Positions 1-64,000 of a DNA stretch of 64,000 nucleotides are shown one piece after another. The position numbers and the translations under genes are program-made. The notes below the pieces were generated by a model. It was not told the DNA's origin. It saw nothing but the letters and a program-made list of their open reading frames with translations, and did not search any database. Source of the DNA: a virus. The stretch is from IMG/VR virus record IMGVR_UViG_3300028802_000007, positions 1 through 64,000 of that record; one strand, given 5' to 3'. How positions within the stretch are numbered: position 1 is the stretch's first letter; each line of letters opens with the position of its first letter.

Positions 1-359
1 GCGATGCCCGCGTCGTCCAGAAGGCCCTGAAGGGTCTTGATGTACTCCGACGGACTCCGACGATGACGGGCAACGTGAGCCGCCAACGAGATCTTCTCAA
101 GGTTCTCGATCACGTCGTTGGTCTTGTCACCGTCGAGATGATGGATGACGTACCCACGCGGGACCGTTTCCCCGGGATGAGCATCCATCCAGACCTTGAC
201 GGCCCGGTGGAAGTACCGCTTGGCATCCGGGTCCCAGACCCGCCATCGGCCATCGCGGTCCAGGTGCATCCCGCCTTTCCAGTTGGGAGCATCTGGGCCG
301 CGCTTGCCTTTGTTGACGGAGACGTGGGACCGCTTCGGGTAGGACTTCTTCTCAGGCAC
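1..359 (-). CDS. HNH endonuclease, 3' end beyond left edge
   Basis: Reading leftward from a GTG at 359, an open frame runs off the window after about 119 codons with no stop. The translation contains HHLDGDKTNDVIENLE followed by HVARHR, the beta-beta-alpha-metal HNH signature in which His and Asn residues bind metal and activate water to cut DNA. An AGGAGG at 366-371, six bases before the GTG, decides the start. It lies downstream of portal in the packaging block. Phage HNH proteins here are either homing endonucleases or partners of terminase in packaging; the sequence does not say which. The C-terminus is not visible. Confidence 0.85.
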   Translation of the reverse strand, partial: MPEKKSYPKRSHVSVNKGKRGPDAPNWKGGMHLDRDGRWRVWDPDAKRYFHRAVKVWMDAHPGETVPRGYVIHHLDGDKTNDVIENLEKISLAAHVARHRRSPSEYIKTLQGLLDDAGI

Positions 360-406
360 AGGTGGCCTCCTTTCGGAGACCACTCTACCATGAAGAGTAA
401 CTTACC

Positions 407-898
407 CTAGGCCTCATCGTAGCTATAGTTCACCGTCTGCTGCGTCCAGTTGCCCGGACCAGCAGTAGCGTCCACGCGAAGCTGCATGACCATGTACTTG
501 GTGTACACGCCAGTCTGGCCTGCGGTGAACTGCTGAACGTCCCACGTCGCCTTGTTGCCCGTGGTGAACGTGGTGGCGTTCGTGTTGGCGATCGTCGAGG
601 TCGCCGTGGTCCCGATCTGGTACGTCACATACGCGCCAGTGAAGTTCAGCGTGGTGGACGTGTCCACCGTGCTGTTGAACCACACCTTGAACGACTGGAC
701 GTAGTTCGCCGGGGTCGCGGTGACCTTGAGCCGGATCCACTTCTCATACGAGTTGGTTCCGACCGTGATCGGGTTGGCCTGGCGGTTGGCCAGGGTGTTG
801 GTGGCGTTGTCGGCGGACTCGAGGTCCACACCCGCCACGGAGTCCGTGACGGTTGGCGTGGAACCATTCGAGACGCTGACTACAAGAGTCGCGGCCAT
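407..898 (-). CDS. Probable small virion protein downstream of portal
   Basis: The 163-residue product is rich in Thr, Asn, Val and Ala, has no Cys, and reads as an all-beta protein without signal peptide or membrane segment. I do not recognise the family. It starts ten bases after the portal stop, behind a purine-rich ribosome site, and is transcribed with portal and terminase. That context suggests a head decoration, head-tail or minor tail component. It is a clean frame with a normal composition; only the role is inferred. Confidence 0.75.
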   Translation of the reverse strand: MAATLVVSVSNGSTPTVTDSVAGVDLESADNATNTLANRQANPITVGTNSYEKWIRLKVTATPANYVQSFKVWFNSTVDTSTTLNFTGAYVTYQIGTTATSTIANTNATTFTTGNKATWDVQQFTAGQTGVYTKYMVMQLRVDATAGPGNWTQQTVNYSYDEA

Positions 899-908
899 GT
901 TGGTCCTT

Positions 909-2270
909 TCAGTCAGTGTTCCCCGTCAGCACGGGATCGATGGCTGAAGCCTTCGGCTTGGATGCCGTCGGCTGGCCCTCACCCGCAGCGGGCTGCTGCT
1001 CAGTGACCTCCTTGGCGGAGGCCACTTCGTCGATGGTCACGACGCCCAGCGACGTGTTCGCCATCAACTTGTTGTAGGGGTTCTCAGGATCGAGCGGATC
1101 TCCAAGCGGGAGACGTCCCTCATCCAGCCGCGCCTCGTTCACGGGCTTCCAAGGCATGCCTGCGAGCGCCAACTTGTTGATGTTGGCCTTTGACATGGAC
1201 TCCTTGATGTTCAACCGCGTGAACCGGAACGCCAGGTTGTTGGCTGCGCCTCCATAGCTCTGATCCCAGACGATCTCCCGGGTGAAGTAGTCCTGGATGA
1301 GCGCGAGCAGGGGCCGGAGTCCCTGGTCCTCGCTCATCTCCTGCTGGACCTCGCCGGTCGCCCGGTTGATGTCCATGGTCAGGCCGATGTCCTGCGGGCT
1401 GATGAGGTACACGGCGCAGATCTTCCGCACCAGGTACTTCAGCCACTCGTCGTACTGCATGTCGCGGTTCGACGGACGGAAGGGGATGAACTTCGCGCCC
1501 TTGGTGCCGCCCAGGAAACCAAGTGCGGATCGGCCAGCCACCTCGGCCCGCCAGTAGCCTTGGAAGGCCTCGACCTGATCCGGTCGGGCTCCCTCGCCAA
1601 GGTCGAAGATGCCATCGGGAGCCGCCTGCTCGACCTGACGGCGGTTGTACTGGGAGCCCGTGACCTCGGCGTCGATGGTCATCTTCAGGGTCTCGAGCGG
1701 CGACAGGCCCAGCACCGAGTAGGTGCGCGGGTTCGCCATGATGTAGAGCATGTCCTCGTTGCGGAAGGGGATGTCGGTCTCAGGGACCGGGTTCCACCAG
1801 TAGCGCGACTCTCGAGGATTGCCGTCCCAGACGGAGCTCACCTTGACCCGGGCACCGTCAACGGCGTGCAGTCCGGCGATCGCGCCGCCAAGCGTGCGCT
1901 CCTTCTCGATGACGCCTGCATCGAGCACCAGGATGTCCTCGATGATGGGCTCGACCCACGAGCGGAAGCTCTCCACGGCGGTGTTGGGCGAGATGAACCG
2001 CTGGCGGATCTCGTTCTTGAGGACCTCGCTCACGTCGGTCGTCCCATCGAACGGGACGATGTCCCACTCGGCGGATGAGACCTGGGACTTGCGGATGCTG
2101 ATGGCCGCCCTAATCCACTCGGAGTGCTCAGCCCAGTTGCGGAAGAGGGCGGAGGTGGACTTCATCACCTTGCCGCGCTCTTGGAAGACGAAGCCACCGC
2201 CGTAGCCAGCGGGGATGTTCTTGGGGCTCGTCCTGTACGAGCGGGTGAGCATGTTGCTGATGACGCCCAT
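909..2270 (-). CDS. Portal protein
   Basis: The 453-residue product is a phage portal of the HK97/SPP1 type, the dodecameric ring at one capsid vertex through which terminase pumps DNA and to which the tail attaches. Visible family features are the N-terminal start near the membrane-free wing region, an Asp/Glu-rich middle, a PRTYSVLGLSPLE segment typical of portals, and a stem/crown with QYDEWLKYLVRKICAVYLISP. The C-terminal 40 residues are low-complexity (Pro, Ala, Gln). Length is normal for the family (400-500). The start is an ATG directly after the stop of the preceding small gene, just downstream of the large terminase, the standard order. Confidence 0.9.
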   Translation of the reverse strand: MGVISNMLTRSYRTSPKNIPAGYGGGFVFQERGKVMKSTSALFRNWAEHSEWIRAAISIRKSQVSSAEWDIVPFDGTTDVSEVLKNEIRQRFISPNTAVESFRSWVEPIIEDILVLDAGVIEKERTLGGAIAGLHAVDGARVKVSSVWDGNPRESRYWWNPVPETDIPFRNEDMLYIMANPRTYSVLGLSPLETLKMTIDAEVTGSQYNRRQVEQAAPDGIFDLGEGARPDQVEAFQGYWRAEVAGRSALGFLGGTKGAKFIPFRPSNRDMQYDEWLKYLVRKICAVYLISPQDIGLTMDINRATGEVQQEMSEDQGLRPLLALIQDYFTREIVWDQSYGGAANNLAFRFTRLNIKESMSKANINKLALAGMPWKPVNEARLDEGRLPLGDPLDPENPYNKLMANTSLGVVTIDEVASAKEVTEQQPAAGEGQPTASKPKASAIDPVLTGNTD

Positions 2271-2492
2271 CTACTTCAATCCTCGGAAGTGCGCCGCGAT
2301 GAAGTCCGCACTCGCACTGTTGAGGTGGTCGGCTTCCATCTGACGGTTCGCGGCGGTGATGGCCTGCTCGTAGGTCATCGTGTGGGTCTCAAGGCGACCC
2401 ATGATGGGTGCCAGGTATTCAGGGACGAGGCGGATGCCATCGCGGAACTCGACCTCGATCTTCTGGCCGGGGAACACTAGGCCGTCTTCCAT
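2271..2492 (-). CDS. Small protein between terminase and portal
   Basis: The 73-residue product is not recognised. It is soluble, mixed acidic and basic, with no Cys or membrane segment. Its start overlaps the last 16 bases of the large terminase gene and its stop abuts the portal ATG, so it is translationally coupled to both. Small genes in this slot are common in siphoviruses, sometimes packaging accessory proteins, but nothing in the sequence shows a function. Confidence 0.65.
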   Translation of the reverse strand: MEDGLVFPGQKIEVEFRDGIRLVPEYLAPIMGRLETHTMTYEQAITAANRQMEADHLNSASADFIAAHFRGLK

Positions 2493-4003
2493 GACACCTT
2501 CCCCGTCTTGTTCATGGACCCGTAGAAGAACTCGGCGCTGGTCAGGTCCATCGAGTAGCCCAGCGCGTCCACGAAGTCGTCGTGGCCCTTGGGGAACGAG
2601 AGGAGCTCCGTCTCGAAGGCGGAGCCTCGGAGGCTCTTGTGGTGGAGGACCTTGTGGGCCTCGTACTTGGCGGCCACGCCGCGAGCTCGAGTCGTCTTGT
2701 CGCCGTCCGCCTTGCGTCCCTCGATCGGGATGTGCGGGTACTCCTCCATCACGTTCTGGATGATGGTGGACTGGGCCTGCACGCTCTCGACGATGACCAG
2801 ACCGATGTTCGGGAACGCCTTCCAGCCGTCGAGGATGAACTCGACGTGGTGGCTCTCGCGCTTGTCGCGGTAGGCCGACAGGACGTAGAAGAAGCCCCGG
2901 TTGGGACAGCCCTTCTGGCAGACGTCCTCGGCGGTCGTCGCCCGGGCGGTGAAGTCGGCCCGCTCACGGGTTGAGAACGCGAGATCGACGCCCATTCTCA
3001 GGTTGTAGGAATGGCCCTCAGGGAGGGTGTCGAAGTGGGTGAACGGGCCCTTGAAGATGTTGCCCTCGAGGAGGCCGCTGATGTCGTTCTGGTAGGCGCA
3101 ACTGAAGAGGGCTGAGCCCATCTCCTCACGCTCTCGGAGCAGGCGATCCACCGGCCAGTACTCCGGCCAGTAGCTGTGCAGATCGCCCTTGTCGTCGGGC
3201 TGGAGAGCGGACACGACGTGGCTCTCCCAGCCGAAGCCACCCTGGGCTGTCGGGGTGAAGAACTGCTCATACAGGTCGGCCTCCCCCCAGCGGGTGCCGA
3301 TGACGATGACCACCCCGTCGGGGGCCAGGCAGGGCTTGAGCGTCTTCTTGAACCAGACCTCGACCGCCTCGCGCTGATCCACCGTCTGGGTGTTCTCCTC
3401 GTCGAGGATGTCGTCCATCAGGATGATGTCGAACCGCTTGCTGATGATGGCCCCGCCCACGCCGACCGCGAAGCAGGACACGTCCTTGGAGCCGTGCCAC
3501 CGACTGCCACTTCGGAGCCACTCCTTGTCGGTCCACTTCGAGCTCGACGGACCGCAGTCAGGGAAGGTGTCCTTGTGGGCGGCGTTCGCCTCGTAGGTGT
3601 ACTTGATGGCGCGGCTGAAGTCCTTGCCCTGCATGTCGGTGTTGGACACGAGGCCGACCCGCAGATCGGGGTACTTGGCGACCAGCCACGCCAGCAGGAT
3701 CGTGTTGTTCCAGGTCGTCTTGGCTCCGCCGCGAGGCAGCAGCCACACGCCGTGGCTGCGGGCGTAGATGGCCTCGAGGGTCTGGCTCACCATCTTGCGG
3801 TGGTGCTCCGCCGGCTGGTAGCCGAAGACGTACTCGCCATAGGCGAAGACCGCGTCCGGTCCGTCAGTTCGTGCGAGCTCTCTCAACGCGTGGGAGCGGA
3901 GAGCTTGCCACGCTTCCGGCGTCAGCGCCGCGTCCTCGAGAAGCTTCGACAAGGGCCCTGAGGAAGTCTGGGTCGTCGGAGGCGGCAGAGAGGTTGATGC
4001 CAA
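2477..4003 (-). CDS. terL: Terminase large subunit (TerL)
   Basis: The 508-residue protein is the packaging motor: an N-terminal ATPase that drives DNA into the prohead and a C-terminal RuvC/RNase H-like nuclease that cuts concatemers. A Walker A variant LLPRGGAKTTWNN is at about residues 88-100 and a Walker B DIILMDDILDEE at about 192-202. The nuclease part shows MGVDLAFSTRERADFT (first catalytic Asp), VIVESVQAQ, and a C-terminal GHDDFVDALGYS (last Asp pair). The start chosen is a TTG at 4003, because GAGGAG lies seven bases upstream; the gene then overlaps the small subunit by 140 bases, which is unusual. A shorter start inside the overlap is possible. Confidence 0.95.
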   Translation of the reverse strand: MASTSLPPPTTQTSSGPLSKLLEDAALTPEAWQALRSHALRELARTDGPDAVFAYGEYVFGYQPAEHHRKMVSQTLEAIYARSHGVWLLPRGGAKTTWNNTILLAWLVAKYPDLRVGLVSNTDMQGKDFSRAIKYTYEANAAHKDTFPDCGPSSSKWTDKEWLRSGSRWHGSKDVSCFAVGVGGAIISKRFDIILMDDILDEENTQTVDQREAVEVWFKKTLKPCLAPDGVVIVIGTRWGEADLYEQFFTPTAQGGFGWESHVVSALQPDDKGDLHSYWPEYWPVDRLLREREEMGSALFSCAYQNDISGLLEGNIFKGPFTHFDTLPEGHSYNLRMGVDLAFSTRERADFTARATTAEDVCQKGCPNRGFFYVLSAYRDKRESHHVEFILDGWKAFPNIGLVIVESVQAQSTIIQNVMEEYPHIPIEGRKADGDKTTRARGVAAKYEAHKVLHHKSLRGSAFETELLSFPKGHDDFVDALGYSMDLTSAEFFYGSMNKTGKVSWKTA

Positions 4004-4436
4004 GCGATCGCTCCTCGTTGATGGTGGACGGCTTGCCGAAGAGGACCTGGAGGCGGTCGATCAACTGGGCGACGTCTTGGGGTCGGATGACGATAAGCGG
4101 CTCATCGGCCCACACACCGCCGCGCTCCCGCCGGACGGTGCGCTTGAGGTCTTCGCGCATGCGCCCGATGGCCTCGTCGATGGCGTCGATGGCGTTGTCG
4201 CGGACGCGGGCTTCCTTGGCGATCCGCTTGCCCTCGTCGTCGGCGAGGAGCGAGAGGGCCTTGTTCTGGGAGCGGTTGCGGAACTCCTCGCGCTTCTTGG
4301 CCCAGCCGCGCTTCTTGGACGCCTCCATGATCATGGAGTGCGTGCTCATGCCGACGGAGTCCGCCAGCTCGCGCAGGCCCATGTCGCCCTGGATGTATTC
4401 GAGCTCGAGGGCGTCGTAGTCCCACTTCTTGTTCAA
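3864..4436 (-). CDS. Probable small terminase / DNA-recognition subunit
   Basis: The 190-residue protein has a helix-turn-helix-like N-terminus (a DYDALELEYIQGDMG helix, then LRELADSVGMSTHSM) followed by a long charged helical region and a disordered C-terminus. Small terminases have this layout: DNA-binding HTH, then a coiled-coil oligomerisation core. Its position directly before TerL supports the call. It starts with a TTG that overlaps the preceding stop as TTGA, a coupling pattern seen repeatedly in this genome. The last 46 codons overlap the start of TerL. Confidence 0.7.
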   Translation of the reverse strand: MNKKWDYDALELEYIQGDMGLRELADSVGMSTHSMIMEASKKRGWAKKREEFRNRSQNKALSLLADDEGKRIAKEARVRDNAIDAIDEAIGRMREDLKRTVRRERGGVWADEPLIVIRPQDVAQLIDRLQVLFGKPSTINEERSLGINLSAASDDPDFLRALVEASRGRGADAGSVASSPLPRVERARTN

Positions 4437-4768
4437 CGGATCTCCCTGGTCACCACGCCGGACATGCCCGGGATGCTGACCGTGACCTCTGTGATGCGGG
4501 GGTGGGCCAGCAGCAACTGCTCGGTGATCCAGGCGGCAATGCTGTCGAGGCGCTCGGAGCCGCCGTACAGCATCTCCGACAGCGTGTGGAGATGGAGCCC
4601 ACGGGTCACCGTGAACAGGTCGGCGTACAGGGTCAGGCAGGGCCCGGCGAGGTCGGCGACTTCATCGACGGTGACGGTAAAGGTGTGTCCGTGGAGGTGC
4701 GGCCCTTCGCGCTCCACATCGCGGTGGGTGGAGTCGAAGGTGACCGTGGCTCGGGCTGTGGTGATCAA
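4433..4768 (-). CDS. QueD/PTPS-like T-fold protein with altered active site
   Basis: The product (111 residues from a TTG at 4768) resembles 6-carboxytetrahydropterin synthase/6-pyruvoyltetrahydropterin synthase. It has VTFDSTH near the start and PHLHGHTFTVTV, matching the three zinc-binding His of the family (H-x(n)-HGH). Canonical QueD enzymes also need a Cys a few residues before HGH and a C-terminal His-Glu pair; here the Cys position is not Cys and the Asp-His region is poorly conserved, so a changed activity is likely. QueD makes an intermediate of 7-deazaguanine used in tRNA queuosine or phage DNA modification; no other pathway gene is visible. A longer ATG start at 4804 would begin inside a terminator-like hairpin, so the TTG after it is preferred. 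Confidence 0.55.
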   Translation of the reverse strand: MITTARATVTFDSTHRDVEREGPHLHGHTFTVTVDEVADLAGPCLTLYADLFTVTRGLHLHTLSEMLYGGSERLDSIAAWITEQLLLAHPRITEVTVSIPGMSGVVTREIR

Positions 4769-4778
4769 AGATCCCCCA

Positions 4779-4818
4779 GAAAAAAGGGACGGACCGACCA
4801 TCACTGGTCGGCCCGTCC
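4779..4818 (-). terminator. Intrinsic terminator or attenuator
   Basis: On the minus strand a 14-base-pair stem (arms 4805-4818 and 4787-4800, one mismatch, loop of four) is followed at once by CTTTTTTC. This is a textbook rho-independent terminator for leftward transcription. It separates the small-gene operon from the QueD-terminase-portal block. No new promoter fits in the 11 bases before the next gene, so it probably acts as a partial terminator or attenuator. Confidence 0.8.
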
Positions 4819-4908
4819 ATTCGGGAACCGTGGACTCGCTGCGCCTATCTACTGGAGGTCAACCAAAAGAGTAGGGGCGCGAGGCGGTGAGACCCATATG
4901 AAGTTGTA

Positions 4909-4934
4909 CCACGCGCACAGTACAGGGCGCGTGG
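4909..4934 (-). other. Strong hairpin after the small-gene operon
   Basis: A perfect eight-base-pair inverted repeat (CCACGCGC at 4909-4916 with GCGCGTGG at 4927-4934) closes a ten-base loop eight bases after the stop of the gene ending at 4943. It has no T tract. It may stabilise the 3' end of the upstream message or assist the T-tract terminator at 4779-4818. The rest of the 174-base gap 4769-4942 shows nothing else recognisable. Confidence 0.5.
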
Positions 4935-4942
4935 TCGGTTTG

Positions 4943-5212
4943 CTAGGTGTCCTGGTCGTCTTTGCCCGCCGAAAGATCGGTGAAGCGGTCGTTCTCGACG
5001 TCGTATCGCCAGTCGATAGCGTACGCGGCTTGGGGCAGGAGCACCACGCTCCCGTCGCTCAGGCACACGATGCCGTGCAACTGGCGGTTCGCCTTGGTCG
5101 CCGGGGGCTCGAACGCGAAGCCCAGCAGCAACCCGACCGGGTGCTCTGTTTCGATCGGGTAGAGGTCGGCTCGGAGGGTCACCCGGAGGGGTTCGTCGAA
5201 GAGCGCGGTCAC
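4943..5212 (-). CDS. Hypothetical protein, 89 residues
   Basis: The product is not recognised. It is a soluble mixed alpha/beta sequence with no Cys-rich or membrane region. The GTG start at 5212 shares bases with the stop of the upstream membrane peptide (GTGA overlap), which decides the start although a longer frame is open. It is the last gene of the small accessory operon before the terminator. Confidence 0.7.
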   Translation of the reverse strand: MTALFDEPLRVTLRADLYPIETEHPVGLLLGFAFEPPATKANRQLHGIVCLSDGSVVLLPQAAYAIDWRYDVENDRFTDLSAGKDDQDT

Positions 5213-5298
5213 CAGACCAGTGCCCCGAACACGACGCCGACGGCGAACCAGAAGACCGCGAACGCGGCGAGCTTGTTCTGGGTGTCGATCTTGATCAT
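5209..5298 (-). CDS. 29-residue membrane peptide
   Basis: The peptide MIKIDTQNKLAAFAVFWFAV... has one hydrophobic helix of about 18 residues after a short polar N-terminus. Its ATG overlaps the stop of the previous gene (ATGA) and its stop overlaps the next GTG. Position in the coupled operon argues that it is translated. Function unknown; single-span peptides like this can be holin-like or membrane-targeting accessory proteins. Confidence 0.6.
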   Translation of the reverse strand: MIKIDTQNKLAAFAVFWFAVGVVFGALVW

Positions 5299-5504
5299 CG
5301 GATGCCTGCGTCCTTGGCGCACAGCTTGGGGCTCTGGTAGAGGTCCCCAAGGCCGACAGCGTAGACCACCCGACGGTGGCCGCAGGCGGCGCACTTCTGG
5401 CGGCGGTGACGCTGGAGGCTCACGGCGATGTTGACGACGAGGGGCCCGTAGTTGACATCGACGGGAGAGAGCCCAGCGGCGATCTGGCCCGGGGCCCCGA
5501 TCAC
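5295..5504 (-). CDS. Small CxxC protein
   Basis: The 69-residue product has a basic central segment, RHRRQKCAACGHRR, with one CxxC pair and a further Cys near the C-terminus, suggesting a zinc or metal site. Not recognised otherwise. It overlaps its neighbours by four bases at each end (start over the stop at 5501, stop over the ATG at 5298). Confidence 0.6.
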   Translation of the reverse strand: MIGAPGQIAAGLSPVDVNYGPLVVNIAVSLQRHRRQKCAACGHRRVVYAVGLGDLYQSPKLCAKDAGIR

Positions 5505-5839
5505 GCCCGGACCCTCACCTTCGCCTTGGACTTCGCGGCGGGCTTCGGGACGGCCCTCACCGGGTTGTAGGGAGCAACGGCTGCGGCCTCCTCAGGCGTG
5601 GTGATGATGTGACCGGCACCGGCATCCCGGTTGGCCTGCGTGTCGGGGACGAGGGAGGTCTCGTAGATCTTGACCTCCTTGATGGGAGCGGCGTCCACGC
5701 TGATGGTTCGACCAGCCGTGGCATCACGAGCCGCCTGAGCGATGAACGCTGAGACGCTGATGCCCTGGTCGAGGCAGTGGTGTCGGAGGGCGACCCAATC
5801 GTCGTCATCCAGATAGAAGCTGTGCTGACGGACGGTCAA
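5501..5839 (-). CDS. Possible ribbon-helix-helix-type protein
   Basis: The 112-residue product (TTG start at 5839, overlapping the stop of the HTH gene as TTGA, with AGGAG nine bases upstream) begins TVRQHSFYLDDDDWVALRHH and continues ISVSAFIAQAARDA. A short strand followed by two helices with a GxSxSxFI turn is how ribbon-helix-helix DNA-binding proteins look. The C-terminal half is Pro/Ala/Lys-rich and probably disordered. Pairing with the adjacent HTH protein suggests a two-gene DNA-binding unit; the target is unknown. Confidence 0.6.
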   Translation of the reverse strand: MTVRQHSFYLDDDDWVALRHHCLDQGISVSAFIAQAARDATAGRTISVDAAPIKEVKIYETSLVPDTQANRDAGAGHIITTPEEAAAVAPYNPVRAVPKPAAKSKAKVRVRA

Positions 5840-6033
5840 CGCACCATTCTCCTTTCGAGGTAGGCGAGCACGTCGGTCCGCCTGTACTTGCGCCAGCCCC
5901 GATCTCCCTGCTGGAAGTACGGGAGCTCCGTCGGGGGAAGACGTTTGACGGTGGAGCGGTCCACCCCCAGCAGAGCGGCTGTCTCGCTCGAGGTCAGCCA
6001 CCGGGTGGACTCATGCTGCTGGGGGTGGATCAT
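5836..6033 (-). CDS. Helix-turn-helix protein, excisionase/MerR-like
   Basis: The 65-residue product shows WLTSSETAALLGVDRSTVKRL followed by RGWRKYRRTDVLAYLER, the HTH_17/excisionase pattern: helix-turn-helix that picks a DNA site and a wing with Lys/Tyr-Arg. Such proteins act as excisionases, terminase-like recognition subunits or regulators. No integrase is present in the window, so an excisionase role is unsupported. It overlaps the next gene as TTGA. Confidence 0.8.
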   Translation of the reverse strand: MIHPQQHESTRWLTSSETAALLGVDRSTVKRLPPTELPYFQQGDRGWRKYRRTDVLAYLERRMVR

Positions 6034-6035
6034 GG

Positions 6036-6950
6036 CTACTTGCGCTTCGCCGTCAGGACCACCGCGCTGAGGCTGGACAGAGCCAGCATCAGGACGAGGA
6101 ACGGAACGACGGGGCTGGAGCTGTTCGACGACGATCCGACGGTATCGGTCGGCGGCAACTCCTCGGTCGGAGTGGTCGGGGGCGGGGTGATGACTGCCGG
6201 GTTGCAGTCGGGGCAGAACACCTCATCCTCGGCGAGGACCTCGGTGTCAGCAGCGTTGCTGACGCTGATGGTGTGGGTGCCCGGCGTGACGAAGATCTCG
6301 CCCACCGTGCCGTCACCGAACACGTCCTGCAAGGTCACCAACTGGCCGTCCACGCGGACGTTCAGCAGCATGATGAGCAGGACGGTTCCGCGAAGCTCGA
6401 TGGCCGACTTGCCGACCGGGATCGGCAGGCCGGTCTCGGGGCAGACCTCGACGCTGAACTCACCGATGACGATCGGAGTCGGGGTCGGGGTGGGAGTCGG
6501 CGTGGGTGTGGGCGTGGGGCAGGCTCCCTCGGCATCAGGCTCGAGCTGCGGATCGCAGGTCGGGGTTGGCGTTGGGGTCGGCGTTGGGGTGGGGGTAGGT
6601 GTAGGGGTGGGCGTAGGGGTGGGTGTAGGCGTCGGGGACCCGCCGCCATCGTCCGGGGGCGGGCAGTCGGTGATGGGCGGCTCGTCCTGACCGATGTCGA
6701 GGGCGAGCACGAAGCTGCGGCCCTGGTCGTCAGCGAAGAAGCTGCCCACGACGATGGGGTCGGCCTTGATGGCGGACTCGTCCACGTCGATGGGGTTCTG
6801 GCCGGTCTGGAAGCGTTCGTCGTCTCCGGGCGTGCCGACGTACTTGCACACGAAGTACTTGGTGGCGGTGTCGGTCTCGACCGCGAGCACCGACGGCGCG
6901 ACGGAGAAGAGCAGGCCCGCGATGGCGATCGCGGAGAAGATCCTCTTCAT
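6036..6950 (-). CDS. Secreted Pro-Thr-repeat protein with LPxT-like cell-wall anchor
   Basis: The product (304 residues) starts at an ATG with GGAGG upstream and a clear signal peptide ([16 protein letters not shown], cleavage after SVLA). After a small Cys-containing domain come two blocks of Pro-Thr dipeptide repeats separated by [14 protein letters not shown], then a beta-rich domain. The C-terminus has ELPPTDTVG, a Ser/Asn spacer, a hydrophobic helix [13 protein letters not shown] and the basic tail AKRK. That is the layout of a sortase sorting signal, with LPPTD in place of LPxTG. It is therefore predicted to be displayed on the host cell wall during infection. Not a virion gene by context. 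Confidence 0.75.
6478..6648 (-). repeat. Simple-sequence repeat encoding Pro-Thr blocks
   Basis: Two tracts of a degenerate six-base repeat (GGGGTN/GGCGTN on the plus strand) encode about 8 and 14 Pro-Thr units on the minus strand, separated by some 50 bases of non-repeat. Such tracts are prone to length change by slippage, which would alter the stalk length of the surface protein. Confidence 0.85.
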
Positions 6951-7002
6951 ATTCCCTCCAACAGGAATGTGGGGCACAACGGGGTCGCGGGGACTCAGTT
7001 CC

Positions 7003-7323
7003 TCATCGGCTCTCCGCTTGGTACTGCTCGATGCCGCTCAGACGCGGCTCGTCGGGGGGATAGACGGGGGCGGACGACTTGTCGAGGCCGGTGTGGTGGA
7101 TGTGGGCCTCGAGGCGGCGGAGCCGGCTCTCGATGTCGGGCTCCCGCCGGTCCTCGTAGGACAGCGGGATGACGTTGCCGCCGACGACCAACGCCTGCGG
7201 GTGGGTGCCGGTGGTCTTCCACCACTCCTCCCAGTAGTTGCGGATCTCCTCCACCTGGGACGCGCTGACCTCAGGTCCGGCGTCGAGGATGTAGCGTTCG
7301 TCGGTGAGGCGGATGAGTTTCAT
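7003..7323 (-). CDS. Hypothetical protein, 106 residues
   Basis: The product is unrecognised, mainly helical and charged ([18 protein letters not shown], then [12 protein letters not shown]). No Cys or membrane segment. The ATG at 7323 overlaps the stop of the preceding gene (ATGA). It is followed 52 bases downstream by the surface-protein gene. Confidence 0.65.
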
Positions 7324-7655
7324 GCGTTCCCCCTGATGGCCGTGTCGAGGATGTCGTCGATGTCGGCGAGCAGCACGGCTGGCTTGCCCGCGACCGGGAT
7401 GATGGATGCGTTGTGGAGGTCGATCTTCAGCTCGCGCAGGGCGATCTTGCGGCCCTCGATCATGCCGTCGCCGTAGTTCATCGCGGCATCCGTGGCCGCC
7501 CGGTCGTCGTCGTAGACCGGCATGATGTCGCGAGGCGTGCCGTCCTCATCGACGAAGTAGCGGATGTCGGCGTTGCACTGCCAGCAGGGGCCCTCCACGT
7601 CGTAGCCGTGGCGCTTCTCGTTGTAGGTCCGCTTCTCCTCGGCCCGCTCACTCAC
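7320..7655 (-). CDS. Hypothetical CxxC protein, 111 residues
   Basis: The GTG at 7655 is preceded five bases upstream by GGAGG and overlaps the stop of a membrane peptide. The N-terminal part carries GPCWQCNADIRYF, a CxxC that may bind metal, and the C-terminal part is acidic and helical. Family not recognised. Confidence 0.65.
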   Translation of the reverse strand: MSERAEEKRTYNEKRHGYDVEGPCWQCNADIRYFVDEDGTPRDIMPVYDDDRAATDAAMNYGDGMIEGRKIALRELKIDLHNASIIPVAGKPAVLLADIDDILDTAIRGNA

Positions 7656-7738
7656 ATGGTCCTCCCGACGGTGGCGTAGAAGAGCAGACCCAAGATGACG
7701 ATGACGGCGATGAGCAGGGTCACGTTGATGGCCTTCAC
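7652..7738 (-). CDS. 28-residue membrane peptide
   Basis: Start GTG overlaps the stop of the gene ending at 7735 (GTGA) and its stop overlaps the next GTG. The sequence VKAINVTLLIAVIVILGLLF is one hydrophobic helix with a short basic end. Both overlaps, repeated throughout this operon, support it as a real gene. Function unknown. Confidence 0.6.
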   Translation of the reverse strand: MKAINVTLLIAVIVILGLLFYATVGRTM

Positions 7739-8142
7739 AGCGGCACCCACAGCACTTCATCGACCCGCCGGCGGAGCCACTCGAGGTCGGTCTCGGGGTG
7801 ATGGATCATGTCGCGGACCTTGGTCTTGCCGATGGCCTTGACGGTGCCGTCCTTCTTGTACAGGTAGGTCTGCTCCAAGGTCCACTTCTGGCCGGTGGCG
7901 GGAACCGCCACGCTGTTGCTGGTCTGGACGAACTCACCGTCGATGGTCCGGGCGTTGCTGGTGATCTTGTGGCTGGCACCGTAGTCCGGCACGAGCCACG
8001 AACGCTGGGTGTCGCCGAAGGCGGTCACCTCGATCGCCCCGCCCTCGACGGGTGAGTGGATCTGCATGGCGAGCTCGCGTTCGAGGTCGCGGGCAGACAG
8101 GTCCCCGTAGGGCCGCTTCGGGTCCTTGTTGAACTTGCTCAC
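7735..8142 (-). CDS. Hypothetical protein with C-terminal WLRRRVDEVLWVP motif
   Basis: The 135-residue product starts at a GTG that overlaps the preceding stop. The N-terminal and middle parts are beta-rich; the C-terminus DLEWLRRRVDEVLWVP nearly repeats the end of the neighbouring gene 8139-8483. The pair may be paralogues or subunits of one complex sharing a docking helix. Not recognised otherwise. Confidence 0.65.
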   Translation of the reverse strand: MSKFNKDPKRPYGDLSARDLERELAMQIHSPVEGGAIEVTAFGDTQRSWLVPDYGASHKITSNARTIDGEFVQTSNSVAVPATGQKWTLEQTYLYKKDGTVKAIGKTKVRDMIHHPETDLEWLRRRVDEVLWVPL

Positions 8143-8483
8143 GCCGGAACCCAACTGACCTCCGCGACGCGGCGCTTGAGCCAGGCCATGTCCGACTCAG
8201 GCTTGGGCGTCTTGACGGTAGGCGGCAGGCCCGGGAAGCCGGTGATGACGGGGCTCGTGGCGTACACGTTGCCGTTCTCGCCGTAGCTGAAGGTCAGGGT
8301 GGATGTCGTGGCGGTGCTGCTGCTGAGGGTGCTGCCGTTGTAGATGAGGTAGTTGCCGACCATTGCTGCTCTCTCCCGCATCTCGTTGATGGTCTCGTAG
8401 AGGCCGGGGACCAGAACGTGGTCCCCCAGCCACTTCGAGGAGTAGACCGGCAGTCCGAAGACCCGGTCTGCCGGTCCGCTCAC
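8139..8483 (-). CDS. Hypothetical protein with C-terminal WLKRRVAEVSWVP motif
   Basis: The 114-residue product begins at a GTG one base after the stop of the coiled-coil gene. The C-terminal MAWLKRRVAEVSWVP matches the next gene's end, with a beta-rich Ser/Thr body before it. Function unknown; the shared tail suggests common ancestry or a common partner. Confidence 0.65.
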   Translation of the reverse strand: MSGPADRVFGLPVYSSKWLGDHVLVPGLYETINEMRERAAMVGNYLIYNGSTLSSSTATTSTLTFSYGENGNVYATSPVITGFPGLPPTVKTPKPESDMAWLKRRVAEVSWVPA

Positions 8484-8993
8484 CTATTCGGTCGTCTTGG
8501 ACGACTTGGTGGTCTCGGTGATCTTGCGATCGACGGTGACCGTGGGCAGGCGCTCGAGGACCTGAGCCATCAGATCCTTGAGGTAGCCGACCTCCTTCTT
8601 GAACCGCTCCTCGCGGAAGTCCATCTCCTTCTTGAACGCCTCGCGCTCGAGCTTCAGGTTCTCGGTCTTGACCTCGAGCACCGCTTCGGCGCGAGCCGTC
8701 TCGATGCCCTTCATGGCCTGCTCGGCCTCGAACTCCTGGCGCTTCCGCTCAAGACCCACCATGTGGGTGACCTCGCGCTTCTCGCGAGCGTTGTTCTCGA
8801 TGATCCGGTCCTTGTCGATGGACAGAGCGGCGATCTGCTCCTGAAGCTCGGTGACGCGCTCGGTGAGCTCCTTCTCCTTGCCCTTGACCTTGAGGGTCGC
8901 CTCAAGCTTGGCGATGGAGCCGCGCAGCTCGAGGACGGTCTCCGACAGTTGTGCCTCGAGTGCGATCTTGGGATCGGGCTTTCGCTGGAACAT
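8484..8993 (-). CDS. Long coiled-coil protein
   Basis: The 169-residue product is almost entirely charged heptad-rich helix from about residue 10 to 150 (KELTERVTELQEQIAALS is typical), with a short Thr/Lys tail. No catalytic motif. An AGGAGGTCAACC ribosome site precedes the ATG. Candidate roles are a structural scaffold or an oligomerising partner of the neighbouring small proteins. Confidence 0.75.
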   Translation of the reverse strand: MFQRKPDPKIALEAQLSETVLELRGSIAKLEATLKVKGKEKELTERVTELQEQIAALSIDKDRIIENNAREKREVTHMVGLERKRQEFEAEQAMKGIETARAEAVLEVKTENLKLEREAFKKEMDFREERFKKEVGYLKDLMAQVLERLPTVTVDRKITETTKSSKTTE

Positions 8994-9041
8994 GGTTGAC
9001 CTCCTGAAGGATCAGTCGTGGTTTGGTACTAGCCTACGATA

Positions 9042-9452
9042 CTACGAAGACACCTCCTTATCCGGGGTGGGGTTGGCGAGGGCGGCGACGACGCGGGCAG
9101 CAATCTCATTGCATCGGCCACCGTCCAGTTCCTCGCCTTGATGCCCGTCCTCGTTGGGGGTCAGTTGCTGATGTATCACGTAGGCAACGTCGTCCACGTC
9201 CAGCGGTGGGGTGGCGGGGCGGGAGAGGGCGAGCGCGTCGAACAGGTCGAGCGCGATGCTCTCCCATGCGGCGAGGCTGGGGTTGTCCATCGTTGCCGTG
9301 ATGCGGTCGTGGAACGGTCGCAGCGCCGCGTCAGCCTCTGCGCTCGACTCGGGGGTGGGCGCTAGACGCACCGGATGCGACCGCTTGGGCGCATATCCCG
9401 GTTCGTAGTCGTGAACGAGGCGAACGCGGTTGCCGCAATCGTCGCACATCAT
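9042..9452 (-). CDS. Zinc-finger-like protein, 136 residues
   Basis: The product opens with MMCDDCGNRVRLVHDYEP, a CxxC knuckle, followed by a mostly helical acidic body. Only one CxxC is visible, so zinc binding would need dimerisation or other ligands. AGGAG lies seven bases before the ATG. The 48-base gap to the next gene holds no clear promoter. Confidence 0.65.
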   Translation of the reverse strand: MMCDDCGNRVRLVHDYEPGYAPKRSHPVRLAPTPESSAEADAALRPFHDRITATMDNPSLAAWESIALDLFDALALSRPATPPLDVDDVAYVIHQQLTPNEDGHQGEELDGGRCNEIAARVVAALANPTPDKEVSS

Positions 9453-9480
9453 CGTCCTGCTCCTTCCTGCCCGCCACCCG

Positions 9481-9576
9481 TCATCGTGCCAGTACCGTCG
9501 GGATGAGTGCGATGCCGTAGATGAGGCCGATGAACGCCCCGACCTTCAAGCCCCACAGAACGTCCTTGCGGCTCAT
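9481..9576 (-). CDS. 31-residue membrane peptide
   Basis: MSRKDVLWGLKVGAFIGLIY and the residues that follow form one membrane helix with a basic N-terminus. The ribosome site is one of the 22-bp repeats. It overlaps the stop of the gene ending at 9573. Function unknown. Confidence 0.6.
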   Translation of the reverse strand: MSRKDVLWGLKVGAFIGLIYGIALIPTVLAR

Positions 9577-9740
9577 CGGTCGGCTCCTTCCTGCCCGCCA
9601 CCCGGCCACCCGTCCTTGGGCATATCGCAGACCGCGCAGAACTCGGGGCGGCGGCTGTCCCACTTGCCGAAGACGTGCGTGTGACGCTGGCGGTGCATCT
9701 GCCCCGGCTCGGGCTTGCCGTCCTTCCGTGGCTCGTTCAC
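9573..9740 (-). CDS. Small His/Cys protein, 55 residues
   Basis: The GTG at 9740 follows a 22-bp repeat ribosome site. The sequence has MHRQRHTHVFGKW and then FCAVCDMPKDGW, a probable zinc site (two His, two Cys), and ends GGGQEGADR. The next protein upstream, 9737-9913, shares this plan, so the two look like tandem duplicates. Confidence 0.6.
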   Translation of the reverse strand: MNEPRKDGKPEPGQMHRQRHTHVFGKWDSRRPEFCAVCDMPKDGWPGGGQEGADR

Positions 9741-9913
9741 TTGGCTCCTTCCTGCCCGCCACCCGTGGGAACCGGGGCGGTTCGTACGGTTCGCAGACCG
9801 CGACACGGGAGGCAGGTGTAGACCTTCGTATTCGGCCCGAAGTCCCAGTCGAGGTCGCGCTTCCACTCGTGCTTGTGCTTCGGATCGTCGGTCTGACGGA
9901 TGCGCCCCGTCAT
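9737..9913 (-). CDS. Small His/Cys protein, 58 residues
   Basis: ATG overlaps the preceding stop (ATGA). The protein has HKHEWKRDLDWDFG, YTCLPCRGLR and ends GGGQEGAK, the same His...CxxC...GGGQEGA plan as its downstream neighbour. A zinc-binding knuckle of unknown role is the likely fold. Confidence 0.6.
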   Translation of the reverse strand: MTGRIRQTDDPKHKHEWKRDLDWDFGPNTKVYTCLPCRGLRTVRTAPVPTGGGQEGAK

Positions 9914-10134
9914 CGCCCGCCACCCGTGGCAAGCTCGTCTGTCCTGGGATCGGTCGCCCAGTCGTCGGACGCTAGCGCGTCGAGGGCGTCTGCGTACCTG
10001 GCGACGATGCTGTCGGTCAGCCGCTCGATGAGCCTCCGACGACGCCAGCGCGAGACCGCCGGATGGAGGAACTCGTTGAAGGCCATGCCCAGGAAGAACA
10101 TGCCAGCGGCAGCGAGGATGGCGGCGAACTTCAC
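9910..10134 (-). CDS. Membrane-anchored small protein, 74 residues
   Basis: GTG start overlapping the preceding stop. An N-terminal helix VKFAAILAAAGMFFLGMAF is followed by an Arg cluster (SRWRRRRLIERL) and a soluble acidic tail, so the tail should face the cytoplasm. Function unknown. Confidence 0.6.
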   Translation of the reverse strand: MKFAAILAAAGMFFLGMAFNEFLHPAVSRWRRRRLIERLTDSIVARYADALDALASDDWATDPRTDELATGGGR

Positions 10135-10445
10135 CGCTCGATGCCCAGGATGAGCAGCACGCCGTCGATGATGTCCGCATCGGATGCGTTCTTGTTGTGC
10201 TCGAGGAACCACACGATCTCGGTCTTCTGGTTGCGGCGAAGGGCCTCCGTCGCGAGCTCGGCTCCTCGAGTCCGCGCCTGGGACTCGATGGACACGATGT
10301 GCGGTCGGATGGCCGTCGGAGCGATGCGGGTCAGCTCATCGGGCCAGCGGATGTCGGCCTCGGCCAGCCACAGGTCCAGACGACGTCCGGCCTCCGTCGC
10401 CGGCTCCACGATCTTGACCGGCACCTTGTCGGCGCAATCTCTCAT
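10131..10445 (-). CDS. Hypothetical protein, 104 residues
   Basis: The ATG at 10445 has TGGAGGTCAACG just upstream, the strong ribosome site used at many genes here. The product is helical and charged, without Cys clusters or membrane segments. Not recognised. Confidence 0.65.
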   Translation of the reverse strand: MRDCADKVPVKIVEPATEAGRRLDLWLAEADIRWPDELTRIAPTAIRPHIVSIESQARTRGAELATEALRRNQKTEIVWFLEHNKNASDADIIDGVLLILGIER

Positions 10446-10543
10446 CGTTGACCTCCAAGAACGAACGCCAGGACGGCGATAGCCAGGATCATGGCCGCAC
10501 AGCCTAGCCCGTCGGCCAGACGCTCCTGCCAAGTGTCCTTCAT
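10442..10543 (-). CDS. 33-residue membrane peptide
   Basis: MKDTWQERLADGLGCAAMIL is followed by a hydrophobic helix ending FVLGGQR. Both ends overlap their neighbours as ATGA, and its last codons carry the ribosome site of the next gene. Function unknown. Confidence 0.55.
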   Translation of the reverse strand: MKDTWQERLADGLGCAAMILAIAVLAFVLGGQR

Positions 10544-10806
10544 CCCAACGCCGCTCGAAGGGCACCGAACCTGTCGCGATGGATACGCAGGCACTCGTCG
10601 CATTCGTCGGTCGGCCAGTTGGGATGCTCATGCGAACCGCGATGGTCGATCGGCTGGAGGAGGGCCTGGGCCGCCGCTCGCAGCTCTCCGTCGAGCAGGT
10701 ACGGGTTCTGCTCGATGGCTCGTGCCGCGACGTACGCGACGGTGCCCTTGTTCTTGCGGGTGAAGGAAACCACCCACTCCACCTGATCAGATCCGTCGAA
10801 GGCCAT
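10540..10806 (-). CDS. Hypothetical protein, 88 residues
   Basis: A mixed alpha/beta product with a C-terminal HPNWPTDECDECLRIHRDR segment, giving two Cys and two His close together, a possible zinc site. Start overlaps the preceding stop. Not recognised. Confidence 0.6.
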   Translation of the reverse strand: MAFDGSDQVEWVVSFTRKNKGTVAYVAARAIEQNPYLLDGELRAAAQALLQPIDHRGSHEHPNWPTDECDECLRIHRDRFGALRAALG

Positions 10807-11057
10807 CAGAGTTCACGCACGGCGGCGGCCATCGCGATCCTGGCCTCGTACTCCTCTGTCCCGTGGTCGTACTGGTCCATGCCGCGCAGACCATCTCCAT
10901 AGACCTCGATGGGACCATAGTACCGATCCAGCCAGGTCCTCACGACGCCCACCGCCGCCTCAGCCCGGCGAACCCGCTCCTCGAGCAGCATCCACGCATC
11001 CGGCGGGTGAACCAGCTCATCCCCGCCCTCGAACGCTGTTTTTTCGCGATCAGGCAC
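10806..11057 (-). CDS. First gene of the leftward small-gene operon
   Basis: The 83-residue product is helical (LLEERVRRAEAAVGVVRTWL) and not recognised. The start is a GTG with GAGGAGGG six bases upstream. It is the promoter-proximal gene of the leftward accessory operon that runs to 4943. Confidence 0.65.
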   Translation of the reverse strand: MPDREKTAFEGGDELVHPPDAWMLLEERVRRAEAAVGVVRTWLDRYYGPIEVYGDGLRGMDQYDHGTEEYEARIAMAAAVREL

Positions 11058-11082
11058 TGCACCCTCCTCTACAGCCGTACCG

Positions 11083-11420
11083 CCGTAGCATCGTGTCTGG
11101 GTACTGTCGTGTCAAGTGGGGATGGTGGTGGTTGGATGGATGGTTTTGGTCGGTCGGATGCGAGAAAAGTGCGCCGCTCGACGCCCAAAGCAGCCCCCCG
11201 GGAAGTCGCCGACCGGGGGGGGGCCGGTCCCCGGGGGCCGCATGCTACGGTTCTCCCAGAGGCTCTAGGATCAACGGAGCCGCCGGTGGAGGGTGTCAGG
11301 TGGGGAGCGGTTCCACACAGGGGGTCCAACGCCACCTTGGTACCATACGGGGGCTCCTGCGCGACCTGGGCCCCTGAGCTAACCGTAGCAAGCGTAGCAG
11401 TGCTACGCAGCATGCTACGC
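11083..11420. repeat. CGTAGCA motif cluster in divergent control region
   Basis: Six copies of the octamer SCGTAGCA (either strand) lie at 11083-11090, 11243-11250, 11383-11390, 11392-11399, 11401-11408 and 11413-11420. Copies at 11392 and 11401 form a perfect inverted repeat with a one-base centre. The 636-base region 11058-11693 holds no convincing gene. It separates the leftward and rightward operons, so operator sites or replication iterons are the likeliest reading. The same octamer recurs at 26136-26278. Confidence 0.7.
11087..11115 (-). promoter_or_regulatory. Leftward promoter, sigma-70 type
   Basis: A perfect TTGACA (-35, minus strand, 11115-11110) is followed after 17 bases by GATGCT (11092-11087) as a weak -10. 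The -10 lies inside a TGCTACGG motif (11090-11083), one of the repeated elements of this control region, which would suit an operator. Transcription would start about 20 bases before the GTG-led first gene. Confidence 0.45.
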
Positions 11421-11617
11421 AAGGGCGAGGTCGGCGGGCAGAGGTCGTCGAGGGCGTCGTCGCCGGATCGCGAGCGTTCCACCAGTCGGAGGGCTAGCAG
11501 TGGTGGGGCACGAGGATGGCGGCGACTCGACCGCCGGTCCCGGGTCGTGCTCTAGGGTGGGCTGTCCCTGCGGCTAGGATCACACCGGGTGACCCACCGA
11601 CAGGACCTTCGCCCAGC

Positions 11618-11647
11618 TTGACACCCCCACCACAGATGGAGGACAAT
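11618..11647 (+). promoter_or_regulatory. Rightward promoter, sigma-70 type
   Basis: TTGACA at 11618-11623, 18 bases, then GACAAT at 11642-11647 (four of six to TATAAT). It is 47 bases upstream of the first rightward gene and its ribosome site. This is the best candidate for the promoter of the rightward operon. Confidence 0.5.
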
Positions 11648-11693
11648 CAGGGCCGACAGGGCGACCCGCCCCCCGCACTCTGGAGGTCAACCA

Positions 11694-11816
11694 GTGACTC
11701 GCAAGGCACGAACCATCGCGGCGAACAAGTCCCGCCCCATCCCCGCCTGTGACGCCTGTGGCCGTCGTGGGGATACCGACCACGTCTGCTCCGACCGACA
11801 GGCCGTCGCCCGATGA
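11694..11816 (+). CDS. 40-residue zinc-knuckle protein
   Basis: GTG start with TGGAGGTCAACC upstream. The peptide contains IPACDACGRRGDTDHVCSD: Cys-x2-Cys, His and Cys, a compact zinc knuckle. It is the first gene of the rightward operon and overlaps the next ATG (ATGA). Confidence 0.6.
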   Translation: MTRKARTIAANKSRPIPACDACGRRGDTDHVCSDRQAVAR

Positions 11817-11989
11817 CGACCACCGAACGGGACATGCTCACCGACGAGCGCCAAGCCCTCCTCGACCGCCTCGTGCGGGTGGACCTCGTGTCCGAAGGTC
11901 TGGGCGTGCTGGAGCGGGCGCTTGAGCGCCGCGCCCTTCGTCAGCGCATCGATGAGATTGACGCCCTCCTGACGGCGACCGTCCGATGA
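11813..11989 (+). CDS. 58-residue helical protein
   Basis: A highly charged helical product (LLDRLVRVDLVSEGLGVLER, then RQRIDEIDALL), likely a short coiled coil. ATGA overlaps at both ends. Unrecognised. Confidence 0.55.
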   Translation: MTTTERDMLTDERQALLDRLVRVDLVSEGLGVLERALERRALRQRIDEIDALLTATVR

Positions 11990-12435
11990 CCGACATCGAC
12001 CTGTGCGTCTGCGGCCATGAGGGCTGGGAGGGCCACACCCACGACGACAACATGTGCCTGACCCCCGGCTGCTGGTGCGGCGTCGTCAAGGCCCAGCAGG
12101 GTGCCTCCCTCCACCCGGTGGGCGACCGCTGGATGGTCCGCATCGTGACCGAACCGCTGGGCCTCCTCTGGCACGGGATGGAGCGGGACTGGACCCGCAC
12201 CCGCCAGACCTACGAGGAGGGCACCATCGTCGAGGTCTACGACCGCAAGTACGTCGAGGGCTTCAGCCCCATCGGCCAGTTCGTCACCGCCTACGGTGCC
12301 CGGACCCTCCTCTCCCCCCGTGGTGCCCACGCCCTCTCCCTCCATGGCGGCATCCCTGAGTGGACCCTGACCCGCGACGAGGTCACCACCCTGATGGGGC
12401 TCATCGTCCAGTACGGCGACATCCGCCTCGACTGA
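11986..12435 (+). CDS. Cys/His-rich protein, 149 residues
   Basis: The N-terminus CVCGHEGWEGHTHDDNMC...GCWCG has five Cys and several His in 35 residues, a treble-clef-like or zinc-ribbon site. The rest is a beta-rich body without a recognised family. CxCGHxxxxH signatures recur in several proteins of this operon. Confidence 0.7.
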   Translation: MTDIDLCVCGHEGWEGHTHDDNMCLTPGCWCGVVKAQQGASLHPVGDRWMVRIVTEPLGLLWHGMERDWTRTRQTYEEGTIVEVYDRKYVEGFSPIGQFVTAYGARTLLSPRGAHALSLHGGIPEWTLTRDEVTTLMGLIVQYGDIRLD

Positions 12436-12504
12436 CCCTCACCCCTGACCCCCACCCGGGTCAGGTGCGAGTGCCAGACGGACACTCAGACCAAGGAGGT
12501 CAAC
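12436..12504 (+). promoter_or_regulatory. Two-hairpin intergenic element, copy 1
   Basis: Directly after a TGA stop come TGACCC/GGGTCA (12446-12451 with 12458-12463), then the dyad GAGTGCC (12469-12475) with GGACACTC (12480-12487), then AAGGAGGTCAAC and the next ATG. Five more copies follow in this operon with the same order and spacing. Confidence 0.7.
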
Positions 12505-12879
12505 ATGGACAAGGCACAGGCCAAGGTCGTACAGGTGGCAGTGGGCGAGGCCATCAAGGCCGTCTACGCCCAGCACGGCCTGACCGTCACGTCGTCCCGG
12601 GTCACCTACGACGACTCCACCCTCAACCTGACGGTCAAGGCGACCGTCGCCGATCCGGCGGCGCAAGCCAAGACGTGGGACAACTACGCGCCCGTGTTCG
12701 ACCTCCCTGAGGGCGGCGTCGGCAAGGTCATCACCCTCAACCGCAAGGCCTACCGCATCATCGGGCTGGACCTGAACCGTCGGGCCTACCCGGTGCGGGT
12801 CGAGGACCTCGCCACCGGTCGCCCGGTCCTGTTCAAGGCCCCGGCTGTCGCCCGGGCTCTGGCGTCCCAGACCGCCTGA
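12505..12879 (+). CDS. Hypothetical protein, 124 residues
   Basis: An alpha/beta product with repeated short strands (VTYDDSTLNLTVKATV, then KAYRIIGLDLN and YPVRVEDLATGRPVLFKA), no Cys. Its own strong ribosome site and flanking intergenic elements on both sides suggest high, separately tuned expression. Not recognised. Confidence 0.7.
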   Translation: MDKAQAKVVQVAVGEAIKAVYAQHGLTVTSSRVTYDDSTLNLTVKATVADPAAQAKTWDNYAPVFDLPEGGVGKVITLNRKAYRIIGLDLNRRAYPVRVEDLATGRPVLFKAPAVARALASQTA

Positions 12880-12947
12880 CCCTCACCCCAGCCCCTCACC
12901 CGGGGCTGGTGCGAGCGCCACGTCGGCACTCAAGCAAGGAGGTCAAC
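12880..12947 (+). promoter_or_regulatory. Two-hairpin intergenic element, copy 2
   Basis: Hairpin CCAGCCCC (12888-12895) with GGGGCTGG (12902-12909), then dyad GAGCGCC (12913-12919) with GGCACTC (12925-12931), then AAGGAGGTCAAC. Same layout as copy 1; the first stem differs in sequence but still pairs fully. Confidence 0.75.
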
Positions 12948-13301
12948 ATGACCGTCAAGGAACTCATCGAGGCGCTGTCGTCCATGGACGAGGACGCCAC
13001 CATCCGCATCGCGGGCCAGCCCTCCTATCCCATGGAGGCGGAGTTCATCGGGCTGGGGGGCCAGGTTTCCGCCGGATCACCCGACGGCGACGACGAGTGC
13101 GCCGACTGCATGGACCGTCGGTCCGACCACGTCGCCCAGTCCTGCACCCTCAAGGACCTCGACGACGACACGCCCTGCCCGTGCGAGGGGTTCGAGGAGC
13201 CCGCCAAGGACGACGAGTCGGGCGTCTGGCTGGTGGTCGGCGACAACATCGGCTACGGCGTCCCCCGCGAGGTCTACGACACCGCCCGCTACGGCTGGTA
13301 G
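12948..13301 (+). CDS. Hypothetical protein with Cys cluster, 117 residues
   Basis: The N-terminus TVKELIEALSSMDEDATI resembles a small domain seen in several phage accessory proteins (helix, then acidic turn). The middle has DDECADCMDRRSDHVAQSC and PCPCEGFEE, a probable zinc site. No enzyme motif. Set between two intergenic elements. Confidence 0.7.
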   Translation: MTVKELIEALSSMDEDATIRIAGQPSYPMEAEFIGLGGQVSAGSPDGDDECADCMDRRSDHVAQSCTLKDLDDDTPCPCEGFEEPAKDDESGVWLVVGDNIGYGVPREVYDTARYGW

Positions 13302-13379
13302 ACCCTGACCCTCACGGGAGCCCCGGTATCCCCGGGGCTCTGGCGAGCGCCAGATGGGCACTCAGGCAAGGAGGTCAAC
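13302..13379 (+). promoter_or_regulatory. Two-hairpin intergenic element, copy 3
   Basis: Nine-base-pair hairpin GAGCCCCGG (13318-13326) with CCGGGGCTC (13332-13340), then dyad GAGCGCC (13345-13351) with GGCACTC (13357-13363), then AAGGAGGTCAAC before the ATG at 13380. Confidence 0.75.
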
Positions 13380-13727
13380 ATGGCACTGACGAAACAGGAC
13401 CTAGAGCGGGCCGTCGAGGACGAGCGCCGTCTGGGGTCCGTCGGCTACAACCTCGCGTTCGACCACGGCCAGAGGCTTCAGGCCAAGGGTCGCGCCATCG
13501 TCCTGCGCGAGGCCAACCGTCAGGGCTGGTCGTACGACGACCTCGTCCTGTGGGTGGACTCGAAGTACGGTCGCTGGTTCTGGGACAGCCTGTATGGCTG
13601 TTCTGATCCTGACGGCGCGGCTCAGGCCGTGACCCTCGCATGGGTCGCCCCGGGCGAGGGCGACTACGTCTACCAGCCGACCAGCGTCGAGGCCCACGTC
13701 ACGCGGGTCGAGGCCTACCGGCGATGA
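13380..13727 (+). CDS. Hypothetical protein, 115 residues
   Basis: Helical N-terminal half (LTKQDLERAVEDERRLGS) and an aromatic middle with WSYDDLVLWVDSKYGRWFWD. Family unknown. Overlaps the next ATG by four bases. Confidence 0.65.
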   Translation: MALTKQDLERAVEDERRLGSVGYNLAFDHGQRLQAKGRAIVLREANRQGWSYDDLVLWVDSKYGRWFWDSLYGCSDPDGAAQAVTLAWVAPGEGDYVYQPTSVEAHVTRVEAYRR

Positions 13728-14038
13728 CGTACATGCGGCCATGCCGACGGTGCGGCATCGAGTACGACTTCGACCTTGACCGGACCATGAACGGCCCACA
13801 CGCCCACGGCCCTGAGCCTCGAGGCTGGTCACCGGGCGGCATGACCGTCGCCCGGGAGGGCACCGCCCCCGGGACCCGGGTCCGGCTCATCCACCCCCGC
13901 GAGGGCCTGACCGTCGGTCAGGTGTTCACCGTCGGGTCCACCAGCCCGGAGCATCACTCCCAGAATGGTGGCGGCTACACCATCTACACGACGGACGGCC
14001 AGCACCTCTGGTCCGTCTGGCTGGAGGTCGTCGGGTGA
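13724..14038 (+). CDS. Small protein with N-terminal CxxC, 104 residues
   Basis: Starts MTYMRPCRRCGIEYDFDL (CxxC knuckle) and continues with a beta-rich segment VRLIHPREGLTVGQVFTVGS, similar in style to small SH3-like barrels. Function unknown. Its last bases overlap the GTG of the methyltransferase gene. Confidence 0.65.
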   Translation: MTYMRPCRRCGIEYDFDLDRTMNGPHAHGPEPRGWSPGGMTVAREGTAPGTRVRLIHPREGLTVGQVFTVGSTSPEHHSQNGGGYTIYTTDGQHLWSVWLEVVG

Positions 14039-14625
14039 AGGTCCTCGTGGTGTGCGAGTACAGCGGGCGCGTCCGCGACGCCTTCAGGGCGAAGGGGCAC
14101 GAGGCCATCTCGTGCGACCTCCTGCCGACTGAGGTCCCCGGGCCTCACATCGTCGGGGACGCACTGGCTGCGATCCGCGACGTTCAGCCCGACCTCCTCA
14201 TCGCTCACCCGCCCTGCACCTACCTCGCCAACAGTGGCGTCCGGTGGCTGTACGGCGGCAAGGGCACGACCATCGACCCGGTCCGCTGGGGCCAGATGGA
14301 GGAGGGTGCCGCGTTCTTCGCCTCCCTCCTCAACGCTGACGTGCCCATGGTCGCGGTCGAGAACCCGGTCATGCACGGCTACGCCCGGGCCATCATCGGG
14401 CGCGGTCAGGATCAGATTGTCCACCCGTGGCAGCACGGCCATGGCGAGCAGAAGGCGACCGGGCTCTGGCTCCGGGGCCTCCCCCTCCTGCGCCCCTCCG
14501 ACATCGTCGAGGGCCGGGAGCAGCGCGTCTGGCGGATGGGTCCGTCAGCCGACCGATGGAAGGAACGCAGCCGCACCTTCAGCGGCATCGCATCGGCCAT
14601 GGCCGACCAGTGGGGTGACCTGTGA
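14035..14625 (+). CDS. Short C5-cytosine methyltransferase-like protein
   Basis: The 196-residue product looks like a minimal Dcm-type Rossmann methyltransferase. MKVLVVCEYSGRVRDAF is a motif I-like loop for SAM, PDLLIAHPPCTYLA contains the PPC motif whose Cys attacks C6 of cytosine, and MVAVENPVMH is the ENx motif. It is shorter than typical bacterial enzymes (over 300) and lacks an obvious target-recognition domain, as do similar phage proteins. It may protect phage DNA from host restriction or be a degenerate relative. GTG start overlaps the preceding stop. Confidence 0.75.
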   Translation: MKVLVVCEYSGRVRDAFRAKGHEAISCDLLPTEVPGPHIVGDALAAIRDVQPDLLIAHPPCTYLANSGVRWLYGGKGTTIDPVRWGQMEEGAAFFASLLNADVPMVAVENPVMHGYARAIIGRGQDQIVHPWQHGHGEQKATGLWLRGLPLLRPSDIVEGREQRVWRMGPSADRWKERSRTFSGIASAMADQWGDL

Positions 14626-14876
14626 ACGTGACCTGTACGACATGCCGCAAGGGGCCGCACATCCCGTCGGCACCCGACTACCACCTCTACCGGACGGCGT
14701 CCGTCCGTCCGCCTCGCCCAGCCCTGGCCGTCGCCGGCCCGATCGCGACCGGCGATTGCCCGACATGCGCCCGGGGTGGCTTCGCTCCCAGCCATGACGG
14801 CAGCAGCCGCTGCGAGTCAGGCTCCATCGCATCCGGCGGGACCCGGTCGCACTGCTCCTGCGACACCTGCTTCTGA
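14622..14876 (+). CDS. Cys-rich zinc protein, 84 residues
   Basis: CTTCRKGPHIP near the start, CPTCARGGF in the middle and HCSCDTC at the C-terminus give four Cys pairs, enough for two zinc sites. GTG start overlapping the methyltransferase stop. Role unknown. Confidence 0.65.
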   Translation: MNVTCTTCRKGPHIPSAPDYHLYRTASVRPPRPALAVAGPIATGDCPTCARGGFAPSHDGSSRCESGSIASGGTRSHCSCDTCF

Positions 14877-14948
14877 CCCTCACCCCTGCCCCTCCATCCG
14901 GGGGCAAGGGCGAGTGCCAGATAGGTACTCAACCATGGAGGTCAACCC
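14877..14948 (+). promoter_or_regulatory. Two-hairpin intergenic element, copy 4
   Basis: Stem TGCCCC (14887-14892) with GGGGCA (14901-14906), then dyad GAGTGCC (14912-14918) with GGTACTC (14924-14930), then ATGGAGGTCAACC before the ATG at 14949. Confidence 0.75.
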
Positions 14949-15191
14949 ATGACACCGCTCGAACTGGCAACCCGACTGGGCCAGAGCCCAGACCTCGACA
15001 ACCGCATCACGGGCGTCGCCATCATCCTGCGCGGCCTGACCGACGACGACGGCGACCGTCAGGGCTGGCCCATGACTCCCGCCGTTGCGATCCGCGCCGC
15101 GAAGTACATCGGCGTCGAGCCCACCCCGGAACTGGTCGCGGCGGTCCTTGAGTTCGCCCCGTCCCTCCCCGACTTCTACCTCAACCGATGA
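14949..15191 (+). CDS. Hypothetical protein, 80 residues
   Basis: Helical acidic product beginning MTPLELATRLGQSPDLDN; no Cys, no membrane helix. Unrecognised. Stop overlaps the next ATG. Confidence 0.6.
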   Translation: MTPLELATRLGQSPDLDNRITGVAIILRGLTDDDGDRQGWPMTPAVAIRAAKYIGVEPTPELVAAVLEFAPSLPDFYLNR

Positions 15192-15382
15192 CCGTCCAGC
15201 ATCACGTCACCGCCAACGCCCGGGCGGCGATGGAGAACGACGGCGTCGAGGTTCTGATCCTGACGGCGGAGCAGCGCCGCGACCTCGTCCGCGCCCTGAC
15301 CATCGCCGTTGACACTGAGCTCGAGGCGACCGACCGGTGGGTCGCCCTCATCAACCTCATCCAAACTGGAGCTCCACTTTGA
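15188..15382 (+). CDS. Hypothetical protein, 64 residues
   Basis: Amphipathic helical product with EVLILTAEQRRDLVRALTIA. Unrecognised. Its stop is overlapped by a TTG start (TTGA). Confidence 0.55.
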   Translation: MTVQHHVTANARAAMENDGVEVLILTAEQRRDLVRALTIAVDTELEATDRWVALINLIQTGAPL

Positions 15383-15471
15383 GCCTCGCCGACAAGCTGA
15401 GGACCCTCCGCGACGTGACCTTCGTGGTCCTGTGCGTGATCCTGTTCCTCGCCATCGCGAGCCAGCCATGA
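15379..15471 (+). CDS. 30-residue membrane peptide
   Basis: TTG start overlapping the preceding stop; LSLADKLRTLRDVTFVVLCV continues into a hydrophobic helix of about 17 residues. Overlaps the next ATG. Function unknown. Confidence 0.5.
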   Translation: MSLADKLRTLRDVTFVVLCVILFLAIASQP

Positions 15472-15869
15472 CCGACTTCGAGGACTGCTGGCCGTTCCCC
15501 TGCCGTGACTACCACGCCACCTCAGCTCATCAGGAGGACCCGTGCCTTTGCCGGTGCCATCGGCCAGCGAACGACTACATCGGCCAGGGTGCGGATCAGG
15601 CCACGACGCCTCCACCGGAGGGACATGTACCTGGGCTTGACACGCTGATGGCGAGCCTTCAGACTGACGACATGAGGTCAACCACCGGGCTCCCCCACGA
15701 CTTCGGTCAGGTCTGCGATTGCATCGACTGCGTCGGCTGTGATCACAAGCACGTCGAGCCCGATGACGACGGCCTGTTCCTTCACTTCAACCGGTGCGCC
15801 GACTGCGACCAAGTCGTGGTCCTCACCGCCCCGGACGAAGACGGTCAATCCTTCTGGGAGGTCATGTAG
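15468..15869 (+). CDS. Cys/His-rich protein, 133 residues
   Basis: Two Cys-rich regions: CWPFPCRDYHA...CLCRCHR at the N-terminus and CDCIDCVGCDHKH with CADCD at the C-terminus, linked by an acidic stretch. At least two zinc sites are likely. No catalytic motif seen. Confidence 0.65.
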   Translation: MTDFEDCWPFPCRDYHATSAHQEDPCLCRCHRPANDYIGQGADQATTPPPEGHVPGLDTLMASLQTDDMRSTTGLPHDFGQVCDCIDCVGCDHKHVEPDDDGLFLHFNRCADCDQVVVLTAPDEDGQSFWEVM

Positions 15870-16208
15870 ATGGGCATCATCATCGAAGGGCACGTCGTGG
15901 TCAGCACCAAGACCCTGACCGGACACAAGGGCCACCACCTGACGGTCGAGGACGACTCGTTCGGGCCTCGCCTGTGGTGCGTCGAGGACGCCGTGGTCGT
16001 CGCGTCGGTCCCTCAGCCCCGGACCGATCTGCCATGCGGCTGCATCGACGTGGCGAGCCACAACGAGGACCTCGCCGTCCAACTCGACCTCCGCAAGAAG
16101 TTCCGCATCCCCAAGTCCACCTGCGTCGGCTGCTATCTGGGCGACGACGGCATCAGCATCCACTCCTGCGCCATCCACCCTGAGAGGTACTGGCCGGAAG
16201 CTTCCTGA
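15870..16208 (+). CDS. Hypothetical protein, 112 residues
   Basis: Beta-rich N-terminus (MGIIIEGHVVVSTKTL) and a C-terminal part with four spaced Cys (PCGC, CVGCYLGDD, SCAIH), suggesting one zinc site. Starts directly after the preceding stop. Unrecognised. Confidence 0.65.
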   Translation: MGIIIEGHVVVSTKTLTGHKGHHLTVEDDSFGPRLWCVEDAVVVASVPQPRTDLPCGCIDVASHNEDLAVQLDLRKKFRIPKSTCVGCYLGDDGISIHSCAIHPERYWPEAS

Positions 16209-16277
16209 CCCTCACCCCAGCCGCCGACCAGCGGCTGGTGCGAGCGCCAGATTGGCACTCATCAACGGAGGTCAGCC
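16209..16277 (+). promoter_or_regulatory. Two-hairpin intergenic element, copy 5
   Basis: Perfect eight-base-pair stem CCAGCCGC (16217-16224) with GCGGCTGG (16231-16238), then dyad GAGCGCC (16242-16248) with GGCACTC (16254-16260), then CGGAGGTCAGCC. Compared with copies 2 and 6, one stem pair changes from C-G to G-C on both arms, a compensatory change. Confidence 0.8.
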
Positions 16278-16844
16278 ATGACCAAGACCATCGAGTACGA
16301 GGTCCCCGCCTTCAAGGGGTCGCCTCAACTCGCCCACTACGGCGAGTGGGACGGGAACACCCTGCTCCACGCCATCCTCAACGGCGACGGACCGGCGGTC
16401 ACGGAGTTCCTGGCCGGGTTCGTCGCGGATCGCAACACGGAGTTCGACGCGGTCGAGTTGCGGTACGCCATCGTCGCCCGGGCCGTCGAGGCGACGACCG
16501 ACCTCGCCAAGGGCGTCGAGACGACCGGGTTCAAGGCCTTCGCCAATCCCGATCCCAAGGCCAAGTACCGCAAGCCCAAGGTCACCCACGAGGGCGAGGG
16601 CTGCGAGGCCAACTACTGCGACCTCGCCGCCAAGTACCGCCTCCCGGCTCCGCCGGAGGGCTTCGACGGGACCGTCCTCACGCTGGCATGCCAGAAGCAC
16701 GCGGTCGAGGCCATCGACCGTCAGGCCTACTTCGTCGCCCGGGGCGGCAACAGCAGGTACGTCTACCTGACGTCCGACGGACACAGGCAGATCAAGGAGG
16801 CCGCTCGCGACGCGCTCCTCGAAGCCGTCAAGGCCGCCGTCTAG
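16278..16844 (+). CDS. Hypothetical protein, 188 residues
   Basis: A soluble mostly helical protein with a small Cys/His group (GEGCEANYCDLA). No family recognised. Flanked by intergenic elements and served by its own strong ribosome site, so probably well expressed early. Confidence 0.7.
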   Translation: MTKTIEYEVPAFKGSPQLAHYGEWDGNTLLHAILNGDGPAVTEFLAGFVADRNTEFDAVELRYAIVARAVEATTDLAKGVETTGFKAFANPDPKAKYRKPKVTHEGEGCEANYCDLAAKYRLPAPPEGFDGTVLTLACQKHAVEAIDRQAYFVARGGNSRYVYLTSDGHRQIKEAARDALLEAVKAAV

Positions 16845-16915
16845 CCCTCACGCCAGCCCCTGACGGGGGCTGGAGCGAGTGCCACACGGGTGCTCAAGCA
16901 AACAGGAGGTCAGCC
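16845..16915 (+). promoter_or_regulatory. Two-hairpin intergenic element, copy 6
   Basis: Stem CCAGCCCC (16853-16860) with GGGGCTGG (16866-16873), then dyad GAGTGCC (16877-16883) with GGTGCTC (16889-16895), then ACAGGAGGTCAGCC. A degenerate remnant of the element lies at 19064-19113 before another GGAGGTCAACC. Confidence 0.75.
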
Positions 16916-17251
16916 ATGACCCAGAGCGTAGTCAACGTCGATGACCCCAGCGCGGCTGACGGCATCGCCGACATCCGCCCGGATCAGGTTCGGAGCGCCT
17001 ACGACGGACGCGCCAACCGGTGCGCGTGCGGCTGCTCAGGCAACTACTACGGCCCCGGCTACCCGGAGTTCAGCATCGCCACGACCGACCGGATGGTCGG
17101 CCTCATCCTCAAGCGCATGCAGCGCCGCGCCGCCAAGGCCAAGGCCGGCGAGGTCGAGCCACTGTGGACCTTCACCTACTCCGACGGGTCCCGCATGTTC
17201 GCCTACCAGACCGCCTCGCGTCTGATCCGCATCGAGACGGTGGCCCTGTGA
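16916..17251 (+). CDS. Hypothetical protein, 111 residues
   Basis: Contains NRCACGCSGNYYGPGYPEFS, a three-Cys turn, and a helical basic segment (LKRMQRRAAKAKAGEVE). Possibly a nucleic-acid-binding zinc protein. Stop overlaps the next GTG. Confidence 0.65.
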   Translation: MTQSVVNVDDPSAADGIADIRPDQVRSAYDGRANRCACGCSGNYYGPGYPEFSIATTDRMVGLILKRMQRRAAKAKAGEVEPLWTFTYSDGSRMFAYQTASRLIRIETVAL

Positions 17252-17574
17252 CCGCCGAAGACGAGGCGTGGGAGCGCGAGTGGAACGAGTCCATCGCCCG
17301 GATCAGGGCTGACTTCCCGTCGGGCTGGAGCATCACCGGGTACAAGGGCCACAACACCCACGACGGCGTGGCCTGGGTCGCGACCCTCCGCCTCGACGGC
17401 AAGTCGGTCGCCTTCCTTGAGGACTCAGGTGTCGGTGGCGGAGTCTGGTCCCAGTTCCGCGATCGCGCCGACCGCGAGCTGTTCGACAAGGCCGTCGCCG
17501 ACGTCCTGCCCGACGAGAAGACCGAACCGGAGCAGATGGTCTTCGAGGCCCTCCTCCAGCGGTCAGGCAAGTGA
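17248..17574 (+). CDS. Hypothetical protein, 108 residues
   Basis: GTG start overlapping the preceding stop. Alpha/beta composition with strands around GWSITGYKGHN and VAWVATLRLDGKSVAFLED. No family recognised. Confidence 0.6.
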   Translation: MTAEDEAWEREWNESIARIRADFPSGWSITGYKGHNTHDGVAWVATLRLDGKSVAFLEDSGVGGGVWSQFRDRADRELFDKAVADVLPDEKTEPEQMVFEALLQRSGK

Positions 17575-17747
17575 TGCGGCAGCACCACGCTGGATATCCC
17601 GTCCCGTACTTCGAGCAGGTGCGGGGACGGGACGGCCTGTGGTGGTGGGCCAAGTGCCCGGTCTGCGGGCGCGTGATCCTGAACAAGGACGGCTTCGGAC
17701 CGGCCAACCACTGGCGTCGGATGCAGCGCCGGGAGGAGGCCCAGTGA
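17574..17747 (+). CDS. 57-residue zinc-finger protein
   Basis: WWWAKCPVCGRVILNKDGFG followed by NHWRR gives Cys-x2-Cys and a downstream His, as in small C2H-type knuckles. The ATG overlaps the preceding stop by one base and the stop overlaps the methyltransferase GTG. Confidence 0.6.
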   Translation: MRQHHAGYPVPYFEQVRGRDGLWWWAKCPVCGRVILNKDGFGPANHWRRMQRREEAQ

Positions 17748-18436
17748 AGGTCCTCGACCTGTACTCCGGTCTGGGCGGCTGGTCGCAGCCAGCCCTCGAC
17801 GAGGGCCACGACGTGGTCCGGGTGGAGTACGACCCTCGCCTCGCGAAGGAGGTCCCGTCGTCGGTTCAGGCCGACATCACGACCCTCCGACCAGCCGACC
17901 TCCTCGACATGATGGGCGGCAAGCCCGACCTGATCCTCGCCTCGCCTCCCTGTGAGGCGTGGTCGGTCATGGTCATCAGCCGCAACTGGTTCCCCGACTA
18001 CACGCCCAAGTCGGATCGGGCTGCGGCTGCGGTCGAGATGGTCAAGCACACCCTGTACCTGATCCACGCCATCGACCCGACGTTCTGGGTCATGGAGAAC
18101 CCTCGCGGCATGATGCGGAAGCACCCGGTCGTCGCCGGACTGGAGCGCCGGTCGGTCACCTACTGCCACTACGGTGAGCAGCGGATGAAGCCGACCGACC
18201 TGTGGTCCGACCGCTGGGCTCCCAGCCTGGTCCTCGCACCGACGTGCAAGAACGGCGACCCCTGTCACGTTCGAGCGCCTCGCGGGTCGATGACCGGCAC
18301 CCAAGGCATGAAGGGCGACCGCAACGGCTACTGGACGAAGTCCCTCATCCCCTACCCGCTGGCACGCGACGTCACCGACGCCGCAGCGGCGGATCTCGAG
18401 GCGGGCCAAGTCGGCTCCAACCTCACGCTCTGGTAA
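17744..18436 (+). CDS. C5-cytosine DNA methyltransferase
   Basis: The 230-residue enzyme has clear family motifs: VLDLYSGLGGWSQPALD (motif I, SAM), VVRVEYD (motif II), LILASPPCEAWSVM (motif IV; PPC Cys is the nucleophile) and WVMENPRGMM (motif VI, ENP). The target-recognition part is short. It would methylate cytosine at C5 in an unknown sequence to hide phage DNA from restriction. Second of three such genes in this operon. GTG start coupled to the zinc-finger gene. Confidence 0.85.
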   Translation: MKVLDLYSGLGGWSQPALDEGHDVVRVEYDPRLAKEVPSSVQADITTLRPADLLDMMGGKPDLILASPPCEAWSVMVISRNWFPDYTPKSDRAAAAVEMVKHTLYLIHAIDPTFWVMENPRGMMRKHPVVAGLERRSVTYCHYGEQRMKPTDLWSDRWAPSLVLAPTCKNGDPCHVRAPRGSMTGTQGMKGDRNGYWTKSLIPYPLARDVTDAAAADLEAGQVGSNLTLW

Positions 18437-18447
18437 GGAGGTCAGCC

Positions 18448-18687
18448 ATGCAGTTACACGACTCAGCCAAGGCGGAGAACATCCGCGACATCGCCCGGGA
18501 GCTCCTCGCGAGAGCCGACGAGCTCGACGGCACCATGCCGTGCGAGTGCGGGCACCTCCGCCAGAACCACGACCCGGCGGGTTGGAACGCGGGCTGGTGC
18601 AGCGGAGCCCAGACGACTCGCCGGCCCAGCGGCAGGATCATCGCCGCCGACGGCGACTGCAAGTGCGAGGAGTTCAAGGCATGGTGA
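18448..18687 (+). CDS. Cys-rich protein, 79 residues
   Basis: Helical N-terminus, then PCECGHLRQNHDP, WCSGAQ and CKCEEFKAW: the CxCGH...H...C...CxC pattern shared with several neighbours. Preceded by AAGGAGGTCAGCC. Probably a zinc-binding adaptor; role unknown. Confidence 0.65.
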   Translation: MQLHDSAKAENIRDIARELLARADELDGTMPCECGHLRQNHDPAGWNAGWCSGAQTTRRPSGRIIAADGDCKCEEFKAW

Positions 18688-18929
18688 CCAAGCTGGTCGG
18701 GAACTGGCGGCGACGCCGGAACACCAAGACCGACACCCACCTCTACTCAGGCAGCGGGCATCACCCGTTCGACCAGCGCCCGATCTGCGGCAAGGCCATC
18801 CGCTACATGACCACCGAACCCATCAAGCCGTGGACCGGCTCACCCCGATCGCGATCCGGCGCGAACGCCGCCCTCCCCTGCACGGAGTGCCTCATCAACG
18901 CCATCGGTCAACGGGACTACTCGAAGTGA
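18681..18929 (+). CDS. Small basic protein, 82 residues
   Basis: MVTKLVGNWRRRRNTKTDTH begins a basic, probably nucleic-acid-binding product with one Cys near the middle (ICGK) and CTEC near the end. ATG at 18681 or GTG at 18684 (overlapping the stop) could start it. Confidence 0.6.
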   Translation: MVTKLVGNWRRRRNTKTDTHLYSGSGHHPFDQRPICGKAIRYMTTEPIKPWTGSPRSRSGANAALPCTECLINAIGQRDYSK

Positions 18930-19063
18930 GCGACGAGGAGGACCTGTGCGCCCGGTGCGGCCACAGCTCTGAGGATCACGGGGGCGGACCCGGCGAGGGC
19001 GAGTACCCGGACCTCCCATGCGACTGCGGCTGTCCCCGCTGGACGGAGGAGGCCGACACCTGA
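18926..19063 (+). CDS. 45-residue zinc protein
   Basis: DLCARCGHSSEDHGGGPG followed by PCDCGCPRW: Cys-x2-Cys-x-His, His, then three Cys. Same recurring architecture as 18448-18687. GTG start overlapping the previous stop. Confidence 0.6.
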   Translation: MSDEEDLCARCGHSSEDHGGGPGEGEYPDLPCDCGCPRWTEEADT

Positions 19064-19113
19064 CTTGCAATCCACGGGCCCAGGCCCGATACTCAACACC
19101 GGAGGTCAACCGA

Positions 19114-19389
19114 ATGGACGAGAAGCCCGACCCGACACCACCCAAGCGGTTCTGGAGGGTCACGTTCTGGACACCCGACGGGACAGAGCGCCGTCGCTAC
19201 ATCCGCTGCCCGTACCTCGAGCCCTCGAGTGACTCGCTCGTCAACGTGACGGCGCGTCTGGGCGAACTGGTGTGGACCGGCGTCATCACCAGCTACCGGC
19301 TCAGCCCGGTGCCATCGGCCCGCGTGGCCGCCGTCCGCAATCGCTCAGTGCGATGGAGCGAGGTCGAAGCCTCCCTCCTCGCCGCCTAG
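19114..19389 (+). CDS. Hypothetical protein, 91 residues
   Basis: Contains KRFWRVTFWTPDGTERRRYI, an antiparallel beta-hairpin-like, Arg-rich segment. GGAGGTCAACC precedes the ATG, after a decayed copy of the intergenic element. Unrecogn­ised. Confidence 0.65.
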   Translation: MDEKPDPTPPKRFWRVTFWTPDGTERRRYIRCPYLEPSSDSLVNVTARLGELVWTGVITSYRLSPVPSARVAAVRNRSVRWSEVEASLLAA

Positions 19390-19400
19390 AGGACCATGAC

Positions 19401-19541
19401 ATGCTCATCATCCTGTTCATCACCGGCATCCTCATGTGGGTCATCGGCTCACGTCTGGAGAAGCGCCAGATCGAGGAGCGCGACCGCGAGCTCGACGACT
19501 GGCTCCACCGCCGCAACCGACTGCCGAAGAAGCCTCGATGA
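19401..19541 (+). CDS. 46-residue single-span membrane protein
   Basis: MLIILFITGILMWVIG is a membrane helix, followed by a charged helix (LEKRQIEERDRELDDWLHRR). A short-anchor, cytoplasmic-coil design. Overlaps the next ATG. Confidence 0.6.
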   Translation: MLIILFITGILMWVIGSRLEKRQIEERDRELDDWLHRRNRLPKKPR

Positions 19542-19936
19542 AGAGGTCCTACGCGGCCATGGCCGACGAACTGGGACTGGAGTTCTGTGGTGGCGTCCGC
19601 AAGACCGGCCACTACTGCACCCTCGATCACAGCCGTTGGGGCGCGTCCGAACCGGGGCGCGTCCACATGGCCGACGTGCGAGTCACGAAGGCGGGCCTGG
19701 CTCGCTTCCTTGGCCTCGCCGCGATCGCACTTGATCCCAGCCTCAACGACGAGGTGCCGTGGCGGAGGGTCTACCTCCGCACCGTGCGCTCGCGTTATCT
19801 GGCCCAGCAACTGCACGTCCGCGTGCCCGGGCGAGAGCACTACGACTTCGACCGTTCGTTCGTCCTCGCGAGCGTCGCATCCCTCCCGAACAGCGAGCCT
19901 CTTCGGAAGCAAGCGTTCGACTGGGCGCGGCGCTGA
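19538..19936 (+). CDS. Hypothetical protein, 132 residues
   Basis: Soluble alpha/beta product with one short Cys pair (EFCGGVRKTGHYCTLDH). No family recognised. Starts in an ATGA overlap; its stop shares an A with the next possible ATG. Confidence 0.65.
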   Translation: MKRSYAAMADELGLEFCGGVRKTGHYCTLDHSRWGASEPGRVHMADVRVTKAGLARFLGLAAIALDPSLNDEVPWRRVYLRTVRSRYLAQQLHVRVPGREHYDFDRSFVLASVASLPNSEPLRKQAFDWARR

Positions 19937-20293
19937 TGGGGAGGTGTAACTGGTGCGGACCAACGACATGCTCCTGCCCCAGACCGGCCAGCGGGTGCGG
20001 GTGTTCGTGCCACGAGTGTTGCAGCCCGTGCGACTGCGACAACTGGATGTTCGAGGACGCTCGACCTACGTCTGGTGGAACCGACTTGATCTCTGCGTCA
20101 TCCCCTTCAAGAGGAAGGCACACGACGAGTGGCCTATCCAGCACGCCATCGACATCGTCCACGGGGGCGGCTTCGATGTCGCCGATCTCGACGACATCAC
20201 CCTTGGCACCCCATCCGTGGGGCGGCTGAAACAGCAACCCTGGCCCGGGTTCCTCCGCGATGGAGTCCGTGTACCGGTCGAGGAGGAGGACCT
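19936..20293 (+). other. Coding region with conflicting reading frames
   Basis: Two frames are open here. The frame from the ATG at 19936 gives a very Cys-rich start (MGRCNWCGPTTCSC... CHECCSPCDCDNW) like neighbouring zinc proteins, but after about 20060 it turns into Ser/Thr/Pro-rich text with poor third-position GC. The frame from the GTG at 19953 (GGGAGG eight bases upstream) looks coding from about 20060 on (TYVWWNRLDLCVIPFKRKAH, DVADLDDITLGTPSVG). It has no stop before merging in frame with the gene at 20475. Either a frameshift joins the two halves or a stop codon was lost near 20296. Treat as one or two small genes of uncertain boundary. Confidence 0.5.
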
Positions 20294-20527
20294 ATGGCAA
20301 ACCATGACGGGGGCGCAGTACTTCCTGTACCGCGTGTTTGGCGTTGCACCAGATGCTGGGAGGTGGGAACCCGACCAAGTTTCATCATCCTCGACGGGAC
20401 CTACGGGTCCCAGCCCTGCCGCAGCATTCGCTGTGGTGGAGAGAAGCGGATCTTCCACGAAGAGGAGTTCAACGATGACATCAGCACTGAACACACACGA
20501 GTACGTCGCCCCGCACAACAACCCTGA
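20294..20527 (+). CDS. Small zinc-ribbon-like protein, 77 residues
   Basis: The ATG has GAGGAGG upstream at good spacing, and the frame is GC-rich at third positions. WRCTRCWEVGTRPSF and CRSIRCGG give two Cys pairs, a zinc ribbon. The last 53 bases overlap the start of the next gene in another frame. Confidence 0.6.
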   Translation: MANHDGGAVLPVPRVWRCTRCWEVGTRPSFIILDGTYGSQPCRSIRCGGEKRIFHEEEFNDDISTEHTRVRRPAQQP

Positions 20528-21356
20528 GGTGGCGGCGATCATGGCGGAGAAGGGCGTGGGCCGGAAGCGTGCCTACACCATCCTCCGACAGACCAAGGCC
20601 AAGGCCTTCACCGCTGAGGTGCCCCAGACACAACGGACACAGGTCCTCGCCTCACTGGTGAACCACGCTGGATCGAGCAAGAACGCCAAGGAGCTCCTCG
20701 ACCAGCTTCACGACGACGGCATGAAGATCGACATGCACGACACGGTCAAGACGCTGTGGTCACTTCAGAAGAACCGCTTCGTCTCGTTCCGTGAACGCGG
20801 CAACCCGCCCGGTCTGTACGCCATCAAGGTGACCGACCAGGGACAGGCTGCCTACGCCGACATGCGTGAGCGGCTGGCGGATCAGGAGGTGGACACCTTC
20901 CTCGTGGCTCAGTCCTACCGTCGCCCTGCCGTCGTCGAGGCGGCCATCGCGGCGGAGGCCGAAGCGTCGGTCGCCCTCGACCACGATCCGAAGATGGAGA
21001 CGCAGTCGAGCCTGGATTGGCCGGTCAAGACCAAGGCGGAACGGACCGCCGAAGCCCTAGCACTCAACGGCGAGGTCGTCGTCGAGGACATCCTCCCCGG
21101 CACGCCGGAGTGGGCCGCCTCAGAGGTCGCCCTCGAAGAGCAGCGCCGGTCGGAGTACGGCTTCGACGTGAAGGAGTTCCCGCTCATCTGCGCGATCCGC
21201 GACCGCGCCCGGAAGGAGGCCGTCCTGACGCAGGCGGCGCGGCTCCTCGAGGAAGCCGGCGAGGACGACATCGCCCTCACCGTCATGGGTCGGACCGAGT
21301 ACACCGACCTCGAGCTCGAAGTGAAGACGATGCTCCACAGCATCGGGGAGGTCTAG
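20475..21356 (+). CDS. Winged-helix-like phage protein, 293 residues
   Basis: From an ATG with GAGGAG upstream. Residues about 50-115 (VLASLVNHAGSSKNAKELL..., then TLWSLQKNRFVSFRERG and GLYAIKVTDQG) look like a winged helix: three helices and a beta wing ending in a TDQG strand common in wHTH proteins. The N-terminal segment has an HTH-like KGVGRKRAYTILRQ. The C-terminal half is acidic. It may be a DNA-binding regulator or replication accessory protein; no enzyme motif is seen. The same frame is open upstream to 19953, but the strong internal start is preferred. Confidence 0.75.
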   Translation: MTSALNTHEYVAPHNNPEVAAIMAEKGVGRKRAYTILRQTKAKAFTAEVPQTQRTQVLASLVNHAGSSKNAKELLDQLHDDGMKIDMHDTVKTLWSLQKNRFVSFRERGNPPGLYAIKVTDQGQAAYADMRERLADQEVDTFLVAQSYRRPAVVEAAIAAEAEASVALDHDPKMETQSSLDWPVKTKAERTAEALALNGEVVVEDILPGTPEWAASEVALEEQRRSEYGFDVKEFPLICAIRDRARKEAVLTQAARLLEEAGEDDIALTVMGRTEYTDLELEVKTMLHSIGEV

Positions 21357-21641
21357 ATGACAGTCACCCTGAAGATCGAGATCACGTCGCCTCTGACGGA
21401 CGAGGACCAGGACCTGATGGCTGGCCTCGCCCTGATGACCGTCGCGATCGCGAACCGTCAGCAGTTCAACGCACAGGCCGACGCTGAGGCGGCGGCTGAG
21501 GCCGAGCCTCAGATCTGCGGCACCTTGGAGTACGTCTCCGAGCCGTCGGGCGACGAGGCCACTGGCCGCGTCTGCATCAGCACTGAGGGTCACGGTGGGC
21601 GGCACAAGTTCCGTCCCACCATCCCGATGGGCATGAACTGA
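21357..21641 (+). CDS. Hypothetical protein, 94 residues
   Basis: An N-terminal strand-helix (TVTLKIEITSPLTDEDQDLM) precedes an Ala-rich helix and a C-terminal Cys/His segment (VCISTEGHGGRHKF). Starts immediately after the preceding TAG. Unrecognised. Confidence 0.65.
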   Translation: MTVTLKIEITSPLTDEDQDLMAGLALMTVAIANRQQFNAQADAEAAAEAEPQICGTLEYVSEPSGDEATGRVCISTEGHGGRHKFRPTIPMGMN

Positions 21642-21919
21642 TGCCCCAGCCCGCTGAGGGCATGCCCCAGACGGAGGTCGTCCTCCGTCTGCGGGCAGCC
21701 ATCGACACTGCCATCAGGTTCCCCAACCCCAACAACGTGGAGTCGGCCCTCGCCATCACCCGCCTGTACCCGGTGGCGATGCGGTCCACCCACCTTCGCC
21801 ACAACCTGGGTCAGGCCCGCTGGGACTGGCTCACCGACCATGGCTACTACGCCGCCCTCGATCCGTCGTCGGAGGACGACCGGGTGCAGGGCACCATCAC
21901 CCCGGACTACACCGGATGA
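21641..21919 (+). CDS. Hypothetical protein, 92 residues
   Basis: A helical product with no Cys. QTEVVLRLRAAIDTAIRFP and HLRHNLGQARWDWLTDH are amphipathic. One-base overlap with the preceding stop. Function unknown. Confidence 0.6.
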   Translation: MPQPAEGMPQTEVVLRLRAAIDTAIRFPNPNNVESALAITRLYPVAMRSTHLRHNLGQARWDWLTDHGYYAALDPSSEDDRVQGTITPDYTG

Positions 21920-22008
21920 GCGATGACCTGGCCGCCTTCATCATCGGGGTGGTGATTGGCTGGGCCATCGCCATCACCGCCCTGACGATTGGCTTCCGGC
22001 GACGATGA
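21916..22008 (+). CDS. 30-residue membrane peptide
   Basis: MSDDLAAFIIGVVIGWAIAI and a basic FRRR tail make a single-span peptide. Both ends overlap neighbours as ATGA. Confidence 0.55.
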   Translation: MSDDLAAFIIGVVIGWAIAITALTIGFRRR

Positions 22009-22214
22009 GCTACCACGAAACCGGGGTGGACGAGGTCCCCCGCTACAGGGCTGCCATCTGGGGGAGGGCGGCCTGCGACCGGTGGGAGGACCACGAGTGG
22101 ATCAGGTTCATCCACGTCTCCCACCCGGGCTACACGTTCTTCGTCCTGTGTCGCCACTGCGGGCGGACGCCGCTGGAGGCGCTCGATGCGCTGCCGTTCG
22201 TCGTCCCGTCGTGA
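22005..22214 (+). CDS. Hypothetical protein, 69 residues
   Basis: Contains CDRWEDHEW and FFVLCRHCGRTPLEALD, a CxxC after a strand, likely a small zinc fold. ATG overlaps the preceding stop. Unrecognised. Confidence 0.6.
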   Translation: MSYHETGVDEVPRYRAAIWGRAACDRWEDHEWIRFIHVSHPGYTFFVLCRHCGRTPLEALDALPFVVPS

Positions 22215-22235
22215 CATACAGGTGGCACAGCCGGG

Positions 22236-22961
22236 GTGGAGCATGACGGAGTGAGACCCGTCGTCTACTCCGCATCCTCGGTCAACGCCTACCTGGACTG
22301 CCACCTCCAGTGGTGGTTCACCTACGTCTTGGGCGAGGAAGGCGTCCAGAGCGAGCCGATGCGCGTCGGGATCGAGCTTCACGACGCCGTCGAGCGGCTC
22401 CTCCGAAACCGCGACGACTTCCAAGCGTACTGGCAGGCCGAGACGAGGGATGCCCATCTTGGCGCTCTCGTCAGTGTCTTCGTCGCCGATGTCCTGCCGA
22501 CCTATCGCAACCCGGTCTGGGTCGAGAAGGAGTTCCAGATCGAGGTCAACGGCATCCCGTACAGCGGCATCATCGACTCGCTCGACGAGCAGGACGTGCC
22601 GTGGGGCTTCGAGGACATCCTGCGGGATCTGAAGTCCACCGGGAGCCGGCCCCGGCCCGGGAAGTACACCTTCAACATGCGCGGCTACTGGATGGGGGCC
22701 CGTGACCTCGGTCGCGAACCGGCGGGCATCCAGCTCGACTACATCGTCCGAACCAAGACGCCCTACTACTGGCCGGAGGTCCAGCCTATCCCTGACGACG
22801 ACGACCTCGCCGCCTGGGCCCACACCCTCGAGCTCGTGGCGAACGGCGTCGAGCGAGCCGACTACCGGGCGACCGGGCTGGGGTCCCGCGCCTGTACGAC
22901 CTGTCCCTACGCCGCGATGTGCGGTCCATACCAGAGGTTCAAGGAGGTCACCGATGCCTGA
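22236..22961 (+). CDS. PD-(D/E)XK nuclease, RecB/Cas4-like
   Basis: The product (241 residues) begins YSASSVNAYLDCHLQWWF, the N-terminal helix and Cys of RecB/AddB/Cas4-type nucleases. GIELHDAVERLL supplies the early His, and SGIIDSLDE...EDILRDLKSTGS has the core D-x(n)-E/D-x-K (ILRDLKS). The C-terminus CTTCPYAAMC adds three Cys, so with the N-terminal Cys it should hold a 4Fe-4S cluster. Such enzymes resect DNA ends. It sits directly before the ERF annealing protein, matching a nuclease-annealase recombination pair. GTG at 22236 is used; GTG at 22251 is also possible. Confidence 0.85.
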   Translation: MEHDGVRPVVYSASSVNAYLDCHLQWWFTYVLGEEGVQSEPMRVGIELHDAVERLLRNRDDFQAYWQAETRDAHLGALVSVFVADVLPTYRNPVWVEKEFQIEVNGIPYSGIIDSLDEQDVPWGFEDILRDLKSTGSRPRPGKYTFNMRGYWMGARDLGREPAGIQLDYIVRTKTPYYWPEVQPIPDDDDLAAWAHTLELVANGVERADYRATGLGSRACTTCPYAAMCGPYQRFKEVTDA

Positions 22962-23775
22962 GGCCAAGACGCAGTCCCTCGCCGCCAAGCTGGCGGAGAT
23001 CATGGGCCAGATGAAGCACGTCAAGAAGGAGGGCTTCAACAAGGCCCAGAACTACAAGTTCGTCCGCGAGACGGACGTCGCCGAGATGGCGTCGGAGCTC
23101 CTCGCGGCCAAGGGCATCTGGGTCCACCAGACGCTCATCGCGGAGGACATGGAGCCCCTGTACACGACCAACTCGGGGGCCCAGATGTGGCTGACCAAGG
23201 TCCAGATCGCGTTCAAGTTCATCGACGGCGCGACCCTCGAGGAGACCCTCCCGCAGACCTTCAGCGGGCACGGTGCCGACACGGGCGACAAGGGCATCTA
23301 CAAGGCCATGACCGGCGCTGAGAAGTACTTCCTGATGAAGTCCTTCCTGATCTCGACCGGTGACGACCCTGAGGCCGACGAGAAGGTGGACAAGGCCGCC
23401 GACGCTGCCGGTGCCGCAACCGCTCCCCGGGTGGTGCGCGGATCGCAGTCCGGCGTCCAGCGCGGAGGCCGCTCCGACGCTGCCACAGCCGCTCAGGTCA
23501 ACGAGGTGGCCCGCTTGGTCAAGGAGTTGAACCTGACTGCCGAGACGGCCCTGCCCATCATCCAGGCCGTTCTGGGCGAGATCCCGGCGGATAAGCAGAA
23601 CATGCGCGACTTCCTCGGATCGAAGAAGTCGGCTGAGGTCGGCAAGCTCATCGAGGCGCTCATGGAGTTCAAGCCCGTCGAGAAGGCGGTCGCGGGCGGC
23701 GACCAAGCGGATCTCGAGGCTCGCGAAGGTCTGGACCTCCGCGACGAGCCCCCGGCGGCCATGGCGGTCGTCTAG
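22954..23775 (+). CDS. erf: ERF-family single-strand annealing protein
   Basis: The 273-residue protein matches ERF recombinases. An N-terminal helical start QSLAAKLAEIMGQMKHVKK is followed by the family core, VQIAFKFIDGATLEE and the diagnostic DKGIYKAMTGAEKYFLMKS before ISTGDDPEAD. The middle is a flexible Ala/Gly/Arg linker, and the C-terminus holds a small helical domain (VARLVKELNLTAETAL). ERF anneals complementary single strands for recombination and genome circularisation. AAGGAGGTCACC precedes the ATG inside the end of the nuclease gene. Confidence 0.9.
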   Translation: MPEAKTQSLAAKLAEIMGQMKHVKKEGFNKAQNYKFVRETDVAEMASELLAAKGIWVHQTLIAEDMEPLYTTNSGAQMWLTKVQIAFKFIDGATLEETLPQTFSGHGADTGDKGIYKAMTGAEKYFLMKSFLISTGDDPEADEKVDKAADAAGAATAPRVVRGSQSGVQRGGRSDAATAAQVNEVARLVKELNLTAETALPIIQAVLGEIPADKQNMRDFLGSKKSAEVGKLIEALMEFKPVEKAVAGGDQADLEAREGLDLRDEPPAAMAVV

Positions 23776-23814
23776 ACTTACGGGCCGTCCCTAACGGGTC
23801 GGCATCGGTGACGC

Positions 23815-23842
23815 GGACCGGATGTCTGACAGCATCCGGTCC
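23815..23842 (+). other. Perfect hairpin between recombination and replication genes
   Basis: GGACCGGATG (23815-23824) and CATCCGGTCC (23833-23842) form a ten-base-pair stem with an eight-base loop in the 96-base gap between the annealing protein and the primase. No T tract follows, so it may be a processing or pausing site rather than a terminator. Confidence 0.6.
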
Positions 23843-23871
23843 CCGCCGCCCTTACTGTCAGGAGGGCTGGT

Positions 23872-24783
23872 TTGTACGATCCCGTCGAGGTGGCGACCTT
23901 CTACGTCGCCATGTTCCCGGCACGAGACGACGTGTACAGCGTCTGGACGCCGGAGTTGCAGGGCTGGCGACCCGTTCGAGAACCGCTCACGCCTCAGATC
24001 ATCCTCGCTGGCCTGACCAAGGCCGGTCCCGCCATCAGCGGCTACATGATCTCCCCGGACTCCTTCACGCACTCATTGGCGATCGACTTCGACACCCCCG
24101 ACGGACTCGAGCAGGGCTTCGCCGTGGCGGCGGCCATGGGCGCAGCGGGCCTCCCGGCCTACGTCGAGACGAGCCGTCGAGGCTCCCATCTGTGGCTGAC
24201 CCTCGATGGTCAGGTGAGCGCGAAAGTGGCCCGCCGAGCCCTGCGGGCGTTTCTCGCCACCGCCCTCGCGGACCCTGAGGATGTTCACATCGAGATCAGG
24301 CCAGGGTCCGACACCATCGCCCCGGGGGGCTTGGGGCATGCACTACGATTGCCGTTCATGCCGCACCCCAAGACCGGTGTCACGCCCCAGTTCATGGACG
24401 CATCCGGCACCGTCATGGGACCCACCATCGCTGCCGCCCTCCTCGACATCAAGTGGGGCGAAGCGAGCATCATTACCGACTGGTCGAAGCGTTGGTCCCC
24501 GGTCACGACCCGGATCAGCAAGGCCTACGCCGACCCCAAGGACTTCGGTCCAGATGAGTACGAGAACGCGTCCGCCTCGCAGATCCTCCGCGAGCTATGG
24601 GGCGCGGACCGGGCAGTCCCCGGGCGCAGCATCCGGTGCCCTGCCCATGACGACAAGGTCGCTTCCCTCAGCATCCTCCGCGACGATCGAAGGGTCATCT
24701 GCAAGAGCCCATCGTGCCCCCTCAACAACGGGGACCACGGACGAGGCACCTTCGAGCTCACCCGTCTCGCCATCCATGTCTGA
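23872..24783 (+). CDS. Archaeo-eukaryotic-type primase with CHC2-like zinc finger
   Basis: The 303-residue protein shows an AEP core: SLAIDFDTPDGLEQG carries the catalytic D-x-D, VETSRRGSHLWLTLDG the RGSHLW (sxH) nucleotide-binding motif, and FMPHPKTG lies near the third site. The C-terminal RCPAHDDKVASLSI followed by ICKSPSCPLNNGDHG resembles the CHC2 zinc finger of DnaG primases. The start is a TTG at 23872 with AGGAGGG upstream. It would make primers for phage replication together with the helicase encoded by the overlapping next gene. Confidence 0.85.
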   Translation: MYDPVEVATFYVAMFPARDDVYSVWTPELQGWRPVREPLTPQIILAGLTKAGPAISGYMISPDSFTHSLAIDFDTPDGLEQGFAVAAAMGAAGLPAYVETSRRGSHLWLTLDGQVSAKVARRALRAFLATALADPEDVHIEIRPGSDTIAPGGLGHALRLPFMPHPKTGVTPQFMDASGTVMGPTIAAALLDIKWGEASIITDWSKRWSPVTTRISKAYADPKDFGPDEYENASASQILRELWGADRAVPGRSIRCPAHDDKVASLSILRDDRRVICKSPSCPLNNGDHGRGTFELTRLAIHV

Positions 24784-26131
24784 GCCGGAACGGTTCAACT
24801 TCGAGAAGGTCGGTCTGGGCTACCGGGTCTGGCCGACGGATGAAGAGCTCAACTGCGACCTGAAGGTCAGCCACATCAAGCGCAAGGGCGGCGACCTCCA
24901 CGGACTCCTGCGGGTCGGCTGCAAGTTCAAGGGCGTCAAGACCATCAACGGCGTCCTCCACACGACCCGGTTCAACCTGTCGGCGGGCCAGACCCGCAAG
25001 CAGGTGGCGGCGCTTCTCAAGACGAGGACCCCGGGCTTCGAGACCATGGACTGGTTCGACGCCCTCGAGTTCCTCTGCCAGCACGTCGAGGAGGCTGAGT
25101 CCACGGGCGAGCCCATCGTCGAGGTCGGCACCAACCGACCGGAGGCGAAGCGGAACAACCGGATCGCCCTGGACCCGCTGGTCCCGGCCAACGTCGCCTC
25201 GCTCCTGTACGGACCGGGCGGTGCCGGAAAGAGCGTCCTCGCCCTCGCTGGTGCCCTGTCGATCGCCACGAACCACGAAGTCATCCCGGGCATCCCGCCC
25301 GTCATCACCGGCAACGTCCTGTACCTCGACTGGGAGACCGACGCCTACGTCGTCAACGACCGGATCTGGGCACTTTGCACAGGTGCCGGTGTCCAACCGA
25401 CCAACATGTCCTACCGGCGCTGCAACCGACCGCTCGCCGACGACGCCGAAGAGCTGGCGATGCTGGTGGGCTCGCTGAACATCGTGTACATGGTCATCGA
25501 CTCGTGCGGGCCGGCGATGGGCACGTCGGGCGAGTACGGCGACGCGAACGAGAGCACCCTCCGCCTGTTCGAGGCGATCCGGCACATCGGCATCACGACC
25601 CAGATCATCGACCACGTCAGCAAGCAGGAGATGCGATCGCCCAAGGGCAAGGTCACCGGACTCCTGCCCTACGGCTCGATCTACAAGGTCAACCTGTCGC
25701 GTGCCGCGTGGGAGCTCCGCAACGGGACCTCGACGGACGACGAGCAGTTGCACATCACCCTGCACAACACCAAGGCCAACGACAGCCGCCTCCACGAGCC
25801 CATCAGGCTGATGCTCGACTGGGAGGCGGATCGCATCGAGTTCCTCGCCGACCATGGCGAGGTCCAGCAGGTGCGAGAGCCGGTCGGCGACACCTGGCGT
25901 GACAAGCTGCGGAGCTTCCTCGAGGACGAGAACGGCGGGCCCGTCGAGACGTCGGTCGCCGCCAAGATGCTCAACACGACCATCGAGAACATCCGCAACC
26001 AGATCCAGCGATACCCGGGTGACTTCACCCGCCCCGACGGTCAGTCCAGGTCCGTGATGTTGACCCCTCACGGGGCTATCGGCGGGTCCTCGAATGTGGT
26101 CTCTTTCATGGCTGCAAGGGGTCCAGAATGA
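24776..26131 (+). CDS. RepA/DnaB-like hexameric helicase (AAA_25 family)
   Basis: The 451-residue product has an N-terminal DNA-binding-like region, then a RecA-type ATPase: Walker A LLYGPGGAGKSVLALAGALS, NVLYLDWETDAYVVNDRI (sensor after a strand), Walker B IVYMVIDSCGPAM and a conserved His in IDHVSKQE. This matches RepA/AAA_25 replicative helicases of phages and plasmids. The C-terminal 90 residues include a winged-helix-like segment (TSVAAKMLNTTIENIRNQIQ). It overlaps the primase stop, suggesting a primase-helicase unit. Confidence 0.85.
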   Translation: MSEPERFNFEKVGLGYRVWPTDEELNCDLKVSHIKRKGGDLHGLLRVGCKFKGVKTINGVLHTTRFNLSAGQTRKQVAALLKTRTPGFETMDWFDALEFLCQHVEEAESTGEPIVEVGTNRPEAKRNNRIALDPLVPANVASLLYGPGGAGKSVLALAGALSIATNHEVIPGIPPVITGNVLYLDWETDAYVVNDRIWALCTGAGVQPTNMSYRRCNRPLADDAEELAMLVGSLNIVYMVIDSCGPAMGTSGEYGDANESTLRLFEAIRHIGITTQIIDHVSKQEMRSPKGKVTGLLPYGSIYKVNLSRAAWELRNGTSTDDEQLHITLHNTKANDSRLHEPIRLMLDWEADRIEFLADHGEVQQVREPVGDTWRDKLRSFLEDENGGPVETSVAAKMLNTTIENIRNQIQRYPGDFTRPDGQSRSVMLTPHGAIGGSSNVVSFMAARGPE

Positions 26132-26135
26132 CCTA

Positions 26136-26278
26136 CCGTAGCAGCTACCGTAGCAAGCGTAGCGTAGCAACCGTAGCAGGGGAAAGGAAGCGTAGCGTAG
26201 CAACCCCCTATAAGGGGGGGTTGCTACGCTACGCTTTCTCCCTGTCCCTGCCGTCCCTGCTTGGCCTCGATGCTACGG
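26136..26278. repeat. CGTAGCA iteron-like cluster with 19-bp palindrome
   Basis: SCGTAGCA occurs at 26136-26143, 26148-26155, 26162-26169, 26171-26178 and 26195-26202 on the plus strand. It occurs on the minus strand at 26222-26229 and 26271-26278, plus two near-copies. Positions 26190-26208 and 26216-26234 form a perfect 19-base-pair stem with a TATAAGG loop. The cluster fills the 162-base gap after the helicase gene and uses the same octamer as the control region at 11.1-11.4 kb. It could be a replication origin, operator array or bidirectional terminator. Confidence 0.75.
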
Positions 26279-26293
26279 TTTGGCGGGTGCCCT

Positions 26294-26662
26294 GTGAGTC
26301 GTAAAGATCCGGTCTCCGACAAGGTGGCTGAAGCTGTTGCCCGACGGGACTTCTACCAGTGCGTCGCACCCCGTCTAGACCAGGTTGGGTGGTGCCATGA
26401 CAAGTGGGGCAATCTGATCACCCGCTGGCCTGACCGGCGGATTGATGCGGACAAGGTGACGTTCGCTCATGTGAAAGAGGCCGACGAACAAGCCATGGGA
26501 TCGCGGGCCAAGTCCGACACCGACCACCTGCTCCTGCTGTGCTGGGGTCATCACCTCGGCTCCGGCGAGAGGGGTGGCTACTGCTGGGGCACCAGCCGAG
26601 CCGGCCTCGAGAAGCAGCGCGGCTACCTGGCCCAGTTCCAGACGAGGACCGTCAGCCGATGA
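26294..26662 (+). CDS. Possible HNH-like nuclease, 122 residues
   Basis: From a GTG at 26294. Cys at CVAPRLDQVGWC, then TFAHVKEAD, DTDHLLLLCWGHH and a later Cys match the spacing of degenerate HNH endonucleases (C...C, H, D-x-H-L...C-x2-H). Metal binding is likely; catalytic ability is not certain. It is the first gene after the iteron-like cluster. Confidence 0.6.
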   Translation: MSRKDPVSDKVAEAVARRDFYQCVAPRLDQVGWCHDKWGNLITRWPDRRIDADKVTFAHVKEADEQAMGSRAKSDTDHLLLLCWGHHLGSGERGGYCWGTSRAGLEKQRGYLAQFQTRTVSR

Positions 26663-26847
26663 AGCACCTGTACGCCGGAGCCATCGTCGGAGGCATCCTC
26701 GCCCTGCTGATCGCGGCCACCGTCGTCATGTGGGCGTTCCTCAGCCTGTTCATCAGCAAGGAGCTCGCGGCCCTCTTGACGGGTGGCATCATCCTCGTCA
26801 TGGCGGCGACCGCCGTCCTGGACCTTGTCACGGAGAAGAACGCATGA
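26659..26847 (+). CDS. Two-span membrane protein, 62 residues
   Basis: MKHLYAGAIVGGILALLIAA continues as a first helix and LLTGGIILVMAATAVL as a second, with short charged ends, a holin-like hairpin. Overlaps neighbours as ATGA on both sides. A true lysis role is not supported by context (replication genes). Confidence 0.6.
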   Translation: MKHLYAGAIVGGILALLIAATVVMWAFLSLFISKELAALLTGGIILVMAATAVLDLVTEKNA

Positions 26848-27545
26848 CCATGACGTTGCTCGACAAGTTGAAGGAGACCCGGCGACGCCACCCGTTCGGC
26901 CAGTTCGGAACGTCCGACGATGAATGCACCGACAACGGAGCCCTCGGCTGCACCCACACCGTCTGGCGCTGGATCGCGTGGTGCTACAAGGGCAAGTGGT
27001 ACAGCCACGACCAGCTCAGCAAGCTGTCGGGCTACCCCTGCGGCGGCGGTCCCAGCAACCGGGGCATGCGCGTCAGCGAGTCCCAGAAGCTGGTCAAGGC
27101 CCTCGGCCTGCCGTACGTCTACCGCAACAGCCTGACCTCGGGCGAACTGCTCCAAGCCTCCAAGCGGGGCCCGGTCCTGTTCGCGATCCGCTACGGCGAC
27201 TGGCCCAACTGGGCCCACTACGGCGGCCAGAGCCGGCCCCGTCCTTGGGCCCGCCCGCTCGACCACGCCGGTCGCAACCAGTTCGTGGGGTTCACCGGAT
27301 CTCACGCCGTCGGGCTCCTCGGCTACGTCCGGGTCAGCACCTCCAAGGGCGTCTTCGTCCGCAACGATGCCTACTGCTTCGAGCCCAACCACGACAGCCC
27401 AGCCCGCCCGGAGAACGTCGCCTATGACATCGTCACCCAAACCCAGTTGAACGCCGCCTATCAGGCGACCAAGACCAAGCTCCACTGGAAGGTCAATCTG
27501 GCCTTCATCCCGACCAAGGCCCCGACATTCCCAGGAGGACTGTGA
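26844..27545 (+). CDS. Papain/C39-like fold protein, 233 residues
   Basis: The N-terminal DDECTDNGALGCTHTVWRWI could supply a catalytic Cys. SGELLQASKRGPVLFAIRYG, GSHAVGLLGYVRV (catalytic His) and VFVRNDAYCFEPNHD (Asn/Asp) follow the order of papain-like C39 and amidase folds (Cys, His, Asp/Asn). No signal peptide. The substrate might be peptide or peptidoglycan; an endolysin role is possible but it lies far from the other cell-wall genes. Family not named with certainty. Confidence 0.6.
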   Translation: MTMTLLDKLKETRRRHPFGQFGTSDDECTDNGALGCTHTVWRWIAWCYKGKWYSHDQLSKLSGYPCGGGPSNRGMRVSESQKLVKALGLPYVYRNSLTSGELLQASKRGPVLFAIRYGDWPNWAHYGGQSRPRPWARPLDHAGRNQFVGFTGSHAVGLLGYVRVSTSKGVFVRNDAYCFEPNHDSPARPENVAYDIVTQTQLNAAYQATKTKLHWKVNLAFIPTKAPTFPGGL

Positions 27546-27733
27546 TGGTTGACCCGAAAGACGATCCGACGCCCGCTGACGACCCGGAGGTCGGAGCGGA
27601 GGTCGAGGTGGTCTCCGACGATGACATCGCCCCCGCCGATGACATCGAGACCGCGCCTGAGGCGGTCGAGGAGGACGAGACCGTCGAAGATGCCGACGGC
27701 GACACCGCAGAAGATGAGGACCTTGGCGAATGA
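27545..27733 (+). CDS. Acidic 62-residue protein
   Basis: Almost half of the residues are Asp or Glu, interrupted by Pro and Ala; strongly disordered and DNA-mimic-like in charge. Such proteins can inhibit DNA-binding host enzymes, but composition alone does not show it. ATG shares bases with the preceding stop. Confidence 0.6.
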   Translation: MVDPKDDPTPADDPEVGAEVEVVSDDDIAPADDIETAPEAVEEDETVEDADGDTAEDEDLGE

Positions 27734-27915
27734 GTGACGAGCCCATCCTCGCCGTCTACGCGGCCAGGATCACCGTTCGTGGCACCGGCACCGCCCCGAC
27801 CCTCGACGAGCTCGAGGCCGCGATCGAGAAGGCGGTCGAAGACCTTGGCATGGTCTCCCGGGCCAACCAGCCGCTGCTCTCGGTCAACGCCGAAGCAACG
27901 AGGACCGACCAGTAG
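27730..27915 (+). CDS. Hypothetical protein, 61 residues
   Basis: A strand (ILAVYAARITVRG) then a helix (LDELEAAIEKAVEDLGMVS), a small alpha/beta sandwich half. Its stop lies right at the beginning of the RusA-like frame. Unrecognised. Confidence 0.6.
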   Translation: MSDEPILAVYAARITVRGTGTAPTLDELEAAIEKAVEDLGMVSRANQPLLSVNAEATRTDQ

Positions 27916-28286
27916 CCTGGACCGTCACCATCCCGGGCCACGTCCCGTCGGGAAACCACGCGACCAAGATCGGTCGTGGCTACCGGGCTGGTGGTATCAC
28001 CTATCCGAAGATCATCAAGACGGCAGCGGCTGAGGCCTACCAGCAGGGCGCGGCCATGCTGGTCAGGACGGCCAGACCGTCGGGCTGGAAGTGGGACGGC
28101 GGACAGGTCATCGTCGAGTACCGCATGTTCCTCGACGATGACGCTGACTGCACCAACATCATCAAGACGCTCGAGGATGCCATCTTCCCGGCCTTGGGCA
28201 TCAACGACACGTTCGCCCTGCCAAGGGCCATGAGCAAGGAGGTCGTCAAGAAGAACGAAGCCCGTATCGAGGTGACCATCGGATGA
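27912..28286 (+). CDS. RusA-like Holliday-junction resolvase, unusual start
   Basis: The frame reads TIPGHVPSGNHATKIGRGY near the start, then FLDDDADCTNIIKTLEDAIF with the paired Asp of RusA (DxDN-like) and ALGINDTFALP. RusA dimers cut Holliday junctions in recombination and concatemer processing. There is no ATG, GTG or TTG in frame between the preceding stop and the conserved N-terminus; the next ATG (28056) would remove a third of the fold. GTA at 27912 is given as a nominal start. A rare start codon, readthrough or a frameshift from 27730-27915 must be used. Confidence 0.7.
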   Translation, partial: VAWTVTIPGHVPSGNHATKIGRGYRAGGITYPKIIKTAAAEAYQQGAAMLVRTARPSGWKWDGGQVIVEYRMFLDDDADCTNIIKTLEDAIFPALGINDTFALPRAMSKEVVKKNEARIEVTIG

Positions 28287-28396
28287 TCCCGTTCGACACC
28301 GAGTTCCCGGCGGCCCTCACCATCGCCGCCATCGCCTGTTTCATCACCGGGGCCGCCATCTTGGTCGGTCTTATGTGGTGGCTCCTAGACTCGTAG
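28283..28396 (+). CDS. 37-residue membrane peptide
   Basis: MIPFDTEFPAALTIAAIACF continues into a hydrophobic helix ending WWLLDS. ATG overlaps the RusA stop. Function unknown. Confidence 0.5.
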   Translation: MIPFDTEFPAALTIAAIACFITGAAILVGLMWWLLDS

Positions 28397-28423
28397 TACC
28401 ATGACACTATTGGAGGTCAACCC

Positions 28424-28729
28424 GTGGCAGAGATTGTGATCCGCATCACCGTTCCCGACGGCACCAACGTCCGCGTCGATCAGGGCAGCAGCGGTGGCGG
28501 CTCGAACAAGCCGTTCGTCGAGCGCCCGGCTCCGCCGCACCCGTCCGGCACCTGCCCGGTGCATGACACCGAGTGGAAGCTGATCCCGGCTGGCTTCAGC
28601 AAGAACAAGACCAACGCCGACGGATCGCCGAAGCGATACAACGCCTTCTGGACATGCCCGGAGCGCGGCTGCGATGAGAAGCCGTCGTGGGACGACGCGG
28701 CGGACAACCTCGACGACCTCCCGTTCTGA
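28424..28729 (+). CDS. Zinc-ribbon protein, 101 residues
   Basis: GTG start with TTGGAGGTCAACC upstream. N-terminal strand AEIVIRITVPDGTNVRV, a disordered linker, then GTCPVHDTEWK...FWTCPERGCDEKP, a C-x2-H...C-x4-C ribbon. It resembles small DNA-associated ribbons near recombination genes. Role unproven. Confidence 0.65.
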   Translation: MAEIVIRITVPDGTNVRVDQGSSGGGSNKPFVERPAPPHPSGTCPVHDTEWKLIPAGFSKNKTNADGSPKRYNAFWTCPERGCDEKPSWDDAADNLDDLPF

Positions 28730-28730
28730 G

Positions 28731-28931
28731 ATGAACAGCAGGGACACCTGGTATCGGTGGAGCATCGACCGGACCCTCGAGGACGACCGTCGGGAGAACC
28801 CGGTCCCGGTCGATGACACGCCGCACCCGCACTTCCACAGCCACGGTGGGAAGCAGCACGCCCACGTCCACCAGCATCCTGAGGACCACGCCCACAGCAC
28901 GCGGCTGGACCTCCCGGGCCATGACGAGTGA
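28731..28931 (+). CDS. His-rich 66-residue protein
   Basis: The C-terminal half HPHFHSHGGKQHAHVHQHPE has alternating His, likely to bind several zinc or nickel ions. The N-terminal half is charged. A His-rich stretch also occurs in the prohead protease gene of this phage (57.4-57.5 kb). Overlaps the start of the next gene. Confidence 0.6.
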   Translation: MNSRDTWYRWSIDRTLEDDRRENPVPVDDTPHPHFHSHGGKQHAHVHQHPEDHAHSTRLDLPGHDE

Positions 28932-30753
28932 GCTCACCCACGCCTCCTTCTTCAGTGGAGTGGGTGGGGTCGATCTGGGACTCGAACGAGCCGGATGGCG
29001 AACCGTCAGCGTCAGCGAGATCGACCCCTACGCCTCAGCCGTCCTCGCCCGCCACTGGCCGGAAGCCCCGAACCTCGAAGACATCGTCGCTCTCGCAGAG
29101 CGCGAGGGTCATCACGGGGGAGACGTCGCCGACCCTGCCGACCAGCCAGAACCACAGCGGCGGGGGCGATCGCGGCGGGCTGATGGTGCTGGCTCCGACG
29201 CTCCGGGTGGGGCCCAAGAACAACCGAGCCGGCGGAACGTCGGCCATGGCTCCGGTCATCCTGACTGGAGAGACGCCACCCTCTGGTCAGGGGGCTTCCC
29301 CTGCCAGGACCTCTCGGTCGCGGGCAAGCGACGGGGGTTCGGTATTGATCGGGACGCTGAGGGAACACGTCCGCCCGGGGAGCAACACGGACCTGACCGT
29401 GGGCTGGCAGAAGGAACCCGATCCGGTCTCGCCTTCGCCTTCCTTCGTCTCGTTGACGTTCACCGACCTCGAGCCATCCTTCTCGAGAACGTCCCGGGTC
29501 TCCTCTCCAGCCATGGGGGCCGAGACCTTGGGGCTCTCCTCGGTACGATGGTCGAACTCGGGTACGGCGTGGCGTGGAGGGAGCTCGACGCAAAGCACTT
29601 CGGCGTGCCCCAGCGTCGCCGACGGATCTTCATCCTTGGTCTGCGAAGCGACGGAGACGACCCTGACGGACATCTTGCAGCCGATAGCGCCGCAGAGGTA
29701 CTCGCTGTCGGAACGCGCTGCGAGCGGCATCCTAGTGCGGGCTGGTCGTCGGGATCGGAGCCTGCCGCCCGACCTCGAGGAGGCGCTTCGCTCGTTGGCG
29801 GAGGGACGGACGCCCCTCAGTCCGAGCGCGTCTTCGATCCCGAAGGTGAGTCCCCTTCGCTCCACGTCCAGAAGCGATGGGGCGGACCCCAAGCTCCCGC
29901 CGTCCTCCTCCCTGGTGAGGCGGCTGACGCCGCTGGAGTGCGAGAGGCTGATGGGGTGGCCGGACGGCTGGACGATCGTCCCGGGCTGGCTCACGCGTTC
30001 ACGAAAGCCCGACGAGCCCACACCGACCAAGACCACGAGACGTGGGTCGAAGGCGACGCCACCCCCACCCTGAACGGGTTCGACGTCTCCGATGTCCGAG
30101 CCACGACCCTCATCAGCCAGTCCCTCGACCAGAAGGGCGGCGGCGTCGATGACAACGAGGCACAATCCGGGCTCGCCCTCGGTGGCATCGTCGGCGACGA
30201 CCCGCTCCTGCCCACCGGGCTCGACTCGAACCGCTACCGCTGCTGCGGCAACGGTGTCGTGGCCCCGGTGGCGGAGTGGATCGGCAAGCGCCTCGCCGAG
30301 TACCTGAACAAGAGCCCGTGGGTGGTGGTGCCAAAAGGCAACAGGGCAGCGGTCAAGCTGGCGGACGGCCACTACTCCCGCCGCAAGGTGGGCAGTCCGC
30401 AGTTCATGCCACCCGGCCAGACGCTGGTCCTCATCACGCCCGACGAGAAGGCCGTGTTCGGCTGGTGGCGACCGCATCCCGACTCCGGCATCGTCGCCAT
30501 GAACCACCTCGACGGCTGGACATGCACCATCTTCCGCAACACCGGACCCCTCCGGTCGAGCGACCTGATCCTCGCCGCCGAACGGGAGCTCCTCGAACGC
30601 TACGACGTGGGCCCGGACGGCCTGCTGACCTACGTCTGGGACGCCAAGGTCGCGTCGGAGAACCCGGGCTACTGCTTCAAGGTCGCCGGGTGGAAGCGCA
30701 TCGGGCGATCCCAGGACAACCGCAAGACCCTGCTCCAGAAGAGGACCGCATGA
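28921..30753 (+). CDS. C5-cytosine methyltransferase fused to Mom-like domain
   Basis: The frame of 610 residues carries methyltransferase motifs in order: THASFFSGVGGVDLGLE (I), GGFPCQDLSVAG (IV, nucleophilic Cys), AILLENVPGLLSS (VI), FGVPQRRRRIFILG (VIII) and RCCGNGVVAPVAEWI (X). From about residue 460 a second domain begins (LADGHYSRRK, VFGWWRP, SDLILAAERELLER, SENPGYCFKVAGWKRIGRS), resembling the GNAT-like Mom DNA-modification family. Between motifs, several stretches look like coding sequence only in the +1 frame, including RLTPLECERLMGWPDGW (motif IX). The gene is therefore mosaic, frameshifted or misassembled in parts. Confidence 0.75.
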   Translation: MTSELTHASFFSGVGGVDLGLERAGWRTVSVSEIDPYASAVLARHWPEAPNLEDIVALAEREGHHGGDVADPADQPEPQRRGRSRRADGAGSDAPGGAQEQPSRRNVGHGSGHPDWRDATLWSGGFPCQDLSVAGKRRGFGIDRDAEGTRPPGEQHGPDRGLAEGTRSGLAFAFLRLVDVHRPRAILLENVPGLLSSHGGRDLGALLGTMVELGYGVAWRELDAKHFGVPQRRRRIFILGLRSDGDDPDGHLAADSAAEVLAVGTRCERHPSAGWSSGSEPAARPRGGASLVGGGTDAPQSERVFDPEGESPSLHVQKRWGGPQAPAVLLPGEAADAAGVREADGVAGRLDDRPGLAHAFTKARRAHTDQDHETWVEGDATPTLNGFDVSDVRATTLISQSLDQKGGGVDDNEAQSGLALGGIVGDDPLLPTGLDSNRYRCCGNGVVAPVAEWIGKRLAEYLNKSPWVVVPKGNRAAVKLADGHYSRRKVGSPQFMPPGQTLVLITPDEKAVFGWWRPHPDSGIVAMNHLDGWTCTIFRNTGPLRSSDLILAAERELLERYDVGPDGLLTYVWDAKVASENPGYCFKVAGWKRIGRSQDNRKTLLQKRTA

Positions 30754-30932
30754 CCACTGCTGTCGCCGCTCCAGACCACGACCCACGCCCGCTGTACGTC
30801 CTCCGCCTCGAGGAGGCCATCCGCGAACTCGACCGGGTCATCTCTTCGGAGATGCCTCAGATCTCGGCGGAGCATCCCGGCGACCACGGACTCACCCGTG
30901 ACGTGGCCGAGCTCATCGTGTCCCTGCGATGA
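30750..30932 (+). CDS. Hypothetical protein, 60 residues
   Basis: Short helical product (LYVLRLEEAIRELDRVISSE), no Cys. Overlaps both neighbours as ATGA. Function unknown. Confidence 0.55.
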   Translation: MTTAVAAPDHDPRPLYVLRLEEAIRELDRVISSEMPQISAEHPGDHGLTRDVAELIVSLR

Positions 30933-31390
30933 TCGTCGCGATCGCCGGTAGCCGCCGCCTCCCTCGAGGCCAAGCTCCACGCCTCCTGATCCGCTTCCTC
31001 GACAACCTCGAGGAGGGCGACCGGGTCATCGTCCGCACGCCCAAGCACGGGCCCCCCGGGCCCTTCGAGCACGATGTCATGGCGCTGTGCGAGATCCTGG
31101 ACATCACGGTCGAGACCCTGTCGCCGGCTCCGACCATCACCACACCCGGTCGAGCGTCGGTGTACTTCCGTGACATCGAGATGGTCGAGCACGCCGACCT
31201 CGTCCTGCTCTTCTTCACGCCGGAGGAGGCGGTCGAGGGCTACAGCGGCACCGCCCACCTGATGGACAAGGCGCTCGACGCGGATCGTCCGGTGTACGCC
31301 TACACGGTGGGAGCCGACGGTCTGGTGTGCCGGGTGGGAGAGCATGACCCCGACGACCTGTTTGCTGGCCGAGTGCCGTTCGTACCTTGA
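30929..31390 (+). CDS. SLOG/YspA-like Rossmann protein
   Basis: The 153-residue product begins MIVAIAGSRRLPRG, the GSR loop of SLOG (YspA/LOG/DprA-like) proteins. It then has DRVIVRTPKHGPPGPFEHDV, a later YFRDIEMVEHADLVLLFF and GYSGTAHLMDKALD, which fit the R-x(n)-D and GT-x(n)-A nucleotide-binding elements. SLOG domains bind or sense nucleotide-derived ligands and are frequent in conflict systems. It is the last gene before the Y RNA array; the array's -35 box overlaps its stop codon. Whether it works with Ro is unknown. Confidence 0.6.
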   Translation: MIVAIAGSRRLPRGQAPRLLIRFLDNLEEGDRVIVRTPKHGPPGPFEHDVMALCEILDITVETLSPAPTITTPGRASVYFRDIEMVEHADLVLLFFTPEEAVEGYSGTAHLMDKALDADRPVYAYTVGADGLVCRVGEHDPDDLFAGRVPFVP

Positions 31391-31416
31391 CATGATGGTG
31401 GCACGACCACTATCGT
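31387..31416 (+). promoter_or_regulatory. Promoter of the Y RNA-Ro unit
   Basis: TTGACA at 31387-31392, 18 bases, then TATCGT at 31411-31416 (four of six to TATAAT). The expected start, six or seven bases after the -10, is 31422-31423, exactly where the terminal stem of the first RNA begins. This is the strongest promoter match in the window. Confidence 0.65.
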
Positions 31417-31421
31417 TCGCC

Positions 31422-31495
31422 GTCTGCGGTGCGAAGCTCAGGGTTACTCCGTTGCTTGAAACGACAAACACCTTGGGCGTCTTGTCCTCGCAGAT
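31422..31495 (+). ncRNA. Y RNA-like RNA 0 (no tRNA-like module)
   Basis: Terminal stem GTCTGCG (31422-31428) pairs with CGCAGAT (31489-31495). Inside lie the shared internal-loop strands GTGCG (31429-31433) and GTCCT (31484-31488). A second stem pairs GCTCAGGGT with ACCTTGGGC (nine pairs, two wobbles), and a short hairpin (31451-31465) caps it. The 74-base RNA lacks T- and D-arms. It begins at the predicted transcription start and shares the GGGTTACT motif (31441-31448) with the other RNAs. Confidence 0.75.
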
Positions 31496-31504
31496 AACTG
31501 AATA

Positions 31505-31655
31505 GGTGACGGTGCGTAGGCCGGGGTTACTTCAGGATCTTTGTGTCGCGGGTTCGAGTCCCGCCGGACTGGCTAGGGAGTTCGCTCCCCATGGTCCGTA
31601 GCTCAGCGGTAGAGCAAAAGACAAACGGTTCCTCGTCCGACCAGTCCTCGTCGCC
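31505..31655 (+). ncRNA. Y RNA-like RNA 1 with permuted tRNA-like module (YrlA type)
   Basis: Terminal stem GGTGACG (31505-31511) with CGTCGCC (31649-31655); internal loop GTGCG (31512-31516) and GTCCT (31644-31648). The core is tRNA-like but permuted: T-arm GCGGG-TTCGAGT-CCCGC (31548-31564), acceptor strand CGGACTG (31565-31571), a GGGAG-TTCG-CTCCC cap (31576-31589), acceptor strand TGGTCCG (31592-31598; all seven pairs form, two wobbles), TA, then D-arm GCTC-AGCGGTA-GAGC (31601-31615). The anticodon arm is replaced by the Ro-binding stem. This is the layout known for bacterial YrlA RNAs. Confidence 0.85.
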
Positions 31656-31662
31656 AATAACC

Positions 31663-31808
31663 GTGCTGATGGTGCGACAGAAGGGGTTACTTCCCTTTCG
31701 TAAAGGTGAGGTCCCAGGTTCGAGTCCTGGTCGGGGTTCCGCAAGGTCCCCCGGTAGCTCAGTTGGCAGAGCGCATTGTGTCCTCTTCGATCTGGTTCTC
31801 ATCGGCAC
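31663..31808 (+). ncRNA. Y RNA-like RNA 2 with permuted tRNA-like module (YrlA type)
   Basis: Terminal stem GTGCTGATG (31663-31671) with CATCGGCAC (31800-31808), nine pairs; internal loop GTGCG (31672-31676) and GTTCT (31795-31799). T-arm CCAGG-TTCGAGT-CCTGG (31714-31730), acceptor strand TCGGGGT (31731-31737), a GCAA tetraloop cap (31741-31744), acceptor strand CCCCCGG (31748-31754, six of seven pairs), TA, D-arm GCTC-AGTTGGCA-GAGC (31757-31772). An extra hairpin (CTTT-CGT-AAAG, 31695-31705) sits in the 5' arm. The helix next to the internal loop has a bulged C (31678), a feature known from Ro-binding stems. Confidence 0.85.
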
Positions 31809-31817
31809 TACATCAAC

Positions 31818-31919
31818 GTCAGCGGTGCGCTGATCGGGGCTACTTCTTGGATCGAACACCGGCTTGCCGGTGGAGGGTTTCGACCACCCTCTGACCTCGG
31901 ACACCTAGTCCTCGCTGAC
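31818..31919 (+). ncRNA. Y RNA-like RNA 3 in the Ro mRNA leader
   Basis: Terminal stem GTCAGCG (31818-31824) with CGCTGAC (31913-31919), seven perfect pairs; internal loop GTGCG (31825-31829) and GTCCT (31908-31912). The core holds the GGGGCTACTTC motif (31836-31846), hairpin CACCGG-CTTG-CCGGTG (31857-31872) and a T-arm-like hairpin GAGGGT-TTCGACC-ACCCTC (31873-31891). No D-arm. It ends 21 bases before the Ro start codon and ten before its AGGAG, so it may work as a free RNA or as a leader element. Confidence 0.75.
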
Positions 31920-31940
31920 ACAAACCGACAGGAGACTTGA

Positions 31941-33515
31941 ATGGTCAAGCTCGCTGCCCGCACGAAGCGGGCTCCCACCGCGCCGGTCAAGACCACGAAG
32001 GGCCGGAAGCCGGACACCATCACCGCGAACGCTGGTGCTGGGTTCAGTCGCGATGCCAAGTCGGAGCTGTTCCTCCTCGCGGTGACCAACATGGTCAGCG
32101 AGGACACCTTCTACGAGCGCGGCAAGAACCGTGACAAGCGGTTCGTGGACCTCATCCGTCAGGTCGCCCTCGAGGACGCCGACTGGATCGCTCGCCTCGT
32201 CCCGTACCTGCGCGACACCATGAACATGCGATCCGCCAGCATCGTCATGGCCGCCGAGCTCGTCCACGCCAAGCTGACCCGGCCCGTGGCCGCGTCCAAG
32301 ATCAGCAACCGCACCATCATCGACTCCGCCATCAAGCGGGCCGACGAGCCGGCGGAGATGCTGGGCTACTGGATGAGCGAGTGGGGCAAGACCTTCCCGC
32401 AGCCGGTGAAGCGCGGCGTCGCCGACGCTGTCGTGCGCCTGTACAACGAGCGCAGCCTGATCAAGTACGACGGTGGCGACAAGGCCATCCGCTTCGGCGA
32501 TGTCATCGACCTCACCCACCCGGAGGCCAAGGCCCCGTGGCAGTCGAGCCTGTTCAAGTACGCCCTCGACGACCGCCACAAGCGGGACATGCCCCTGCCG
32601 TGGTCGGCGGAGGCAGCGCCGCTGCCGACGGTGCAGGCCAACCGCAACGCGATGATGCTCGACCAGGAGACGTTCCGGGCCTTCTTCTCCGCCGACTGGG
32701 TGGAGAACGCGGGCCTGACGTGGGAGCAGGCGTCGTCCAAGTACGGCAAGCTCGACGCGAAGTTCTGGGAGGCGATGATCCCGAACATGGGCATCTTCGC
32801 CATCGTGCGGAACCTCCGCAACTTCAGCGATGCCGACATCAGCACGGCCACCCAGGATCTGGTGCGGGCCAAGCTGTCGGACGAGGAGGCCATCCGCAAG
32901 TCGCGGATGTTCCCGCTCCGGTTCATGGCCGCGTACACCGCGACCAAGAGCCTGACCTACGCCCGCGAGCTCGAGGTCGCCATCGACACCGCCACCTCCA
33001 ACGTGCCTGCCCTCAAGGGCAAGACGCTGGTGCTGGTGGACGTGTCCGGCTCCATGGACGCTGCCCTGTCGGCCAAGTCCGACGTGAAGCGGTTCGCCGT
33101 GGCGTCGGTCTTCGGCGCGGCTCTCGCGATCCGTGCGGAGGACGCGGACCTCGTGGCGTTCTCGGACACCACAGCGGTCATCCCGACCCGCAAGGGTGAC
33201 TCCGTGCTGGTGACGGCCAACGCCATCCTCCAGGCCCTGCCTCACGGCGGGACCCAGACGTGGCAGTCGGTTCAGCGGACCTTCAAGGGTCACGACCGGA
33301 TCGTCATCATCACCGACGAGCAGGCCGACATGGGCTACACCGCCGGGTCCATCCCCGACGGGGTGAAGCTGTACACCTTCAACGTGGCTGGCTACCGTGT
33401 CGGCCACGCGCCTTCGGGCAAGAAGGACAAGTACACGTTCGGCGGGCTCACCGACGCGGCCTTCACCGCGATCGAGCTGCTCGAGCGGGGAACCGACCAG
33501 ACCTGGCCGTTCTGA
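31941..33515 (+). CDS. rsr: TROVE/Ro60 protein (Rsr)
   Basis: The 524-residue protein has a TROVE domain (about 30-345; IPNMGIFAIVRNLRNF at 280-295 is the family signature) forming the HEAT-like ring that binds Y RNA and the ends of misfolded RNAs. A von Willebrand A domain follows, with an intact MIDAS: DVSGSMD (367-373), GGTQT (436-440) and ITDEQ (457-461). In bacteria Rsr with Y RNA joins exoribonucleases in RNA decay and survival under stress. AGGAG is six bases before the ATG. The upstream array of four Y-like RNAs makes a full phage Ro-Y RNA system. Length matches cellular homologues. Confidence 0.95.
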   Translation: MVKLAARTKRAPTAPVKTTKGRKPDTITANAGAGFSRDAKSELFLLAVTNMVSEDTFYERGKNRDKRFVDLIRQVALEDADWIARLVPYLRDTMNMRSASIVMAAELVHAKLTRPVAASKISNRTIIDSAIKRADEPAEMLGYWMSEWGKTFPQPVKRGVADAVVRLYNERSLIKYDGGDKAIRFGDVIDLTHPEAKAPWQSSLFKYALDDRHKRDMPLPWSAEAAPLPTVQANRNAMMLDQETFRAFFSADWVENAGLTWEQASSKYGKLDAKFWEAMIPNMGIFAIVRNLRNFSDADISTATQDLVRAKLSDEEAIRKSRMFPLRFMAAYTATKSLTYARELEVAIDTATSNVPALKGKTLVLVDVSGSMDAALSAKSDVKRFAVASVFGAALAIRAEDADLVAFSDTTAVIPTRKGDSVLVTANAILQALPHGGTQTWQSVQRTFKGHDRIVIITDEQADMGYTAGSIPDGVKLYTFNVAGYRVGHAPSGKKDKYTFGGLTDAAFTAIELLERGTDQTWPF

Positions 33516-33982
33516 TGGCGAGCGAAGGGCGGTCGAAGCAGGATGTCCTAGCTTCGACCGCCCTCAACGCCGACACCATCTACCGGATCAGGTTCAACAA
33601 CCGACTGGCCGAACTCACCGAAGCTGGCGCACCCTTCACGTCTGAGGATGTCACGTCAATCGTCGGCGTCCCGAACAACGTGGTGGTCGGGGCCCTGATG
33701 AACGCGGCGGCCACGATGGGCTACATCCGCCGACAGGAGTACGTCGCAGCGGAGCGTGAGCATCGTCACGCCTCCATCATCACCCGCTGGATCGGCACCA
33801 ACAGAAAGATGACCAAGATCCTGCTCGCTGAAGACGTGACGACGGTCAAGGCCCACTGGCGGTGCATCACCTGCCAGCAGCCAGCCAGCACAGAACCGAC
33901 CCCGTCGCTCGACCCGACGATGGCGATCGGCAAGTGCTTCGTGTGCCGGAAGCCCTCGACGTTCAGGCGCATCGGGGACTAG
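33515..33982 (+). CDS. Ro-coupled protein with C-terminal zinc finger
   Basis: The ATG shares its A with the Ro stop (TGATG), so the two are translated together. Of 155 residues the N-terminal 90 look helical and winged-helix-like (FTSEDVTSIVGVPNNVVVGA, LMNAAATMGYIRRQEY). The C-terminus has WRCITCQQPA and KCFVCRKPSTF, a four-Cys zinc finger. It could be a nucleic-acid-binding partner or regulator of the Ro system. Not recognised otherwise. Confidence 0.75.
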   Translation: MASEGRSKQDVLASTALNADTIYRIRFNNRLAELTEAGAPFTSEDVTSIVGVPNNVVVGALMNAAATMGYIRRQEYVAAEREHRHASIITRWIGTNRKMTKILLAEDVTTVKAHWRCITCQQPASTEPTPSLDPTMAIGKCFVCRKPSTFRRIGD

Positions 33983-33992
33983 ACTGCGGCCC

Positions 33993-34436
33993 GTGGCCCA
34001 GTCCCCCTTCCCAGATGAAGTCATGCGCGAGACCGCCCACTGGGCGGCGTACTTCGCCAACGACTGGAAGCAAGAGTCACCACGGCAGACGCACACATCG
34101 TCGCTAGCTGCCGACGGGACGCCCCAATGGCATCCCGACTTCCTCAAGTGGATCACCCGCGACGAGGACAACAAGCCCTTCCGCCGCAACGGCGAGGAGC
34201 GGCTCCGCACCACCAAGGTCATGCGCCGTCTCCGGCGGGTGGCCGTCCGCGAGTACGAGGTCCTCTACAGGGTCCTCGTCCTTGGCGAGAGGCTGGAGGA
34301 GACGACCATATGGCTCAACGAACGCGCACTCCGCAATGCCATCCCGCTCCAACCAGGAAGAGACGTCCATTACTCCGACAAGGACACCTGGGCCCTCGTC
34401 ATCTGTGGCATCGACTACGCCCGGCAGTACTACTAG
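33993..34436 (+). CDS. Hypothetical protein, 147 residues
   Basis: From a GTG ten bases after the preceding stop. Helical and basic (TTKVMRRLRRVAVREYEVLY), ending DTWALVICGIDYARQYY. The helical core could be an HTH of a late-gene regulator (ArpU-like), which is only a guess. Its last 127 bases overlap the next gene in another frame. Confidence 0.65.
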   Translation: MAQSPFPDEVMRETAHWAAYFANDWKQESPRQTHTSSLAADGTPQWHPDFLKWITRDEDNKPFRRNGEERLRTTKVMRRLRRVAVREYEVLYRVLVLGERLEETTIWLNERALRNAIPLQPGRDVHYSDKDTWALVICGIDYARQYY

Positions 34437-34936
34437 CTCTCGTCTTCGCCCTCGTGGCACCGGCCCGGGCAGGAGCTCCGACTCCCTTCACCCCGGTCCC
34501 TGACTCCGCCTTCACGGCGGTGGTGATCCCGCCCTCACCTCACCCGACCCCGATCCAGCTCGTCCTCGAGCCTGTCGTCGAGCGTCCGGTCGTCACCCAA
34601 CCGCCGGTCCCCACGGCGCAGCCCAAGGTCATCACGACGCCGTACAAGGCACCCCTCAGATCAGGCCGGTTCGTCGTCGGTGTGGCGACCTACTACTGCT
34701 GGCCCGCCGGAGGCTCGCGTTGCACCCACGGATACCCCGCCAGCGGCGCGTACGGGGCTGCTGGGCCCGCGCTGCGGGCCGCACTGGGCAACTGGCGTGG
34801 GAAGACCGTCTACGTCAACGGCGTGGCCGTGAGGCTCATTGATTGGTGCGGCTGCGGTGGCGACCACGTCATCGACGTCTACCACTCGACGTGGGTCAAG
34901 ATCCCGAACCAGAGCCACGTCGTCATCCGCTGGTAG
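34310..34936 (+). CDS. Secreted double-psi beta-barrel (RlpA-like) protein
   Basis: The start is an ATG with GGAGGAG at good spacing, nested in the preceding gene. A basic N-terminus leads to a signal helix (PAVLLALVFALVAPARAG), a Pro-rich linker, and a C-terminal barrel: FVVGVATYYCWPAGGSRC, ASGAYGAAGPALRAAL, KTVYVNGVAVRLIDWCGC, HVIDVYHSTWVKI. That matches DPBB/RlpA and 3D-type domains, in which the Asp cleaves or binds peptidoglycan glycans. It probably acts outside the host membrane during infection or lysis. Last rightward gene; it ends against the convergent gene without spacing. Confidence 0.75.
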   Translation: MAQRTRTPQCHPAPTRKRRPLLRQGHLGPRHLWHRLRPAVLLALVFALVAPARAGAPTPFTPVPDSAFTAVVIPPSPHPTPIQLVLEPVVERPVVTQPPVPTAQPKVITTPYKAPLRSGRFVVGVATYYCWPAGGSRCTHGYPASGAYGAAGPALRAALGNWRGKTVYVNGVAVRLIDWCGCGGDHVIDVYHSTWVKIPNQSHVVIRW

Positions 34937-35389
34937 TCAGCACAGGTCGATGACGTAATAGGCGGCGTAGTACCTGCCCAGATAGCCGGTCCACGCACCA
35001 CCGCCATGGTCGTAGCGGGCGGCGGTCAGGATCGACCAGTGGGCTGGCGAACCCTTCCACTGGGCCATGAACGCGGGCCCGGTGGCGGCGTAGTTGTTCC
35101 AGGCGAGGACCTCGCCGACCAGCCGCCAGCAGACGTGCGCTGCCGACAGGGCAGCCTTGACCGGGCCAAGGTCATGCCACGTCCGTCCGGCGCGGGCCAT
35201 GGTGTAGGCACGCTGAGCTCCGACGACGCACAGCATGTCCATGACCCGCACGTCGGGCGATCGCGAAGCGTTGAGGGCCGTGGTCAGCGACGCGCAGCGC
35301 GAGGCCACGATGGGGCTCGAGGCCCCGGTCGTCTGGGCCGTGCCCAGCAGGAGGGCGGCGGCCAGCAGGGAGGCGAGGGCGACCCGCAT
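34937..35389 (-). CDS. Secreted CAP-domain-like protein
   Basis: A signal peptide (RVALASLLAAALLLGTAQ) precedes a 130-residue domain. HVCWRLVGEVLAWNNY and WKGSPAHWSILTAARYDHGG fit the CAP/SCP signature (helix with GE, then W-x-S-x2-H and the glycine-rich strand). CAP proteins are extracellular; phage versions are thought to act at the cell wall. Its stop directly abuts that of the rightward operon. It lies with the membrane proteins at the distal end of the late operon, where lysis genes sit. Confidence 0.75.
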   Translation of the reverse strand: MRVALASLLAAALLLGTAQTTGASSPIVASRCASLTTALNASRSPDVRVMDMLCVVGAQRAYTMARAGRTWHDLGPVKAALSAAHVCWRLVGEVLAWNNYAATGPAFMAQWKGSPAHWSILTAARYDHGGGAWTGYLGRYYAAYYVIDLC

Positions 35390-35607
35390 CAGTGGACGCC
35401 GTTGGATCGGCGACCGGCGATGAAGCCAGCCAGCAGGGCGACGATGACCGAGATGATGCGACCGATGGCGTCAGCCGCTGACACCACGTCTTGTTCAGGG
35501 TGGGTCAGCCTGATGTAAAGGATGGCCGCCGTCGTCATCAGAACCACGACGACGACGACAGCGGTGAGGGCCAAGGCGATGAGATCTGCGGTCGGGCGCT
35601 GCTTCAC
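35389..35607 (-). CDS. Holin-like two-span membrane protein
   Basis: Of 72 residues, ALALTAVVVVVVLMTTAAIL is a first helix, and IISVIVALLAGFIAG a second one before a basic tail RRSNGVH. Short length, two helices and a position beside a CAP cell-wall protein suit a holin. The GTG start lies seven bases after the upstream stop. Confidence 0.65.
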   Translation of the reverse strand: MKQRPTADLIALALTAVVVVVVLMTTAAILYIRLTHPEQDVVSAADAIGRIISVIVALLAGFIAGRRSNGVH

Positions 35608-35613
35608 GCATGG

Positions 35614-35790
35614 CTACTTTCGCTTCCTTGGCCGCGTCGAGATCAACACTGAGCCGCAGTTGGGACAGGGCTTCATCTTGAAGCCCGGAAGCTTGAGCCA
35701 CCGGAAACCACAGTCGGGCTTCGGGCAGGCCATGGGCAGGCCGTAGTCCTCGGCCCGGATCTTGGGGCGGGCGTTCCCGCCCACGGTCAT
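35614..35790 (-). CDS. Zinc-ribbon protein, 58 residues
   Basis: ACPKPDCGFRWLKLPGFKMK and PCPNCGSVLIS give C-x4-C and C-x2-C pairs, a compact zinc ribbon, with a basic tail PRKRK. No good ribosome site is seen before the ATG at 35790, so the ATG at about 35733 (MACPK) might be used. Confidence 0.6.
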   Translation of the reverse strand: MTVGGNARPKIRAEDYGLPMACPKPDCGFRWLKLPGFKMKPCPNCGSVLISTRPRKRK

Positions 35791-35821
35791 GGGGTCAGAT
35801 AGGAGGGCACCCCGTAGGTGC

Positions 35822-36097
35822 TCATTCGGTCGTGGCCCAGCGGAGACCGGCCCGGTACAGAGCCCGGATGCCAGCGCCGATGAGAGCGAAGGCGGCGACC
35901 TGAGGCGTGGCAACGGCAGCGCCGAAGTCCGTGACCTGGACCGCCACGAGGGCGGCTGCGCCGGAGAGCAGCACGTCCGCGACCAGGTCCTTGATGAACT
36001 TCTTGCCGTTGAACGGAGAGACGCCGGTCCCGTCGGTCAGGACGCCGACGACAGCCCCCTGCTTCGGGGCCGGGTCAGGCAGCTTGGGATCAGGCAT
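35822..36097 (-). CDS. Possible holin, 91 residues
   Basis: After a polar Pro-rich N-terminus two hydrophobic helices follow (VLLSGAAALVAVQV, then VAAFALIGAGIRALY) with a charged end. Actinophage holins share this plan. With 35389-35607 it could form a two-holin lysis set. The 45 bases before it hold no clear promoter. Confidence 0.6.
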   Translation of the reverse strand: MPDPKLPDPAPKQGAVVGVLTDGTGVSPFNGKKFIKDLVADVLLSGAAALVAVQVTDFGAAVATPQVAAFALIGAGIRALYRAGLRWATTE

Positions 36098-36142
36098 TGG
36101 GCACCTCGAACGAAGCGACCTCTCCCGGCTGCCTTGCGGAGT

Positions 36143-37723
36143 CTACGCCGTGCGGGCTTGGCAGTACACGGTTATTCCGCCGGCTGGGGCCGACGTAAGC
36201 GTGAACGAGGCGGCGTCAGGATCGGTCTCGACGAAGGCCACACCCTTGACCAGCGGGGTCATCGTGCCGCCCGATCCGGTGTAAACCTGAAGCGTGCCCG
36301 GGATGTACGGCGGGACGATGTGGAAGAGGGTGCGGCTGCCGTTGGCGGCCTCGACCGCCTCGTCCGCGTAGTACGAACCGTACGGGTAGGAGTCGGACGT
36401 GGCGTCGGTCCCGACGACCGGCTGGGGCTGGGGCTTCGGGCGCATCTTGCGGAGGAACTGCCACCACCAGACGGGGTCCGACATCTGGAGGCCGAACGTG
36501 CCCTCGAACTGGACGAAGGTCACCGGATCGTTGTCGGGGTTGTCCGATGGCAGGGTCGGGAAGGTGATCTTCACCTGACGGAGCGGGACGTTGATGGTGT
36601 ACGGCGTGGCTCCGTTGTCCTCGCTGAAGGACCACAGGTTGAGGGTCGTGACCATGCCCGGGATGAGCTGCTGTCGCTCGCCGCCGGAGATCGGCACGTC
36701 GTGGCTGAACCACGTCAGGACGAACTGGCGATCGGGGTTGACCAGGCCCTGCGCTCCTGTCACGGGCGACGTGCCAGAGGTGGAGCCGCTGATGAGGGCG
36801 TTGGCTCGAGCGGTCACCTCAGCCGAGCTCTTGAAGCGGTCCTCGCCCGGGTGGTTCTCGGCCAACTGCCAGCGACCGTTGTCGGTGATGCTGGTCGCGT
36901 TGCTCTTGTGGGCCATCACGATGGTGCCGTTGGTACCGATAGGCGATCCGCCCCAGATGAAGACCTCGTTGATGACCGACGTGCCGTCGTCGGTGACGGT
37001 GCCGTCACGCCAGCCGATGAAGCTGGTGCCGTCGGGGATGTCGCTGAAGCCCCACGGTGCGGCGGTCGTCTGGAGGGCCAGCCAGTTGAGGTTGGCTCCG
37101 CCGTCCACCCAGTAGATGCAGGCGAGCTGGCCGTGGATCGTGGTCTCGATGACGAGCGAGTCGAGGACCGCACGCATCGTCTCGCCCTGGCTGGGCCAGA
37201 CGTACTTCACGGTGAAGTCGTTGACGTGATCGACCTTGGTGGTCACATCGAGCGTGCCGCCACCACTGAAGCCCAGATCGAAGTACTGCGCGTAGAGGGC
37301 GATGATGTGCTTGTCGTTGCCGTTGGCACCGACGCCGACCGACGGGATGATGTGGGTGTAGTCGGTGGTCCGGCGGAGGACGCGCTTGTCGAGCAGGTGG
37401 TTGTAGTCCACCCCGTCGAGCTGCCATCGGCGACCGGTCACGGGTTCTGACGTGTCGAGCGCCGGAAAGAAGAAGTCGCGGGTGACCTGAGTCACGAAGC
37501 CGCCGAACATCTGGACGGTGCCCAAGGTCATCTCGAGCCTGCCACCCGTGACGAACGAGTGGGTCTGGTTCGGGTCCTTGACCGTGATGTGGAAGGACCC
37601 GGGAACCGCCGCAGCTTGGAGCTCGAAGTAGGCGTCGATGTAGGTGCAGGACGTGGTGATGTCAGTCGTCGTGCCCGACGGGTCGATGTAGATGATGGTG
37701 ATGTCTTCGGGCACCTTGCTCAT
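36143..37723 (-). CDS. Tail-tip/baseplate protein
   Basis: The 526-residue product shares a domain with the giant protein encoded upstream: GVDYNHLLDKRVLRR here and GGDYNRFLDKRIL there, plus NEVFIWGG versus NDAIVWGAGKG and NGRWQLAEN versus HGRWQYGNF. This domain type occurs in phage distal-tail/baseplate hub proteins. The C-terminal 80 residues form a separate beta domain (GTLQVYTGSGGTMTPL). It overlaps the end of the giant gene by four bases and is expressed with the tail operon. Confidence 0.8.
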   Translation of the reverse strand: MSKVPEDITIIYIDPSGTTTDITTSCTYIDAYFELQAAAVPGSFHITVKDPNQTHSFVTGGRLEMTLGTVQMFGGFVTQVTRDFFFPALDTSEPVTGRRWQLDGVDYNHLLDKRVLRRTTDYTHIIPSVGVGANGNDKHIIALYAQYFDLGFSGGGTLDVTTKVDHVNDFTVKYVWPSQGETMRAVLDSLVIETTIHGQLACIYWVDGGANLNWLALQTTAAPWGFSDIPDGTSFIGWRDGTVTDDGTSVINEVFIWGGSPIGTNGTIVMAHKSNATSITDNGRWQLAENHPGEDRFKSSAEVTARANALISGSTSGTSPVTGAQGLVNPDRQFVLTWFSHDVPISGGERQQLIPGMVTTLNLWSFSEDNGATPYTINVPLRQVKITFPTLPSDNPDNDPVTFVQFEGTFGLQMSDPVWWWQFLRKMRPKPQPQPVVGTDATSDSYPYGSYYADEAVEAANGSRTLFHIVPPYIPGTLQVYTGSGGTMTPLVKGVAFVETDPDAASFTLTSAPAGGITVYCQARTA

Positions 37724-40700
37724 GGGAGGGCTCCGTTCGTGATGTAGGCCATTGTGACGTCGGCGCTCTCCGTCAAGGCTGCGTGCATCGTGATGAGACC
37801 GAAGTCGTCAGCGGTCAGGGTCCACGCCGATCCGCTCTGGAGGATGCCGTTGACGCTGACGAGGGCCGTCCCGGTCAGGATGGAGTTGGTCGCCTGCCAC
37901 AGGGAGTTCACCGGGTACGAGCCGCCCGACGGGGTGTCCAGCGGGGTCAACACGTCGTTCAGCAGGTGCGTGCCTGACGGCACGGAGCCGGGGCCTGACG
38001 GCGGGATGACGGTACAGGTCCCGACTTGGATCTCGCCGATGTTCGTGGTCCCGCTCGTCGCCCCGTTCTGGTTGACGAGGTAGACCCGGTTGTAGTTGTA
38101 GTGCAGCGAGTCGATGGCAACCGCCGCGCCCGCTGGCTTGCTCCCTGCCGAGTCGGGCCAGACGGTGAGGATGCCTGCTGACCCGTCGTACTCGGCGGTG
38201 TACCACGCGCCCGCGATCCAGGAAGAGCCACCTCCGACGTCGGCGAGGCTGAGCGTAAAGATCTGGGCCTGCACGGTCATGCGGATGGTCAGGCCGCCGC
38301 TTGGAGAGAACTGGAAGTACATCTCGATCCACCCGAAGCCCAGCGTGTTCTCGATCCTGAGCAACCACTGGGTGGAACCGCTGCCTCCACCGTTCGGGAG
38401 AGCGGTCGCCATGAGCCGCATGCTCAGGGTGAACCCCGGGTTGGCGAAGGGGACCACGTTCGAGTTGTAGTAGCCAGCGACGCCCAGGCTCTCGGCGAAG
38501 AAGGACGCACCGTTCACGCCGCTGTTCCCGCCACCGACGAACTGGGTCGTATACGCCGTGCCAGACGAACTCGTCCCGATCGTGTTCGTGCTGGTGGTCC
38601 GGTTGAAGTTGTCCCAGACGTAGACGTCAGCGCAGTTGGAGCCGCAGGGCATCCCCTCGTAGTCGAAGCCGATGGGTCCCCAGAAGGTGTCGGTGGTGTA
38701 GTTGGAAGACGACTGAGTGTTGAACCGCGTGTAGCCACCAGTCACGCCAGCCTGCGTCAACTCGACCATCCAGTCGGCGGGCTCGCTCGTGCCCCACCAG
38801 ACCTTGCCCCGACTGACGCTGGCGCTGTACTCCCACTTCAGGTTGATGTTGACGTTGGTGGGCACGTCGGGAATGCCCACAGAGGCAGAGCCCGCACCTG
38901 CCACGGCGAGCTGGAGCTCGCACCCAGCAGGGCTGATCTCCAAGGTCATCCTCCGCTCGCCGCCGGGGACCGGGGAGAAGGGGGCGCTGATCTGCTGGAC
39001 GACGAGACTGAACGCCACTGCGTGGCTACCGAAGGCTGTGCCGTATCGGATGAAGGTCGTACAGGTGAAGTCGTCTCGGAACGGGGCCGCGAAGACCGAG
39101 CCACTGTCTGGGATGTAGGCCATCACGGAGTTAGTGGTGCCACCGCTGTTGAGCGGGACTGCCGCGATCCCGTTCGATACAGCGATGCTGGGGTCACCCG
39201 AACCGTTCACCCACGCTGGACCGCCTTGACTCGGAATGCCCCAGCCGCCCGTCACGACGCGCTGGAAGTTGTCGAAGTTGGACCCGGAACAGGCGCTGAT
39301 GCCGTTGATGTTGAGCTCGTACAGCCGGACGGTCTGGCCGATGTTGGGCAGGAAGAACCAGAAGGTGTTCAGGGGCATCCCGGTGAAGGCCGTGCTCCCA
39401 CAGTCGAGCATGAAACCGGCGGGCTCCGACGCACCCTCCGCCCAGACGTTGGCCTGGACCTGACCACCAGTGATGACCATGTGGAAGTTCCAGATGCCGT
39501 CGTAGGCCAAGTAGGCGGCACCCGTGTTGATGCTGTCACTGACGGCTCCGCCACCCGCATCACTTCCGTACACGGCCCAGTACCCGTCGCCGCCGTCCTT
39601 GTCGATCCAGAAGTCGAAGCCCATATAGTCGTTGAAGAGTTGCGGATTGCCCTCGGACCAGTAGAACTGCGGCTGGGCGTTGTGGTCACCCTCCGTCGTC
39701 GTGTTGGCGATGGACATCTGCCACGTCATATCAACCGCAGACAGGCCCAGGCTGTCCAGCATCATCGTGATGTCCGACCCGCCTGAGCCTGTGTTCTGGG
39801 CCTGCTCAGGGTTGGCCTCAGCGAAGCCGCTGTACACACGGGTGGCACGGTTGATGGCATCGATCTCGTACTGAAGCTGCCCGGGCCCTGCCACCCACAC
39901 CCTGCCGGAGTCGCTCGTGGCCCAGCCACTCACCACAGAGCGGCTGAAGGTGTCGGTGATGCCGCAGTCAGCTTCGGTGCAGCCGGTCTCCTCCTGACCA
40001 CCGACCGGGAGGGGCGTCCCACCGCCACCGCCCAGACCCGGGTAGCCGGTCGGCAACCACGGATCGAACATGCTCCAGACCGCGTCGATCTCCCAACTCA
40101 ACTGGAGGGTGAAGAGCGGGTCGTCCGGCGTCGGCCAGGTGATGGTCATGGTGCGGATCGGGAGGACATCGTCGTGGGTGTCAGGAGCTCCCGGGTAGGC
40201 GGGCGGCATGTAGAACTGGGAGTTGTGGATGTTGACCACGTCGCCGACCGCGAAGACCGGCTCGTAGGTGCGAACCTCGATCGAGCGCATGGGGTTCTTG
40301 GCACCGCGCAGCGAGGCAGGGGAGCCCTCGACAGCCGCTCGAGCCACGGCGTTGGCGGTAGCCTGCTTGTAGATGCCGGAGGTGAAGTTGCCGTACTGCC
40401 AGCGGCCATGGTCGCTCTGGCTGGGGGCACTCTGGTAGCGGGACTTGACGATCTGATTGCTGCCCTTGCCAGCGCCCCAGACGATCGCATCGTTGATCAT
40501 CTCGGTCGCGTCCTCGACGATCCGCGCCTCGCGGTAGCCCACGTCCATCGCGCCCGACGGAGTGTCGGTCAGGGTGTACGGGCTGCTGACGAGGTCGGCA
40601 TCGACGTAGGTCACGACCTTCTGCGGGGTGACGTAGAAGATGGCTCCCGTGTCCCACGACAGGTGGAGCAGCACGTCTCGCAACGTGAAGCCACCTTGGG

Positions 40701-43700
40701 CCACGTTGCCACCGGTCTTGGCCGTCACGCCCTTGATGTCGAGGACGCCCTGACCGACGTGCTGGAAGTTCTTGGTGAAGCCGTCGGTGTCGAAGAACGG
40801 CCAGAGGTTGTTGAGGATGGTGTTGTCGGCGGTCCCAGCGGCGTAGTCCCACGTCCTGCCCGGGTGGGCAGAGTCGTGGAGGATGCGCTTGTCGAGGAAG
40901 CGGTTGTAGTCGCCGCCGACGATGTGGAAGATCCGGGCATCACTCAGCGGGGCCTTCTGGACCGGGAAGGGGAACGCTCTGGTGACCAGCAGGACCCAGC
41001 CGGCCCAGCGCAGGATGCCGCCGATGTAGAGCTCGATCACGTCGCCGGTCTCGAAGGTCAGGTCGTGGTCCTGGTCCACCACGTCGAACTCGCACTCACC
41101 GGTCTGGGCGTTGGTCTTGGCGCTGAACTTGGCCGTCTTCCAGATGACGTGGCCTCGAGACATCTCGACGCCGTTGATGTAGATGCGGGTCGGCACACCG
41201 GTCAGCGGCAGCGTCCCGTTGCCTCCGCCGGACCCACCGCCACCGCCAGATCCGCCACCGCCCCCGGTGCCCGGGATGAACCAGTTGTAGTCGATGGTGA
41301 ACGAGGGCTGGTACGTCAGGTTGATGAGGGCGTTGGCGGTGAAGGTGCCACCGAAGGTGTAGGCGAAGCGGGCGTCAGCGGTGAACGACCCGGTGCGGGT
41401 GCTCTTGAAGAGCGCGTTCGCCGTGAACGTGCCCGTCCGACTGGCCCTGATGGTGGCAGAGGCCCTGAAGTAGCCCTGCGTGATGAAGGCGTCGGCGGTA
41501 TAGGAGCCCGTCCTCGAGGCCTTGATGACGGCCCTGGCCGTGAACGAGCCGGTGCGGGTCGCTCTGATGTAGGCGTCGGCGGTGAAGCGCCTGCTGGCGA
41601 TGACCGCGTTGAGCAGGACTCTGTTGGGGGTGATGCCATAGAGCGCGAAGTTGTCGATCTTGCTGACTTCGCTACCCTCAGGGGAGTAGTAGAAGTCGAG
41701 GAAGGGAACCCCGTTGTTGACCGGGCCCACCTTGTCGTTCATCCGACCCGACGTCAGCGGCGACGACGGCCTCGCAGAGCCGACCTTCCAGACGCGCATC
41801 TCGACGTTCTGGAGAGCGTCGTAGACGAGCTCCGCCGTGTACCACGAGCTCGCATCCAGCGCGAGGGTGGCGTCGGGCACGTTCGGGGAGAAGGACCACT
41901 GACTGGTGCCGACACGCCAGTCACCGGACGTACCGTCCGCCGCGACGTACATGTAGACCGGAGTCGAGGGGTCGTCGAGGTTGATGCCGTACGCCGGGTG
42001 GGCGTTGGACTGGCTCGCCAGCGGCGGCACCCAGAAGTCGAACTGGACGGAGCCTGCTGTCGGACGCGCCCCGAAGCGCCACGACGAGTAGTTGTAGTCG
42101 GCTGGGTGGCCCGTTGGGTGAGCCGGCAGGACGATGCTCGCCCCATCGACGAAGACGTTGTCTGCCGACGACGTGGAGGTGTACGAGTCGTCGTTCGACC
42201 AGACCCACGGAGCCCCAAGCGATCCTGTCCCGGGCCCGACCGACCGGTTGAAGTCGTCACTGAGGACGACCGCGAAGGACTGGGTGATGGTGGCGAGGCG
42301 GATGGCGTCGGCGGTGAAGTAGCCACCGCTTGGGATCTTCAGCCAGGCGTTCGCCGTGAACGAGGCGGTGACGCTCTTCTTGATGGTCGCCGACGCGGTG
42401 TAGGAGCCGGTGCTGATGATCTTGATCCACGCAGACGCCGTGCGCGATCCGGTCTGGGTTCGGAAGCGAACCGCGTTCGCGGTGTACGAACCGGTCTGGG
42501 TGCGCTTGCGGATCGCGTCCGCCGTGAAGGTCGCGGTCTGGGTGCGCCGGGTGAAGGCATCTGCCGTGAACGAGCCGGTGCGGGCGGCGAAGATGACAGC
42601 GTTGGCGGTCAGACTCGAGGTCTGGTTCCGCAGGACGACGGCATTCGCCGTGTACGACCCGGAGCGGGTGACACCGATGACAGCGTTGGCCGTGAAGGAA
42701 CCGGATCGGCTGGCGCGGATCACGGCGTTGGCGGAGAAGGAGGACGCCCCGGACACGAAGAGCTGGGCGTCGGCGGTGAAGGACCCGGCCCGGGTCGCCT
42801 TCAGGACGGCATTCGCGGTCAGGGAACCAGTGACGGGCCTGAGGAGGAACGCGTCCGCCGTGAAGGAGCCAGTGGCAGTGCGCTGGATGACCGCGTCGGC
42901 TGTCGTCGATCCGGTGCGGGTCGCCTTGACCACGGCGTTCGCCGTGAAGGAGCCAGTGCGCGTGGCCTTGATCAGGGCGGCTGCGGTGAAGCTCCCCGTG
43001 CCCGTCGCCTTCAGGATGGCGTTCGCGGTGAAGGTGCCACCCGGGCCCACGCCAGTGCTGATGTAGGCATCGGCGGTGAGGTTCAGCGGCTTGGCGATGA
43101 ACGAGGCACCGATGAGGGCCTTGCGGTTCGCGGCACCACCGGTCGAGCCGATGGTGTACGAGCCTGAAGCAGCCGTCGCGATCTGGTAGTTGACCCCGAT
43201 GGGCGGACGACCGCCGGACTCGAAGTCCTCCGTCATGGAACCAGCCGGGGTCATGCCGACCGGGACGGTGTCGTTCCTCTGGAGGAGGCCGCTGACGAGG
43301 AGGATGACGTCGGCGAGGCCCGGGGTGATGGACTGCGTGCCAGCGGTGGTGAACGAGGACGTCCCGACGAAGGTGTCGAACGCCTTGATGTTCGAGAACT
43401 CCATGACGTCGAACGCGACGTTGTTGGCAGTGCCCGACCAGGTGACCGTGGTCGTCGCCGACAGCGATGTCGTGACGAACTGGTACCACATCACGATGGG
43501 CCAGTCGCCCGCCGTGACACCCGTGTACTCGCGGTCGATCTGTGTCCACGTCCCGTTGTTCAGGGACGCCGTCTCCGCCGTGACGCCGTTCCGCTTGGCG
43601 GAGGCCGCGACGAGGAGGTTGCCGATGGTCGGCGTGGCACCTAGCGTGATGGAGACGTTGGCCGACGCGGTGCCGCTGGACCCGTTGCTCTGGACCTTCG

Positions 43701-43953
43701 TGGCCGCCGTCTGGGAAACCGTCTTGAGGACGGCGTTGGCGGTGAAGGAGGCAGACGTGCCCAGCACCTTGATCACCGCGTTGGCGGTGAAGACGTTGAA
43801 GATCCTTGGGGCTAGGACCTCGACGGCAAGCTGAGTGACCCGGGCGTTGGGTACGCCGTTCTCGAGGGTCTCGGCTGCAAGCTGTGTGACTCGAGCGTTT
43901 GGAGTGCCTAGCTCGAGTGCCTCGATGGCGGCCTGCGTGACGCGGGTCGCCAT
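37720..43953 (-). CDS. Giant tail protein: repeats, baseplate-hub domain, lectin-like domains
   Basis: The 2077-residue protein is modular. Residues 1-60 have three RVTQLA(A/V)E units; about 85-290 a beta domain; about 300-560 copies of a 14-residue unit (GSFTANAVVKATRT). Next comes a LamG/concanavalin-like domain starting SDDFNRSVG (about 570-770), more repeats, and a Gly/Ser linker at about 900. A baseplate-hub domain like 36143-37723 lies at about 910-1310. Three further DxFxR-type lectin-like domains (DTFSRSV, DNFQRVV, DNFNRTT) and a C-terminal beta domain complete it. It probably forms the tail tip and binds host surface sugars. Confidence 0.85.
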   Translation of the reverse strand: MATRVTQAAIEALELGTPNARVTQLAAETLENGVPNARVTQLAVEVLAPRIFNVFTANAVIKVLGTSASFTANAVLKTVSQTAATKVQSNGSSGTASANVSITLGATPTIGNLLVAASAKRNGVTAETASLNNGTWTQIDREYTGVTAGDWPIVMWYQFVTTSLSATTTVTWSGTANNVAFDVMEFSNIKAFDTFVGTSSFTTAGTQSITPGLADVILLVSGLLQRNDTVPVGMTPAGSMTEDFESGGRPPIGVNYQIATAASGSYTIGSTGGAANRKALIGASFIAKPLNLTADAYISTGVGPGGTFTANAILKATGTGSFTAAALIKATRTGSFTANAVVKATRTGSTTADAVIQRTATGSFTADAFLLRPVTGSLTANAVLKATRAGSFTADAQLFVSGASSFSANAVIRASRSGSFTANAVIGVTRSGSYTANAVVLRNQTSSLTANAVIFAARTGSFTADAFTRRTQTATFTADAIRKRTQTGSYTANAVRFRTQTGSRTASAWIKIISTGSYTASATIKKSVTASFTANAWLKIPSGGYFTADAIRLATITQSFAVVLSDDFNRSVGPGTGSLGAPWVWSNDDSYTSTSSADNVFVDGASIVLPAHPTGHPADYNYSSWRFGARPTAGSVQFDFWVPPLASQSNAHPAYGINLDDPSTPVYMYVAADGTSGDWRVGTSQWSFSPNVPDATLALDASSWYTAELVYDALQNVEMRVWKVGSARPSSPLTSGRMNDKVGPVNNGVPFLDFYYSPEGSEVSKIDNFALYGITPNRVLLNAVIASRRFTADAYIRATRTGSFTARAVIKASRTGSYTADAFITQGYFRASATIRASRTGTFTANALFKSTRTGSFTADARFAYTFGGTFTANALINLTYQPSFTIDYNWFIPGTGGGGGSGGGGGSGGGNGTLPLTGVPTRIYINGVEMSRGHVIWKTAKFSAKTNAQTGECEFDVVDQDHDLTFETGDVIELYIGGILRWAGWVLLVTRAFPFPVQKAPLSDARIFHIVGGDYNRFLDKRILHDSAHPGRTWDYAAGTADNTILNNLWPFFDTDGFTKNFQHVGQGVLDIKGVTAKTGGNVAQGGFTLRDVLLHLSWDTGAIFYVTPQKVVTYVDADLVSSPYTLTDTPSGAMDVGYREARIVEDATEMINDAIVWGAGKGSNQIVKSRYQSAPSQSDHGRWQYGNFTSGIYKQATANAVARAAVEGSPASLRGAKNPMRSIEVRTYEPVFAVGDVVNIHNSQFYMPPAYPGAPDTHDDVLPIRTMTITWPTPDDPLFTLQLSWEIDAVWSMFDPWLPTGYPGLGGGGGTPLPVGGQEETGCTEADCGITDTFSRSVVSGWATSDSGRVWVAGPGQLQYEIDAINRATRVYSGFAEANPEQAQNTGSGGSDITMMLDSLGLSAVDMTWQMSIANTTTEGDHNAQPQFYWSEGNPQLFNDYMGFDFWIDKDGGDGYWAVYGSDAGGGAVSDSINTGAAYLAYDGIWNFHMVITGGQVQANVWAEGASEPAGFMLDCGSTAFTGMPLNTFWFFLPNIGQTVRLYELNINGISACSGSNFDNFQRVVTGGWGIPSQGGPAWVNGSGDPSIAVSNGIAAVPLNSGGTTNSVMAYIPDSGSVFAAPFRDDFTCTTFIRYGTAFGSHAVAFSLVVQQISAPFSPVPGGERRMTLEISPAGCELQLAVAGAGSASVGIPDVPTNVNINLKWEYSASVSRGKVWWGTSEPADWMVELTQAGVTGGYTRFNTQSSSNYTTDTFWGPIGFDYEGMPCGSNCADVYVWDNFNRTTSTNTIGTSSSGTAYTTQFVGGGNSGVNGASFFAESLGVAGYYNSNVVPFANPGFTLSMRLMATALPNGGGSGSTQWLLRIENTLGFGWIEMYFQFSPSGGLTIRMTVQAQIFTLSLADVGGGSSWIAGAWYTAEYDGSAGILTVWPDSAGSKPAGAAVAIDSLHYNYNRVYLVNQNGATSGTTNIGEIQVGTCTVIPPSGPGSVPSGTHLLNDVLTPLDTPSGGSYPVNSLWQATNSILTGTALVSVNGILQSGSAWTLTADDFGLITMHAALTESADVTMAYITNGALP
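42270..43085 (-). repeat. 42-bp tandem repeats encoding 14-residue units
   Basis: About 18 imperfect copies of a 42-base unit encode G-S-F-T-A-N/D-A-V-I/V-x-x-x-x-T on the minus strand; a shorter array lies at about 41300-41610 in the same gene. The protein pattern is conserved while the DNA copies have diverged. The same unit recurs about 60 times at 60.7-63.4 kb. Confidence 0.85.
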
Positions 43954-43956
43954 GGG

Positions 43957-44967
43957 CTACGCGACTTCCTTGGCTCCCGCCTCCATCGCATTGACGGTCG
44001 ATGCCGCCCACGTTGCGCCAGAGGGGTCCAGACGGTCGTAGATCTGCCTGTAGTCGAGATACGAGGCAGTGAGACCAGCGGTCGTGGTGCCGTCGTAGTC
44101 GGTGCTGCTGATGCGGATGACGGGCGCGATCGTCCGGGTCCCGGCGTCGTCCTTGCGGGAGATGAGGTTGGTCTGGACCGCGTAGACGGAGGTCGCCGTG
44201 CCGACGAGGTCGGCCAAGGTGGAGGTCTCCCGGTCGCCCGGGGTGGACGAACTGACGAACGTCGTATCGCCGTCGTGGAGGAGCGGATCGTCCCAGTCGG
44301 TGTAGACGCCGGTCCATGCCGTGTTCGCGCCGTTGCCGTTGGGCATCAGGGTCTCGATGCGGCAGTCACCCATCCAGTCGTTCGTCGGAGACGAGCCGGT
44401 GGTGTCGTTGCAGTAGATGTCATCGACGTACATCTGCTGGCTGTTCCCGGTCTCGAAGCTGAGAGTGTCGATGTTGGTCGAGCCGGTGTTCACGCTCGAG
44501 GCACTCATCTCCGCCGACGAGGACCCGTTCAGGCGGAGCTCGACCGCACCTGTGGAGGCGTTGACCACGCACTTGATGACGGCGTGGTACCAGGTGTTCA
44601 CGACGATGTTGGTGGTGCCCGTCGCGAGCGTCGTCCCGGCGGAGTTGATGAGTCGCAGGAACCGATCCGCACCGCTCACGATGAGGGTCATCCGCAGGAC
44701 GTTGGTGCCAGCGCCGCGCATGTAGAAGTGGGTGTCGGCGGAGGTGACCGCCGTCAGGTAGAAGGCGAAGCCACAGAACAACGTGCTGTACGTCGGCCCA
44801 CCGAGGCTGACATCGCTACGAGCGTTCACGAACCGTCCACTCTGGCCGGAGTTGAAGCGGGTGAACGTCGCGCCAGTCCCGACGGCATTCAGCGCAGCAG
44901 CCCAGCCCTTGATGGTGACTTGGGCGGCGGACAGATGGTCGAACCCTTCCATGAACACGACTGCCAT
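43957..44967 (-). CDS. LamG/concanavalin-like tail protein
   Basis: The 336-residue product starts MAVVFMEGFDHLSAAQVT and continues with jelly-roll strands typical of phage tail LamG-type proteins (FCGFAFYLTAVTSADTHFYM, NTWYHAVIKCVVNAST, LRLNGSSSAEMS, YVDDIYCND). Such proteins decorate tail tips and bind glycans. It lies between tape measure and giant tail protein, the usual site for distal tail components. Confidence 0.8.
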   Translation of the reverse strand: MAVVFMEGFDHLSAAQVTIKGWAAALNAVGTGATFTRFNSGQSGRFVNARSDVSLGGPTYSTLFCGFAFYLTAVTSADTHFYMRGAGTNVLRMTLIVSGADRFLRLINSAGTTLATGTTNIVVNTWYHAVIKCVVNASTGAVELRLNGSSSAEMSASSVNTGSTNIDTLSFETGNSQQMYVDDIYCNDTTGSSPTNDWMGDCRIETLMPNGNGANTAWTGVYTDWDDPLLHDGDTTFVSSSTPGDRETSTLADLVGTATSVYAVQTNLISRKDDAGTRTIAPVIRISSTDYDGTTTAGLTASYLDYRQIYDRLDPSGATWAASTVNAMEAGAKEVA

Positions 44968-44974
44968 CGGACTC

Positions 44975-47900
44975 CTAGCCTCCTGTTGCTGACACGAGGC
45001 CGCGCATGCCCAGCCGTGCGGCCTTGCGGTTGAAGCTGTCCTCGACGGCGCGGACGATCCTGGCGACGGTCGCCTCGCCGGACACGTCGCCCTGGACCGT
45101 CAGGTAGAGGTTCACGCTGATAGGCCCGCCGCCGCCTCCGCCGAAGCCCCCGCCCATCATCATGGATCGTGGATTGCGGAGGATCGCGACGGTCTCAGGG
45201 CCAGCCTCGCCGACCTGAAGGACCGCTCCTCGAGCGTACGAGCCAAGGAAGCCAGCGGCGTGCGGCGTCGTGTTGCCCTGACCGGCCTGCATGTCGCCGA
45301 CGCTGGGCAGCGAGTACGCCTGATACCAGCCGCCGCCCCTGTTCTGCTTGAAGCCCAGCGATGTGTAGATGACCTTGACGGCGGTCTGGACAGCGCCACC
45401 GAACTGGGCGGCGAACTGACCAGCCTGACCAAGGGCACCCGTGAAGCCACCCTCAGCCTGCTGGAGGACGGCCTGGGCCTTGGACTGCGCCTGCGACAGC
45501 TTCATCTGCTGCGCGGCGATGGCCTTCTGGGCTGCCGCGATCGCGACCTGAGCCGCCTGCTCGCTCTTGATCAGCTTGACCGCAGCACCCGTGTCGGTGA
45601 CGCCACGGCTGGCACCGACGGTGAACATGCGCTCCTGGATGTTGAGCTGCTTCTGGGCGATCCGGGCTTCAGCCTCAGCCTGCGCCTGACGAGCGCCGCG
45701 CTCCTCCGACGTGAGGCCCGGGGCTTGGAAGCCAGCCATGGCCGTCTGGAAGTTGATCTGCTTCTGGGTGAGCATGAAGCCGAGCATCGTCTGCTGGCGC
45801 TCGAGGCCACCCATCTCGCCATTGCTGCCGCGACCACCCCCGCCTCGACCAGCGAGCGCCAGCGCGTCCGCGTACGAGCGGTTGGCGAGGCGCAGGTTGT
45901 TGGTGAACTGGGCCCACTGCTGGGCGGTCTGGGTGTTGACGATCTTCGTCTGCCAGCCGGCGATGGCCTTGCCAGCGTCCTGCATCTGGCCGGTGAAGTA
46001 GTCGAACGCCGCCTGCCCGGACTTGAACGTCTGACCACCGACGGTGGTCGGTGCAGCCATGCCGAGCGACGTTGAGGGCAGCGGAGCTCCGGTCACGCCG
46101 GGTCCGATGGGCGCGGTGTACTGGACACCCGGAGCGGTGGGAGCCATCGACACCTGCGTCGTCGGGACACCGATGCCGACGCTGTACGGGCCCTGCATCC
46201 CGGGCTGCTTGCCGATCCAGTCGGACAGGTTCTTCAGAGCCTCCTTGCCCTGGAGGGTCAGGTCGTTCTGGAGGGACTGGGCCTCGGTCAGGGTCTTGGC
46301 GATGTTGATGCCGCCGGGAGCGGAGCCAACGTCCTTGGCGGACACGCCCGGGGGCAGCACGCCAGCAGCGGCGTCCAGGAACGGATGACCAGCGAGCTCC
46401 ATGCCCATCTGGCCGGGGATGCCGATGCTGAGCTGCTGGGCGGTCTGGGCGGAGAGGACCTCGAGCTGCGCTCGCATGCCTCGAGCCTGCTGTGCGGCGA
46501 AGGCCTCCGGCGACTGGGTCATCGCGCCGCCAGCCACGTTCTGCCAGTACTTCGTGGCCTGCTGCATGCTGGTCACGACCTTGCCGTTCGCATCCAGCAG
46601 GACGGTCCCGCTCTTGTAGAGCTCGTCCACGCGATCGGCGTAGTCGGCGTACTTGCCACCGAGAGATCGCTGCGCGTCGGCAGCGTTCTTCATCTGGTCG
46701 AGCAAGTCCTTGTTCTTGGTGATGGTCAGGTGCGTCCCGTCAGCGGCCTCGCCCAGCGCGTCCGTGTACCGGCGAGCCTGCTGGTTGTAGTCCCTGACGG
46801 TGGCGGAGGCGAGCTGCCTGAACACCGGCCCTTGGGCGACCTCTTGCGGCGTCGGCGGGGTCCGGTAGCCGACGCGACCACCCGGGCCCATACCCGGCAG
46901 GTTGCCGACGTAGGCACCGATCTTCGACTCGGCGGACGACATCGGCGTGACCTTCTTGGCCTCGTTCGTGATGGTCATCAGGTCCTTGGTCATGATCTCG
47001 ACGGCACCCTTGCCGCCACCCAAGACCTCAGCCAGAAGGGCTCCGCCGCCGACCCCGCCGTAACCGCCGAAGAGGCCCTCAGGCGCTCCCTTGATGGAGC
47101 CGATGATGCCCTTGCGGACGTCCTCTCCCTGCTGGGCTGCGGCACCGCCGCCCTTGGCGAGGACACCGCCGGTCAGGTACTGCTGGGCGAAGGCACCACC
47201 AGCCGTGCCGATGCCACCCTGACCAAGAGCAGTCGCGAGAGCGGCCTCGACGTTGCCGCCCATCTGACGAGCCGACTCGCCGACGGTCTTGGTGACTTGC
47301 TGGGCGGAGGTGGAGAAGCCCGTGGCCCCGTCCATGAAGCTCTGGGTCGCCTTGATGGTGCCTTCGATGGCGGGCTGGATGACGGCGCTGGCCGCCTGCA
47401 TCGCCAGCCCGTAGCCGGACGTGGCCGCGATGATGACGCCCAAGTTCCTGACGATGCCAGCGTTCGTCGGCATGGTCTTGGCGGTGGCCTTGGTCAGGAC
47501 ATCGAGGCGTTCAGCCTCAGCCTTCTTGGCCTCGCGGATCGGGCCGACGACCTTGCGTAGGCCCTCGTAGTAGTCCTTCTGCTGGATGTTGCCCTTCTGG
47601 AGCTGATCAGCCAGCCCGATCTGCGCCGCCTTACCTGCACCGACCAAGGTGTTGGTCCGAGTGAACGCCTTGTTGTAGGCCGTCTGGGCCTCGACCCGCT
47701 CGCGCTCCGCCTGCGTCATCTGCTTGACGCCACCGAACAGGAACGAGGACACGGCGGCGATCGCGCCGCCAGGGGTGCGGGACGGCAAGACCTTGCCCGC
47801 CCCGGCCCGCATGATGGACAGCTCGTCACCCCTGTTCTCGCGGTCAGGAGTGTAGGCACCGCGACCAGCGCGGGACTTGCGGATGGTGGCGGCGACGACC

Positions 47901-50900
47901 CGGCGTCGCTCCTCCTGCTCCTCAGCCTCGATGGCCGGGAGCGCGGTGTACACGGCGGGGTTCTCGTACGCCTCGCGGGCGGCTTGCTCGCGCTCGAGAC
48001 GCCGGGCCTTGGCGGCGTCCTGCCGGTCCATCTCTTCCTTGTCCCGGCGGCGGGTGTCCCAGCCGGATGCAGCGCCGCGCAGGGCACCGACGTACGGCAC
48101 CGCCCACTTGGGGACGATGATGCCGTCCTGCTCTGGGCTGAAGAAGCTGTTGGCGGGCTTGTTGATCATCCCGGTCTTGGCACCGTCGCGGGCCCCGGGG
48201 ATGCGATCCATGACGAACTTGGGGATGAGGTGGGCGTCCCTGCCAGCGACGAAGCCCTCGCTGCCGTCGCCCTGCTCGTTGACGATGTACAGGCCGCGAC
48301 CGGTGGGCCCGCCTGCGGCGTGATGCTTGACGGTCTTCGCGAAGCGCCCCAAGGCCATCGAGCGCGTGACCGCCTCGAGGGTCTTCATGTCCTGCATGCC
48401 GGGGGCGGCGAGCATCGGGGCTCCGACGCGCTCCATCGGGCGGAAGCCCATCGGATCGGCGTTGTGTCCGAAGAACGGGCCCGGGTAGTCCCCGGACATC
48501 ATGTCCCACCAGTCCTGGGCACCGCTGATCTCACGGGCCTTGTCGAGGTAGGGGCCCACGAAGTCCTGTGCGAGGCGCGATCGTCCGGTGTAGTCGGTCC
48601 TGCCGCGACCTGAGTACAGGGCCTGATACCACTCAGGCATCGAGCGCATCGAGGCGGCCTTCTCGCCGCCGACGATGGGCTTCAGGACTCGCCCGCCTGC
48701 GGCGCGGTGCTGCCTAGCAGCTTGGCTCGCCTGCCACGCCATCATCGCCATGAACGGGTCGTTGGCCCAGCCGACGGCGGTCAGCGCCACCTCGTCGAGG
48801 AAGCCAGCGTGCGGCACCACCGATCCGCCGGCGGCCATGTACTTGGCAAGCTTCGGCGTCCGTCCGGCGGCGAGGTCGGTCTCGGCCTTCTCCTGGATCC
48901 ACAGCGCAGCCTGAAGCGAGACGGGCGGGATGCCCATGTCCTTGGCGACGGTGCGGAAGGCCTTCTCGACACCCGTTCGGACAGGACCGCGACCAGCTTG
49001 GCTGATGGCTCCCTGCGTGCCGGTGCGGAGGGCCCAGCGGTCGATCGTGATGGCGTCGAGGTCACCGCCCGTGTTGAGGAAGAACTGGCCGACCTTGGGC
49101 GTGTGACCCAGGATCGCCCACGGGTCAGCACCCTCGAGGATGGCCTTCGCCTTGCGGTGTGCGTCGAGGGTCGTCTGGTACGGGAACGGCTTGCCTGCCT
49201 GGTTCGCCTGAAGGATGCGGACGGCCTTGGTCTTGTTCGAGGACCACGCTGTCCCGGCGGACAGGGAGGCGGTGATGCCGCGCACCGTCGGCTCCGGCAG
49301 GCCGTACATGTCAGCCTGCTGCTGGATCCACTTCTGCGCTTCGGGATACCACTGGACGCCCATCTCGAGCGACTGGCGGCCATACGGGTTGCCCGGATCG
49401 AGCATGCGCTTGGCGGCGTCGCGGACGTTGCGGAGATACGACCGCTGGCGCTTGGTCATCCCAGCTTCGACCGAACCGCCGATGCCGCGATGGACGCAGC
49501 CAGCGTTGGCGTGGACGGCACCACCGACGCAGCGGTGCATGCCCAGCGACTGCCGGATCTCGTCGGCCTCAGAGTCGTTCTTCTCGATCATCTCCATCGC
49601 TTGGCGGATGAACGAGCCCATGCGCTTGCCGCCCATGGGGTCTTCCGGCCACTCGGTGCGGAAGTTGCCACCGGGCAACTGGTAGCCCATCGGGTCGTAG
49701 ACATCGACTGAGGCGTGGAGGGACTCGCGTGCGGCACCGACCAGCTTGGAGATCTGGGCGGTCGTCGGGAGCCGCGTCATCTCCGCCCCGACTGAGTGGA
49801 GCGGGCTACCCGGACCACTGGTATTGGTGCCCCAGACCCGGATGAAGCCCAGCGACTTCATACGCTCGACGGACTCAGCCTGATCCAAGCCAGGGAACAG
49901 GTCAGCCGACTCGCGGTGGTCGATGCTGCGCTGTCCGCGCAGGTAGTCCGGCTTCCCCTCGCGAGGGACGAAGCGGTCATCTCGGCGCGTGTAGCCCTGC
50001 GCCACATGGCGTCCACTGAAGTCGAGGAACTTGCCGGACGGGGTGATGAAGCCAGCCTCACGGACGTTCTCGGTGACGCCGTAATGCTTGATGGCGGCGG
50101 CCTCGAGGGCCTCAGGATCGCCGCCGTACAGGCTGGTGACTTCGCCGCCGTAGCCACGGTGGCGAGCACGCCACGACTCAGCCACGAACTGGTCGTAGCC
50201 CTGGGACATGGGCCCGTAGTTGGGGTCGCCGCGCAAGCCGGAGATGGTCGAGCCGATCTGACGCATGACCCGACCGGGGCTCTCCTCAGCAGCCCGCTCC
50301 TGCATATAGCGGGTGTGGTGCATCCACGGCTCGTTGTAGGTGGAGAACCGCCGACGGCTGATGTCGCGGCCCACGCCCATGTTGCTGCTGGGCCCGCCGA
50401 TGGTGTACGGACGGGTGGAGCGAGCCAGATTGCCGATCCGTCCTCGAGGGCCCTTGTTCCAGTCGAACCAGTGCTCCGGCAGGAAGGCCTCGACGGCGTA
50501 CTTCTCTCCGTAGTCACCACGGCTCCCCGTCTTGTCACCGGAGAACCAGTTCATGTCGGGCTCGCCGTAGGTGTGACCACGGGCGCTCGAGAGCCTCATG
50601 CCCTGCTGGCGGATCTGCGCGAGCACCTGAGAGGCGGTGGCGTCCGGCGTACCCCGAGTCGAGTGATAGCCACGGGCGTAGCCGGGCGGCACCGGCAGAG
50701 TCCCCAGCGGGGCTGGCATGTCGGTACCCGGCGGCAGCATCGGCGTCCGCGCACCCCGGAAGGCGTGCTGGATGTTCTTCTGCCGCTGCATGATCTGGTA
50801 CTCGAGAGCTGCGAGCTCAGCGGCGTGGCGGCGGTACTGGGCGACGTCCTTCTCGATGAAGCCAGAGGCTCCGGGGCGGAAGACCTCAGGGCGGCGCTCG

Positions 50901-51415
50901 CCGACGATGGTCGGGCGACCCTGCTGGACCGGGCCACCATGCTCGCGCTTGGGCATGATCTGCTCGATGGCCTGTCGGGCGAGGATCTGGCCCTTCTGGG
51001 GGCTCATGCCGCCCATCGACGAGAAGACGGTGCCGATGATGGCCTGCGGGCTGCCGGGGCCCGTCTTGGGGAACTGGGCGGAGACCTGGACCGGGATGGT
51101 GCCCAGACCCTCGGTGATCTTCGTCCGCATGGTGGCGATGGACTTGGAGTCCACGTCGATGGGGACGTGGATGGTCTGGAGGGTCTTGGCAGCCGTGGAC
51201 AGGGCAGCCTGAAGCTGGGCGGGTTCGATCGCGACCTTGATGGTCGTCGGGGTGGAACCCGCCCCAGCCTTCGCCGCTCCAGCGCCAGATGCGGCCTTGG
51301 CCGCCTGCTGCTGGAACGAGTTCAGCTTGCCCTGGGCCGTACCCAGTCCGGCGGAGAAGTTGCTCGCATCGAGCGACAACTTCACGCCGATATTGCTGAC
51401 TTCCTCGTTCGCCAT
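44975..51415 (-). CDS. Tape measure protein with inserted domains
   Basis: The 2146-residue protein is the tail-length ruler: coiled N-terminus, GGPV-type motifs (HGGPVQQGRPTIVGERRPEV, GRGLYIVNEQGDGSEGFV), hydrophobic segments around 1300-1450, Ala/Gln-rich helices and a C-terminal GEAGPETVAILRNP. At about 1.5 angstrom per residue it predicts a tail near 320 nm, less if inserts do not span it. Residues about 250-890 hold non-tape-like globular segments (AVEAFLPEHWFDW; SLGFIRVWGTN; QWYPEAQKWIQQQ; GDLDAITIDRWALRTG) resembling domains of phage polyvalent proteins. These may be ejected into the host with DNA. Confidence 0.9.
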   Translation of the reverse strand: MANEEVSNIGVKLSLDASNFSAGLGTAQGKLNSFQQQAAKAASGAGAAKAGAGSTPTTIKVAIEPAQLQAALSTAAKTLQTIHVPIDVDSKSIATMRTKITEGLGTIPVQVSAQFPKTGPGSPQAIIGTVFSSMGGMSPQKGQILARQAIEQIMPKREHGGPVQQGRPTIVGERRPEVFRPGASGFIEKDVAQYRRHAAELAALEYQIMQRQKNIQHAFRGARTPMLPPGTDMPAPLGTLPVPPGYARGYHSTRGTPDATASQVLAQIRQQGMRLSSARGHTYGEPDMNWFSGDKTGSRGDYGEKYAVEAFLPEHWFDWNKGPRGRIGNLARSTRPYTIGGPSSNMGVGRDISRRRFSTYNEPWMHHTRYMQERAAEESPGRVMRQIGSTISGLRGDPNYGPMSQGYDQFVAESWRARHRGYGGEVTSLYGGDPEALEAAAIKHYGVTENVREAGFITPSGKFLDFSGRHVAQGYTRRDDRFVPREGKPDYLRGQRSIDHRESADLFPGLDQAESVERMKSLGFIRVWGTNTSGPGSPLHSVGAEMTRLPTTAQISKLVGAARESLHASVDVYDPMGYQLPGGNFRTEWPEDPMGGKRMGSFIRQAMEMIEKNDSEADEIRQSLGMHRCVGGAVHANAGCVHRGIGGSVEAGMTKRQRSYLRNVRDAAKRMLDPGNPYGRQSLEMGVQWYPEAQKWIQQQADMYGLPEPTVRGITASLSAGTAWSSNKTKAVRILQANQAGKPFPYQTTLDAHRKAKAILEGADPWAILGHTPKVGQFFLNTGGDLDAITIDRWALRTGTQGAISQAGRGPVRTGVEKAFRTVAKDMGIPPVSLQAALWIQEKAETDLAAGRTPKLAKYMAAGGSVVPHAGFLDEVALTAVGWANDPFMAMMAWQASQAARQHRAAGGRVLKPIVGGEKAASMRSMPEWYQALYSGRGRTDYTGRSRLAQDFVGPYLDKAREISGAQDWWDMMSGDYPGPFFGHNADPMGFRPMERVGAPMLAAPGMQDMKTLEAVTRSMALGRFAKTVKHHAAGGPTGRGLYIVNEQGDGSEGFVAGRDAHLIPKFVMDRIPGARDGAKTGMINKPANSFFSPEQDGIIVPKWAVPYVGALRGAASGWDTRRRDKEEMDRQDAAKARRLEREQAAREAYENPAVYTALPAIEAEEQEERRRVVAATIRKSRAGRGAYTPDRENRGDELSIMRAGAGKVLPSRTPGGAIAAVSSFLFGGVKQMTQAERERVEAQTAYNKAFTRTNTLVGAGKAAQIGLADQLQKGNIQQKDYYEGLRKVVGPIREAKKAEAERLDVLTKATAKTMPTNAGIVRNLGVIIAATSGYGLAMQAASAVIQPAIEGTIKATQSFMDGATGFSTSAQQVTKTVGESARQMGGNVEAALATALGQGGIGTAGGAFAQQYLTGGVLAKGGGAAAQQGEDVRKGIIGSIKGAPEGLFGGYGGVGGGALLAEVLGGGKGAVEIMTKDLMTITNEAKKVTPMSSAESKIGAYVGNLPGMGPGGRVGYRTPPTPQEVAQGPVFRQLASATVRDYNQQARRYTDALGEAADGTHLTITKNKDLLDQMKNAADAQRSLGGKYADYADRVDELYKSGTVLLDANGKVVTSMQQATKYWQNVAGGAMTQSPEAFAAQQARGMRAQLEVLSAQTAQQLSIGIPGQMGMELAGHPFLDAAAGVLPPGVSAKDVGSAPGGINIAKTLTEAQSLQNDLTLQGKEALKNLSDWIGKQPGMQGPYSVGIGVPTTQVSMAPTAPGVQYTAPIGPGVTGAPLPSTSLGMAAPTTVGGQTFKSGQAAFDYFTGQMQDAGKAIAGWQTKIVNTQTAQQWAQFTNNLRLANRSYADALALAGRGGGGRGSNGEMGGLERQQTMLGFMLTQKQINFQTAMAGFQAPGLTSEERGARQAQAEAEARIAQKQLNIQERMFTVGASRGVTDTGAAVKLIKSEQAAQVAIAAAQKAIAAQQMKLSQAQSKAQAVLQQAEGGFTGALGQAGQFAAQFGGAVQTAVKVIYTSLGFKQNRGGGWYQAYSLPSVGDMQAGQGNTTPHAAGFLGSYARGAVLQVGEAGPETVAILRNPRSMMMGGGFGGGGGGPISVNLYLTVQGDVSGEATVARIVRAVEDSFNRKAARLGMRGLVSATGG

Positions 51416-51433
51416 CCGAGCACCTCGTGGGTG

Positions 51434-52017
51434 CTACACCGCCTCCCCCTTGAGAGACTTAGCGTTGAGATCGAAGCTTTCGAGACCGTCGAACCCGTCT
51501 TCGTCTTCGACGGGAGCGGGCGTGTTGGCTTCGATCCAGTCCTCGCGCAAGGCCAGGTAGTAGTGAAAAGGGAGCGCCGCCACCTCGTGGGGCCACCTCC
51601 CGTACCGCACCGCGATACGAAAGATGATCTGACGGGTGGTCAGGCGGCGTTTCCCGGGGCCGTTCCTTCCTCAGCGTCGTCGCTGACAGCAGGGGTCTCG
51701 TCTTCCGGCTCGTCGCCGTAGTGCATCCGGTTGACGGTGGCGTTGAACTTCATCACCACGCGCATGGGCAGCGCGGCGAGCGCCTCAGCGGACAGCTTCG
51801 GGTCCGTCGAGCACTTCATCACCATGAGCTTGAGCAGGACGGTGTTGTCGATGAACTCGTCCTCGCCACCGCCCGGAGCGATGCGCTTCGTGGTGGCCTT
51901 GCGGACGAGGTCGTCGTAATCGCCGATGGACAGCTCGCGGAAGTGGTACAGAACGCCACGGGCGTTGACCTCTTCCTCGAGGAAGTCGGGAGAGAGCGGC
52001 TGGACCTTAGACGTCAT
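51434..52017 (-). CDS. Tail assembly chaperone, -1 frameshift product (GT-like)
   Basis: The slippery heptamer GGGAAAC (minus strand, 51655-51649) lies in the right phase (G GGA AAC) just before the stop of the G-like gene. A -1 shift there continues as RRLTTRQIIFRIAVRYGRWP... and ends at a TAG at 51436-51434, adding about 70 residues with a WPHEVAALPFHYYLALREDW core typical of T-type extensions. Lambda uses GGGAAAG in the same place. The long form should bind the tape measure during tail assembly. Confidence 0.85.
51640..52017 (-). CDS. Tail assembly chaperone, short form (G-like)
   Basis: The 125-residue product (VNARGVLYHFRELSIGDYDD, then LLKLMVMKCSTDPKLS) has the fold pattern of G-type tail chaperones, with an acidic C-terminal tail EPEDETPAVSDDAEEG. 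It lies between major tail and tape measure genes, and coats the tape measure together with the frameshifted form. It overlaps the stop of the upstream gene by 11 bases. Confidence 0.8.
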   Translation of the reverse strand: MTSKVQPLSPDFLEEEVNARGVLYHFRELSIGDYDDLVRKATTKRIAPGGGEDEFIDNTVLLKLMVMKCSTDPKLSAEALAALPMRVVMKFNATVNRMHYGDEPEDETPAVSDDAEEGTAPGNAA

Positions 52018-52336
52018 CGAGCGTTACCCCTTCTACCAATAGGCTCGACCCCTGACGCACCATCGCGTAACCCGGGGCCTGGGTGAGCCTGTATTGCTTG
52101 TGCGGCGTGATCGAGACCACGATCCGCTTGACGTACTCCGGGTCGTCCCAAAGGGCGTCGGAGACGAACGAAAACGCGGCGCGGAGATCGTAGAGATCGG
52201 CATCCCGACCCTCGTCACCACGCCGCGTGAGCGTCCAGTTCGCGAACTCCCCGACCTTGGCTCCAAGGAACGGAACGTCCACGATCCCGGCGGGACGATA
52301 CGTCCCCGACCGGAGCAGCTTGAACAGATATGCCAT
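52007..52336 (-). CDS. Hypothetical tail-module protein, 109 residues
   Basis: From an ATG with GAGGG upstream; YLFKLLRSGTYRPAGIVDVP, LTRRGDEGRDADLYDLRAAF and KRIVVSITPHKQYRL give an alpha/beta plan. Not recognised; its place between major tail and chaperone genes implies a tail role. Confidence 0.65.
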   Translation of the reverse strand: MAYLFKLLRSGTYRPAGIVDVPFLGAKVGEFANWTLTRRGDEGRDADLYDLRAAFSFVSDALWDDPEYVKRIVVSITPHKQYRLTQAPGYAMVRQGSSLLVEGVTLDDV

Positions 52337-52358
52337 GCGATCCCTCAGAACACTCAGG

Positions 52359-52404
52359 CAGGCGAGGCCAGCAGCCCGGGAGAGGCCAGAGTAGGCCTCA
52401 CCTG
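52359..52404 (-). terminator. Hairpin after major tail gene
   Basis: CAGGTGAGGCC (minus strand, 52404-52394) and GGCCTCGCCTG (52369-52359) form an 11-base-pair stem with one wobble, starting 19 bases after the major tail stop. There is no T tract. It could act as a partial terminator or message stabiliser that raises major tail protein relative to downstream genes. Confidence 0.45.
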
Positions 52405-52422
52405 CCCAAGATGGTACGGGGA

Positions 52423-52854
52423 CTAGTTCCCGGTCGTGAAGACCGTCCACGCGCCAGCCGCCCGGAAGTTACCGGTCGTCTTGATCGCGTCCGTGTTGCT
52501 CGCGGTGATCGCGGCGTCCACCAGACCGGGGCCAGAGGCCACGAGGAGGACGGTGCCACCGTTGGTGCCGTCGTCGGCGTAGAGGTAGATGTTGATGCTG
52601 TCGGAGTTGGCGGCGTTGACTTGGTAGTCACCCGACGTGTCCAACAGACCGGCGAAGGTGCCCTGGATGTCCTTCAGACCGACGAGGTACGTCTTGTTGG
52701 TGTCACCGAAGACGGTGGCATCGACGTAGTCGCGGTTGAGGTTCAACGTCCACTCGGTCTTGGTCGTCACCTTGACGCCGACACCGATGCCTCCGTTGAA
52801 GTAGATGGCACCGTTCTTACCGTGGAGCTTGTGGCCCAAGCCGGGTCCAGCCAT
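52423..52854 (-). CDS. Major tail protein
   Basis: The 143-residue product begins AGPGLGHKLHGKNGAIYFNG and continues with strands (TKTEWTLNLNRDYVDATVFGD, TYLVGLKDIQGTFAGLLDTS) typical of major tail tube subunits in phages with short tube proteins. A strong AAGGAGCTGCC-like site precedes the ATG, and a hairpin follows the gene. It sits between tail terminator and chaperone genes, the standard place. Confidence 0.85.
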   Translation of the reverse strand: MAGPGLGHKLHGKNGAIYFNGGIGVGVKVTTKTEWTLNLNRDYVDATVFGDTNKTYLVGLKDIQGTFAGLLDTSGDYQVNAANSDSINIYLYADDGTNGGTVLLVASGPGLVDAAITASNTDAIKTTGNFRAAGAWTVFTTGN

Positions 52855-52881
52855 GTGGCAGCTCCTTCAGGAGAGAAACGA

Positions 52882-53301
52882 TTACAGGGGCTGGTCGGTC
52901 CAGATGGAGTACGACCCGCCGACCTGATAGATGCGCTTGCCCTGACTGTCCACGTCTGGCCCCGTTGGCAGATCGCTGACGCGACGGCAAAGCATGCTGG
53001 TCTGCCCGTCAACCGTGAGCACAGCCTCGTCGAGTGCTCCGCTGATGAGCGCGTCGATGTTGTTGGCATCGACGGGGTTCACCGCGAAGGTCGAGATGTC
53101 GAACAGCGTGTGGTACTGGAAGCCGTCCCACTGGTAATCCCTTGGGGCAGCGGCCATGAGGTACACGATGAACGGGTACTTGACCTTGCGGGGAGCGATG
53201 CCCTCGTGGATACCGCCTGCGATGGCGGCCATGAGGGGAACAGACGCCCGAAGGTGCTGCACCACCGCTCTCTTGATAGGGGCGGCTGTCGATGTTGCCA
53301 T
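52882..53301 (-). CDS. Tail terminator-like protein (DUF3168 type)
   Basis: The 139-residue product has ATSTAAPIKRAVVQHLRASV, then GIAPRKVKYPFIVYLMAA and HTLFDISTFAVNPVDANNID, the pattern of DUF3168/tail terminator proteins that cap the tail tube at the head-proximal end. Located next to the gp10-like gene, as in HK97-type modules. ATG at 53301 follows the preceding gene by ten bases. Confidence 0.75.
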   Translation of the reverse strand: MATSTAAPIKRAVVQHLRASVPLMAAIAGGIHEGIAPRKVKYPFIVYLMAAAPRDYQWDGFQYHTLFDISTFAVNPVDANNIDALISGALDEAVLTVDGQTSMLCRRVSDLPTGPDVDSQGKRIYQVGGSYSIWTDQPL

Positions 53302-53311
53302 CAGGCCCCCT

Positions 53312-54034
53312 TCATATCCGCACCACGATCTCGATCTCCGTCGAGGAGCCTCCGGTGCGGGCGGCTTCTCGGACGGCGTCAGCGATGAGCCTGACGACCT
53401 CGTTACGGCTCTCCTCGGCTGCCGGACGAAGGAAGGGTCGGGCTGCGTTGTGACGCGTCCCGAACTCCTGGAACTTCGCGTACGGTGCCGTGGCGATGAC
53501 CCATGCCTCCGCTGTCGTCTTCGACGCTGTCGCTGGCTTGGCGGAGATGCTGCCCCTGAGACGCCCGCCGATACCGGCGTGCCCCCAGGTCGTGAACTGG
53601 GCCCGCATGGTGCGGACCTCGTAGGCTCCCCGGCGATCGAGGACCGTCTTGTGGCCGACGATGCCAGCGGATCGCTGGCGAGCCTCCTGTGCGTCGTACA
53701 ACTCGAGGAGGGCCTGCGCTGCCGACAGCCGGCGCTCCTTCCAGTGGACCGGTGGCTTCCTGCCGATGGACCGCTTGAGCCACACACCCGGGACATCCCC
53801 GGGCTGGACGACGGTCTGTCGGGGAGAGGCGGTGCGGAGGGCGCGGTCCCTGACCGAACGCTCGCCCTCGATCTCGTCGATGCTCTTGTGGCGGATGTGG
53901 TAGCCGCCACCAGCGAAGATGTGGCGGACCGGGGCCTTCGCCCGGGCCAGCGTCGCGACGCGCCTAGCTCCAAGGTCGAGGCCGTGGACAGCCGCTTGGA
54001 AGATGGCGTCCTGGAGCTCCTCGAGGTTGATCAC
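53312..54034 (-). CDS. HK97 gp10-like head-tail joining protein
   Basis: The 240-residue product carries the family signature APYAKFQEFGTRHNAARPFL near the C-terminus, with an N-terminal helix (EELQDAIFQAAVHGLDLGAR). It is longer than the usual 110-160 residues because of an extra segment at about 70-150. It helps join tail to head. Confidence 0.8.
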   Translation of the reverse strand: MINLEELQDAIFQAAVHGLDLGARRVATLARAKAPVRHIFAGGGYHIRHKSIDEIEGERSVRDRALRTASPRQTVVQPGDVPGVWLKRSIGRKPPVHWKERRLSAAQALLELYDAQEARQRSAGIVGHKTVLDRRGAYEVRTMRAQFTTWGHAGIGGRLRGSISAKPATASKTTAEAWVIATAPYAKFQEFGTRHNAARPFLRPAAEESRNEVVRLIADAVREAARTGGSSTEIEIVVRI

Positions 54035-54468
54035 TCACGCAGCCTCAGGTTGCAGTTGACGAGCGCCTTCCAGGTGTTCTCCTTGGTCGTGTCCGACACC
54101 GTGTAGGTCTCGCCCAGGAACTCGAGCTCGTCACCCGGGAGGATGTCGGTCCCGACCGGGCAGCGGAACATGTAGGTGTTCACGGTGACGATCGCGCCCG
54201 TGTCCGGCGTCTGGACCTGAGACGGCGTGCTGTAGAACCAGCCCTTCACCCAGTGCCTGCGGCTGTCGTTGGTCGCGATGTACTCGAGGCCGTCGTCGCC
54301 GTAGGCGTTGGCCGGATCGGACGAGCTCTCGATAGGCGTCCGGCGGAGGACCTGCACGTCCTCGATCATGCCCAGTCGGGCGATGTACTTGCTGATGTAG
54401 TCCACCTGTGCCGGACTGAAGAACCGGTGGGTGGCCGGGTCCATTGGCGGCGGGCCGGAACTCGTCAT
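54031..54468 (-). CDS. Head closure/adaptor protein
   Basis: A 145-residue, beta-rich product (DVQVLRRTPIES, WVKGWFYSTPSQVQTPDTG, ILPGDELEFLGETYTVSD) with the pattern of stopper/head closure proteins. Overlaps both neighbours by four bases, fitting the connector gene order. Confidence 0.7.
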   Translation of the reverse strand: MTSSGPPPMDPATHRFFSPAQVDYISKYIARLGMIEDVQVLRRTPIESSSDPANAYGDDGLEYIATNDSRRHWVKGWFYSTPSQVQTPDTGAIVTVNTYMFRCPVGTDILPGDELEFLGETYTVSDTTKENTWKALVNCNLRLRE

Positions 54469-55415
54469 CGCACTGAGACCCCGTCGAAGCGGTAGGTGGC
54501 GAGCAACGCCGCTGCATCAGGGACCAGAAGCTCGAGGTCCGATGCCCGGGCCCCGCTGGGGACAGACCGGATGATGGGCTTGGTCAGCTTGACCTCACCG
54601 ATCTGGAGGCTCTCGAGCTGGGTCATGCCCCGCGACCGGGTCTCCGACGCCCCGAACAGCCACGCCATGATGTGGCCCGCTGCCAGCGAGATCTCGTTGG
54701 GCAGCTTGTAGTGGTACGCCGCCGAGACCACGTCGGTCGCCTCGAGGTTGGCGTCGAAGACGACCGTGCCCTCGTCGTAGTTGATGGTGAAGCCGGTGGT
54801 GATGACGGCACCGTTCTTCGAGATGACCGGGGCCCCGCCGATGGGCACGCCCCACGCGTCCTCACCGTCCTGATCCGCGTACCACCACTGGTTCGTGGCG
54901 GCCCACGTCTGGCCGTCCTCTGTCTGGAGCGTCTCGCCCGGCTCCGTGAAGTCCCAGCCGTACTCGTAGCTGAAGCGCACGACCGGCGTGGCGAGCCCGA
55001 TGTTGGGGACCACCAGAGCGTTGAACAGTCCGGCGGAGGTCAGGGCGAGGGAGACGACCTCGACGTACCTCTGGCTGCTGTTGATGAACAGACCCGTCGT
55101 GTCCACCTGGACGTACTGGGTGTTCGTGACGTAGATGCGGAACTGGCTCATCCGCTTCACCGGCCAGTGGAACGGGTACGCCCGTCGCTGACCGATGTCG
55201 AAGTCGCTCTCCGGGTAGCGCCACGAGTGCTGCTCTCCCGTGATGGTGCCACCCCGGAAGTCGTGCTGCTGTGGCACACGCGGAACGAGGCAGTAGTTGT
55301 TGACCCAAGTCGTCGCTTGGGCCGCAAGCGAAGCCCACGTCGCCGGATCGTGCTCGCTCATGTCGATACCGAAGCCCATCTTCCTGAACCGGTCATAAGT
55401 GATGTAGGCGGGCAT
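54465..55415 (-). CDS. Head-tail connector (gp6-like) with beta insertion
   Basis: Of 316 residues the N-terminus (YITYDRFRKMGFGIDMSEHDP, LAAQATTWVNNYC) and C-terminus (SLAAGHIMAWLFG, DLELLVPDAAALLATY) are helical as in connector adaptors. The centre holds a larger beta-domain. It starts downstream of the capsid hairpin. Its position directly after capsid supports the call. Confidence 0.7.
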   Translation of the reverse strand: MPAYITYDRFRKMGFGIDMSEHDPATWASLAAQATTWVNNYCLVPRVPQQHDFRGGTITGEQHSWRYPESDFDIGQRRAYPFHWPVKRMSQFRIYVTNTQYVQVDTTGLFINSSQRYVEVVSLALTSAGLFNALVVPNIGLATPVVRFSYEYGWDFTEPGETLQTEDGQTWAATNQWWYADQDGEDAWGVPIGGAPVISKNGAVITTGFTINYDEGTVVFDANLEATDVVSAAYHYKLPNEISLAAGHIMAWLFGASETRSRGMTQLESLQIGEVKLTKPIIRSVPSGARASDLELLVPDAAALLATYRFDGVSVR

Positions 55416-55437
55416 CGGAGCTCCTGATGTTGGCGCT

Positions 55438-55475
55438 GGGTCGGCCCTTTAGGAGGGTACAAAAAGGGCCGACCC
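55438..55475 (-). terminator. Hairpin after major capsid gene
   Basis: GGGTCGGCCCTTT (minus strand, 55475-55463) pairs perfectly with AAAGGGCCGACCC (55450-55438) over 13 bases, loop 12, just after the capsid stop. The T run lies inside the stem/loop, so this is probably a partial terminator or 3' stabiliser of capsid mRNA. As a palindrome it would act on either strand. Confidence 0.6.
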
Positions 55476-55497
55476 AAGCGTCAGATGAGGGTTGGGT

Positions 55498-56853
55498 CTA
55501 GACGACCTTCACCCTGATCTTGTTGTTCCACGGCAGGACCTTCACCGCGAGCCCGTTCATCAGGAAGACGATGTACAGGTGGGTGAGCTGGCCCGAGATA
55601 CCGATGGGGATCTCGAGGACCGTGGGACCGGGCGTCCCCAAGTAGGGGAGCGTGATGCTCTCCTCGTCGAGGATGTACAGGTCGCGGACCTTGTTGCCGC
55701 TGTAGGTGGAGGCGTGGTACGAGCTGATCGAGTCGCCAGGGACGACGGCCCACGGGAGCGGGCCTCCGACCGTGTTGATCTGATCGGCCACGACGCCGAC
55801 GCCCAGGTTCACCTGCTGCTCTCCCGCAAGGATGCGGAAGTTCGGGTCCTGCTGCTGGTTGAAGGTGATCTTCTCCGACGGGTGGCTCCAGAGGATGCTG
55901 GAACGGCCACCGGCCTGGATGATCGGCAGGACAGCCGCGTCAGCAGCGACGCGGAAGTTGCCGGTCGTGGTCGGAGCGGTCGCCGGGTCCAGGTTCTGGG
56001 CGTCGGCGCTGTTGAGAAGCTGGCGAAGGCCGGTGAAGGCGTTGGCGTCGTAGAGCCCGAGCTCGTTGTCCGCCGTGCCGCCGGAGTCGCTGGCGTTGCC
56101 CTCGAAGATGGTGGTCTGCATGCGGTGCGCGATGCTCCGCAGGCCACCTTGGAGCTCGATCTGCTCCGGGTTGTAGTTCATCCCACCGGCCATCACAGCG
56201 AACTGCGACTTGAGCGAGATGCCACGCCGGGTCGCCAGGATGGCGATGTTCGTGGTCTTGCGGACGTACGTCGAGGTGTCGTCCGTGACGGTGCCGAGCT
56301 CCGCCATGAACTTCGCGTCGCCGTACGCGGTGATCTGGTTCCAGGCGTGGACGAGGCCGTTCGCCGGCTCCTTCCGCATCCGGTCATAGGCCGGGAAGAT
56401 GCGGATGAAGATCTCGTAGAGCAGCGGCTCCAGGTCCTGCCGGATCAGCGCGGTGGCACCCGTGGTATCGAGGGCCTTGGCGACGTCCGGGTCGAGGGTG
56501 CCGTGCAGTCCGTTGAAGGCGTTCTGGGCCGCGAAGCCTGCGGTGTTCAGCCACAGGTCAAGCGGAACGCCTGTACCGGACTCACGAGCCTGCCGCGAGA
56601 AGAGCGAACCAAGCTGGTTGTCGCTCTTGGTGCGGAGGGTCTCGAAGAGGGTGTCACGCTCGTCAGGCGTGATGTATCGGCGACGGACTTCGGGGTCCGG
56701 CGTCGCTTGCTGCTCGATCGTCTTCGCCACTTCAGGAGCCGGCGCAGCCACGTTGGGCTCGTCGTTCATCTTGGCGAGGGTCGAGCCGATCTGCTCGAGC
56801 GTCTCGGAGTTGCTCTTCAGCAACGCCGCGATCTCCTCGTAGGTCATGGGCAT
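55498..56853 (-). CDS. Major capsid protein (HK97 fold)
   Basis: The 451-residue product has a helical N-terminal region (about 1-60), LGSLFSRQARES, and the HK97-type body: IRQDLEPLLYEIFIRIFPAY, TAYGDAKFMAELGTVTDD (E-loop region), RRGISLKSQFAVMAGG, SSILWSHPSEKITFNQQ and C-terminal strands ending NNKIRVKVV. Start ATG at 56853 is preceded by AAGGA. It directly follows the protease-scaffold gene and is followed by a strong hairpin. Confidence 0.9.
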   Translation of the reverse strand: MPMTYEEIAALLKSNSETLEQIGSTLAKMNDEPNVAAPAPEVAKTIEQQATPDPEVRRRYITPDERDTLFETLRTKSDNQLGSLFSRQARESGTGVPLDLWLNTAGFAAQNAFNGLHGTLDPDVAKALDTTGATALIRQDLEPLLYEIFIRIFPAYDRMRKEPANGLVHAWNQITAYGDAKFMAELGTVTDDTSTYVRKTTNIAILATRRGISLKSQFAVMAGGMNYNPEQIELQGGLRSIAHRMQTTIFEGNASDSGGTADNELGLYDANAFTGLRQLLNSADAQNLDPATAPTTTGNFRVAADAAVLPIIQAGGRSSILWSHPSEKITFNQQQDPNFRILAGEQQVNLGVGVVADQINTVGGPLPWAVVPGDSISSYHASTYSGNKVRDLYILDEESITLPYLGTPGPTVLEIPIGISGQLTHLYIVFLMNGLAVKVLPWNNKIRVKVV

Positions 56854-56857
56854 GTGT

Positions 56858-58279
56858 TCAATCCTTCTTGAGGAGGTCCACGAACGCCTCTCCATAGACC
56901 GACTTCAGGGACTCGAAGTCCTTGGCAGCGTCGGTCACCTGGGTCCGCTTCCCCATGGGGGTCGCGGCGAGGCGGGTCAACAGGGCAGACATGTCGTTCA
57001 TGGCCTTCTCAGCCAGAACGAGCGCCTGATCGCGCTCCTGCTCCAGACGAACGTTCGCGGTCTTCGCTTCGACCAGCTCGCGGGTGATCGAGAGCATCAA
57101 CTCGTTGTTCGCGTGGATGGACGCCGTCAGGGTCGGCTGGAGATCCAGCTCCTCGACGTTGTCCGCTTCGGCAGGGGCGTCCCCGTTCTCAGGGCTGCTC
57201 TCCTCAGAGGGAGCTTCCTGCGGGGCCGGGGCAGCACCGTCGCTGTCCTCGGTGTCATCGGGAGGCGGAGTCTCGAACTCCGCGAGGTGGGCTGCAAGCT
57301 CCTCACCAGTGAGGGTCGGCTCGTCGCCCTTCGAGGAAGCGTCGTCGTGGGGATGGTTCTCATCCCCGTAGGCGCTCATGTGGGAGTGGTCGTGCTCGCT
57401 GCCCTGCTTGTCATCGACGTGGGTGTGGCCCTCGTCGTGGCTGTGGGCATGCGTGTGGGCGTGGTCGTGGGAATGGACGATGCCGTTCCAGTGCTCGTGG
57501 TTGTGGTCATGCTCGTGAGCATGGGGGTGGGTGTGATCAGCAGGCTTCTTCGCCTTCTCCAACTCCACGTCTTCGTCACTGGTGATCTCCACCATCGTGC
57601 CGTCAGCCGGGGCCTCGATGCCCTCCATGACCTCGCCAGTGCCTTCGCTCTCTTGGACCTCGAGCGGCATCTCGGCGATGTAACCGACCTCGCCGTCGCT
57701 GCGCTCGATGACCTCACCGGTCTCCGGCGGAGCATCGCCATCAGCCCACGACATGGTCAGGCCACCGTTGAGGCTCTTGACCGCGTACTCGACCCAGGAT
57801 CGCGGGTTCGCCGGGACGCCGACGATGGAGGTCTCGAGGAGGTCGATGTGGTCGATGACGTAGCGACCGGACTCCTTGGATCGGGTCGCGCCACCGTCGG
57901 GGATGCGGGCACCGATCGACAGGCCCAGCTTGGTGCCGTTGTCGATGGCCTCCCACGCCTTGACGGCTCGCGGGTTGGCCTCGTTGACCACGATGTCGAA
58001 GACGAGATCCTGGATCTCGGAGTCCTGCGGGTGGGAGCGGAGCACGGCCCGCTCGACCGAACCCGCCACATCCTCCGGCACCTCGTACCGGTGGTTGAGG
58101 AAGATGGTCATGTTGTTGTTGGCGGTGGTCTCCATCTCGGACAGTGCGGTCCGGGTGATGGTGTCGCCGTGGCGGTCCTTGATGGATGACGACGCCACGC
58201 CATGGAACCGCTTCCGTCCGTCGGCGTCGCTCGACGCCTTCAGGAGCGGGACGAAGATCTTGAACGTGCTCTCGGTCAT
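56858..58279 (-). CDS. Prohead protease fused to His-rich and scaffold regions
   Basis: Residues 1-180 are an HK97-type (S78) prohead protease: FHGVASSSIKDRHGDTI, IFLNHRYEVPEDVAG (catalytic His), GTKLGLSIGARI (catalytic Ser) and LLETSIVGVPANP. Then comes an acidic linker and a striking His/Asp block (about 240-300, for example DHTHPHAHEHDHNHEHWNG). An acidic stretch and a C-terminal coiled coil (ITRELVEAKTANVRLEQERD) follow that probably serve as scaffold and are cut away. The His block is unusual and should bind metals. ATG overlaps the glycosyltransferase stop. Confidence 0.85.
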   Translation of the reverse strand: MTESTFKIFVPLLKASSDADGRKRFHGVASSSIKDRHGDTITRTALSEMETTANNNMTIFLNHRYEVPEDVAGSVERAVLRSHPQDSEIQDLVFDIVVNEANPRAVKAWEAIDNGTKLGLSIGARIPDGGATRSKESGRYVIDHIDLLETSIVGVPANPRSWVEYAVKSLNGGLTMSWADGDAPPETGEVIERSDGEVGYIAEMPLEVQESEGTGEVMEGIEAPADGTMVEITSDEDVELEKAKKPADHTHPHAHEHDHNHEHWNGIVHSHDHAHTHAHSHDEGHTHVDDKQGSEHDHSHMSAYGDENHPHDDASSKGDEPTLTGEELAAHLAEFETPPPDDTEDSDGAAPAPQEAPSEESSPENGDAPAEADNVEELDLQPTLTASIHANNELMLSITRELVEAKTANVRLEQERDQALVLAEKAMNDMSALLTRLAATPMGKRTQVTDAAKDFESLKSVYGEAFVDLLKKD

Positions 58280-59550
58280 GTGGCTGCCCCTTCCGATGGG
58301 TCAGTACTGGGCACCGTTGGCTCGAGCTTCTCGAGGGCGGTGATGTACTCATCGAACTTGGACGCGGCCACGTCCCAAGTCGCCAGAGAGCGGATGTGCT
58401 CCACTCCGGCATGGCCGAGATCCCTCTGGAGGCCCTTGGAGCGGAACATCCGCTCGATGGCTTCCGTGAAGGCTGCGATGTCCGGCAGCCATGTGTCCTC
58501 GCCTGACGGCGGGGTGCTCATGTAGCCGCTTGGCTCGAGGAGGATGCCGCCGGGCCCGACGTACTCAGGGATGGCGGAGACGTTCTGGGCGATGACCGGG
58601 GTGCCGCAGGCCAGAGCCTCCATGTTCCCCAGACCAGCGCCCTCTCCTCGAGAGGTGCTGACGACGACATCGAAGGCCGACAGGAGGACGTTCATGTCCT
58701 CGATCGCCCAGCCCTCGAAGCTGTTGTGCAGGCCCGGGAAGTGGAACCGATCCGGCCTCACCTTCTCGGCGTTCCGCAGGAGCATGTCCTGCATCCGCAA
58801 GCCCACGTTCATGGCCTCGTCCTGACAGTGGAACCAGGCCTCGACCTCGCTGTACTTCTCCATCACCGGCCACAGGGCCTTGATGAGCGCGGCGTAGTCC
58901 TTGCGCCCGCTGTTGGTGTCCACTCGACCGACGAGGTACTTGTCAGGGTCGAGTCCGAAGGCCCGCTTGCAGTCGTTCTTCGTCTTGCAGACGATGCCAG
59001 TCGAGGTCGTCTTGGGCTTCTCCCAGATCGGCCAGAACATCTCCTGGTCGATGGCGTGATAGACGAGCTCGCTGGGCTGGTAGAACTTCTGGCCCCACTC
59101 GCTCATGGCGATGACGTTGGTGACCTTGGGCAGGATCGTCGTCCACGTCGGCGGGAGGTTGGTCCCATCGACGGGGATGTAGGCCAGCATGGGCCGGTAC
59201 TGGAGCAAGATCCGGTCCGGGTCCTTGGTGTTGGCGAAGAGCGTGTTCAGGATGACCTGAGGGTCCTGAAGGATGACCACAACGTCGGGATCGACCTTGC
59301 CGAGCATCTCGACGATGCGAGCCCGACCGTAGATGTCGCCTTGAACGATGGTGTCCGGGCGGTACAGGCGGAGCGGCGTGACGTGCGAGTGGTACGGTCG
59401 CTCGCAGTTCCACGAGTCGCCCCGGTAGTTCGTGGCGAGGACGTGGATCTGATGTCCGAAGTCCTCGACCAGCCGCTCGCCGATCGCATGCGTGACCCGT
59501 GAGAAGCCGGTCGTGCAACCGGCATCACTCAGCCAGAGTACCTTCGCCAA
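58276..59550 (-). CDS. Glycosyltransferase, GT-B fold (GT4-like)
   Basis: The 424-residue enzyme (TTG start with GGAGG six bases upstream) shows an N-terminal Rossmann domain (KVLWLSDAGCTTGFSRVTHA), a central YLVGRVDTNSGRKDYAALIK, and the C-terminal donor site RGEGAGLGNMEALACGTPVI with the E-x7-E-like acid pair of GT4 enzymes. It could glycosylate virion proteins or modified phage DNA, or alter host glycans. Its place inside the head operon next to protease and capsid favours virion glycosylation. The ATG-based longer frame has implausible N-terminal composition. Confidence 0.85.
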   Translation of the reverse strand: MAKVLWLSDAGCTTGFSRVTHAIGERLVEDFGHQIHVLATNYRGDSWNCERPYHSHVTPLRLYRPDTIVQGDIYGRARIVEMLGKVDPDVVVILQDPQVILNTLFANTKDPDRILLQYRPMLAYIPVDGTNLPPTWTTILPKVTNVIAMSEWGQKFYQPSELVYHAIDQEMFWPIWEKPKTTSTGIVCKTKNDCKRAFGLDPDKYLVGRVDTNSGRKDYAALIKALWPVMEKYSEVEAWFHCQDEAMNVGLRMQDMLLRNAEKVRPDRFHFPGLHNSFEGWAIEDMNVLLSAFDVVVSTSRGEGAGLGNMEALACGTPVIAQNVSAIPEYVGPGGILLEPSGYMSTPPSGEDTWLPDIAAFTEAIERMFRSKGLQRDLGHAGVEHIRSLATWDVAASKFDEYITALEKLEPTVPSTDPSEGAAT

Positions 59551-59785
59551 GTTCGTCCTCCACGCCCTCTTCAGGGCTGATGGTTCGTCCTGCCGGAAGC
59601 CGGTGCTTCTCGAAGCAGGGCCTGCACAGTTGCAGCGAGGCCTTGGATGTGTTCCTGTGCCAGACGCTGTAGGCCGTCGCGCCCTCAGAGCCGCACAAGA
59701 TGCAGGCCTTGAGCTCACGCTCGATCTTGCGCTGGAGGTCCTCCAACTGACGACGCGTCAGGCTCTTGAGGGCGTCATCCATCAT
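59525..59785 (-). CDS. Zinc-finger protein, 86 residues
   Basis: A helix (KSLTRRQLEDLQRKIERELK) is followed by ACILCGSEGATAY and LCRPCFEKHRLPAG, a four-Cys treble-clef-like finger. Similar small fingers accompany HNH or packaging genes in phages. Overlaps both neighbours. Function unknown. Confidence 0.7.
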   Translation of the reverse strand: MMDDALKSLTRRQLEDLQRKIERELKACILCGSEGATAYSVWHRNTSKASLQLCRPCFEKHRLPAGRTISPEEGVEDELGEGTLAE

Positions 59786-60035
59786 CGAGATGCTCCCCGC
59801 CCCAGACCGTCGCGTTGATCCACCGTCGTTCCCGCTGGCGATAGGCCGTGGGATGGTCGGCCTTCCGACGACTCAGGCGGTACAACTCGGCCTGCTGGGC
59901 GAGGTCCTCGTCCAGGACCTGGTGCCGGCTGATCGGCAGTTCACGGGTCCGGGCGGAGTTCCTCCAGTAGCCCGGGTTCCTCGTCCGCCAGCGCCTGACA
60001 GCCTCAGCGTTCTTCTCTGGGTCGGCCCACGGCAT
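59775..60035 (-). CDS. Hypothetical basic protein, 86 residues
   Basis: Arg- and Trp-rich helical product (PEKNAEAVRRWRTRNPGYWR, YRLSRRKADHPTAYRQRERR), with ADPEKNAEAVRRWRTRN typical of N-termini of phage HNH-related and DNA-binding proteins, but no HNH motif. ATG overlaps the preceding TAA. Confidence 0.65.
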   Translation of the reverse strand: MPWADPEKNAEAVRRWRTRNPGYWRNSARTRELPISRHQVLDEDLAQQAELYRLSRRKADHPTAYRQRERRWINATVWGGEHLDDG

Positions 60036-60352
60036 TACTGCCGACGGACAGTCACCTGGACCTCCGGGGACGTCGTCTGGACGCGGCCCCCTGGATAAGT
60101 CACTTCCCACTGGACGTTGAAGGTGCCCGGGACCGACAGGTCGTTCGGGCCCCACGAGTAGCTGACGCTGCCTGCGACGGCGCTGAGGACGGTCGCTCCG
60201 GCGTTGACCTGATACCGCTTGTCGGCTGGCTGCTTCATCTGGAAGCGAACCGAGCAGCCGGTCAGGTCGATGATCGAGGAGATGTCGTCCTCCTCGTGGA
60301 TGATCGCCTTGATGTCCGGGGCCGTGTCGCCCTGGACGAAGGTCAGACTCAC
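60035..60352 (-). CDS. Beta-sandwich protein, BppU N-terminal-like
   Basis: From a GTG overlapping the preceding stop; SLTFVQGDTAPDIKAIIHEE, IIDLTGCSVRFQMKQPADKR and GTFNVQWEVTYPGG follow the strand pattern of the BppU N-terminal domain found in baseplate and tail-fibre proteins. Size 105 residues suits a single domain. It follows the giant repeat protein, supporting a tail/virion role. Confidence 0.7.
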   Translation of the reverse strand: MSLTFVQGDTAPDIKAIIHEEDDISSIIDLTGCSVRFQMKQPADKRYQVNAGATVLSAVAGSVSYSWGPNDLSVPGTFNVQWEVTYPGGRVQTTSPEVQVTVRRQ

Positions 60353-60537
60353 ACGCTCCCTCGCACGAACTCGAGGAGGCCCACGACGATGCCGATGGGC
60401 CAGGCCCACGTCCCAAGGAAGTCACCGACAGACGTGATGACCTCGACGTGGATGGCGGGCAGGACGACCGACAGGAGCAGGCAGATGAGCCCAGCGACGA
60501 AGCCGACGGCCACTGCCCGGATCACTCGGTTGAGCAT
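60349..60537 (-). CDS. Two-span membrane protein, 62 residues
   Basis: Two hydrophobic helices (AVAVGFVAGLICLLLSVVL and AWPIGIVVGLLEF) in 62 residues, holin-like in shape. ATG overlaps the giant gene stop (TGATG). Virion or lysis role unclear. Confidence 0.6.
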   Translation of the reverse strand: MLNRVIRAVAVGFVAGLICLLLSVVLPAIHVEVITSVGDFLGTWAWPIGIVVGLLEFVRGSV

Positions 60538-63500
60538 CAAACGACCTCCGCATCGAGAGTGAAGTACGACCGGCGCGTCCAGAACCAGGTGAAGTCCATG
60601 GTCCTCGCAGACAGGCTGGGCGCGATGGTCGCCGCGCTCAGGCTGCCCTCGATGGTCCCGGCTGTGGTCGTCCCGGCGATGGTGTCCGCCGTGGTGGTGG
60701 ACTCAATCTCCTGGACGATGTGCCGACTGATGGACGCATCGACGGTGAAGTTGCCGTAGCCCGGACCCGTGATCTGGGCGTCGGCGGTGAAGGACCGCTG
60801 ACCAGCCGCCCCAACGGACGCATCCGCCGTGAACGAGCCAGCCCTTCCGGCCTTGATGATGGCGCGAGCGGTGAACGACCCGGTGCGGACGATCCGCAGC
60901 AGGGCGGATGCCGTGAAGGTCCCGGTCCGGGTCCGCTGGATGACCGCATCGACGAGGAACGTGCCGCCTGCCACGAAGAGCGTGACGTAGGCGTCTGCCG
61001 TGAGCGATCCAGTTCGGAGGGTCGCGATGACAGCGTTGGTGGTCACCCCGCCCGTTCGGGTGGCCCTGATCACCGCATTGGCGGTCAGGGAGCCAGTCGC
61101 TGTTCGCTTCGCGATGGCGTTCGCCGTGAACGAGCCGACCGAGCTCGAGCGCAGGACCGCGTCGGCCCGCATCGTAGCAGACCGCGTGGCACGCACAATA
61201 GCGTCCGCGCTGAATGCGGCGGTGGTTCCGCCAGCGATCCACGCAGCCGCTGTGAAAGTGCCCGTGCTCGTCCGCTTGACTACAGCGTCGGCGACGAAGG
61301 TCCTATTGAAGCTGGCCTTGATAACGGCGGATGCCGTGAACGAGCCCGACCGGCTGGCGAGGACGACGGCGTTGGCCGTGTAGGACCCCGACCGGGTGGC
61401 CTTGATGGTCGCGTCAGCGGTGTACGCACCAGTGCGCGTCGCGAGGATCAGGGCGTTGGCGACGAAGGTGCCTGTGCGGGTTGCCTTGATGACCGCGTCG
61501 CCCTTGAACGAGCCAGCGCCGGCTGTCGGGGAGATGATCCAGGCGTCTGCGGTGAAGGAGCCCGCGAAGGTCCGCCGGATGACGGCATCGGCGGTGAAGG
61601 ACCCGGCCCTCGTGGCCTTGATGACCGCGTTCGCGGTCGTCGAGCCGGTCTGGGACCGCAGGATGAGGGCGGAAGCGGTGAACGAGCCCGCTCGAGTCGC
61701 CTTGATGACCGCATTGGCGCTGAACGAGCCGCTGAACGTCTTCAGCAGCAGGGCGTTGGCCGTGAACGATCCGGTGATGCTCAGGCGCAGGACGACGGCG
61801 TTGACCGTGAACGTCCCGGTCTGGTTGAGCCGCAGGACGATCGCGTTCGCCGTGAACGAGCCTGTTCGAGTGGCCTTGAGGACGGCGTCAGCCGAGAACG
61901 CCCCGGTAGCGGTCCGCTTGACGACGGCAGAGGCGGTGAAGCTGCCGGTGAACGTGGCCCGGATCACGGCGTTGGCCGTGTAGGACCCCGACGCCGTCCT
62001 CAGGATGACCGCGTTGCCAGTGAAGCTACCGGTCAGGGTCTTCTTGATGGCGGCGGAGGCGAGGAAGGCCGCCACACCAACCCCGCCGATCCACGCATCA
62101 ACGGTGTACGTCCCTGTCTGGGTGCGCTTGATGACGGCGTCGGCCCGGAAGCGCGGCATGATGACCGCGTTGGCCGTGTAGGCACCCGTCTGGGTCCGCT
62201 TCAGGACCGCATCCGCCGAGAAGCGCGGCATGATGACGGCGTTGACCGTCAGCGATCCGGCTTGGGTTCGGAAGATGACCGCGTTGGCTGTATACGACCC
62301 CGTCCGGGTCGCCTTGATGGCGGCATCGGCGGTCAGGGAGCCCGTGCGGGTCGCCTTGACGACCGCGTCAGCGAGGAACGTCCCCGTCCGGGTGGACTTG
62401 AGGACAGCGTTGGCCGTGAAGGAGCTCGTCGCGGTCCGGGCCAGCACGGCGTTGGCCGTGAAGCTGCCCGTCTGGGTCCGCAGGATGGTCGCGTTGCCGG
62501 TGAACGAGCCGGATCGGGTCGCGAAGATGACCGCGTTGGCCGTGTACGACCCGCTGATGGTCGCCTTGATCAGGGCAGAGGCGCTGAACGAGCCGGTCAG
62601 GGTCGCCTTGACAACGGCATTGGCAGTGAAGCTGCCGGTGCGCGTGATCTGGACCCAGGCCGACGCCGTGAACGCTCCGGCGATGGTCTTCTTGATGACC
62701 GCATCGGCGGAGAGGGAGCCGGTGCGGGTCAGCCGGATGACCGCGTCTGCGGTGAAGCTCCCGGTCCTCGTCGCCTTGACGACCGCGTTCGCCGTGAAAC
62801 TCGACGTGATGGTCGCCTTGACCACGGCGTTGGCTGTGAAGGTGCCCGTCCGGGTCACGACGATGAGGGCGTTGGCCGTGAAGCTGCCCGTCGCGGTCTT
62901 CAGGACCACCGCATTGGCGGTGAAGGACCCAGTCCTGGTGGACTTGAGAACCGCGTCGGCTGCGAACGAGCCGGTGCGGGTGCTCTTGATGACCGCGTTT
63001 GCCGTGAACGTCCCCGTCTGGGGGCGCAGGATCAGAGCCGATGCCGTGAAGCTTCCGGTGCCGGTCTTCAGGAGGACGGCGTTGGCTGTGTAGCTGCCCG
63101 TGCGTGTGCTCTTGATGGCCGCGTCGGCCTTGAACGAGCCCGTGATGGCCGCCTTGATGACAGCCGCTGCGGTGAACGATCCGGGCTGGGGCCGCAGGAT
63201 GAGAGCGGCTGCGGTGAAGGACCCGGTCTGGGTGCGGAGAACCACCGCGTTGGCAGTGAAGGTGCCGGTTCGAGTCGCCTTCAGGACAGCGTTGGCGGTG
63301 AAGGAACCCGTGACTGTCCGCACGATCGCGGCGTTGGCCGTGAACGAGCTCGAGATGGTCGCCTTGACCACCGCGTTGGCTGTCAGCGAGAAGGCGGTGT
63401 CGGCGACGAAGTAGAAGTCGAAGGCGGTGTCTTCAGCCGACCAGATCGACAGGTTCCAGATGCTCGTGCCGCCGCCCGCGTACACAGACGTGGTGTACAG

Positions 63501-64000
63501 ACCGGCGTTGTAGTACTTGCCGCTGTCGGTGGCACCGGACCGACTGAAGACGATCCAGTACTTCGTCCCACTGACCAGCGGGAGAGCGACGGTCGAAGTG
63601 GTGAGGACCGTGAGGGTCGTGGAGAGCTGGCCTGCGGCGACCGACGCGATGGAGCCGATGAGGGAACCCGGAGTCGAGCCCGCGCTCGACCAGAGCTCGA
63701 CCTCGACGGTGTCCGCCGGAGCTCCCGTCCTCGAGAGCATGTAGGAGACACGCCACAGGCTGCCGGTGGCACCTGCCGTGAAGGCCTGCGCCACCTTGGT
63801 GAAGTCGGAGATGTTCCCGAAGGCGATCGCGGTCGGGTCCAAGCTGAACGAGACCGCAGACAGCTCGTTGACCGACTGGGTCTTCTTCAGGATCGCGTTG
63901 GCCGTGAAGGTGCCGGTCCGGGTGATCTGGACCCAAGCGGCAGCGGTGTAGGAGCCAGCGATGGTCTTCTTGAGAACGGCATTGGCCGTGAACGTCCCGG
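60537..64000 (-). CDS. Giant 14-residue-repeat protein, 5' end beyond right edge
   Basis: The frame is open to the right edge: upstream of codon TTG at 63842 it continues with further repeat text (GTFTANAVLKKTIAGSYTAA), so the true start lies outside. At least 1153 residues are seen. There are repeats at the extreme N-terminal part, then a beta domain (about 63400-63840; SDFTKVAQAFTAGATGSLWR), about 60 tandem 14-residue units, and a C-terminal Thr/Ala-rich domain with EIESTTTADTIAGTTTAG. The unit (x-T-G-S-F-T-A-N-A-V-I-K-A-T) probably folds as a beta-solenoid or linear fibre. It is cotranscribed with head genes, so a virion fibre or decoration is likely. Confidence 0.85.
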   Translation of the reverse strand, partial: GTFTANAVLKKTIAGSYTAAAWVQITRTGTFTANAILKKTQSVNELSAVSFSLDPTAIAFGNISDFTKVAQAFTAGATGSLWRVSYMLSRTGAPADTVEVELWSSAGSTPGSLIGSIASVAAGQLSTTLTVLTTSTVALPLVSGTKYWIVFSRSGATDSGKYYNAGLYTTSVYAGGGTSIWNLSIWSAEDTAFDFYFVADTAFSLTANAVVKATISSSFTANAAIVRTVTGSFTANAVLKATRTGTFTANAVVLRTQTGSFTAAALILRPQPGSFTAAAVIKAAITGSFKADAAIKSTRTGSYTANAVLLKTGTGSFTASALILRPQTGTFTANAVIKSTRTGSFAADAVLKSTRTGSFTANAVVLKTATGSFTANALIVVTRTGTFTANAVVKATITSSFTANAVVKATRTGSFTADAVIRLTRTGSLSADAVIKKTIAGAFTASAWVQITRTGSFTANAVVKATLTGSFSASALIKATISGSYTANAVIFATRSGSFTGNATILRTQTGSFTANAVLARTATSSFTANAVLKSTRTGTFLADAVVKATRTGSLTADAAIKATRTGSYTANAVIFRTQAGSLTVNAVIMPRFSADAVLKRTQTGAYTANAVIMPRFRADAVIKRTQTGTYTVDAWIGGVGVAAFLASAAIKKTLTGSFTGNAVILRTASGSYTANAVIRATFTGSFTASAVVKRTATGAFSADAVLKATRTGSFTANAIVLRLNQTGTFTVNAVVLRLSITGSFTANALLLKTFSGSFSANAVIKATRAGSFTASALILRSQTGSTTANAVIKATRAGSFTADAVIRRTFAGSFTADAWIISPTAGAGSFKGDAVIKATRTGTFVANALILATRTGAYTADATIKATRSGSYTANAVVLASRSGSFTASAVIKASFNRTFVADAVVKRTSTGTFTAAAWIAGGTTAAFSADAIVRATRSATMRADAVLRSSSVGSFTANAIAKRTATGSLTANAVIRATRTGGVTTNAVIATLRTGSLTADAYVTLFVAGGTFLVDAVIQRTRTGTFTASALLRIVRTGSFTARAIIKAGRAGSFTADASVGAAGQRSFTADAQITGPGYGNFTVDASISRHIVQEIESTTTADTIAGTTTAGTIEGSLSAATIAPSLSARTMDFTWFWTRRSYFTLDAEVV
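60727..63395 (-). repeat. About 60 tandem 42-bp repeats
   Basis: Imperfect 42-base units run almost without break through 2.7 kb, and resume at 63843-64000. DNA identity between copies is partial while the amino-acid pattern (T-A-N/D-A at fixed spacing) is kept, pointing to selection on the protein. Occasional units carry one to three extra residues or a deletion (MPRFSADAV, MPRFRADAV). Confidence 0.9.

Follow-up and report, generated by a model that had tools for sequence, protein, structure and literature searches.

The window, i.e., the whole 64,000-nt stretch of DNA that was analyzed, forms the start (bases 1-64,000) of a 130,935-nt virus record. It contains six copies of a two-hairpin sequence of ~70 bases, which recurs between many early genes in a family of uncultivated phages. 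From 5' to 3', a copy consists of a stop codon, CCCTCAC, a GC-rich hairpin (P1), GCGAG, a dyad (P2), a short spacer, GGAGGTCA and the next start codon, with both hairpins together spanning about 57 nt. All six copies, and the genes that they precede, are on the + strand. Copy A1 (12433-12504, 68.6 bits with the covariance model) extends from a TGA stop codon to the Shine-Dalgarno sequence (SD) of a gene with no assigned function (12505-12879), while copy A2 (12877-12947, 72.1 bits) precedes another such gene (12948-13301). Copy A3 (13306-13379, 72.5 bits), which lies downstream of a TAG at 13299-13301, is followed by a gene (13380-13727) heading a block of overlapping genes at 13380-14876. Similarly, copy A4 (14874-14948, 71.4 bits) is followed by a gene (14949-15191) that heads an overlapping block at 14949-16208. 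The last two copies, A5 (16206-16277, 76 bits) and A6 (16842-16915, 65.9 bits), each precede a gene with no assigned function (16278-16844 and 16916-17251, respectively). All six genes start with ATG, directly after the copy. More generally, the genes downstream of copies, including those outside the window, mostly have no assigned function.

Self-comparison of the record revealed that it consists of two colinear and related phage genomes of ~75 kb (A and B), which are placed end to end with a putative join. At the start of the record, the offset between the two is 74,942 bases (position 407 aligns with 75,349), and A and B are about 67-86% identical in their aligned parts. Genome B carries eight further copies, at 86,896-92,209. 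A preliminary description of the window, in which six copies were reported in a constant order, was right about all six and about their order, but the element is more common than noted. The 14 copies in A and B are all on the + strand and stand at gene junctions, spread over 4.5 kb in A and 5.3 kb in B, near the start of a block of rightward genes diverging from the structural genes. Judging from gene content and order, with an ERF recombinase and methyltransferases, this block is probably an early operon.

The P2 dyad reads GAGYGCC-N5-GGYRCTC, with a 5-nt loop that opens with an A. The exact dyad pattern has four matches in the window, versus none in 100 shuffles, and the remaining two of the six copies show a single mismatch to it; the sequence is GGACACTC in copy 1 and GGGTGCTC in copy 6. 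As their ribosome-binding site, the copies have GGAGGTCAAC, GGAGGTCAACCC or GGAGGTCAGCC. Some details of the preliminary description need amending. A TGA running into CCCTCAC, which had been assigned to each copy, is found in most of them, but the stop codon is TAG in copies 3 and 6. In copy 6, CCCTCAC follows directly, while in copy 3 the TAG is offset, lying a few bases 5' of TGACCCTCAC; this copy keeps UGAC although it does not serve as a stop there. Likewise, the dyad is present as described, but the spacer after GCCA, which had been given as four or five bases, is always four, and the fourth pair of P2 is imperfect in most of the 14 A/B copies (C.A in nine, U.G in three, U-A in two and never C-G). 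At this pair, G is found only opposite U (Fisher p 0.027, for copies that are not independent of each other).

Placement of the element is strikingly regular. In 20 copies, the gap between the upstream stop codon and the downstream start codon is 65-78 nt, and the copy fills it from the stop codon to the ribosome-binding site; the TGA upstream of copy E2, in the related phage G004, closes only an 11-codon ORF. In the zones of A and B that contain the element, where gene starts were partly called by hand from overlap and SD, all 14 junctions with an element have gaps of 67-78 nt, and all 15 junctions without one are at -4 to +1, i.e., the genes overlap or abut. Junctions without an element are likewise at -4 to +1 in the corresponding zone of the related phage G003. 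Since the element fills the gap, this gap rule is partly its consequence. A gene in these zones of A and B either overlaps the stop codon of its neighbor or carries the element upstream. The genes preceded by the element are unrelated to each other. Gene order is not the same in A and B, elements stand at the heads of blocks, and the genes following A1, A3, A4 and A5 have orthologues in genome B that follow copies B5, B2, B6 and B7, respectively. The DNA methyltransferase gene (14035-14625, + strand) illustrates the alternation, since it overlaps the preceding gene in A, whereas its orthologue in B has element B1 upstream instead.

We then analyzed base pairing in the two hairpins. P1, which is 8-10 bp long, has 97.3% of its cells paired in the 14 A/B copies, and seven of its eight pairs show changes on both sides. 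When P1 and P2 are taken together in A and B, 29 cells are changed on both sides versus 12.1 in shuffles, all of them in P1, a comparison that treats the copies as independent and, the copies being related, overstates their independence. With the same reservation, the covariation score is 0.413 versus 0.138 for shuffled alignments (0/500), slid controls scoring 0.04-0.11, and it reaches 0.465 versus 0.135 when 20 copies from five phages are used. The freedom of the P1 sequence is best seen in orthologous copies, the arms of which are 44-100% identical overall: nearly all pairs still form in A1 and B5 (50% identical) and in A4 and B6 (44%). The view that the first hairpin is conserved, and not merely its sequence, is thus borne out by covariation within and between genomes. 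P2, which is 7 bp long, shows little variation within A and B and covaries only between phages, where compensatory pairs are GCC/GGC, CCC/GGG, CGG/CCG and GUC/GAC. Although the folding energies of the 57-nt copies (-24.5 to -31.8 kcal/mol) are below the regional mean of -18.0 (SD 5.1), the stability of the fold alone is not the argument because about 10% of background windows (elements included) are equally stable.

The search of related phages with a covariance model, which the preliminary description had put forward as a check, extended the family, contrary to the lack of conservation in relatives that formed the first half of its refuting case. A terminase search of IMG/VR yielded 71 loci, and three of the corresponding records proved to carry the element. 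With a model built from the 14 A/B copies, we found seven more copies, one of them partial, in these three further phages: three in G003, two plus the partial one in G004, and one in G005. The best five of these have E values of ~1e-12 to 1e-9. The third G003 copy and the partial G004 copy score lower with this model, and reach 1e-8 and 2e-7, respectively, with a second model that was built including that third G003 copy. In the relatives, too, the copies lie on the divergent side of the terminase, at about the distance seen in A. The element is therefore known from five phage genomes, two of them in one contig. The other terminase loci, most of which are fragments too short to include the region, gave no element match, and the covariance search found no copy in the 71-kb record G006. 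A methyltransferase-based search for relatives yielded no element copies, and neither the gene following copy A1 nor that at 17.7 kb led to any loci when searched with. Among cultured phages, we found no relatives except for distant terminase and methyltransferase similarity, and searches with element-sized queries yielded a single weak match (E 0.2) in one case and none in another. Scans of IMG/VR and GTDB, either for the dyad alone or for CCCTCAC plus GCGAGYGCCA, produced single matches that we took as chance; those inspected individually, all from the dyad-alone scan, are without the element architecture. When the SD was included for a more specific scan, G003 and G004 were the only matches apart from those due to chance.

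A further feature of the element is that the GAG between the two hairpins has two potential partners. One is the CUC of P2; the other is the CUC on the stop-codon side, and pairing with this one extends P1 by a lower stem (CUCRC/GYGAG). This lower stem has an A.C mismatch in A and B, and in 16 of 20 copies overall. It is CUCAC/GUGAG in G005, CUCGC/GUGAG in copy C3 of G003, and UUCGC/GCGAG in copy E3 of G004, where it lies within one long helix. In RNAfold predictions, P2 prevails in most copies, and the lower stem is preferred in A4, B4, C1, C3 and E3, while RNAalifold predicts an extra helix in which CCUC pairs with the GAGG of the SD. Evidence for this last helix is weak because GGAGGTCA is the ordinary SD of the phage, also found at genes without the element, several copies could form only part of the helix, and accessibility barely shifts. 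Indeed, SD accessibility, averaged over 20 copies, is 0.35 for native sequences, 0.45 when the first 12 nt are blocked and 0.376 when the first 10 nt are shuffled; upon folding, blocking the 5' segment frees the SD in some copies (A3, B5, C2 and E2) and not in others. Sequestration of the SD as the sole mechanism is consequently unsupported, since the 5' segment hardly alters mean SD accessibility and GGAGGTCA is generic. The SD is not especially open in the predicted folds either, which argues against its presentation to ribosomes as the only role of the element.

Structure in RNA made from the coding strand is expected to tolerate G-U pairs better than A.C. A wobble-pair strand test showed no coding-strand bias, the antisense reading pairing slightly more cells (sense/antisense values of 94.4/96.3% for P1, 89.3/92.9% for P2 and 82.0/95.0% for the lower stem). 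The RNA reading therefore rests on placement, from stop codon to SD, and on a P1 that is free in sequence but compensated, and a role at the DNA level or in antisense is possible given this absence of bias. Known signals were searched for as well. There is no sigma-70-like promoter at the six window copies, the sole site in the 11-18 kb region being at 11618, and no intrinsic terminator (a GC-rich hairpin followed by a U run) on the + strand of the same region. Rfam 15 gave no match at the gathering threshold anywhere in the contig, window included, and chance matches only at a relaxed threshold. Promoter, terminator, tRNA and Rfam readings of the element were all negative in these searches. 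A Ro60/TROVE protein, which is encoded in A and B, was rejected as an obligate partner since it was not found in G003 or G005, which bear the element.

Together, the placement of the copies and the co-changing paired bases point to an undescribed RNA control element between phage genes. Of the three options raised in the preliminary description, an RNA control element is the best; an operator does not account for the first stem, the arms of which differ freely, and is possible for the dyad. Tentatively, we favor a cis-acting intercistronic element of the early mRNA, which would head a translation block and allow it to be translated independently of its neighbor. The argument is made at the level of sequence, from placement, fixed length, covariation of P1, covariation of P2 between phages, and all-or-none alternation with overlapping junctions. 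We infer that the element acts in the mRNA, where it would mark the head of each translation block. Starting at the upstream stop codon (or a few bases after it, in one copy) and ending at the next ribosome-binding site, it would separate the downstream gene from the ribosomes of its neighbor and present a strong ribosome-binding site beside a self-contained fold. The gene would then be translated on its own, rather than by overlap coupling, and its message might be protected or cut separately. More speculatively, the GAG shared by the hairpins, through pairing with either CUC, could turn the element into a switch with two states, to which a terminating ribosome or a bound protein would respond.

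Several other explanations have to be weighed against this one. One is RNA processing or stability, of which processing was already proposed in the preliminary description. Here, the upstream message would be capped at its 3' end by P1 and the downstream message at its 5' end by P2, with a nuclease cutting near GCGAG, so that genes of the same operon would have separate half-lives. It would explain why P1 pairing is kept while its sequence is free, and why the element lies wholly in untranslated RNA, from stop to SD. However, P1 (8-10 bp) and P2 (7 bp) are short for RNase III, there is no recognizable cleavage site, and a plain end-cap does not need the near-invariant CUCRC, GYGAG and CUC, which makes this explanation somewhat unlikely in our view. 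A new class of intercistronic RNA switch, with alternative helices among four short complementary segments (the CUC at the stop codon, GAG, the second CUC and the GAG within the SD) and the choice between them made by the terminating ribosome or a phage protein, would be a single module re-used six to eight times to set translation of each early-gene block, but we consider it doubtful. The same degree of doubt attaches to a version operated by the ribosome itself, where in untranslated RNA UGACnCUC would pair with the GAGGUCA of the SD while P2 forms, and a ribosome at the UGA would free the SD, a gene being translated only if its neighbor is. The three-way junction given by RNAfold and RNAalifold for many copies, the fact that the most conserved segments across phages (CUC, GAG, CUC and GGAG) are those in competing pairings, and the retention of UGAC in A3 all speak for it. 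Nevertheless, mean SD accessibility is hardly tied to the 5' segment, much of the pairing is broken in B1-B3, A6 and G005, the SD is generic, and the lower-stem alternative has its A.C mismatch in most copies.

The remaining explanations place the action outside translation. A nascent-RNA element similar to put of phage HK022, acting on RNA polymerase to suppress pausing or termination in untranslated gaps, would account for the size (~70 nt), the two hairpins, the early operon and the conserved noncanonical positions (PMC9378689). We consider it quite unlikely, since there are up to eight copies per operon here versus one put site per early promoter in HK022, and each copy is in a fixed arrangement with a stop codon and an SD, signals that polymerase does not read. 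Improbable, in turn, is a DNA operator, with the dyad as a protein site for early transcription, like the proposed role of ESAS or known stoperators. While a repeated inverted repeat in a single orientation, close to where the early operon begins and with wobble pairs that show no coding-strand bias, is what such a site could look like, it leaves unexplained P1, whose arms vary between copies yet pair, the fourth pair of the dyad is imperfect in most copies, and no sigma-70-like promoter lies near those in the window. Finally, the element might mainly be a homologous seam by which small early genes move with their leader, as suggested by the different gene orders in A and B with elements at block heads and by the methyltransferase that has an element in B only. 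However, recombination by itself does not favor compensation between the P1 arms, and this explanation is very improbable.

An important implication of an intercistronic element controlling translation concerns gene expression in phage early operons, which are dense with overlapping genes. To our knowledge, little is known about how single genes within such operons are expressed separately. One structured module at every nonoverlapping junction of the zone, and at no overlapping one, makes this question testable with simple reporters. Moreover, as a strongly covarying RNA family that Rfam does not contain, the element would help annotate gene starts in these uncultivated phages, and it could serve as a portable insulator between genes in high-GC bacteria.

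How does the element compare with known systems? In T4 e/soc-type hairpins and similar leaders, structure in phage mRNA hides the ribosome-binding site. The likeness is that mRNA structure adjoins a ribosome-binding site, but here the hairpins are upstream of the SD and there is no consistent hiding of the SD in the folds. T7 intercistronic RNase III sites are structured RNA at gene borders in a polycistronic phage message, as would be the case here; however, our helices are shorter, and their presence and sequence are tied to the stop codon and SD. In placement, the ESAS of cluster K mycobacteriophages come nearest among known systems. They are imperfect inverted repeats of 17 bp, conserved in sequence from copy to copy, and usually adjoin the 13-bp SAS GGGATAGGAGCCC (PMC3203893, PMC11373665). 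Similarly to our element, these are repeated intergenic inverted repeats just before start codons, almost all in one orientation, and attached to genes of unrelated families (PMC3203893, PMC11373665). In contrast, the 17-bp ESAS repeats lend no support to RNA pairing, according to those who described them (PMC3203893), and the motif contains promoter-like hexamers, SigA-like -35 and -10 (PMC11373665), whereas here the arms of P1 covary while being as little as 44% identical between orthologous copies, the arms of P2 are 7 bp, and the six window copies have no sigma-70-like site. As for SAS, it has four matches with up to two mismatches in the window versus 2.1 expected by chance, none of them at an element. 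The nearest system in shape is the HK022 put RNA, which is ~70 nt long, with two hairpins and noncanonical pairs, is found in early phage transcripts, and causes antitermination through the zinc-binding domain of the RNA polymerase beta' subunit (PMC9378689). Our element shares the two hairpins in ~57 nt, within 65-78 nt from stop to start, and, judging from gene order, probably an early transcript. However, each of the two put sites of HK022 belongs to a different early promoter and lies at it or a few hundred bases downstream (PMC9378689), whereas here six to eight copies fill stop-to-SD gaps inside one operon. Resembling ESAS in placement and put in shape, yet differing from each in the features that define it, and belonging to no Rfam family, the element is new.

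In the copies of the two-hairpin intergenic element carried by genomes A and B, the two related phages of the contig, the fourth pair of the second hairpin (P2) is C.A, U.G or U-A, never C-G. In one copy of the window this pair lies at 12472/12484, and its counterpart in every other A and B copy is limited to these combinations too. It looks as if a wobble-like pairing were being kept at this position.

Element-like sequences were also seen in two other settings. In the IMG/VR relative G004 (sequence L349, 7781-7865), an extra partial copy lies directly upstream of a full one, the two being separated by an 11-codon ORF (MDIRSGYGARS) whose end provides the TGA of the second, full copy. Within a gene, contig positions 94642-94677 (10642-10677 of contig piece L028) weakly match the element's 3' half (GGCGAGCGCCAGACGGGTGCCCA), possibly by chance or as a remnant.

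The contig itself (1-130,935) is composed of two colinear related phage genomes of ~75 kb each, placed end to end with an offset of 74,942. The arrangement could be genuine, as in tandem prophages, or the two could have been joined during assembly. On the minus strand, two very long ORFs (37720-43953 and 60537-67904) contain a repeat of 42 nt (14 residues) that recurs dozens of times, at 41295-43033 and 60743-63966; they probably encode tail or fibre proteins. The rightward region encodes, on the plus strand (31941-33515), a 524-aa TROVE/Ro60-type RNA-binding protein, which was looked for in relatives G003 and G005 and found in neither; genome B has a homologue of this Ro60-type protein at ~106907-108505.

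What the first reader, a model, noticed from the sequence alone, without database searches (positions are those of the whole stretch)
31422..33515. A complete phage Ro-Y RNA system with four tandem Y-like RNAs
Four RNAs (31422-31495, 31505-31655, 31663-31808, 31818-31919) directly precede a TROVE/Ro60 gene with intact MIDAS. Each is closed by its own different but fully paired terminal stem, followed inside by GTGCG on the 5' strand and GTCCT (GTTCT in one) on the 3' strand. Stems differ in sequence yet pair, which is covariation within one locus. Bacterial rsr genes are known to have Y RNAs beside them, usually one or two; an array of four types upstream of a phage rsr is unusual. The phage may use it to steer RNA decay or RNA repair.
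Basis: partly seen in the sequence, partly recalled or inferred. Interest (0 to 1): 0.95.

Follow-up and report, generated by a model that had tools for sequence, protein, structure and literature searches.

The report
Phage Ro protein with four Y RNAs
This phage carries its own Ro ring protein together with a row of four small structured RNAs, two of which imitate transfer RNA; the row is real and conserved, and is one case of a layout that turns out to be common in actinobacterial phages and their hosts, though database annotation largely misses it.

Summary
Covariance models built without window sequence recover all four: RNA1 E=2e-12, RNA2 8e-22, RNA3 5e-24, RNA4 2e-5. The gene at 31941-33515 is a Ro60/TROVE protein by sequence and fold. 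All four RNAs share a two-helix basal module, presumably the Ro-binding site. RNA2 and RNA3 carry a permuted tRNA (T arm, closed acceptor stem, D arm) like bacterial YrlA; RNA1 is compact; RNA4 carries a hairpin plus a T-arm-like hairpin. A sigma-70-type promoter match sits just upstream of RNA1. Four is not unusual: 77 bacterial Ro loci carry 1-5 (mostly 2-3), viral loci up to 7. Y RNAs in phages are already reported. What seems new is the general architecture: tandem arrays mixing three size classes, missed at Rfam's cut-off and in six phages annotated as tRNAs. Function (PNPase tethering, decoy, other) is inferred. RNA repair has no support here: no RNA ligase or RtcB was found.

The parts
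31387..31416 (+). Sigma-70-type promoter match, TTGACA - 18 nt - TATCGT, 5 nt before RNA1; the sister phage has TTGACA - 18 nt - TATTGT at the same place
   Evidence: 10 of 12 matches; 0.3 such sites expected by chance in the 3.2 kb scanned; sister sequence
31422..31495 (+). RNA1, compact Y-like RNA (74 nt): outer stem GTCTGCG/CGCAGAT, internal loop, inner helix GCTCAGGGT/ACCTTGGGC; no tRNA-like part
   Evidence: CM R3 E 2e-12; CM R1 E 9e-8
31505..31655 (+). RNA2, tRNA-like (YrlA-type) Y RNA (151 nt): outer stem GGTGACG/CGTCGCC
   Evidence: CM R2 E 8e-22; Rfam YrlA 39.1 bits, below its cut-off of 69
31548..31564 (+). RNA2 T arm, GCGGG-TTCGAGT-CCCGC
31565..31598 (+). RNA2 acceptor-like stem CGGACTG/TGGTCCG, closed by an inner hairpin instead of free CCA ends
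   Evidence: 5 of 7 pairs changed on both sides in the sister phage
31601..31615 (+). RNA2 D arm, GCTC-AGCGGTA-GAGC
31663..31808 (+). RNA3, tRNA-like (YrlA-type) Y RNA (146 nt): outer stem GTGCTGATG/CATCGGCAC
   Evidence: CM R2 E 5e-24; Rfam YrlA 31.5 bits
31714..31730 (+). RNA3 T arm, CCAGG-TTCGAGT-CCTGG
31757..31772 (+). RNA3 D arm, GCTC-AGTTGGCA-GAGC; the acceptor-like stem lies between T and D arms (31731-31754)
31818..31919 (+). RNA4, mid-length Y-like RNA (102 nt): outer stem GTCAGCG/CGCTGAC; inside, hairpin 31857-31872 and T-arm-like hairpin 31873-31891
   Evidence: CM R2 E 2.3e-5, basal module only
31930..31934 (+). Shine-Dalgarno-like AGGAG, 6 nt before the Ro start codon
31941..33515 (+). 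Ro60/TROVE protein (524 aa): alpha-solenoid plus vWA domain with complete MIDAS motif

Best explanation
A phage-encoded Ro ribonucleoprotein system. One transcript from the promoter at 31387-31416 probably carries four Y RNAs and the Ro message, separated by 7-9 nt spacers (21 nt before Ro) and presumably cut into single RNAs. Each RNA docks on the phage Ro protein through the same basal module (outer stem, an internal loop with GUGCG on the 5' side and GUCCU or GUUCU on the 3' side, inner helix) and presents a different outer part: nothing (RNA1), a permuted tRNA (RNA2, RNA3) or a hairpin plus T-arm-like hairpin (RNA4). The outer parts act as adaptors that bring a host RNA enzyme, most likely the exoribonuclease PNPase as in Deinococcus Rsr-Y RNA-PNPase, to Ro, so that the phage can direct turnover or quality control of structured RNA during infection; the compact RNA may only occupy and gate the Ro ring. 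Shown here: the RNAs, their conserved structure, the Ro protein, the linkage and the promoter match. Inferred: cotranscription, processing, binding to Ro (about 0.9), adaptor role of the tRNA-like parts (about 0.6), PNPase as the partner (about 0.4).
For: In 40 tRNA-like relatives RNAalifold gives outer stem (10 bp), inner helix (7), T arm (5), acceptor (7) and D arm (4), with 26 of 33 pairs changed on both sides in at least one sequence; in 40 compact relatives the same two basal helices, 11 of 15 pairs. The inner helix, not used in selection, covaries above all 500 shuffles. RNA2 of the two sister genomes differs by compensatory changes in 5 of 7 acceptor pairs. 67 of 80 viral loci picked by the RNA motif alone hold Ro in the fetched DNA; 5 of 8 of the rest that were tested hold TROVE elsewhere on the contig. 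Ro fold matches D. radiodurans Rsr 2nvo, Thermus phage phiLo Ro60 9l5y and Ro-RNA complex 1yvp. Precedents: Rsr-Y RNA-PNPase and YrlA modification by DusA/TruB (PMC8394870, PMC7790460); in Listeria phage CKA15 the Rsr homologue is found in particles and three abundant RNAs map upstream (PMC12282133).
Against: No transcript, processing or binding data exist for this phage. RNA2 is not unusually stable in isolation (z -0.3). RNA4's inner part has only a degenerate T-loop. PNPase binding is extrapolated from distant bacteria, and no PNPase contact was tested. The model of Ro rests on six sequences (pLDDT 77, pTM 0.65). The link from the basal module to the experimentally mapped Ro-binding site of animal Y RNAs is a resemblance from memory.
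Confidence: 0.6

Rival explanations
1. tRNA decoys: Ro-bound tRNA mimics occupy host or defence enzymes that act on tRNA (anticodon nucleases, modification or decay enzymes), protecting phage translation.
For: RNA2/RNA3 keep the T loop TTCGAGT and a D loop with GG, and lack an anticodon and free acceptor ends. For Salmonella, authors suggest YrlA may inhibit an anticodon nuclease competitively (PMC7790460). Several Ro phages carry many tRNAs next to Ro.
Against: Compact RNAs without tRNA parts occur in most mixed arrays and would be pointless as decoys. The window's record has no tRNA genes. Actinobacterial chromosomes carry the same arrays.
Confidence: 0.2
2. Cis-acting leader: the four structures form a 5' UTR through which Ro regulates its own mRNA, and no separate RNAs act in trans.
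For: Array and Ro appear cotranscribed, with 21 nt between RNA4 and the start codon.
Against: In Streptomyces phage Kela an RNA ligase gene lies between array and Ro. In Arthrobacter phage Atuin such RNAs lie on both sides of Ro; in L147 they lie only downstream. The tRNA-like parts are conserved beyond what a leader needs.
Confidence: 0.1
3. RNA repair or tRNA maintenance: the Ro-Y particle presents broken RNAs to a ligase.
For: rsr-yrlBA-rtcBA operons in bacteria (PMC7790460); Kela has an RNA ligase gene beside Ro; a jumbo-phage survey groups TROVE with RNA repair (PMC7824862).
Against: No RNA_ligase or RtcB match in the 130.9 kb record and no tRNA genes. Host enzymes could still be used.
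Confidence: 0.09
4. Decayed tRNA gene cluster without function.
For: Weak Rfam tRNA hits of 18-20 bits overlap RNA2 and RNA3.
Against: The order T arm - acceptor - D arm is permuted; covariation is strong in relatives and between sister phages; ARAGORN finds no tRNA.
Confidence: 0.01

Closest known systems
Bacterial Rsr-Y RNA system (Deinococcus radiodurans Rsr-Y RNA-PNPase; Salmonella rsr-yrlBA-rtcBA)
   Same: Ro60-type protein next to Y RNA genes; a basal stem for Ro plus a tRNA-like effector module (PMC8394870, PMC7790460)
   Different: Phage-borne; four RNAs of three classes in one array; no rtcBA
YrlA RNA, Rfam RF02553
   Same: RNA2 and RNA3 align to the tRNA-like core (39.1 and 31.5 bits, E 5e-7 and 7.5e-5)
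   Different: Below the curated cut-off of 69; longer acceptor hairpins; the matches leave out the basal part; RNA1 and RNA4 do not match it
Phage Y RNAs reported before (mycobacteriophages, cited in PMC12282133 from Chen et al. 2014; 'several phages', PMC7765460; one Mycolicibacterium prophage YrlA, PMC8190616)
   Same: Phage-encoded Y RNAs
   Different: The texts I could read do not describe mixed tandem arrays or the compact and hairpin+T-arm classes; Chen et al. 2014 itself was not available to me
Listeria phages P100/CKA15 Rsr-like protein with upstream RNAs
   Same: TROVE-like gene directly preceded by three tandem units with different closing stems and a shared internal motif
   Different: DUF2828/DUF7788 protein, different motif, no match to my models at that place
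Thermus phage phiLo Ro60 (PDB 9l5y)
   Same: Phage Ro60 protein, among the best fold matches
   Different: No Y RNA array found beside it; one weak hit, E 0.011

Membership tests
Ro60/TROVE (Rsr) protein | TROVE alpha-solenoid plus vWA domain | tested here: met
   Pfam TROVE E 2e-15 over its cut-off; PDB sequence match 9l5y 2.5e-26; fold matches 9kop, 9l5y, 2nvo, 1yvp at E 1e-16 to 1e-12
Ro60/TROVE (Rsr) protein | MIDAS metal site DxSxS...T...D | tested here: met
   D367, S369, S371, T438, D459 invariant in 10 phage Ro proteins
Ro60/TROVE (Rsr) protein | Binds Y RNA and misfolded RNA | not testable with these tools
   Needs binding or pull-down experiments
YrlA (RF02553) | tRNA-like core of T arm, acceptor stem, D arm in permuted order | tested here: met
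   RNA2 and RNA3 only
YrlA (RF02553) | Score at or above Rfam's gathering cut-off (69 bits) | tested here: not met
   39.1 and 31.5 bits; so filed as YrlA-like, not as Rfam YrlA
YrlA (RF02553) | tRNA-like core present in RNA1 and RNA4 | tested here: not met
   RNA1 has no T or D arm; RNA4 has only a T-arm-like hairpin
YrlA / bacterial Y RNA | Gene next to rsr | tested here: met
   RNA4 ends 21 nt before Ro; linkage holds in relatives
YrlA / bacterial Y RNA | Tethers PNPase | not testable with these tools
   No host or partner data
Phage and actinobacterial Ro-linked RNA module described here | Outer stem, GUGCGNAG-type internal loop, inner helix ending near GGUUACUUC | tested here: met
   All four RNAs
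RNA repair operon | RtcB or RNA ligase nearby | tested here: not met

The most novel reading that the evidence does not exclude
Actinobacterial phages and their hosts run a modular Ro particle: one ring protein is loaded from a tandem array of interchangeable RNAs of three classes (compact, hairpin + T arm, full permuted tRNA), each recruiting a different host factor. Phages have expanded these arrays (up to at least 7) to reprogram RNA handling during infection.
Probability: 0.3. Interest if true: 0.8.

Novelty: new variant of a known kind. Interest (0 to 1): 0.55.

Why it matters
Bacterial Y RNAs have been studied in very few species, and what phages do with Ro is unknown. The locus shows that Ro comes with a mixed set of RNAs sharing one docking module, in phages that already have laboratory hosts (Streptomyces lividans, Gordonia), so adaptor function can be tested RNA by RNA. 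It also offers covariance models for classes that Rfam misses, and explains six annotated phage 'tRNA' genes beside Ro as probable pieces of Y RNAs.

Tried and rejected
Rfam at gathering cut-offs found nothing in the window and ARAGORN no tRNA. Model R1 (basal module without inner part) missed the long RNAs, probably because its expected match length is too short; full-length models R2 and R3 solved this. The degenerate tRNA reading was rejected on the permuted order and covariation. The 'four is unusual' claim was rejected on counts in relatives. The idea that the phage has two Ro genes was rejected: bases 407-56368 are colinear with 75349-130935 at an offset near 75 kb, so the record is two related genomes in tandem, most likely a strain-chimeric assembly. 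Orphan arrays without Ro: three contigs (L253 23 kb, L248 37 kb, L208 6 kb) have such RNAs and no TROVE match, but they may be fragments. A head-module protein gave no relative in the phage collection, so host and phage group stay unassigned. Counts of arrays lean on a profile trained on viral modules, which can undercount: in L001 it finds four where model R2 finds five, and bacterial arrays may be undercounted more. The outer-stem pairing in alignment A1 was part of the selection, so only the inner helix and the tRNA-like arms count as free covariation evidence there.

Full report
What is there. The window lies in a 130,935-base virus record. Genes for a portal protein, a head protein, a head maturation protease and an ERF recombinase mark it as a tailed phage. 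Between a short gene ending at 31390 and the Ro gene starting at 31941 lie about 550 bases without a convincing protein gene. This stretch holds a promoter-like site, TTGACA-18-TATCGT at 31387-31416, and four structured RNAs in tandem separated by 7-9 bases. The last one ends 21 bases before the Ro start codon, with AGGAG in between.

Independent proof of the RNAs. I collected Ro loci from phages and viral contigs and aligned 35 basal modules without any window sequence. Covariance models from 40 long relatives (R2) and 40 compact relatives (R3), again without window sequence, give RNA3 E 5e-24, RNA2 8e-22 and RNA4 2e-5, and RNA1 2e-12. E-values are rough because calibration was short. RNAalifold on the long relatives gives a clear structure: outer stem, internal loop, inner helix, T arm, acceptor stem, D arm, with 26 of 33 pairs showing changes on both sides. 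The compact relatives share only the two basal helices.

Sister genome. The record contains a second, related genome (bases 75349-130935 colinear with 407-56368) whose Ro is 82% identical in protein and is preceded by five such RNAs. The first four correspond in order to those of the window, with the same or nearly the same outer stems. RNA2 and its counterpart differ by compensatory changes in five of seven acceptor pairs and one of five T-arm pairs. The promoter hexamers and two of the spacers are conserved. This is strong evidence of selection on structure.

Classes. Over about 180 loci these RNAs fall into three size groups. RNAs of 60-89 nt almost never have tRNA parts (142 of 145). RNAs of about 95-125 nt often have a T arm only. 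RNAs of 130-170 nt mostly have T arm, acceptor and D arm. Of about 158 arrays of two or more, 108 combine a compact and a tRNA-like RNA. The window has compact, tRNA-like, tRNA-like, mid.

The protein. Pfam TROVE, sequence match to a phage Ro60 in the PDB, and a predicted model whose best fold matches include Ro60 of Thermus phage phiLo, D. radiodurans Rsr and animal Ro. MIDAS residues are invariant among relatives. In a tree of 96 Ro proteins the window's Ro and its sister sit in a group of 12 made up only of viral contigs and the window's record (support 85-96), with arrays of 1-7 RNAs.

How unusual. In 77 bacterial Ro loci, almost all actinobacterial, the number per array is 1:7, 2:26, 3:34, 4:9, 5:1; viral loci reach 7. 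Four or more occurs in 23 of 72 viral and 10 of 77 bacterial loci (Fisher p 0.006; related sequences are not independent, so this is only suggestive). So the array is typical, and at the upper end.

What is known. Bacterial Y RNAs tether Rsr to PNPase, and YrlA mimics tRNA (PMC8394870, PMC7790460). Y RNAs were found by computation in mycobacteriophages (stated in PMC12282133, citing Chen et al. 2014). A Listeria phage makes three abundant RNAs upstream of an Rsr-like gene, whose product is also found in virions (PMC12282133); in the related phage P100 I see three tandem units of the same plan directly upstream of the probable counterpart gene; whether these are the abundant RNAs of that study was not checked. 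I found no text describing mixed tandem arrays in phages, but the key papers by Chen, Sim and Wolin were not held.

Mechanism. The most likely reading is a phage Ro particle with exchangeable RNA adaptors. The docking step follows from the shared module and the steady linkage to Ro; the adaptor step from the tRNA-like parts and the Deinococcus precedent; PNPase as partner is a guess of moderate strength. A cis-acting leader is unlikely because in other phages the RNAs lie behind another gene, on both sides of Ro or only downstream. RNA repair has no local support.

Noticed in passing
G000 407-56368 versus 75349-130935: The 130.9 kb record is two related genomes of about 75 kb in tandem (70-86% identical, colinear), probably a strain-chimeric assembly rather than one phage with two Ro genes.
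   Followed up: yes
L017 2751-2825, L020 2756-2829, L023 2641-2712, L025 2694-2784, L027 2711-2778, L028 2068-2135: Six annotated phage tRNA genes beside Ro (phages GiJojo, Alone3, VanLee, Frankenweenie, 10KY502B, CcrColossus) lie within or overlap Y RNAs, so they are probably misannotations.
   Followed up: partly
L031 about 23150-23440, minus strand (Listeria phage P100): Three tandem units with different closing stems and a shared CAGCAATTACTA-type motif directly upstream of gp165 (DUF2828/DUF7788): a parallel array in a Firmicutes phage.
   Followed up: partly
L028 1650-2860 (Caulobacter phage CcrColossus): Seven to eight Y-like RNAs upstream of Ro, the longest such array among isolated phages seen here.
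   Followed up: partly
L019 4713-5300 (Arthrobacter phage Atuin): Y-like RNAs fill unannotated gaps between tRNA genes downstream of Ro as well as upstream.
   Followed up: no
L253, L248, L208: Viral contigs with Y-like RNAs but no TROVE match on the contig: possible orphan Y RNAs that use a host Ro, or fragments.
   Followed up: partly
L024 2190-2942 (Streptomyces phage Kela): An RNA ligase gene lies between the Y RNA array and Ro, a hint of RNA repair in that phage group.
   Followed up: no
window 37720-43953, 60537-63842: Large minus-strand genes; the first is a 2077-aa protein with many 'SFTANAV'-type repeats, and DNA repeats link this region with about 61-63 kb and with 64-66 kb of the record.
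   Followed up: no

Follow-up and report, generated by a model that had tools for sequence, protein, structure and literature searches.

In Ro ribonucleoproteins, Ro60 binds the lower stem of a Y RNA, and a module of the RNA tethers an enzyme such as PNPase or mimics tRNA. Bacterial Y RNAs of the YrlA family (Rfam RF02553) have been described in Salmonella, Mycobacterium smegmatis, and phages, and the bacterial Ro motif takes the form GNCGAAN0-1G. YrlA modules are built from D, T, and acceptor arms (PMC8394870), and the Rfam consensus of this family is open in the anticodon stem. In vertebrates, the Ro site is GGUCCGA, with a bulged C as the critical ninth nucleotide (PMC11277228; PMC4030889). 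Animal Y RNAs furthermore carry a UUA(U/C)C motif (PMC4450293), which animal work has tied mainly to DNA replication, and animal and bacterial Y RNAs have been described as not homologous (PMC4726728).

The window analyzed here, a stretch of 64,000 nt that forms part of a 131-kb virus record, contains on its plus strand a gene (31941 to 33515) for a 524-residue protein with TROVE and vWA domains (Pfam PF05731, E 2.3e-15). Sequence profiles, including matches to Xenopus Ro (1yvp) and Deinococcus Rsr (2nvo), agree in predicting that the product is Ro60, a TROVE HEAT ring joined to a vWA domain. Its H193 aligns with H187 of animal Ro60, a residue that is invariant in 16 of 16 aligned sequences and has been reported to be essential for contacting Y RNA (PMC4030889). 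Four RNA-like units occupy positions 31422 to 31919, directly 5' of this gene; in each, a terminal stem of 7 to 9 pairs joins the two ends, and a conserved nonhelical site adjoins this stem. We therefore regard it as likely that the four RNAs are the Y RNAs of the phage-encoded Ro60, each combining a constant Ro-side part with a variable effector module. The array is presumably transcribed; a consensus scan placed a promoter-like TTGACA-18-TATCGT just 5' of RNA 1 (31387 to 31416, plus strand), and a similar sequence, TTGACAT.ATGGTG, precedes a second array of the same virus. An open reading frame of 153 residues without a Pfam match (30929 to 31390) lies directly 5' of the array and is kept in the same place at the second one. 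Farther downstream, the minus strand (37720 to 43953) holds an open reading frame of 2,077 residues that contains numerous degenerate TGSFTANAVIKATR-type repeats and probably encodes a tail or fibre protein.

All features of the four RNAs are on the plus strand. The first-pass annotation, made from the letters of the window, had placed GTGCG next to the terminal stem of each RNA (at 31429, 31512, 31672, and 31825) and GTCCT or GTTCT opposite it (at 31484, 31644, 31795, and 31908); both sets of positions are exact and flank base-paired stems. RNA 1 (31422 to 31495, about 74 nt) is of the hairpin type. Its terminal stem (31422-31428/31489-31495) is followed by the 5' side of the internal loop, GTGCGAAG (31429 to 31436), a candidate Ro site whose 3' side ends in GTCCT (31484 to 31488), then by an upper stem, S2 (31437-31444/31470-31477; 8 of 8 pairs when the register derived from other RNAs is applied), and by TACTCC (31445 to 31450), a variant of the UACUYC collar. 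In RNA 2 (31505 to 31655, about 151 nt; terminal stem 31505-31511/31649-31655), the loop strand GTGCGTAG (31512 to 31519) faces GTCCT (31644 to 31648), S2 (31520-31526/31631-31637) forms 6 of 7 pairs, and TACTTC (31528 to 31533) leads into a tRNA-like module consisting of a T arm, an acceptor stem closed by a hairpin, and a D arm, without an anticodon arm.

Such an arm is present in RNA 3 (31663 to 31808, about 146 nt; stem 31663-31671/31800-31808), which is also tRNA-like. Here, GTGCGACA (31672 to 31679) is partnered by GTTCT (31795 to 31799), S2 (31680-31686/31782-31788) is complete with 7 of 7 pairs, and the TTC of TACTTC (31688 to 31693) starts the anticodon arm TTCCCT-TTCGTAA-AGGTGA (31691 to 31709), the 7-nt loop of which, UUCGUAA, is of the threonine type (CGU). 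RNA 4 (31818 to 31919, about 102 nt; stem 31818-31824/31913-31919) is branched and has no full tRNA-like part; it combines GTGCGCTG (31825 to 31832), GTCCT (31908 to 31912), an S2 of 6 of 7 pairs (31833-31839/31895-31901), and TACTTC (31841 to 31846). All four collars were found by motif search and profile. Because single-sequence folding was no better than shuffles for RNA 2 (z -0.43) and missed S2 in RNA 4, the comparative register was used instead.

The second motif had been read as GGG(G)YTACTYC (31441-31450, 31523-31533, 31683-31693, and 31836-31846). It is indeed present in all four RNAs, but its invariant core is limited to TACTYC, the GGGG being the 5' strand of the upper stem. It is retained in the hairpin RNA 1 and in the branched RNA 4, which lacks a full tRNA-like part. 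The combination is specific to the array: GTGCG-N3..15-GGNTACT occurs exactly four times in the 64 kb, always within the array, compared with a mean of 0.28 in shuffled sequences, of which 0 of 100 reached four. Likewise, a position profile trained on 183 RNAs from cellular bacteria recovered exactly the four sites, at 22.6 to 28.9 bits, with the next best site in the window scoring 4.9.

The first-pass annotation had not recognized these sequences from other Y RNAs, yet they turned out to be the norm among the Y RNAs of actinobacteria and phages with this Ro lineage. We compared the Ro loci of 80 actinobacterial genomes, 80 viral contigs with the Ro lineage of the window, named actinophages, and 70 nonredundant viral loci of the proteobacterial type. 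When hexamers were counted strand against strand in the 1,200 nt 5' of Ro, with no motif assumed, TACTTC was the most strand-biased hexamer in the cellular, viral, and proteobacterial-type viral sets alike, occurring in 79 of 80 cellular loci (9 on the opposite strand), 75 of 80 viral loci (8 on the opposite strand), and 62 of 70 proteobacterial-type viral loci (16 on the opposite strand). Nothing comparable was seen in the same counts for the regions 3' of Ro. In each of the three sets, a single spacing between GNAG and TACTTC, 12 nt, predominated (140, 123, and 117 cases). Since the loci share ancestry, these counts are not independent events, but their Ro proteins are no more than 31 to 57% identical to that of the window.

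From these loci, we assembled 409 distinct stem-supported RNAs (206 cellular and 203 viral) with a common architecture. The 5' half runs from the terminal stem through GGUGCG-M-A-G, S2, and GG-N-UACUUC into the module, after which follow the second S2 strand, CUU-G-W-U-C-U, and the end of the terminal stem. They share GGUGCG, the pair GGUGCGNAG and CUUGWYCU is conserved, and the 3' motif G-W-U-C-U was located from pairing alone; the GTCCT and GTTCT of the window are minority forms of a general GAUCU. In the logo of the 409 RNAs, some columns are inflated because the search pattern prescribed GCG and most of UACUUC; it did not prescribe GGU, AG, GG, or the whole 3' motif, and the hexamer and spacing tests do not share this flaw. 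S2 emerged from mutual information among 208 RNAs in the register i+j=-6, with 62% pairing against a shuffle maximum of 53% and a summed information of 1.55 against a shuffle maximum of 0.44. The first G of GUGCG is replaced by A in 23 of the 208 RNAs, and in 18 of these 23 the opposite base is U; a G-U or A-U pair therefore probably closes the internal loop.

The modules are far less uniform. RNA lengths fall into two main classes, of about 60 to 80 and 110 to 150 nt, among the 409 RNAs. Of 234 tRNA-like Y RNAs of the actinobacterial type, 106, or about half, carry an anticodon arm directly after UAC, built from UUC plus two bases, a 7-nt loop, and the partner strand. Within the tRNA-like class, T54 most often follows UUC at exactly 27 nt (79 RNAs) or at 26 nt (34 RNAs), as it does in tRNA, and the anticodon arms have U33 in about 80% and a purine at position 37 in about 85% of cases. 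Such arms explain why tools sometimes call these RNAs tRNAs. ARAGORN reported no tRNA in the window; at four other loci, ARAGORN or depositors have called Y RNAs tRNAs because of their anticodon and T arms (L001:3637-3710, Asp; L006:3496-3565, Pro; L007:593-682, Thr; and L205:2211-2278, Thr). In the spacers between consecutive Y RNAs, ACAACT(TC) is common (49 of 199 spacers, loci L045 to L204) and, in viral arrays, strand biased; it is possibly a processing site.

The comparison with YrlA that had been proposed yielded matches in RNA 2 (31540-31622, 39.1 bits) and RNA 3 (31710-31772, 31.5 bits), both below the gathering cutoff of 69 bits, and nothing in RNAs 1 and 4. At gathering thresholds, Rfam reported no Y RNA in the window or its relatives. 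Like the RNAs described here, YrlA is encoded beside a Ro60 gene, has a terminal stem with an internal loop, and has UAC as the triplet that immediately follows the second helix (...GGGGAA-CUAC... in the Rfam consensus); the permuted arrangement of T arm, closed acceptor stem, and D arm is shared by RNAs 2 and 3 only. The differences are nevertheless considerable. RNAs of the present type score 31 to 41 bits with the YrlA model, have GUGCGNAG/UUGWYCU instead of GGCGAAUG/UUGUCGCC at the Ro site, and carry UACUUC instead of CUACG or CUACAUC. Whereas descriptions of YrlA list D, T, and acceptor arms, an anticodon arm is added in about half of the tRNA-like RNAs of the actinobacterial type, as in RNA 3 with its 7-nt loop but not in RNA 2, and many other RNAs are hairpins or branched. 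The exact motif GNCGAAN0-1G was rejected, as it has no letter-for-letter fit to GUGCGNAG. The nearest Deinococcus counterpart, from a system that shares the Ro60 partner, is found in D. gobiensis, where two RNAs 5' of Ro, read by eye, have GTGGTGAAG...CGG-TTCCTTC, their UUCCUUC being a one-letter variant.

With respect to animals, vertebrate Y RNAs have GGUCCGA at the internal loop where the window RNAs have GGUGCGA, and NUACUUC lies at the same place as the UUA(U/C)C motif of animal Y RNAs and nematode sbRNAs (RF00019). Animal Y RNAs differ in lacking a tRNA-like module or an anticodon arm, and their bulged C9 has at most a putative equivalent in the present RNAs. The covariance model RF00019 matched none of the four RNAs and 0 of 20 virus records at E values up to 10. 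We therefore speak of resemblance rather than homology and do not claim common descent with animal Y RNAs; judged from sequence, element order, spacing, and letters resemble each other from phage to animal.

Beyond the lineages compared above, TACTTC is found beside Ro in Xanthomonas, Caulobacter, Rhizobium, Bacillus (phage G), and crAss-like phages. The archaeal virus HGTV-1 likewise has it next to Ro, in a site scoring 24.2 bits with the actinobacterial profile. Other loci deviate. CUACAUC or ACUACA, close to the CUACG of the Rfam YrlA consensus, is found at Ro loci linked to RtcR in Pseudomonas and Rhizobium. Exact UUAUC stands at the collar in few cases, namely, in two RNAs of mycobacteriophage Myrna (GGGCCGGAUG..CGG-UUAUC and GGGCCGAACG..CGG-UUAUC) and in the Y RNA of Picosynechococcus. 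Actinophages contain two Ro lineages, that of the window (95 records) and one of mycobacteriophages together with Picosynechococcus (339 records), and these differ in the collar, NUACUUC versus UUAUC, in the few RNAs read. A search with Myrna Ro in 396 actinobacterial genomes gave 3 matches, too few for statistics, and a search with Picosynechococcus Ro in viral contigs gave none. Haloarchaeal plasmid Ro loci (L328 to L330) have tRNA-like sequences 5' of Ro, but neither UACUUC nor UUAUC is clearly recognizable there, and the Y RNAs of these loci may depart from this pattern.

The same virus provided us with a natural exchange of modules. A second Ro gene with five Y RNAs, diverged from the first set, lies at 106.3 to 106.9 kb of the record, within a duplicated block of several kilobases (104.5 to 110 kb; locus L025, record G000) that is 77 to 84% identical and holds the end of a methylase gene, the 153-residue open reading frame, the array, Ro, and the following open reading frames. 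This virus has two Ro systems. The second array keeps the Ro-side part of the RNAs, although the profile trained on cellular RNAs misses two of its five members, in which the spacing is longer by one or two bases. RNA 3 of both arrays has the stem, GTGCG, TACTTC, and GTTCT in common, yet the module is tRNA-like with an anticodon arm in one array and of a different, hairpin type in the other. Since the module has been exchanged while GTGCG, TACTTC, and GTTCT stay, UACUUC travels with the Ro-side part.

Considering these data, we propose a model in which the constant part consists of the terminal stem, the internal loop GUGCGNAG opposite CUUGWYCU, an upper stem of 7 to 8 bp, and the NUACUUC collar. 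Ro60 most likely engages these RNAs at the internal loop, just as it does other Y RNAs, through a putative contact at GTGCG/GTCCT, which, as the first-pass annotation had suggested, occupies the place of the Ro-binding site in known Y RNAs. The same suggestion for TACTTC fares differently: both motifs are conserved far beyond this phage, but TACTTC does not lie beside the Ro stem. A Ro contact at this site can only be inferred, because UACUUC sits one 7- to 8-bp helix above that stem and published Ro contacts are on the lower stem (PMC4726728). At its fixed distance above the loop, UACUUC most likely belongs to the Ro-side platform, as either a second Ro contact or a determinant of the path by which the module exits the ring. 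On this view, the modules would serve the phage by tethering or mimicking other RNA enzymes, as with PNPase in the known bacterial cases.

We assign UACUUC to the Ro side because Ro is the sole partner common to all of these RNAs, and we consider a direct or indirect Ro-side role an even call. Its location above S2, at the root of the module, would also suit an element read not by Ro but by PNPase or another module partner needed by every module, and known tRNA-like modules do bind PNPase (PMC8394870). We find this alternative doubtful, since UACUUC is kept alike in hairpin, branched, and tRNA-like RNAs, remains after a module swap, and recurs in bacteria, in phages from several phyla, and in one archaeal virus, whose effectors should differ. 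The anticodon arms raise another scenario, in which UACUUC is part of a tRNA mimic, with UUC as the 5' strand of the anticodon stem (positions 27 to 29), retained because the fold or tRNA-modifying enzymes require it. The pairing of UUC with GRR at the expected offset agrees with this, as do the 27- and 26-nt peaks, the 7-nt loop, and the frequent U33 and purine 37. However, about half of the tRNA-like RNAs, as well as the hairpin RNAs, keep UACUUC without an anticodon arm, and pairing alone would permit covarying letters, of which few variants are seen, making this scenario improbable.

It is very improbable that the motif is a DNA or processing signal of the array, such as a promoter element or nuclease site, rather than a folded RNA-protein site. 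It is strand specific and repeated in arrays, as such a signal would be, but every copy is internal to its RNA, where it lies between the S2 strands at a fixed distance from GNAG, and the promoter-like site is elsewhere, 5' of RNA 1. Finally, the recurrence of a several-kilobase block at 77 to 84% identity in this record might suggest that the four RNAs are alike only through recent duplication within the phage; the presence of the motifs in hundreds of loci whose Ro proteins are 31 to 57% identical to that of the window refutes this.

The four RNAs are phage Y RNAs of a known kind, and their signature is a compact finder for Y RNAs that Rfam and tRNA finders miss or mislabel. A full-text search for UUACUUC returned no Ro or bacterial Y RNA paper among the matches listed. 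We have not found the signature described, but it, and UACUUC with it, may already be noted in the work by which bacterial Y RNAs were defined (Chen 2014; Sim and Wolin 2018; Wang 2018), the key 2014 survey included.

Hundreds of bacteria and viruses have the signature next to their Ro60 genes, animal Y RNAs contain a close look-alike, and one motif, UUAY, may be common to animal and bacterial Y RNAs. We tentatively raise the possibility, which we would not yet favor, that NUAY(U)YC after the upper stem, at a fixed distance above the Ro site, is universal in the Y RNAs of bacteria, phages, at least one archaeal virus, and animals. If true, it would represent a second site of Ro60 contact, or an element shaping the RNP, of ancient origin, and the requirement for it reported from animal DNA replication assays would reflect a later or indirect role. 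A motif tied in animals mainly to DNA replication may thus have belonged to the Ro machine for much longer, and the presence of UUAY in bacteria and phages points to a role related to Ro, which small phage components make directly testable. With the constant Ro-side part told apart from the exchangeable modules, the partner-choice code of Ro RNPs can be studied.
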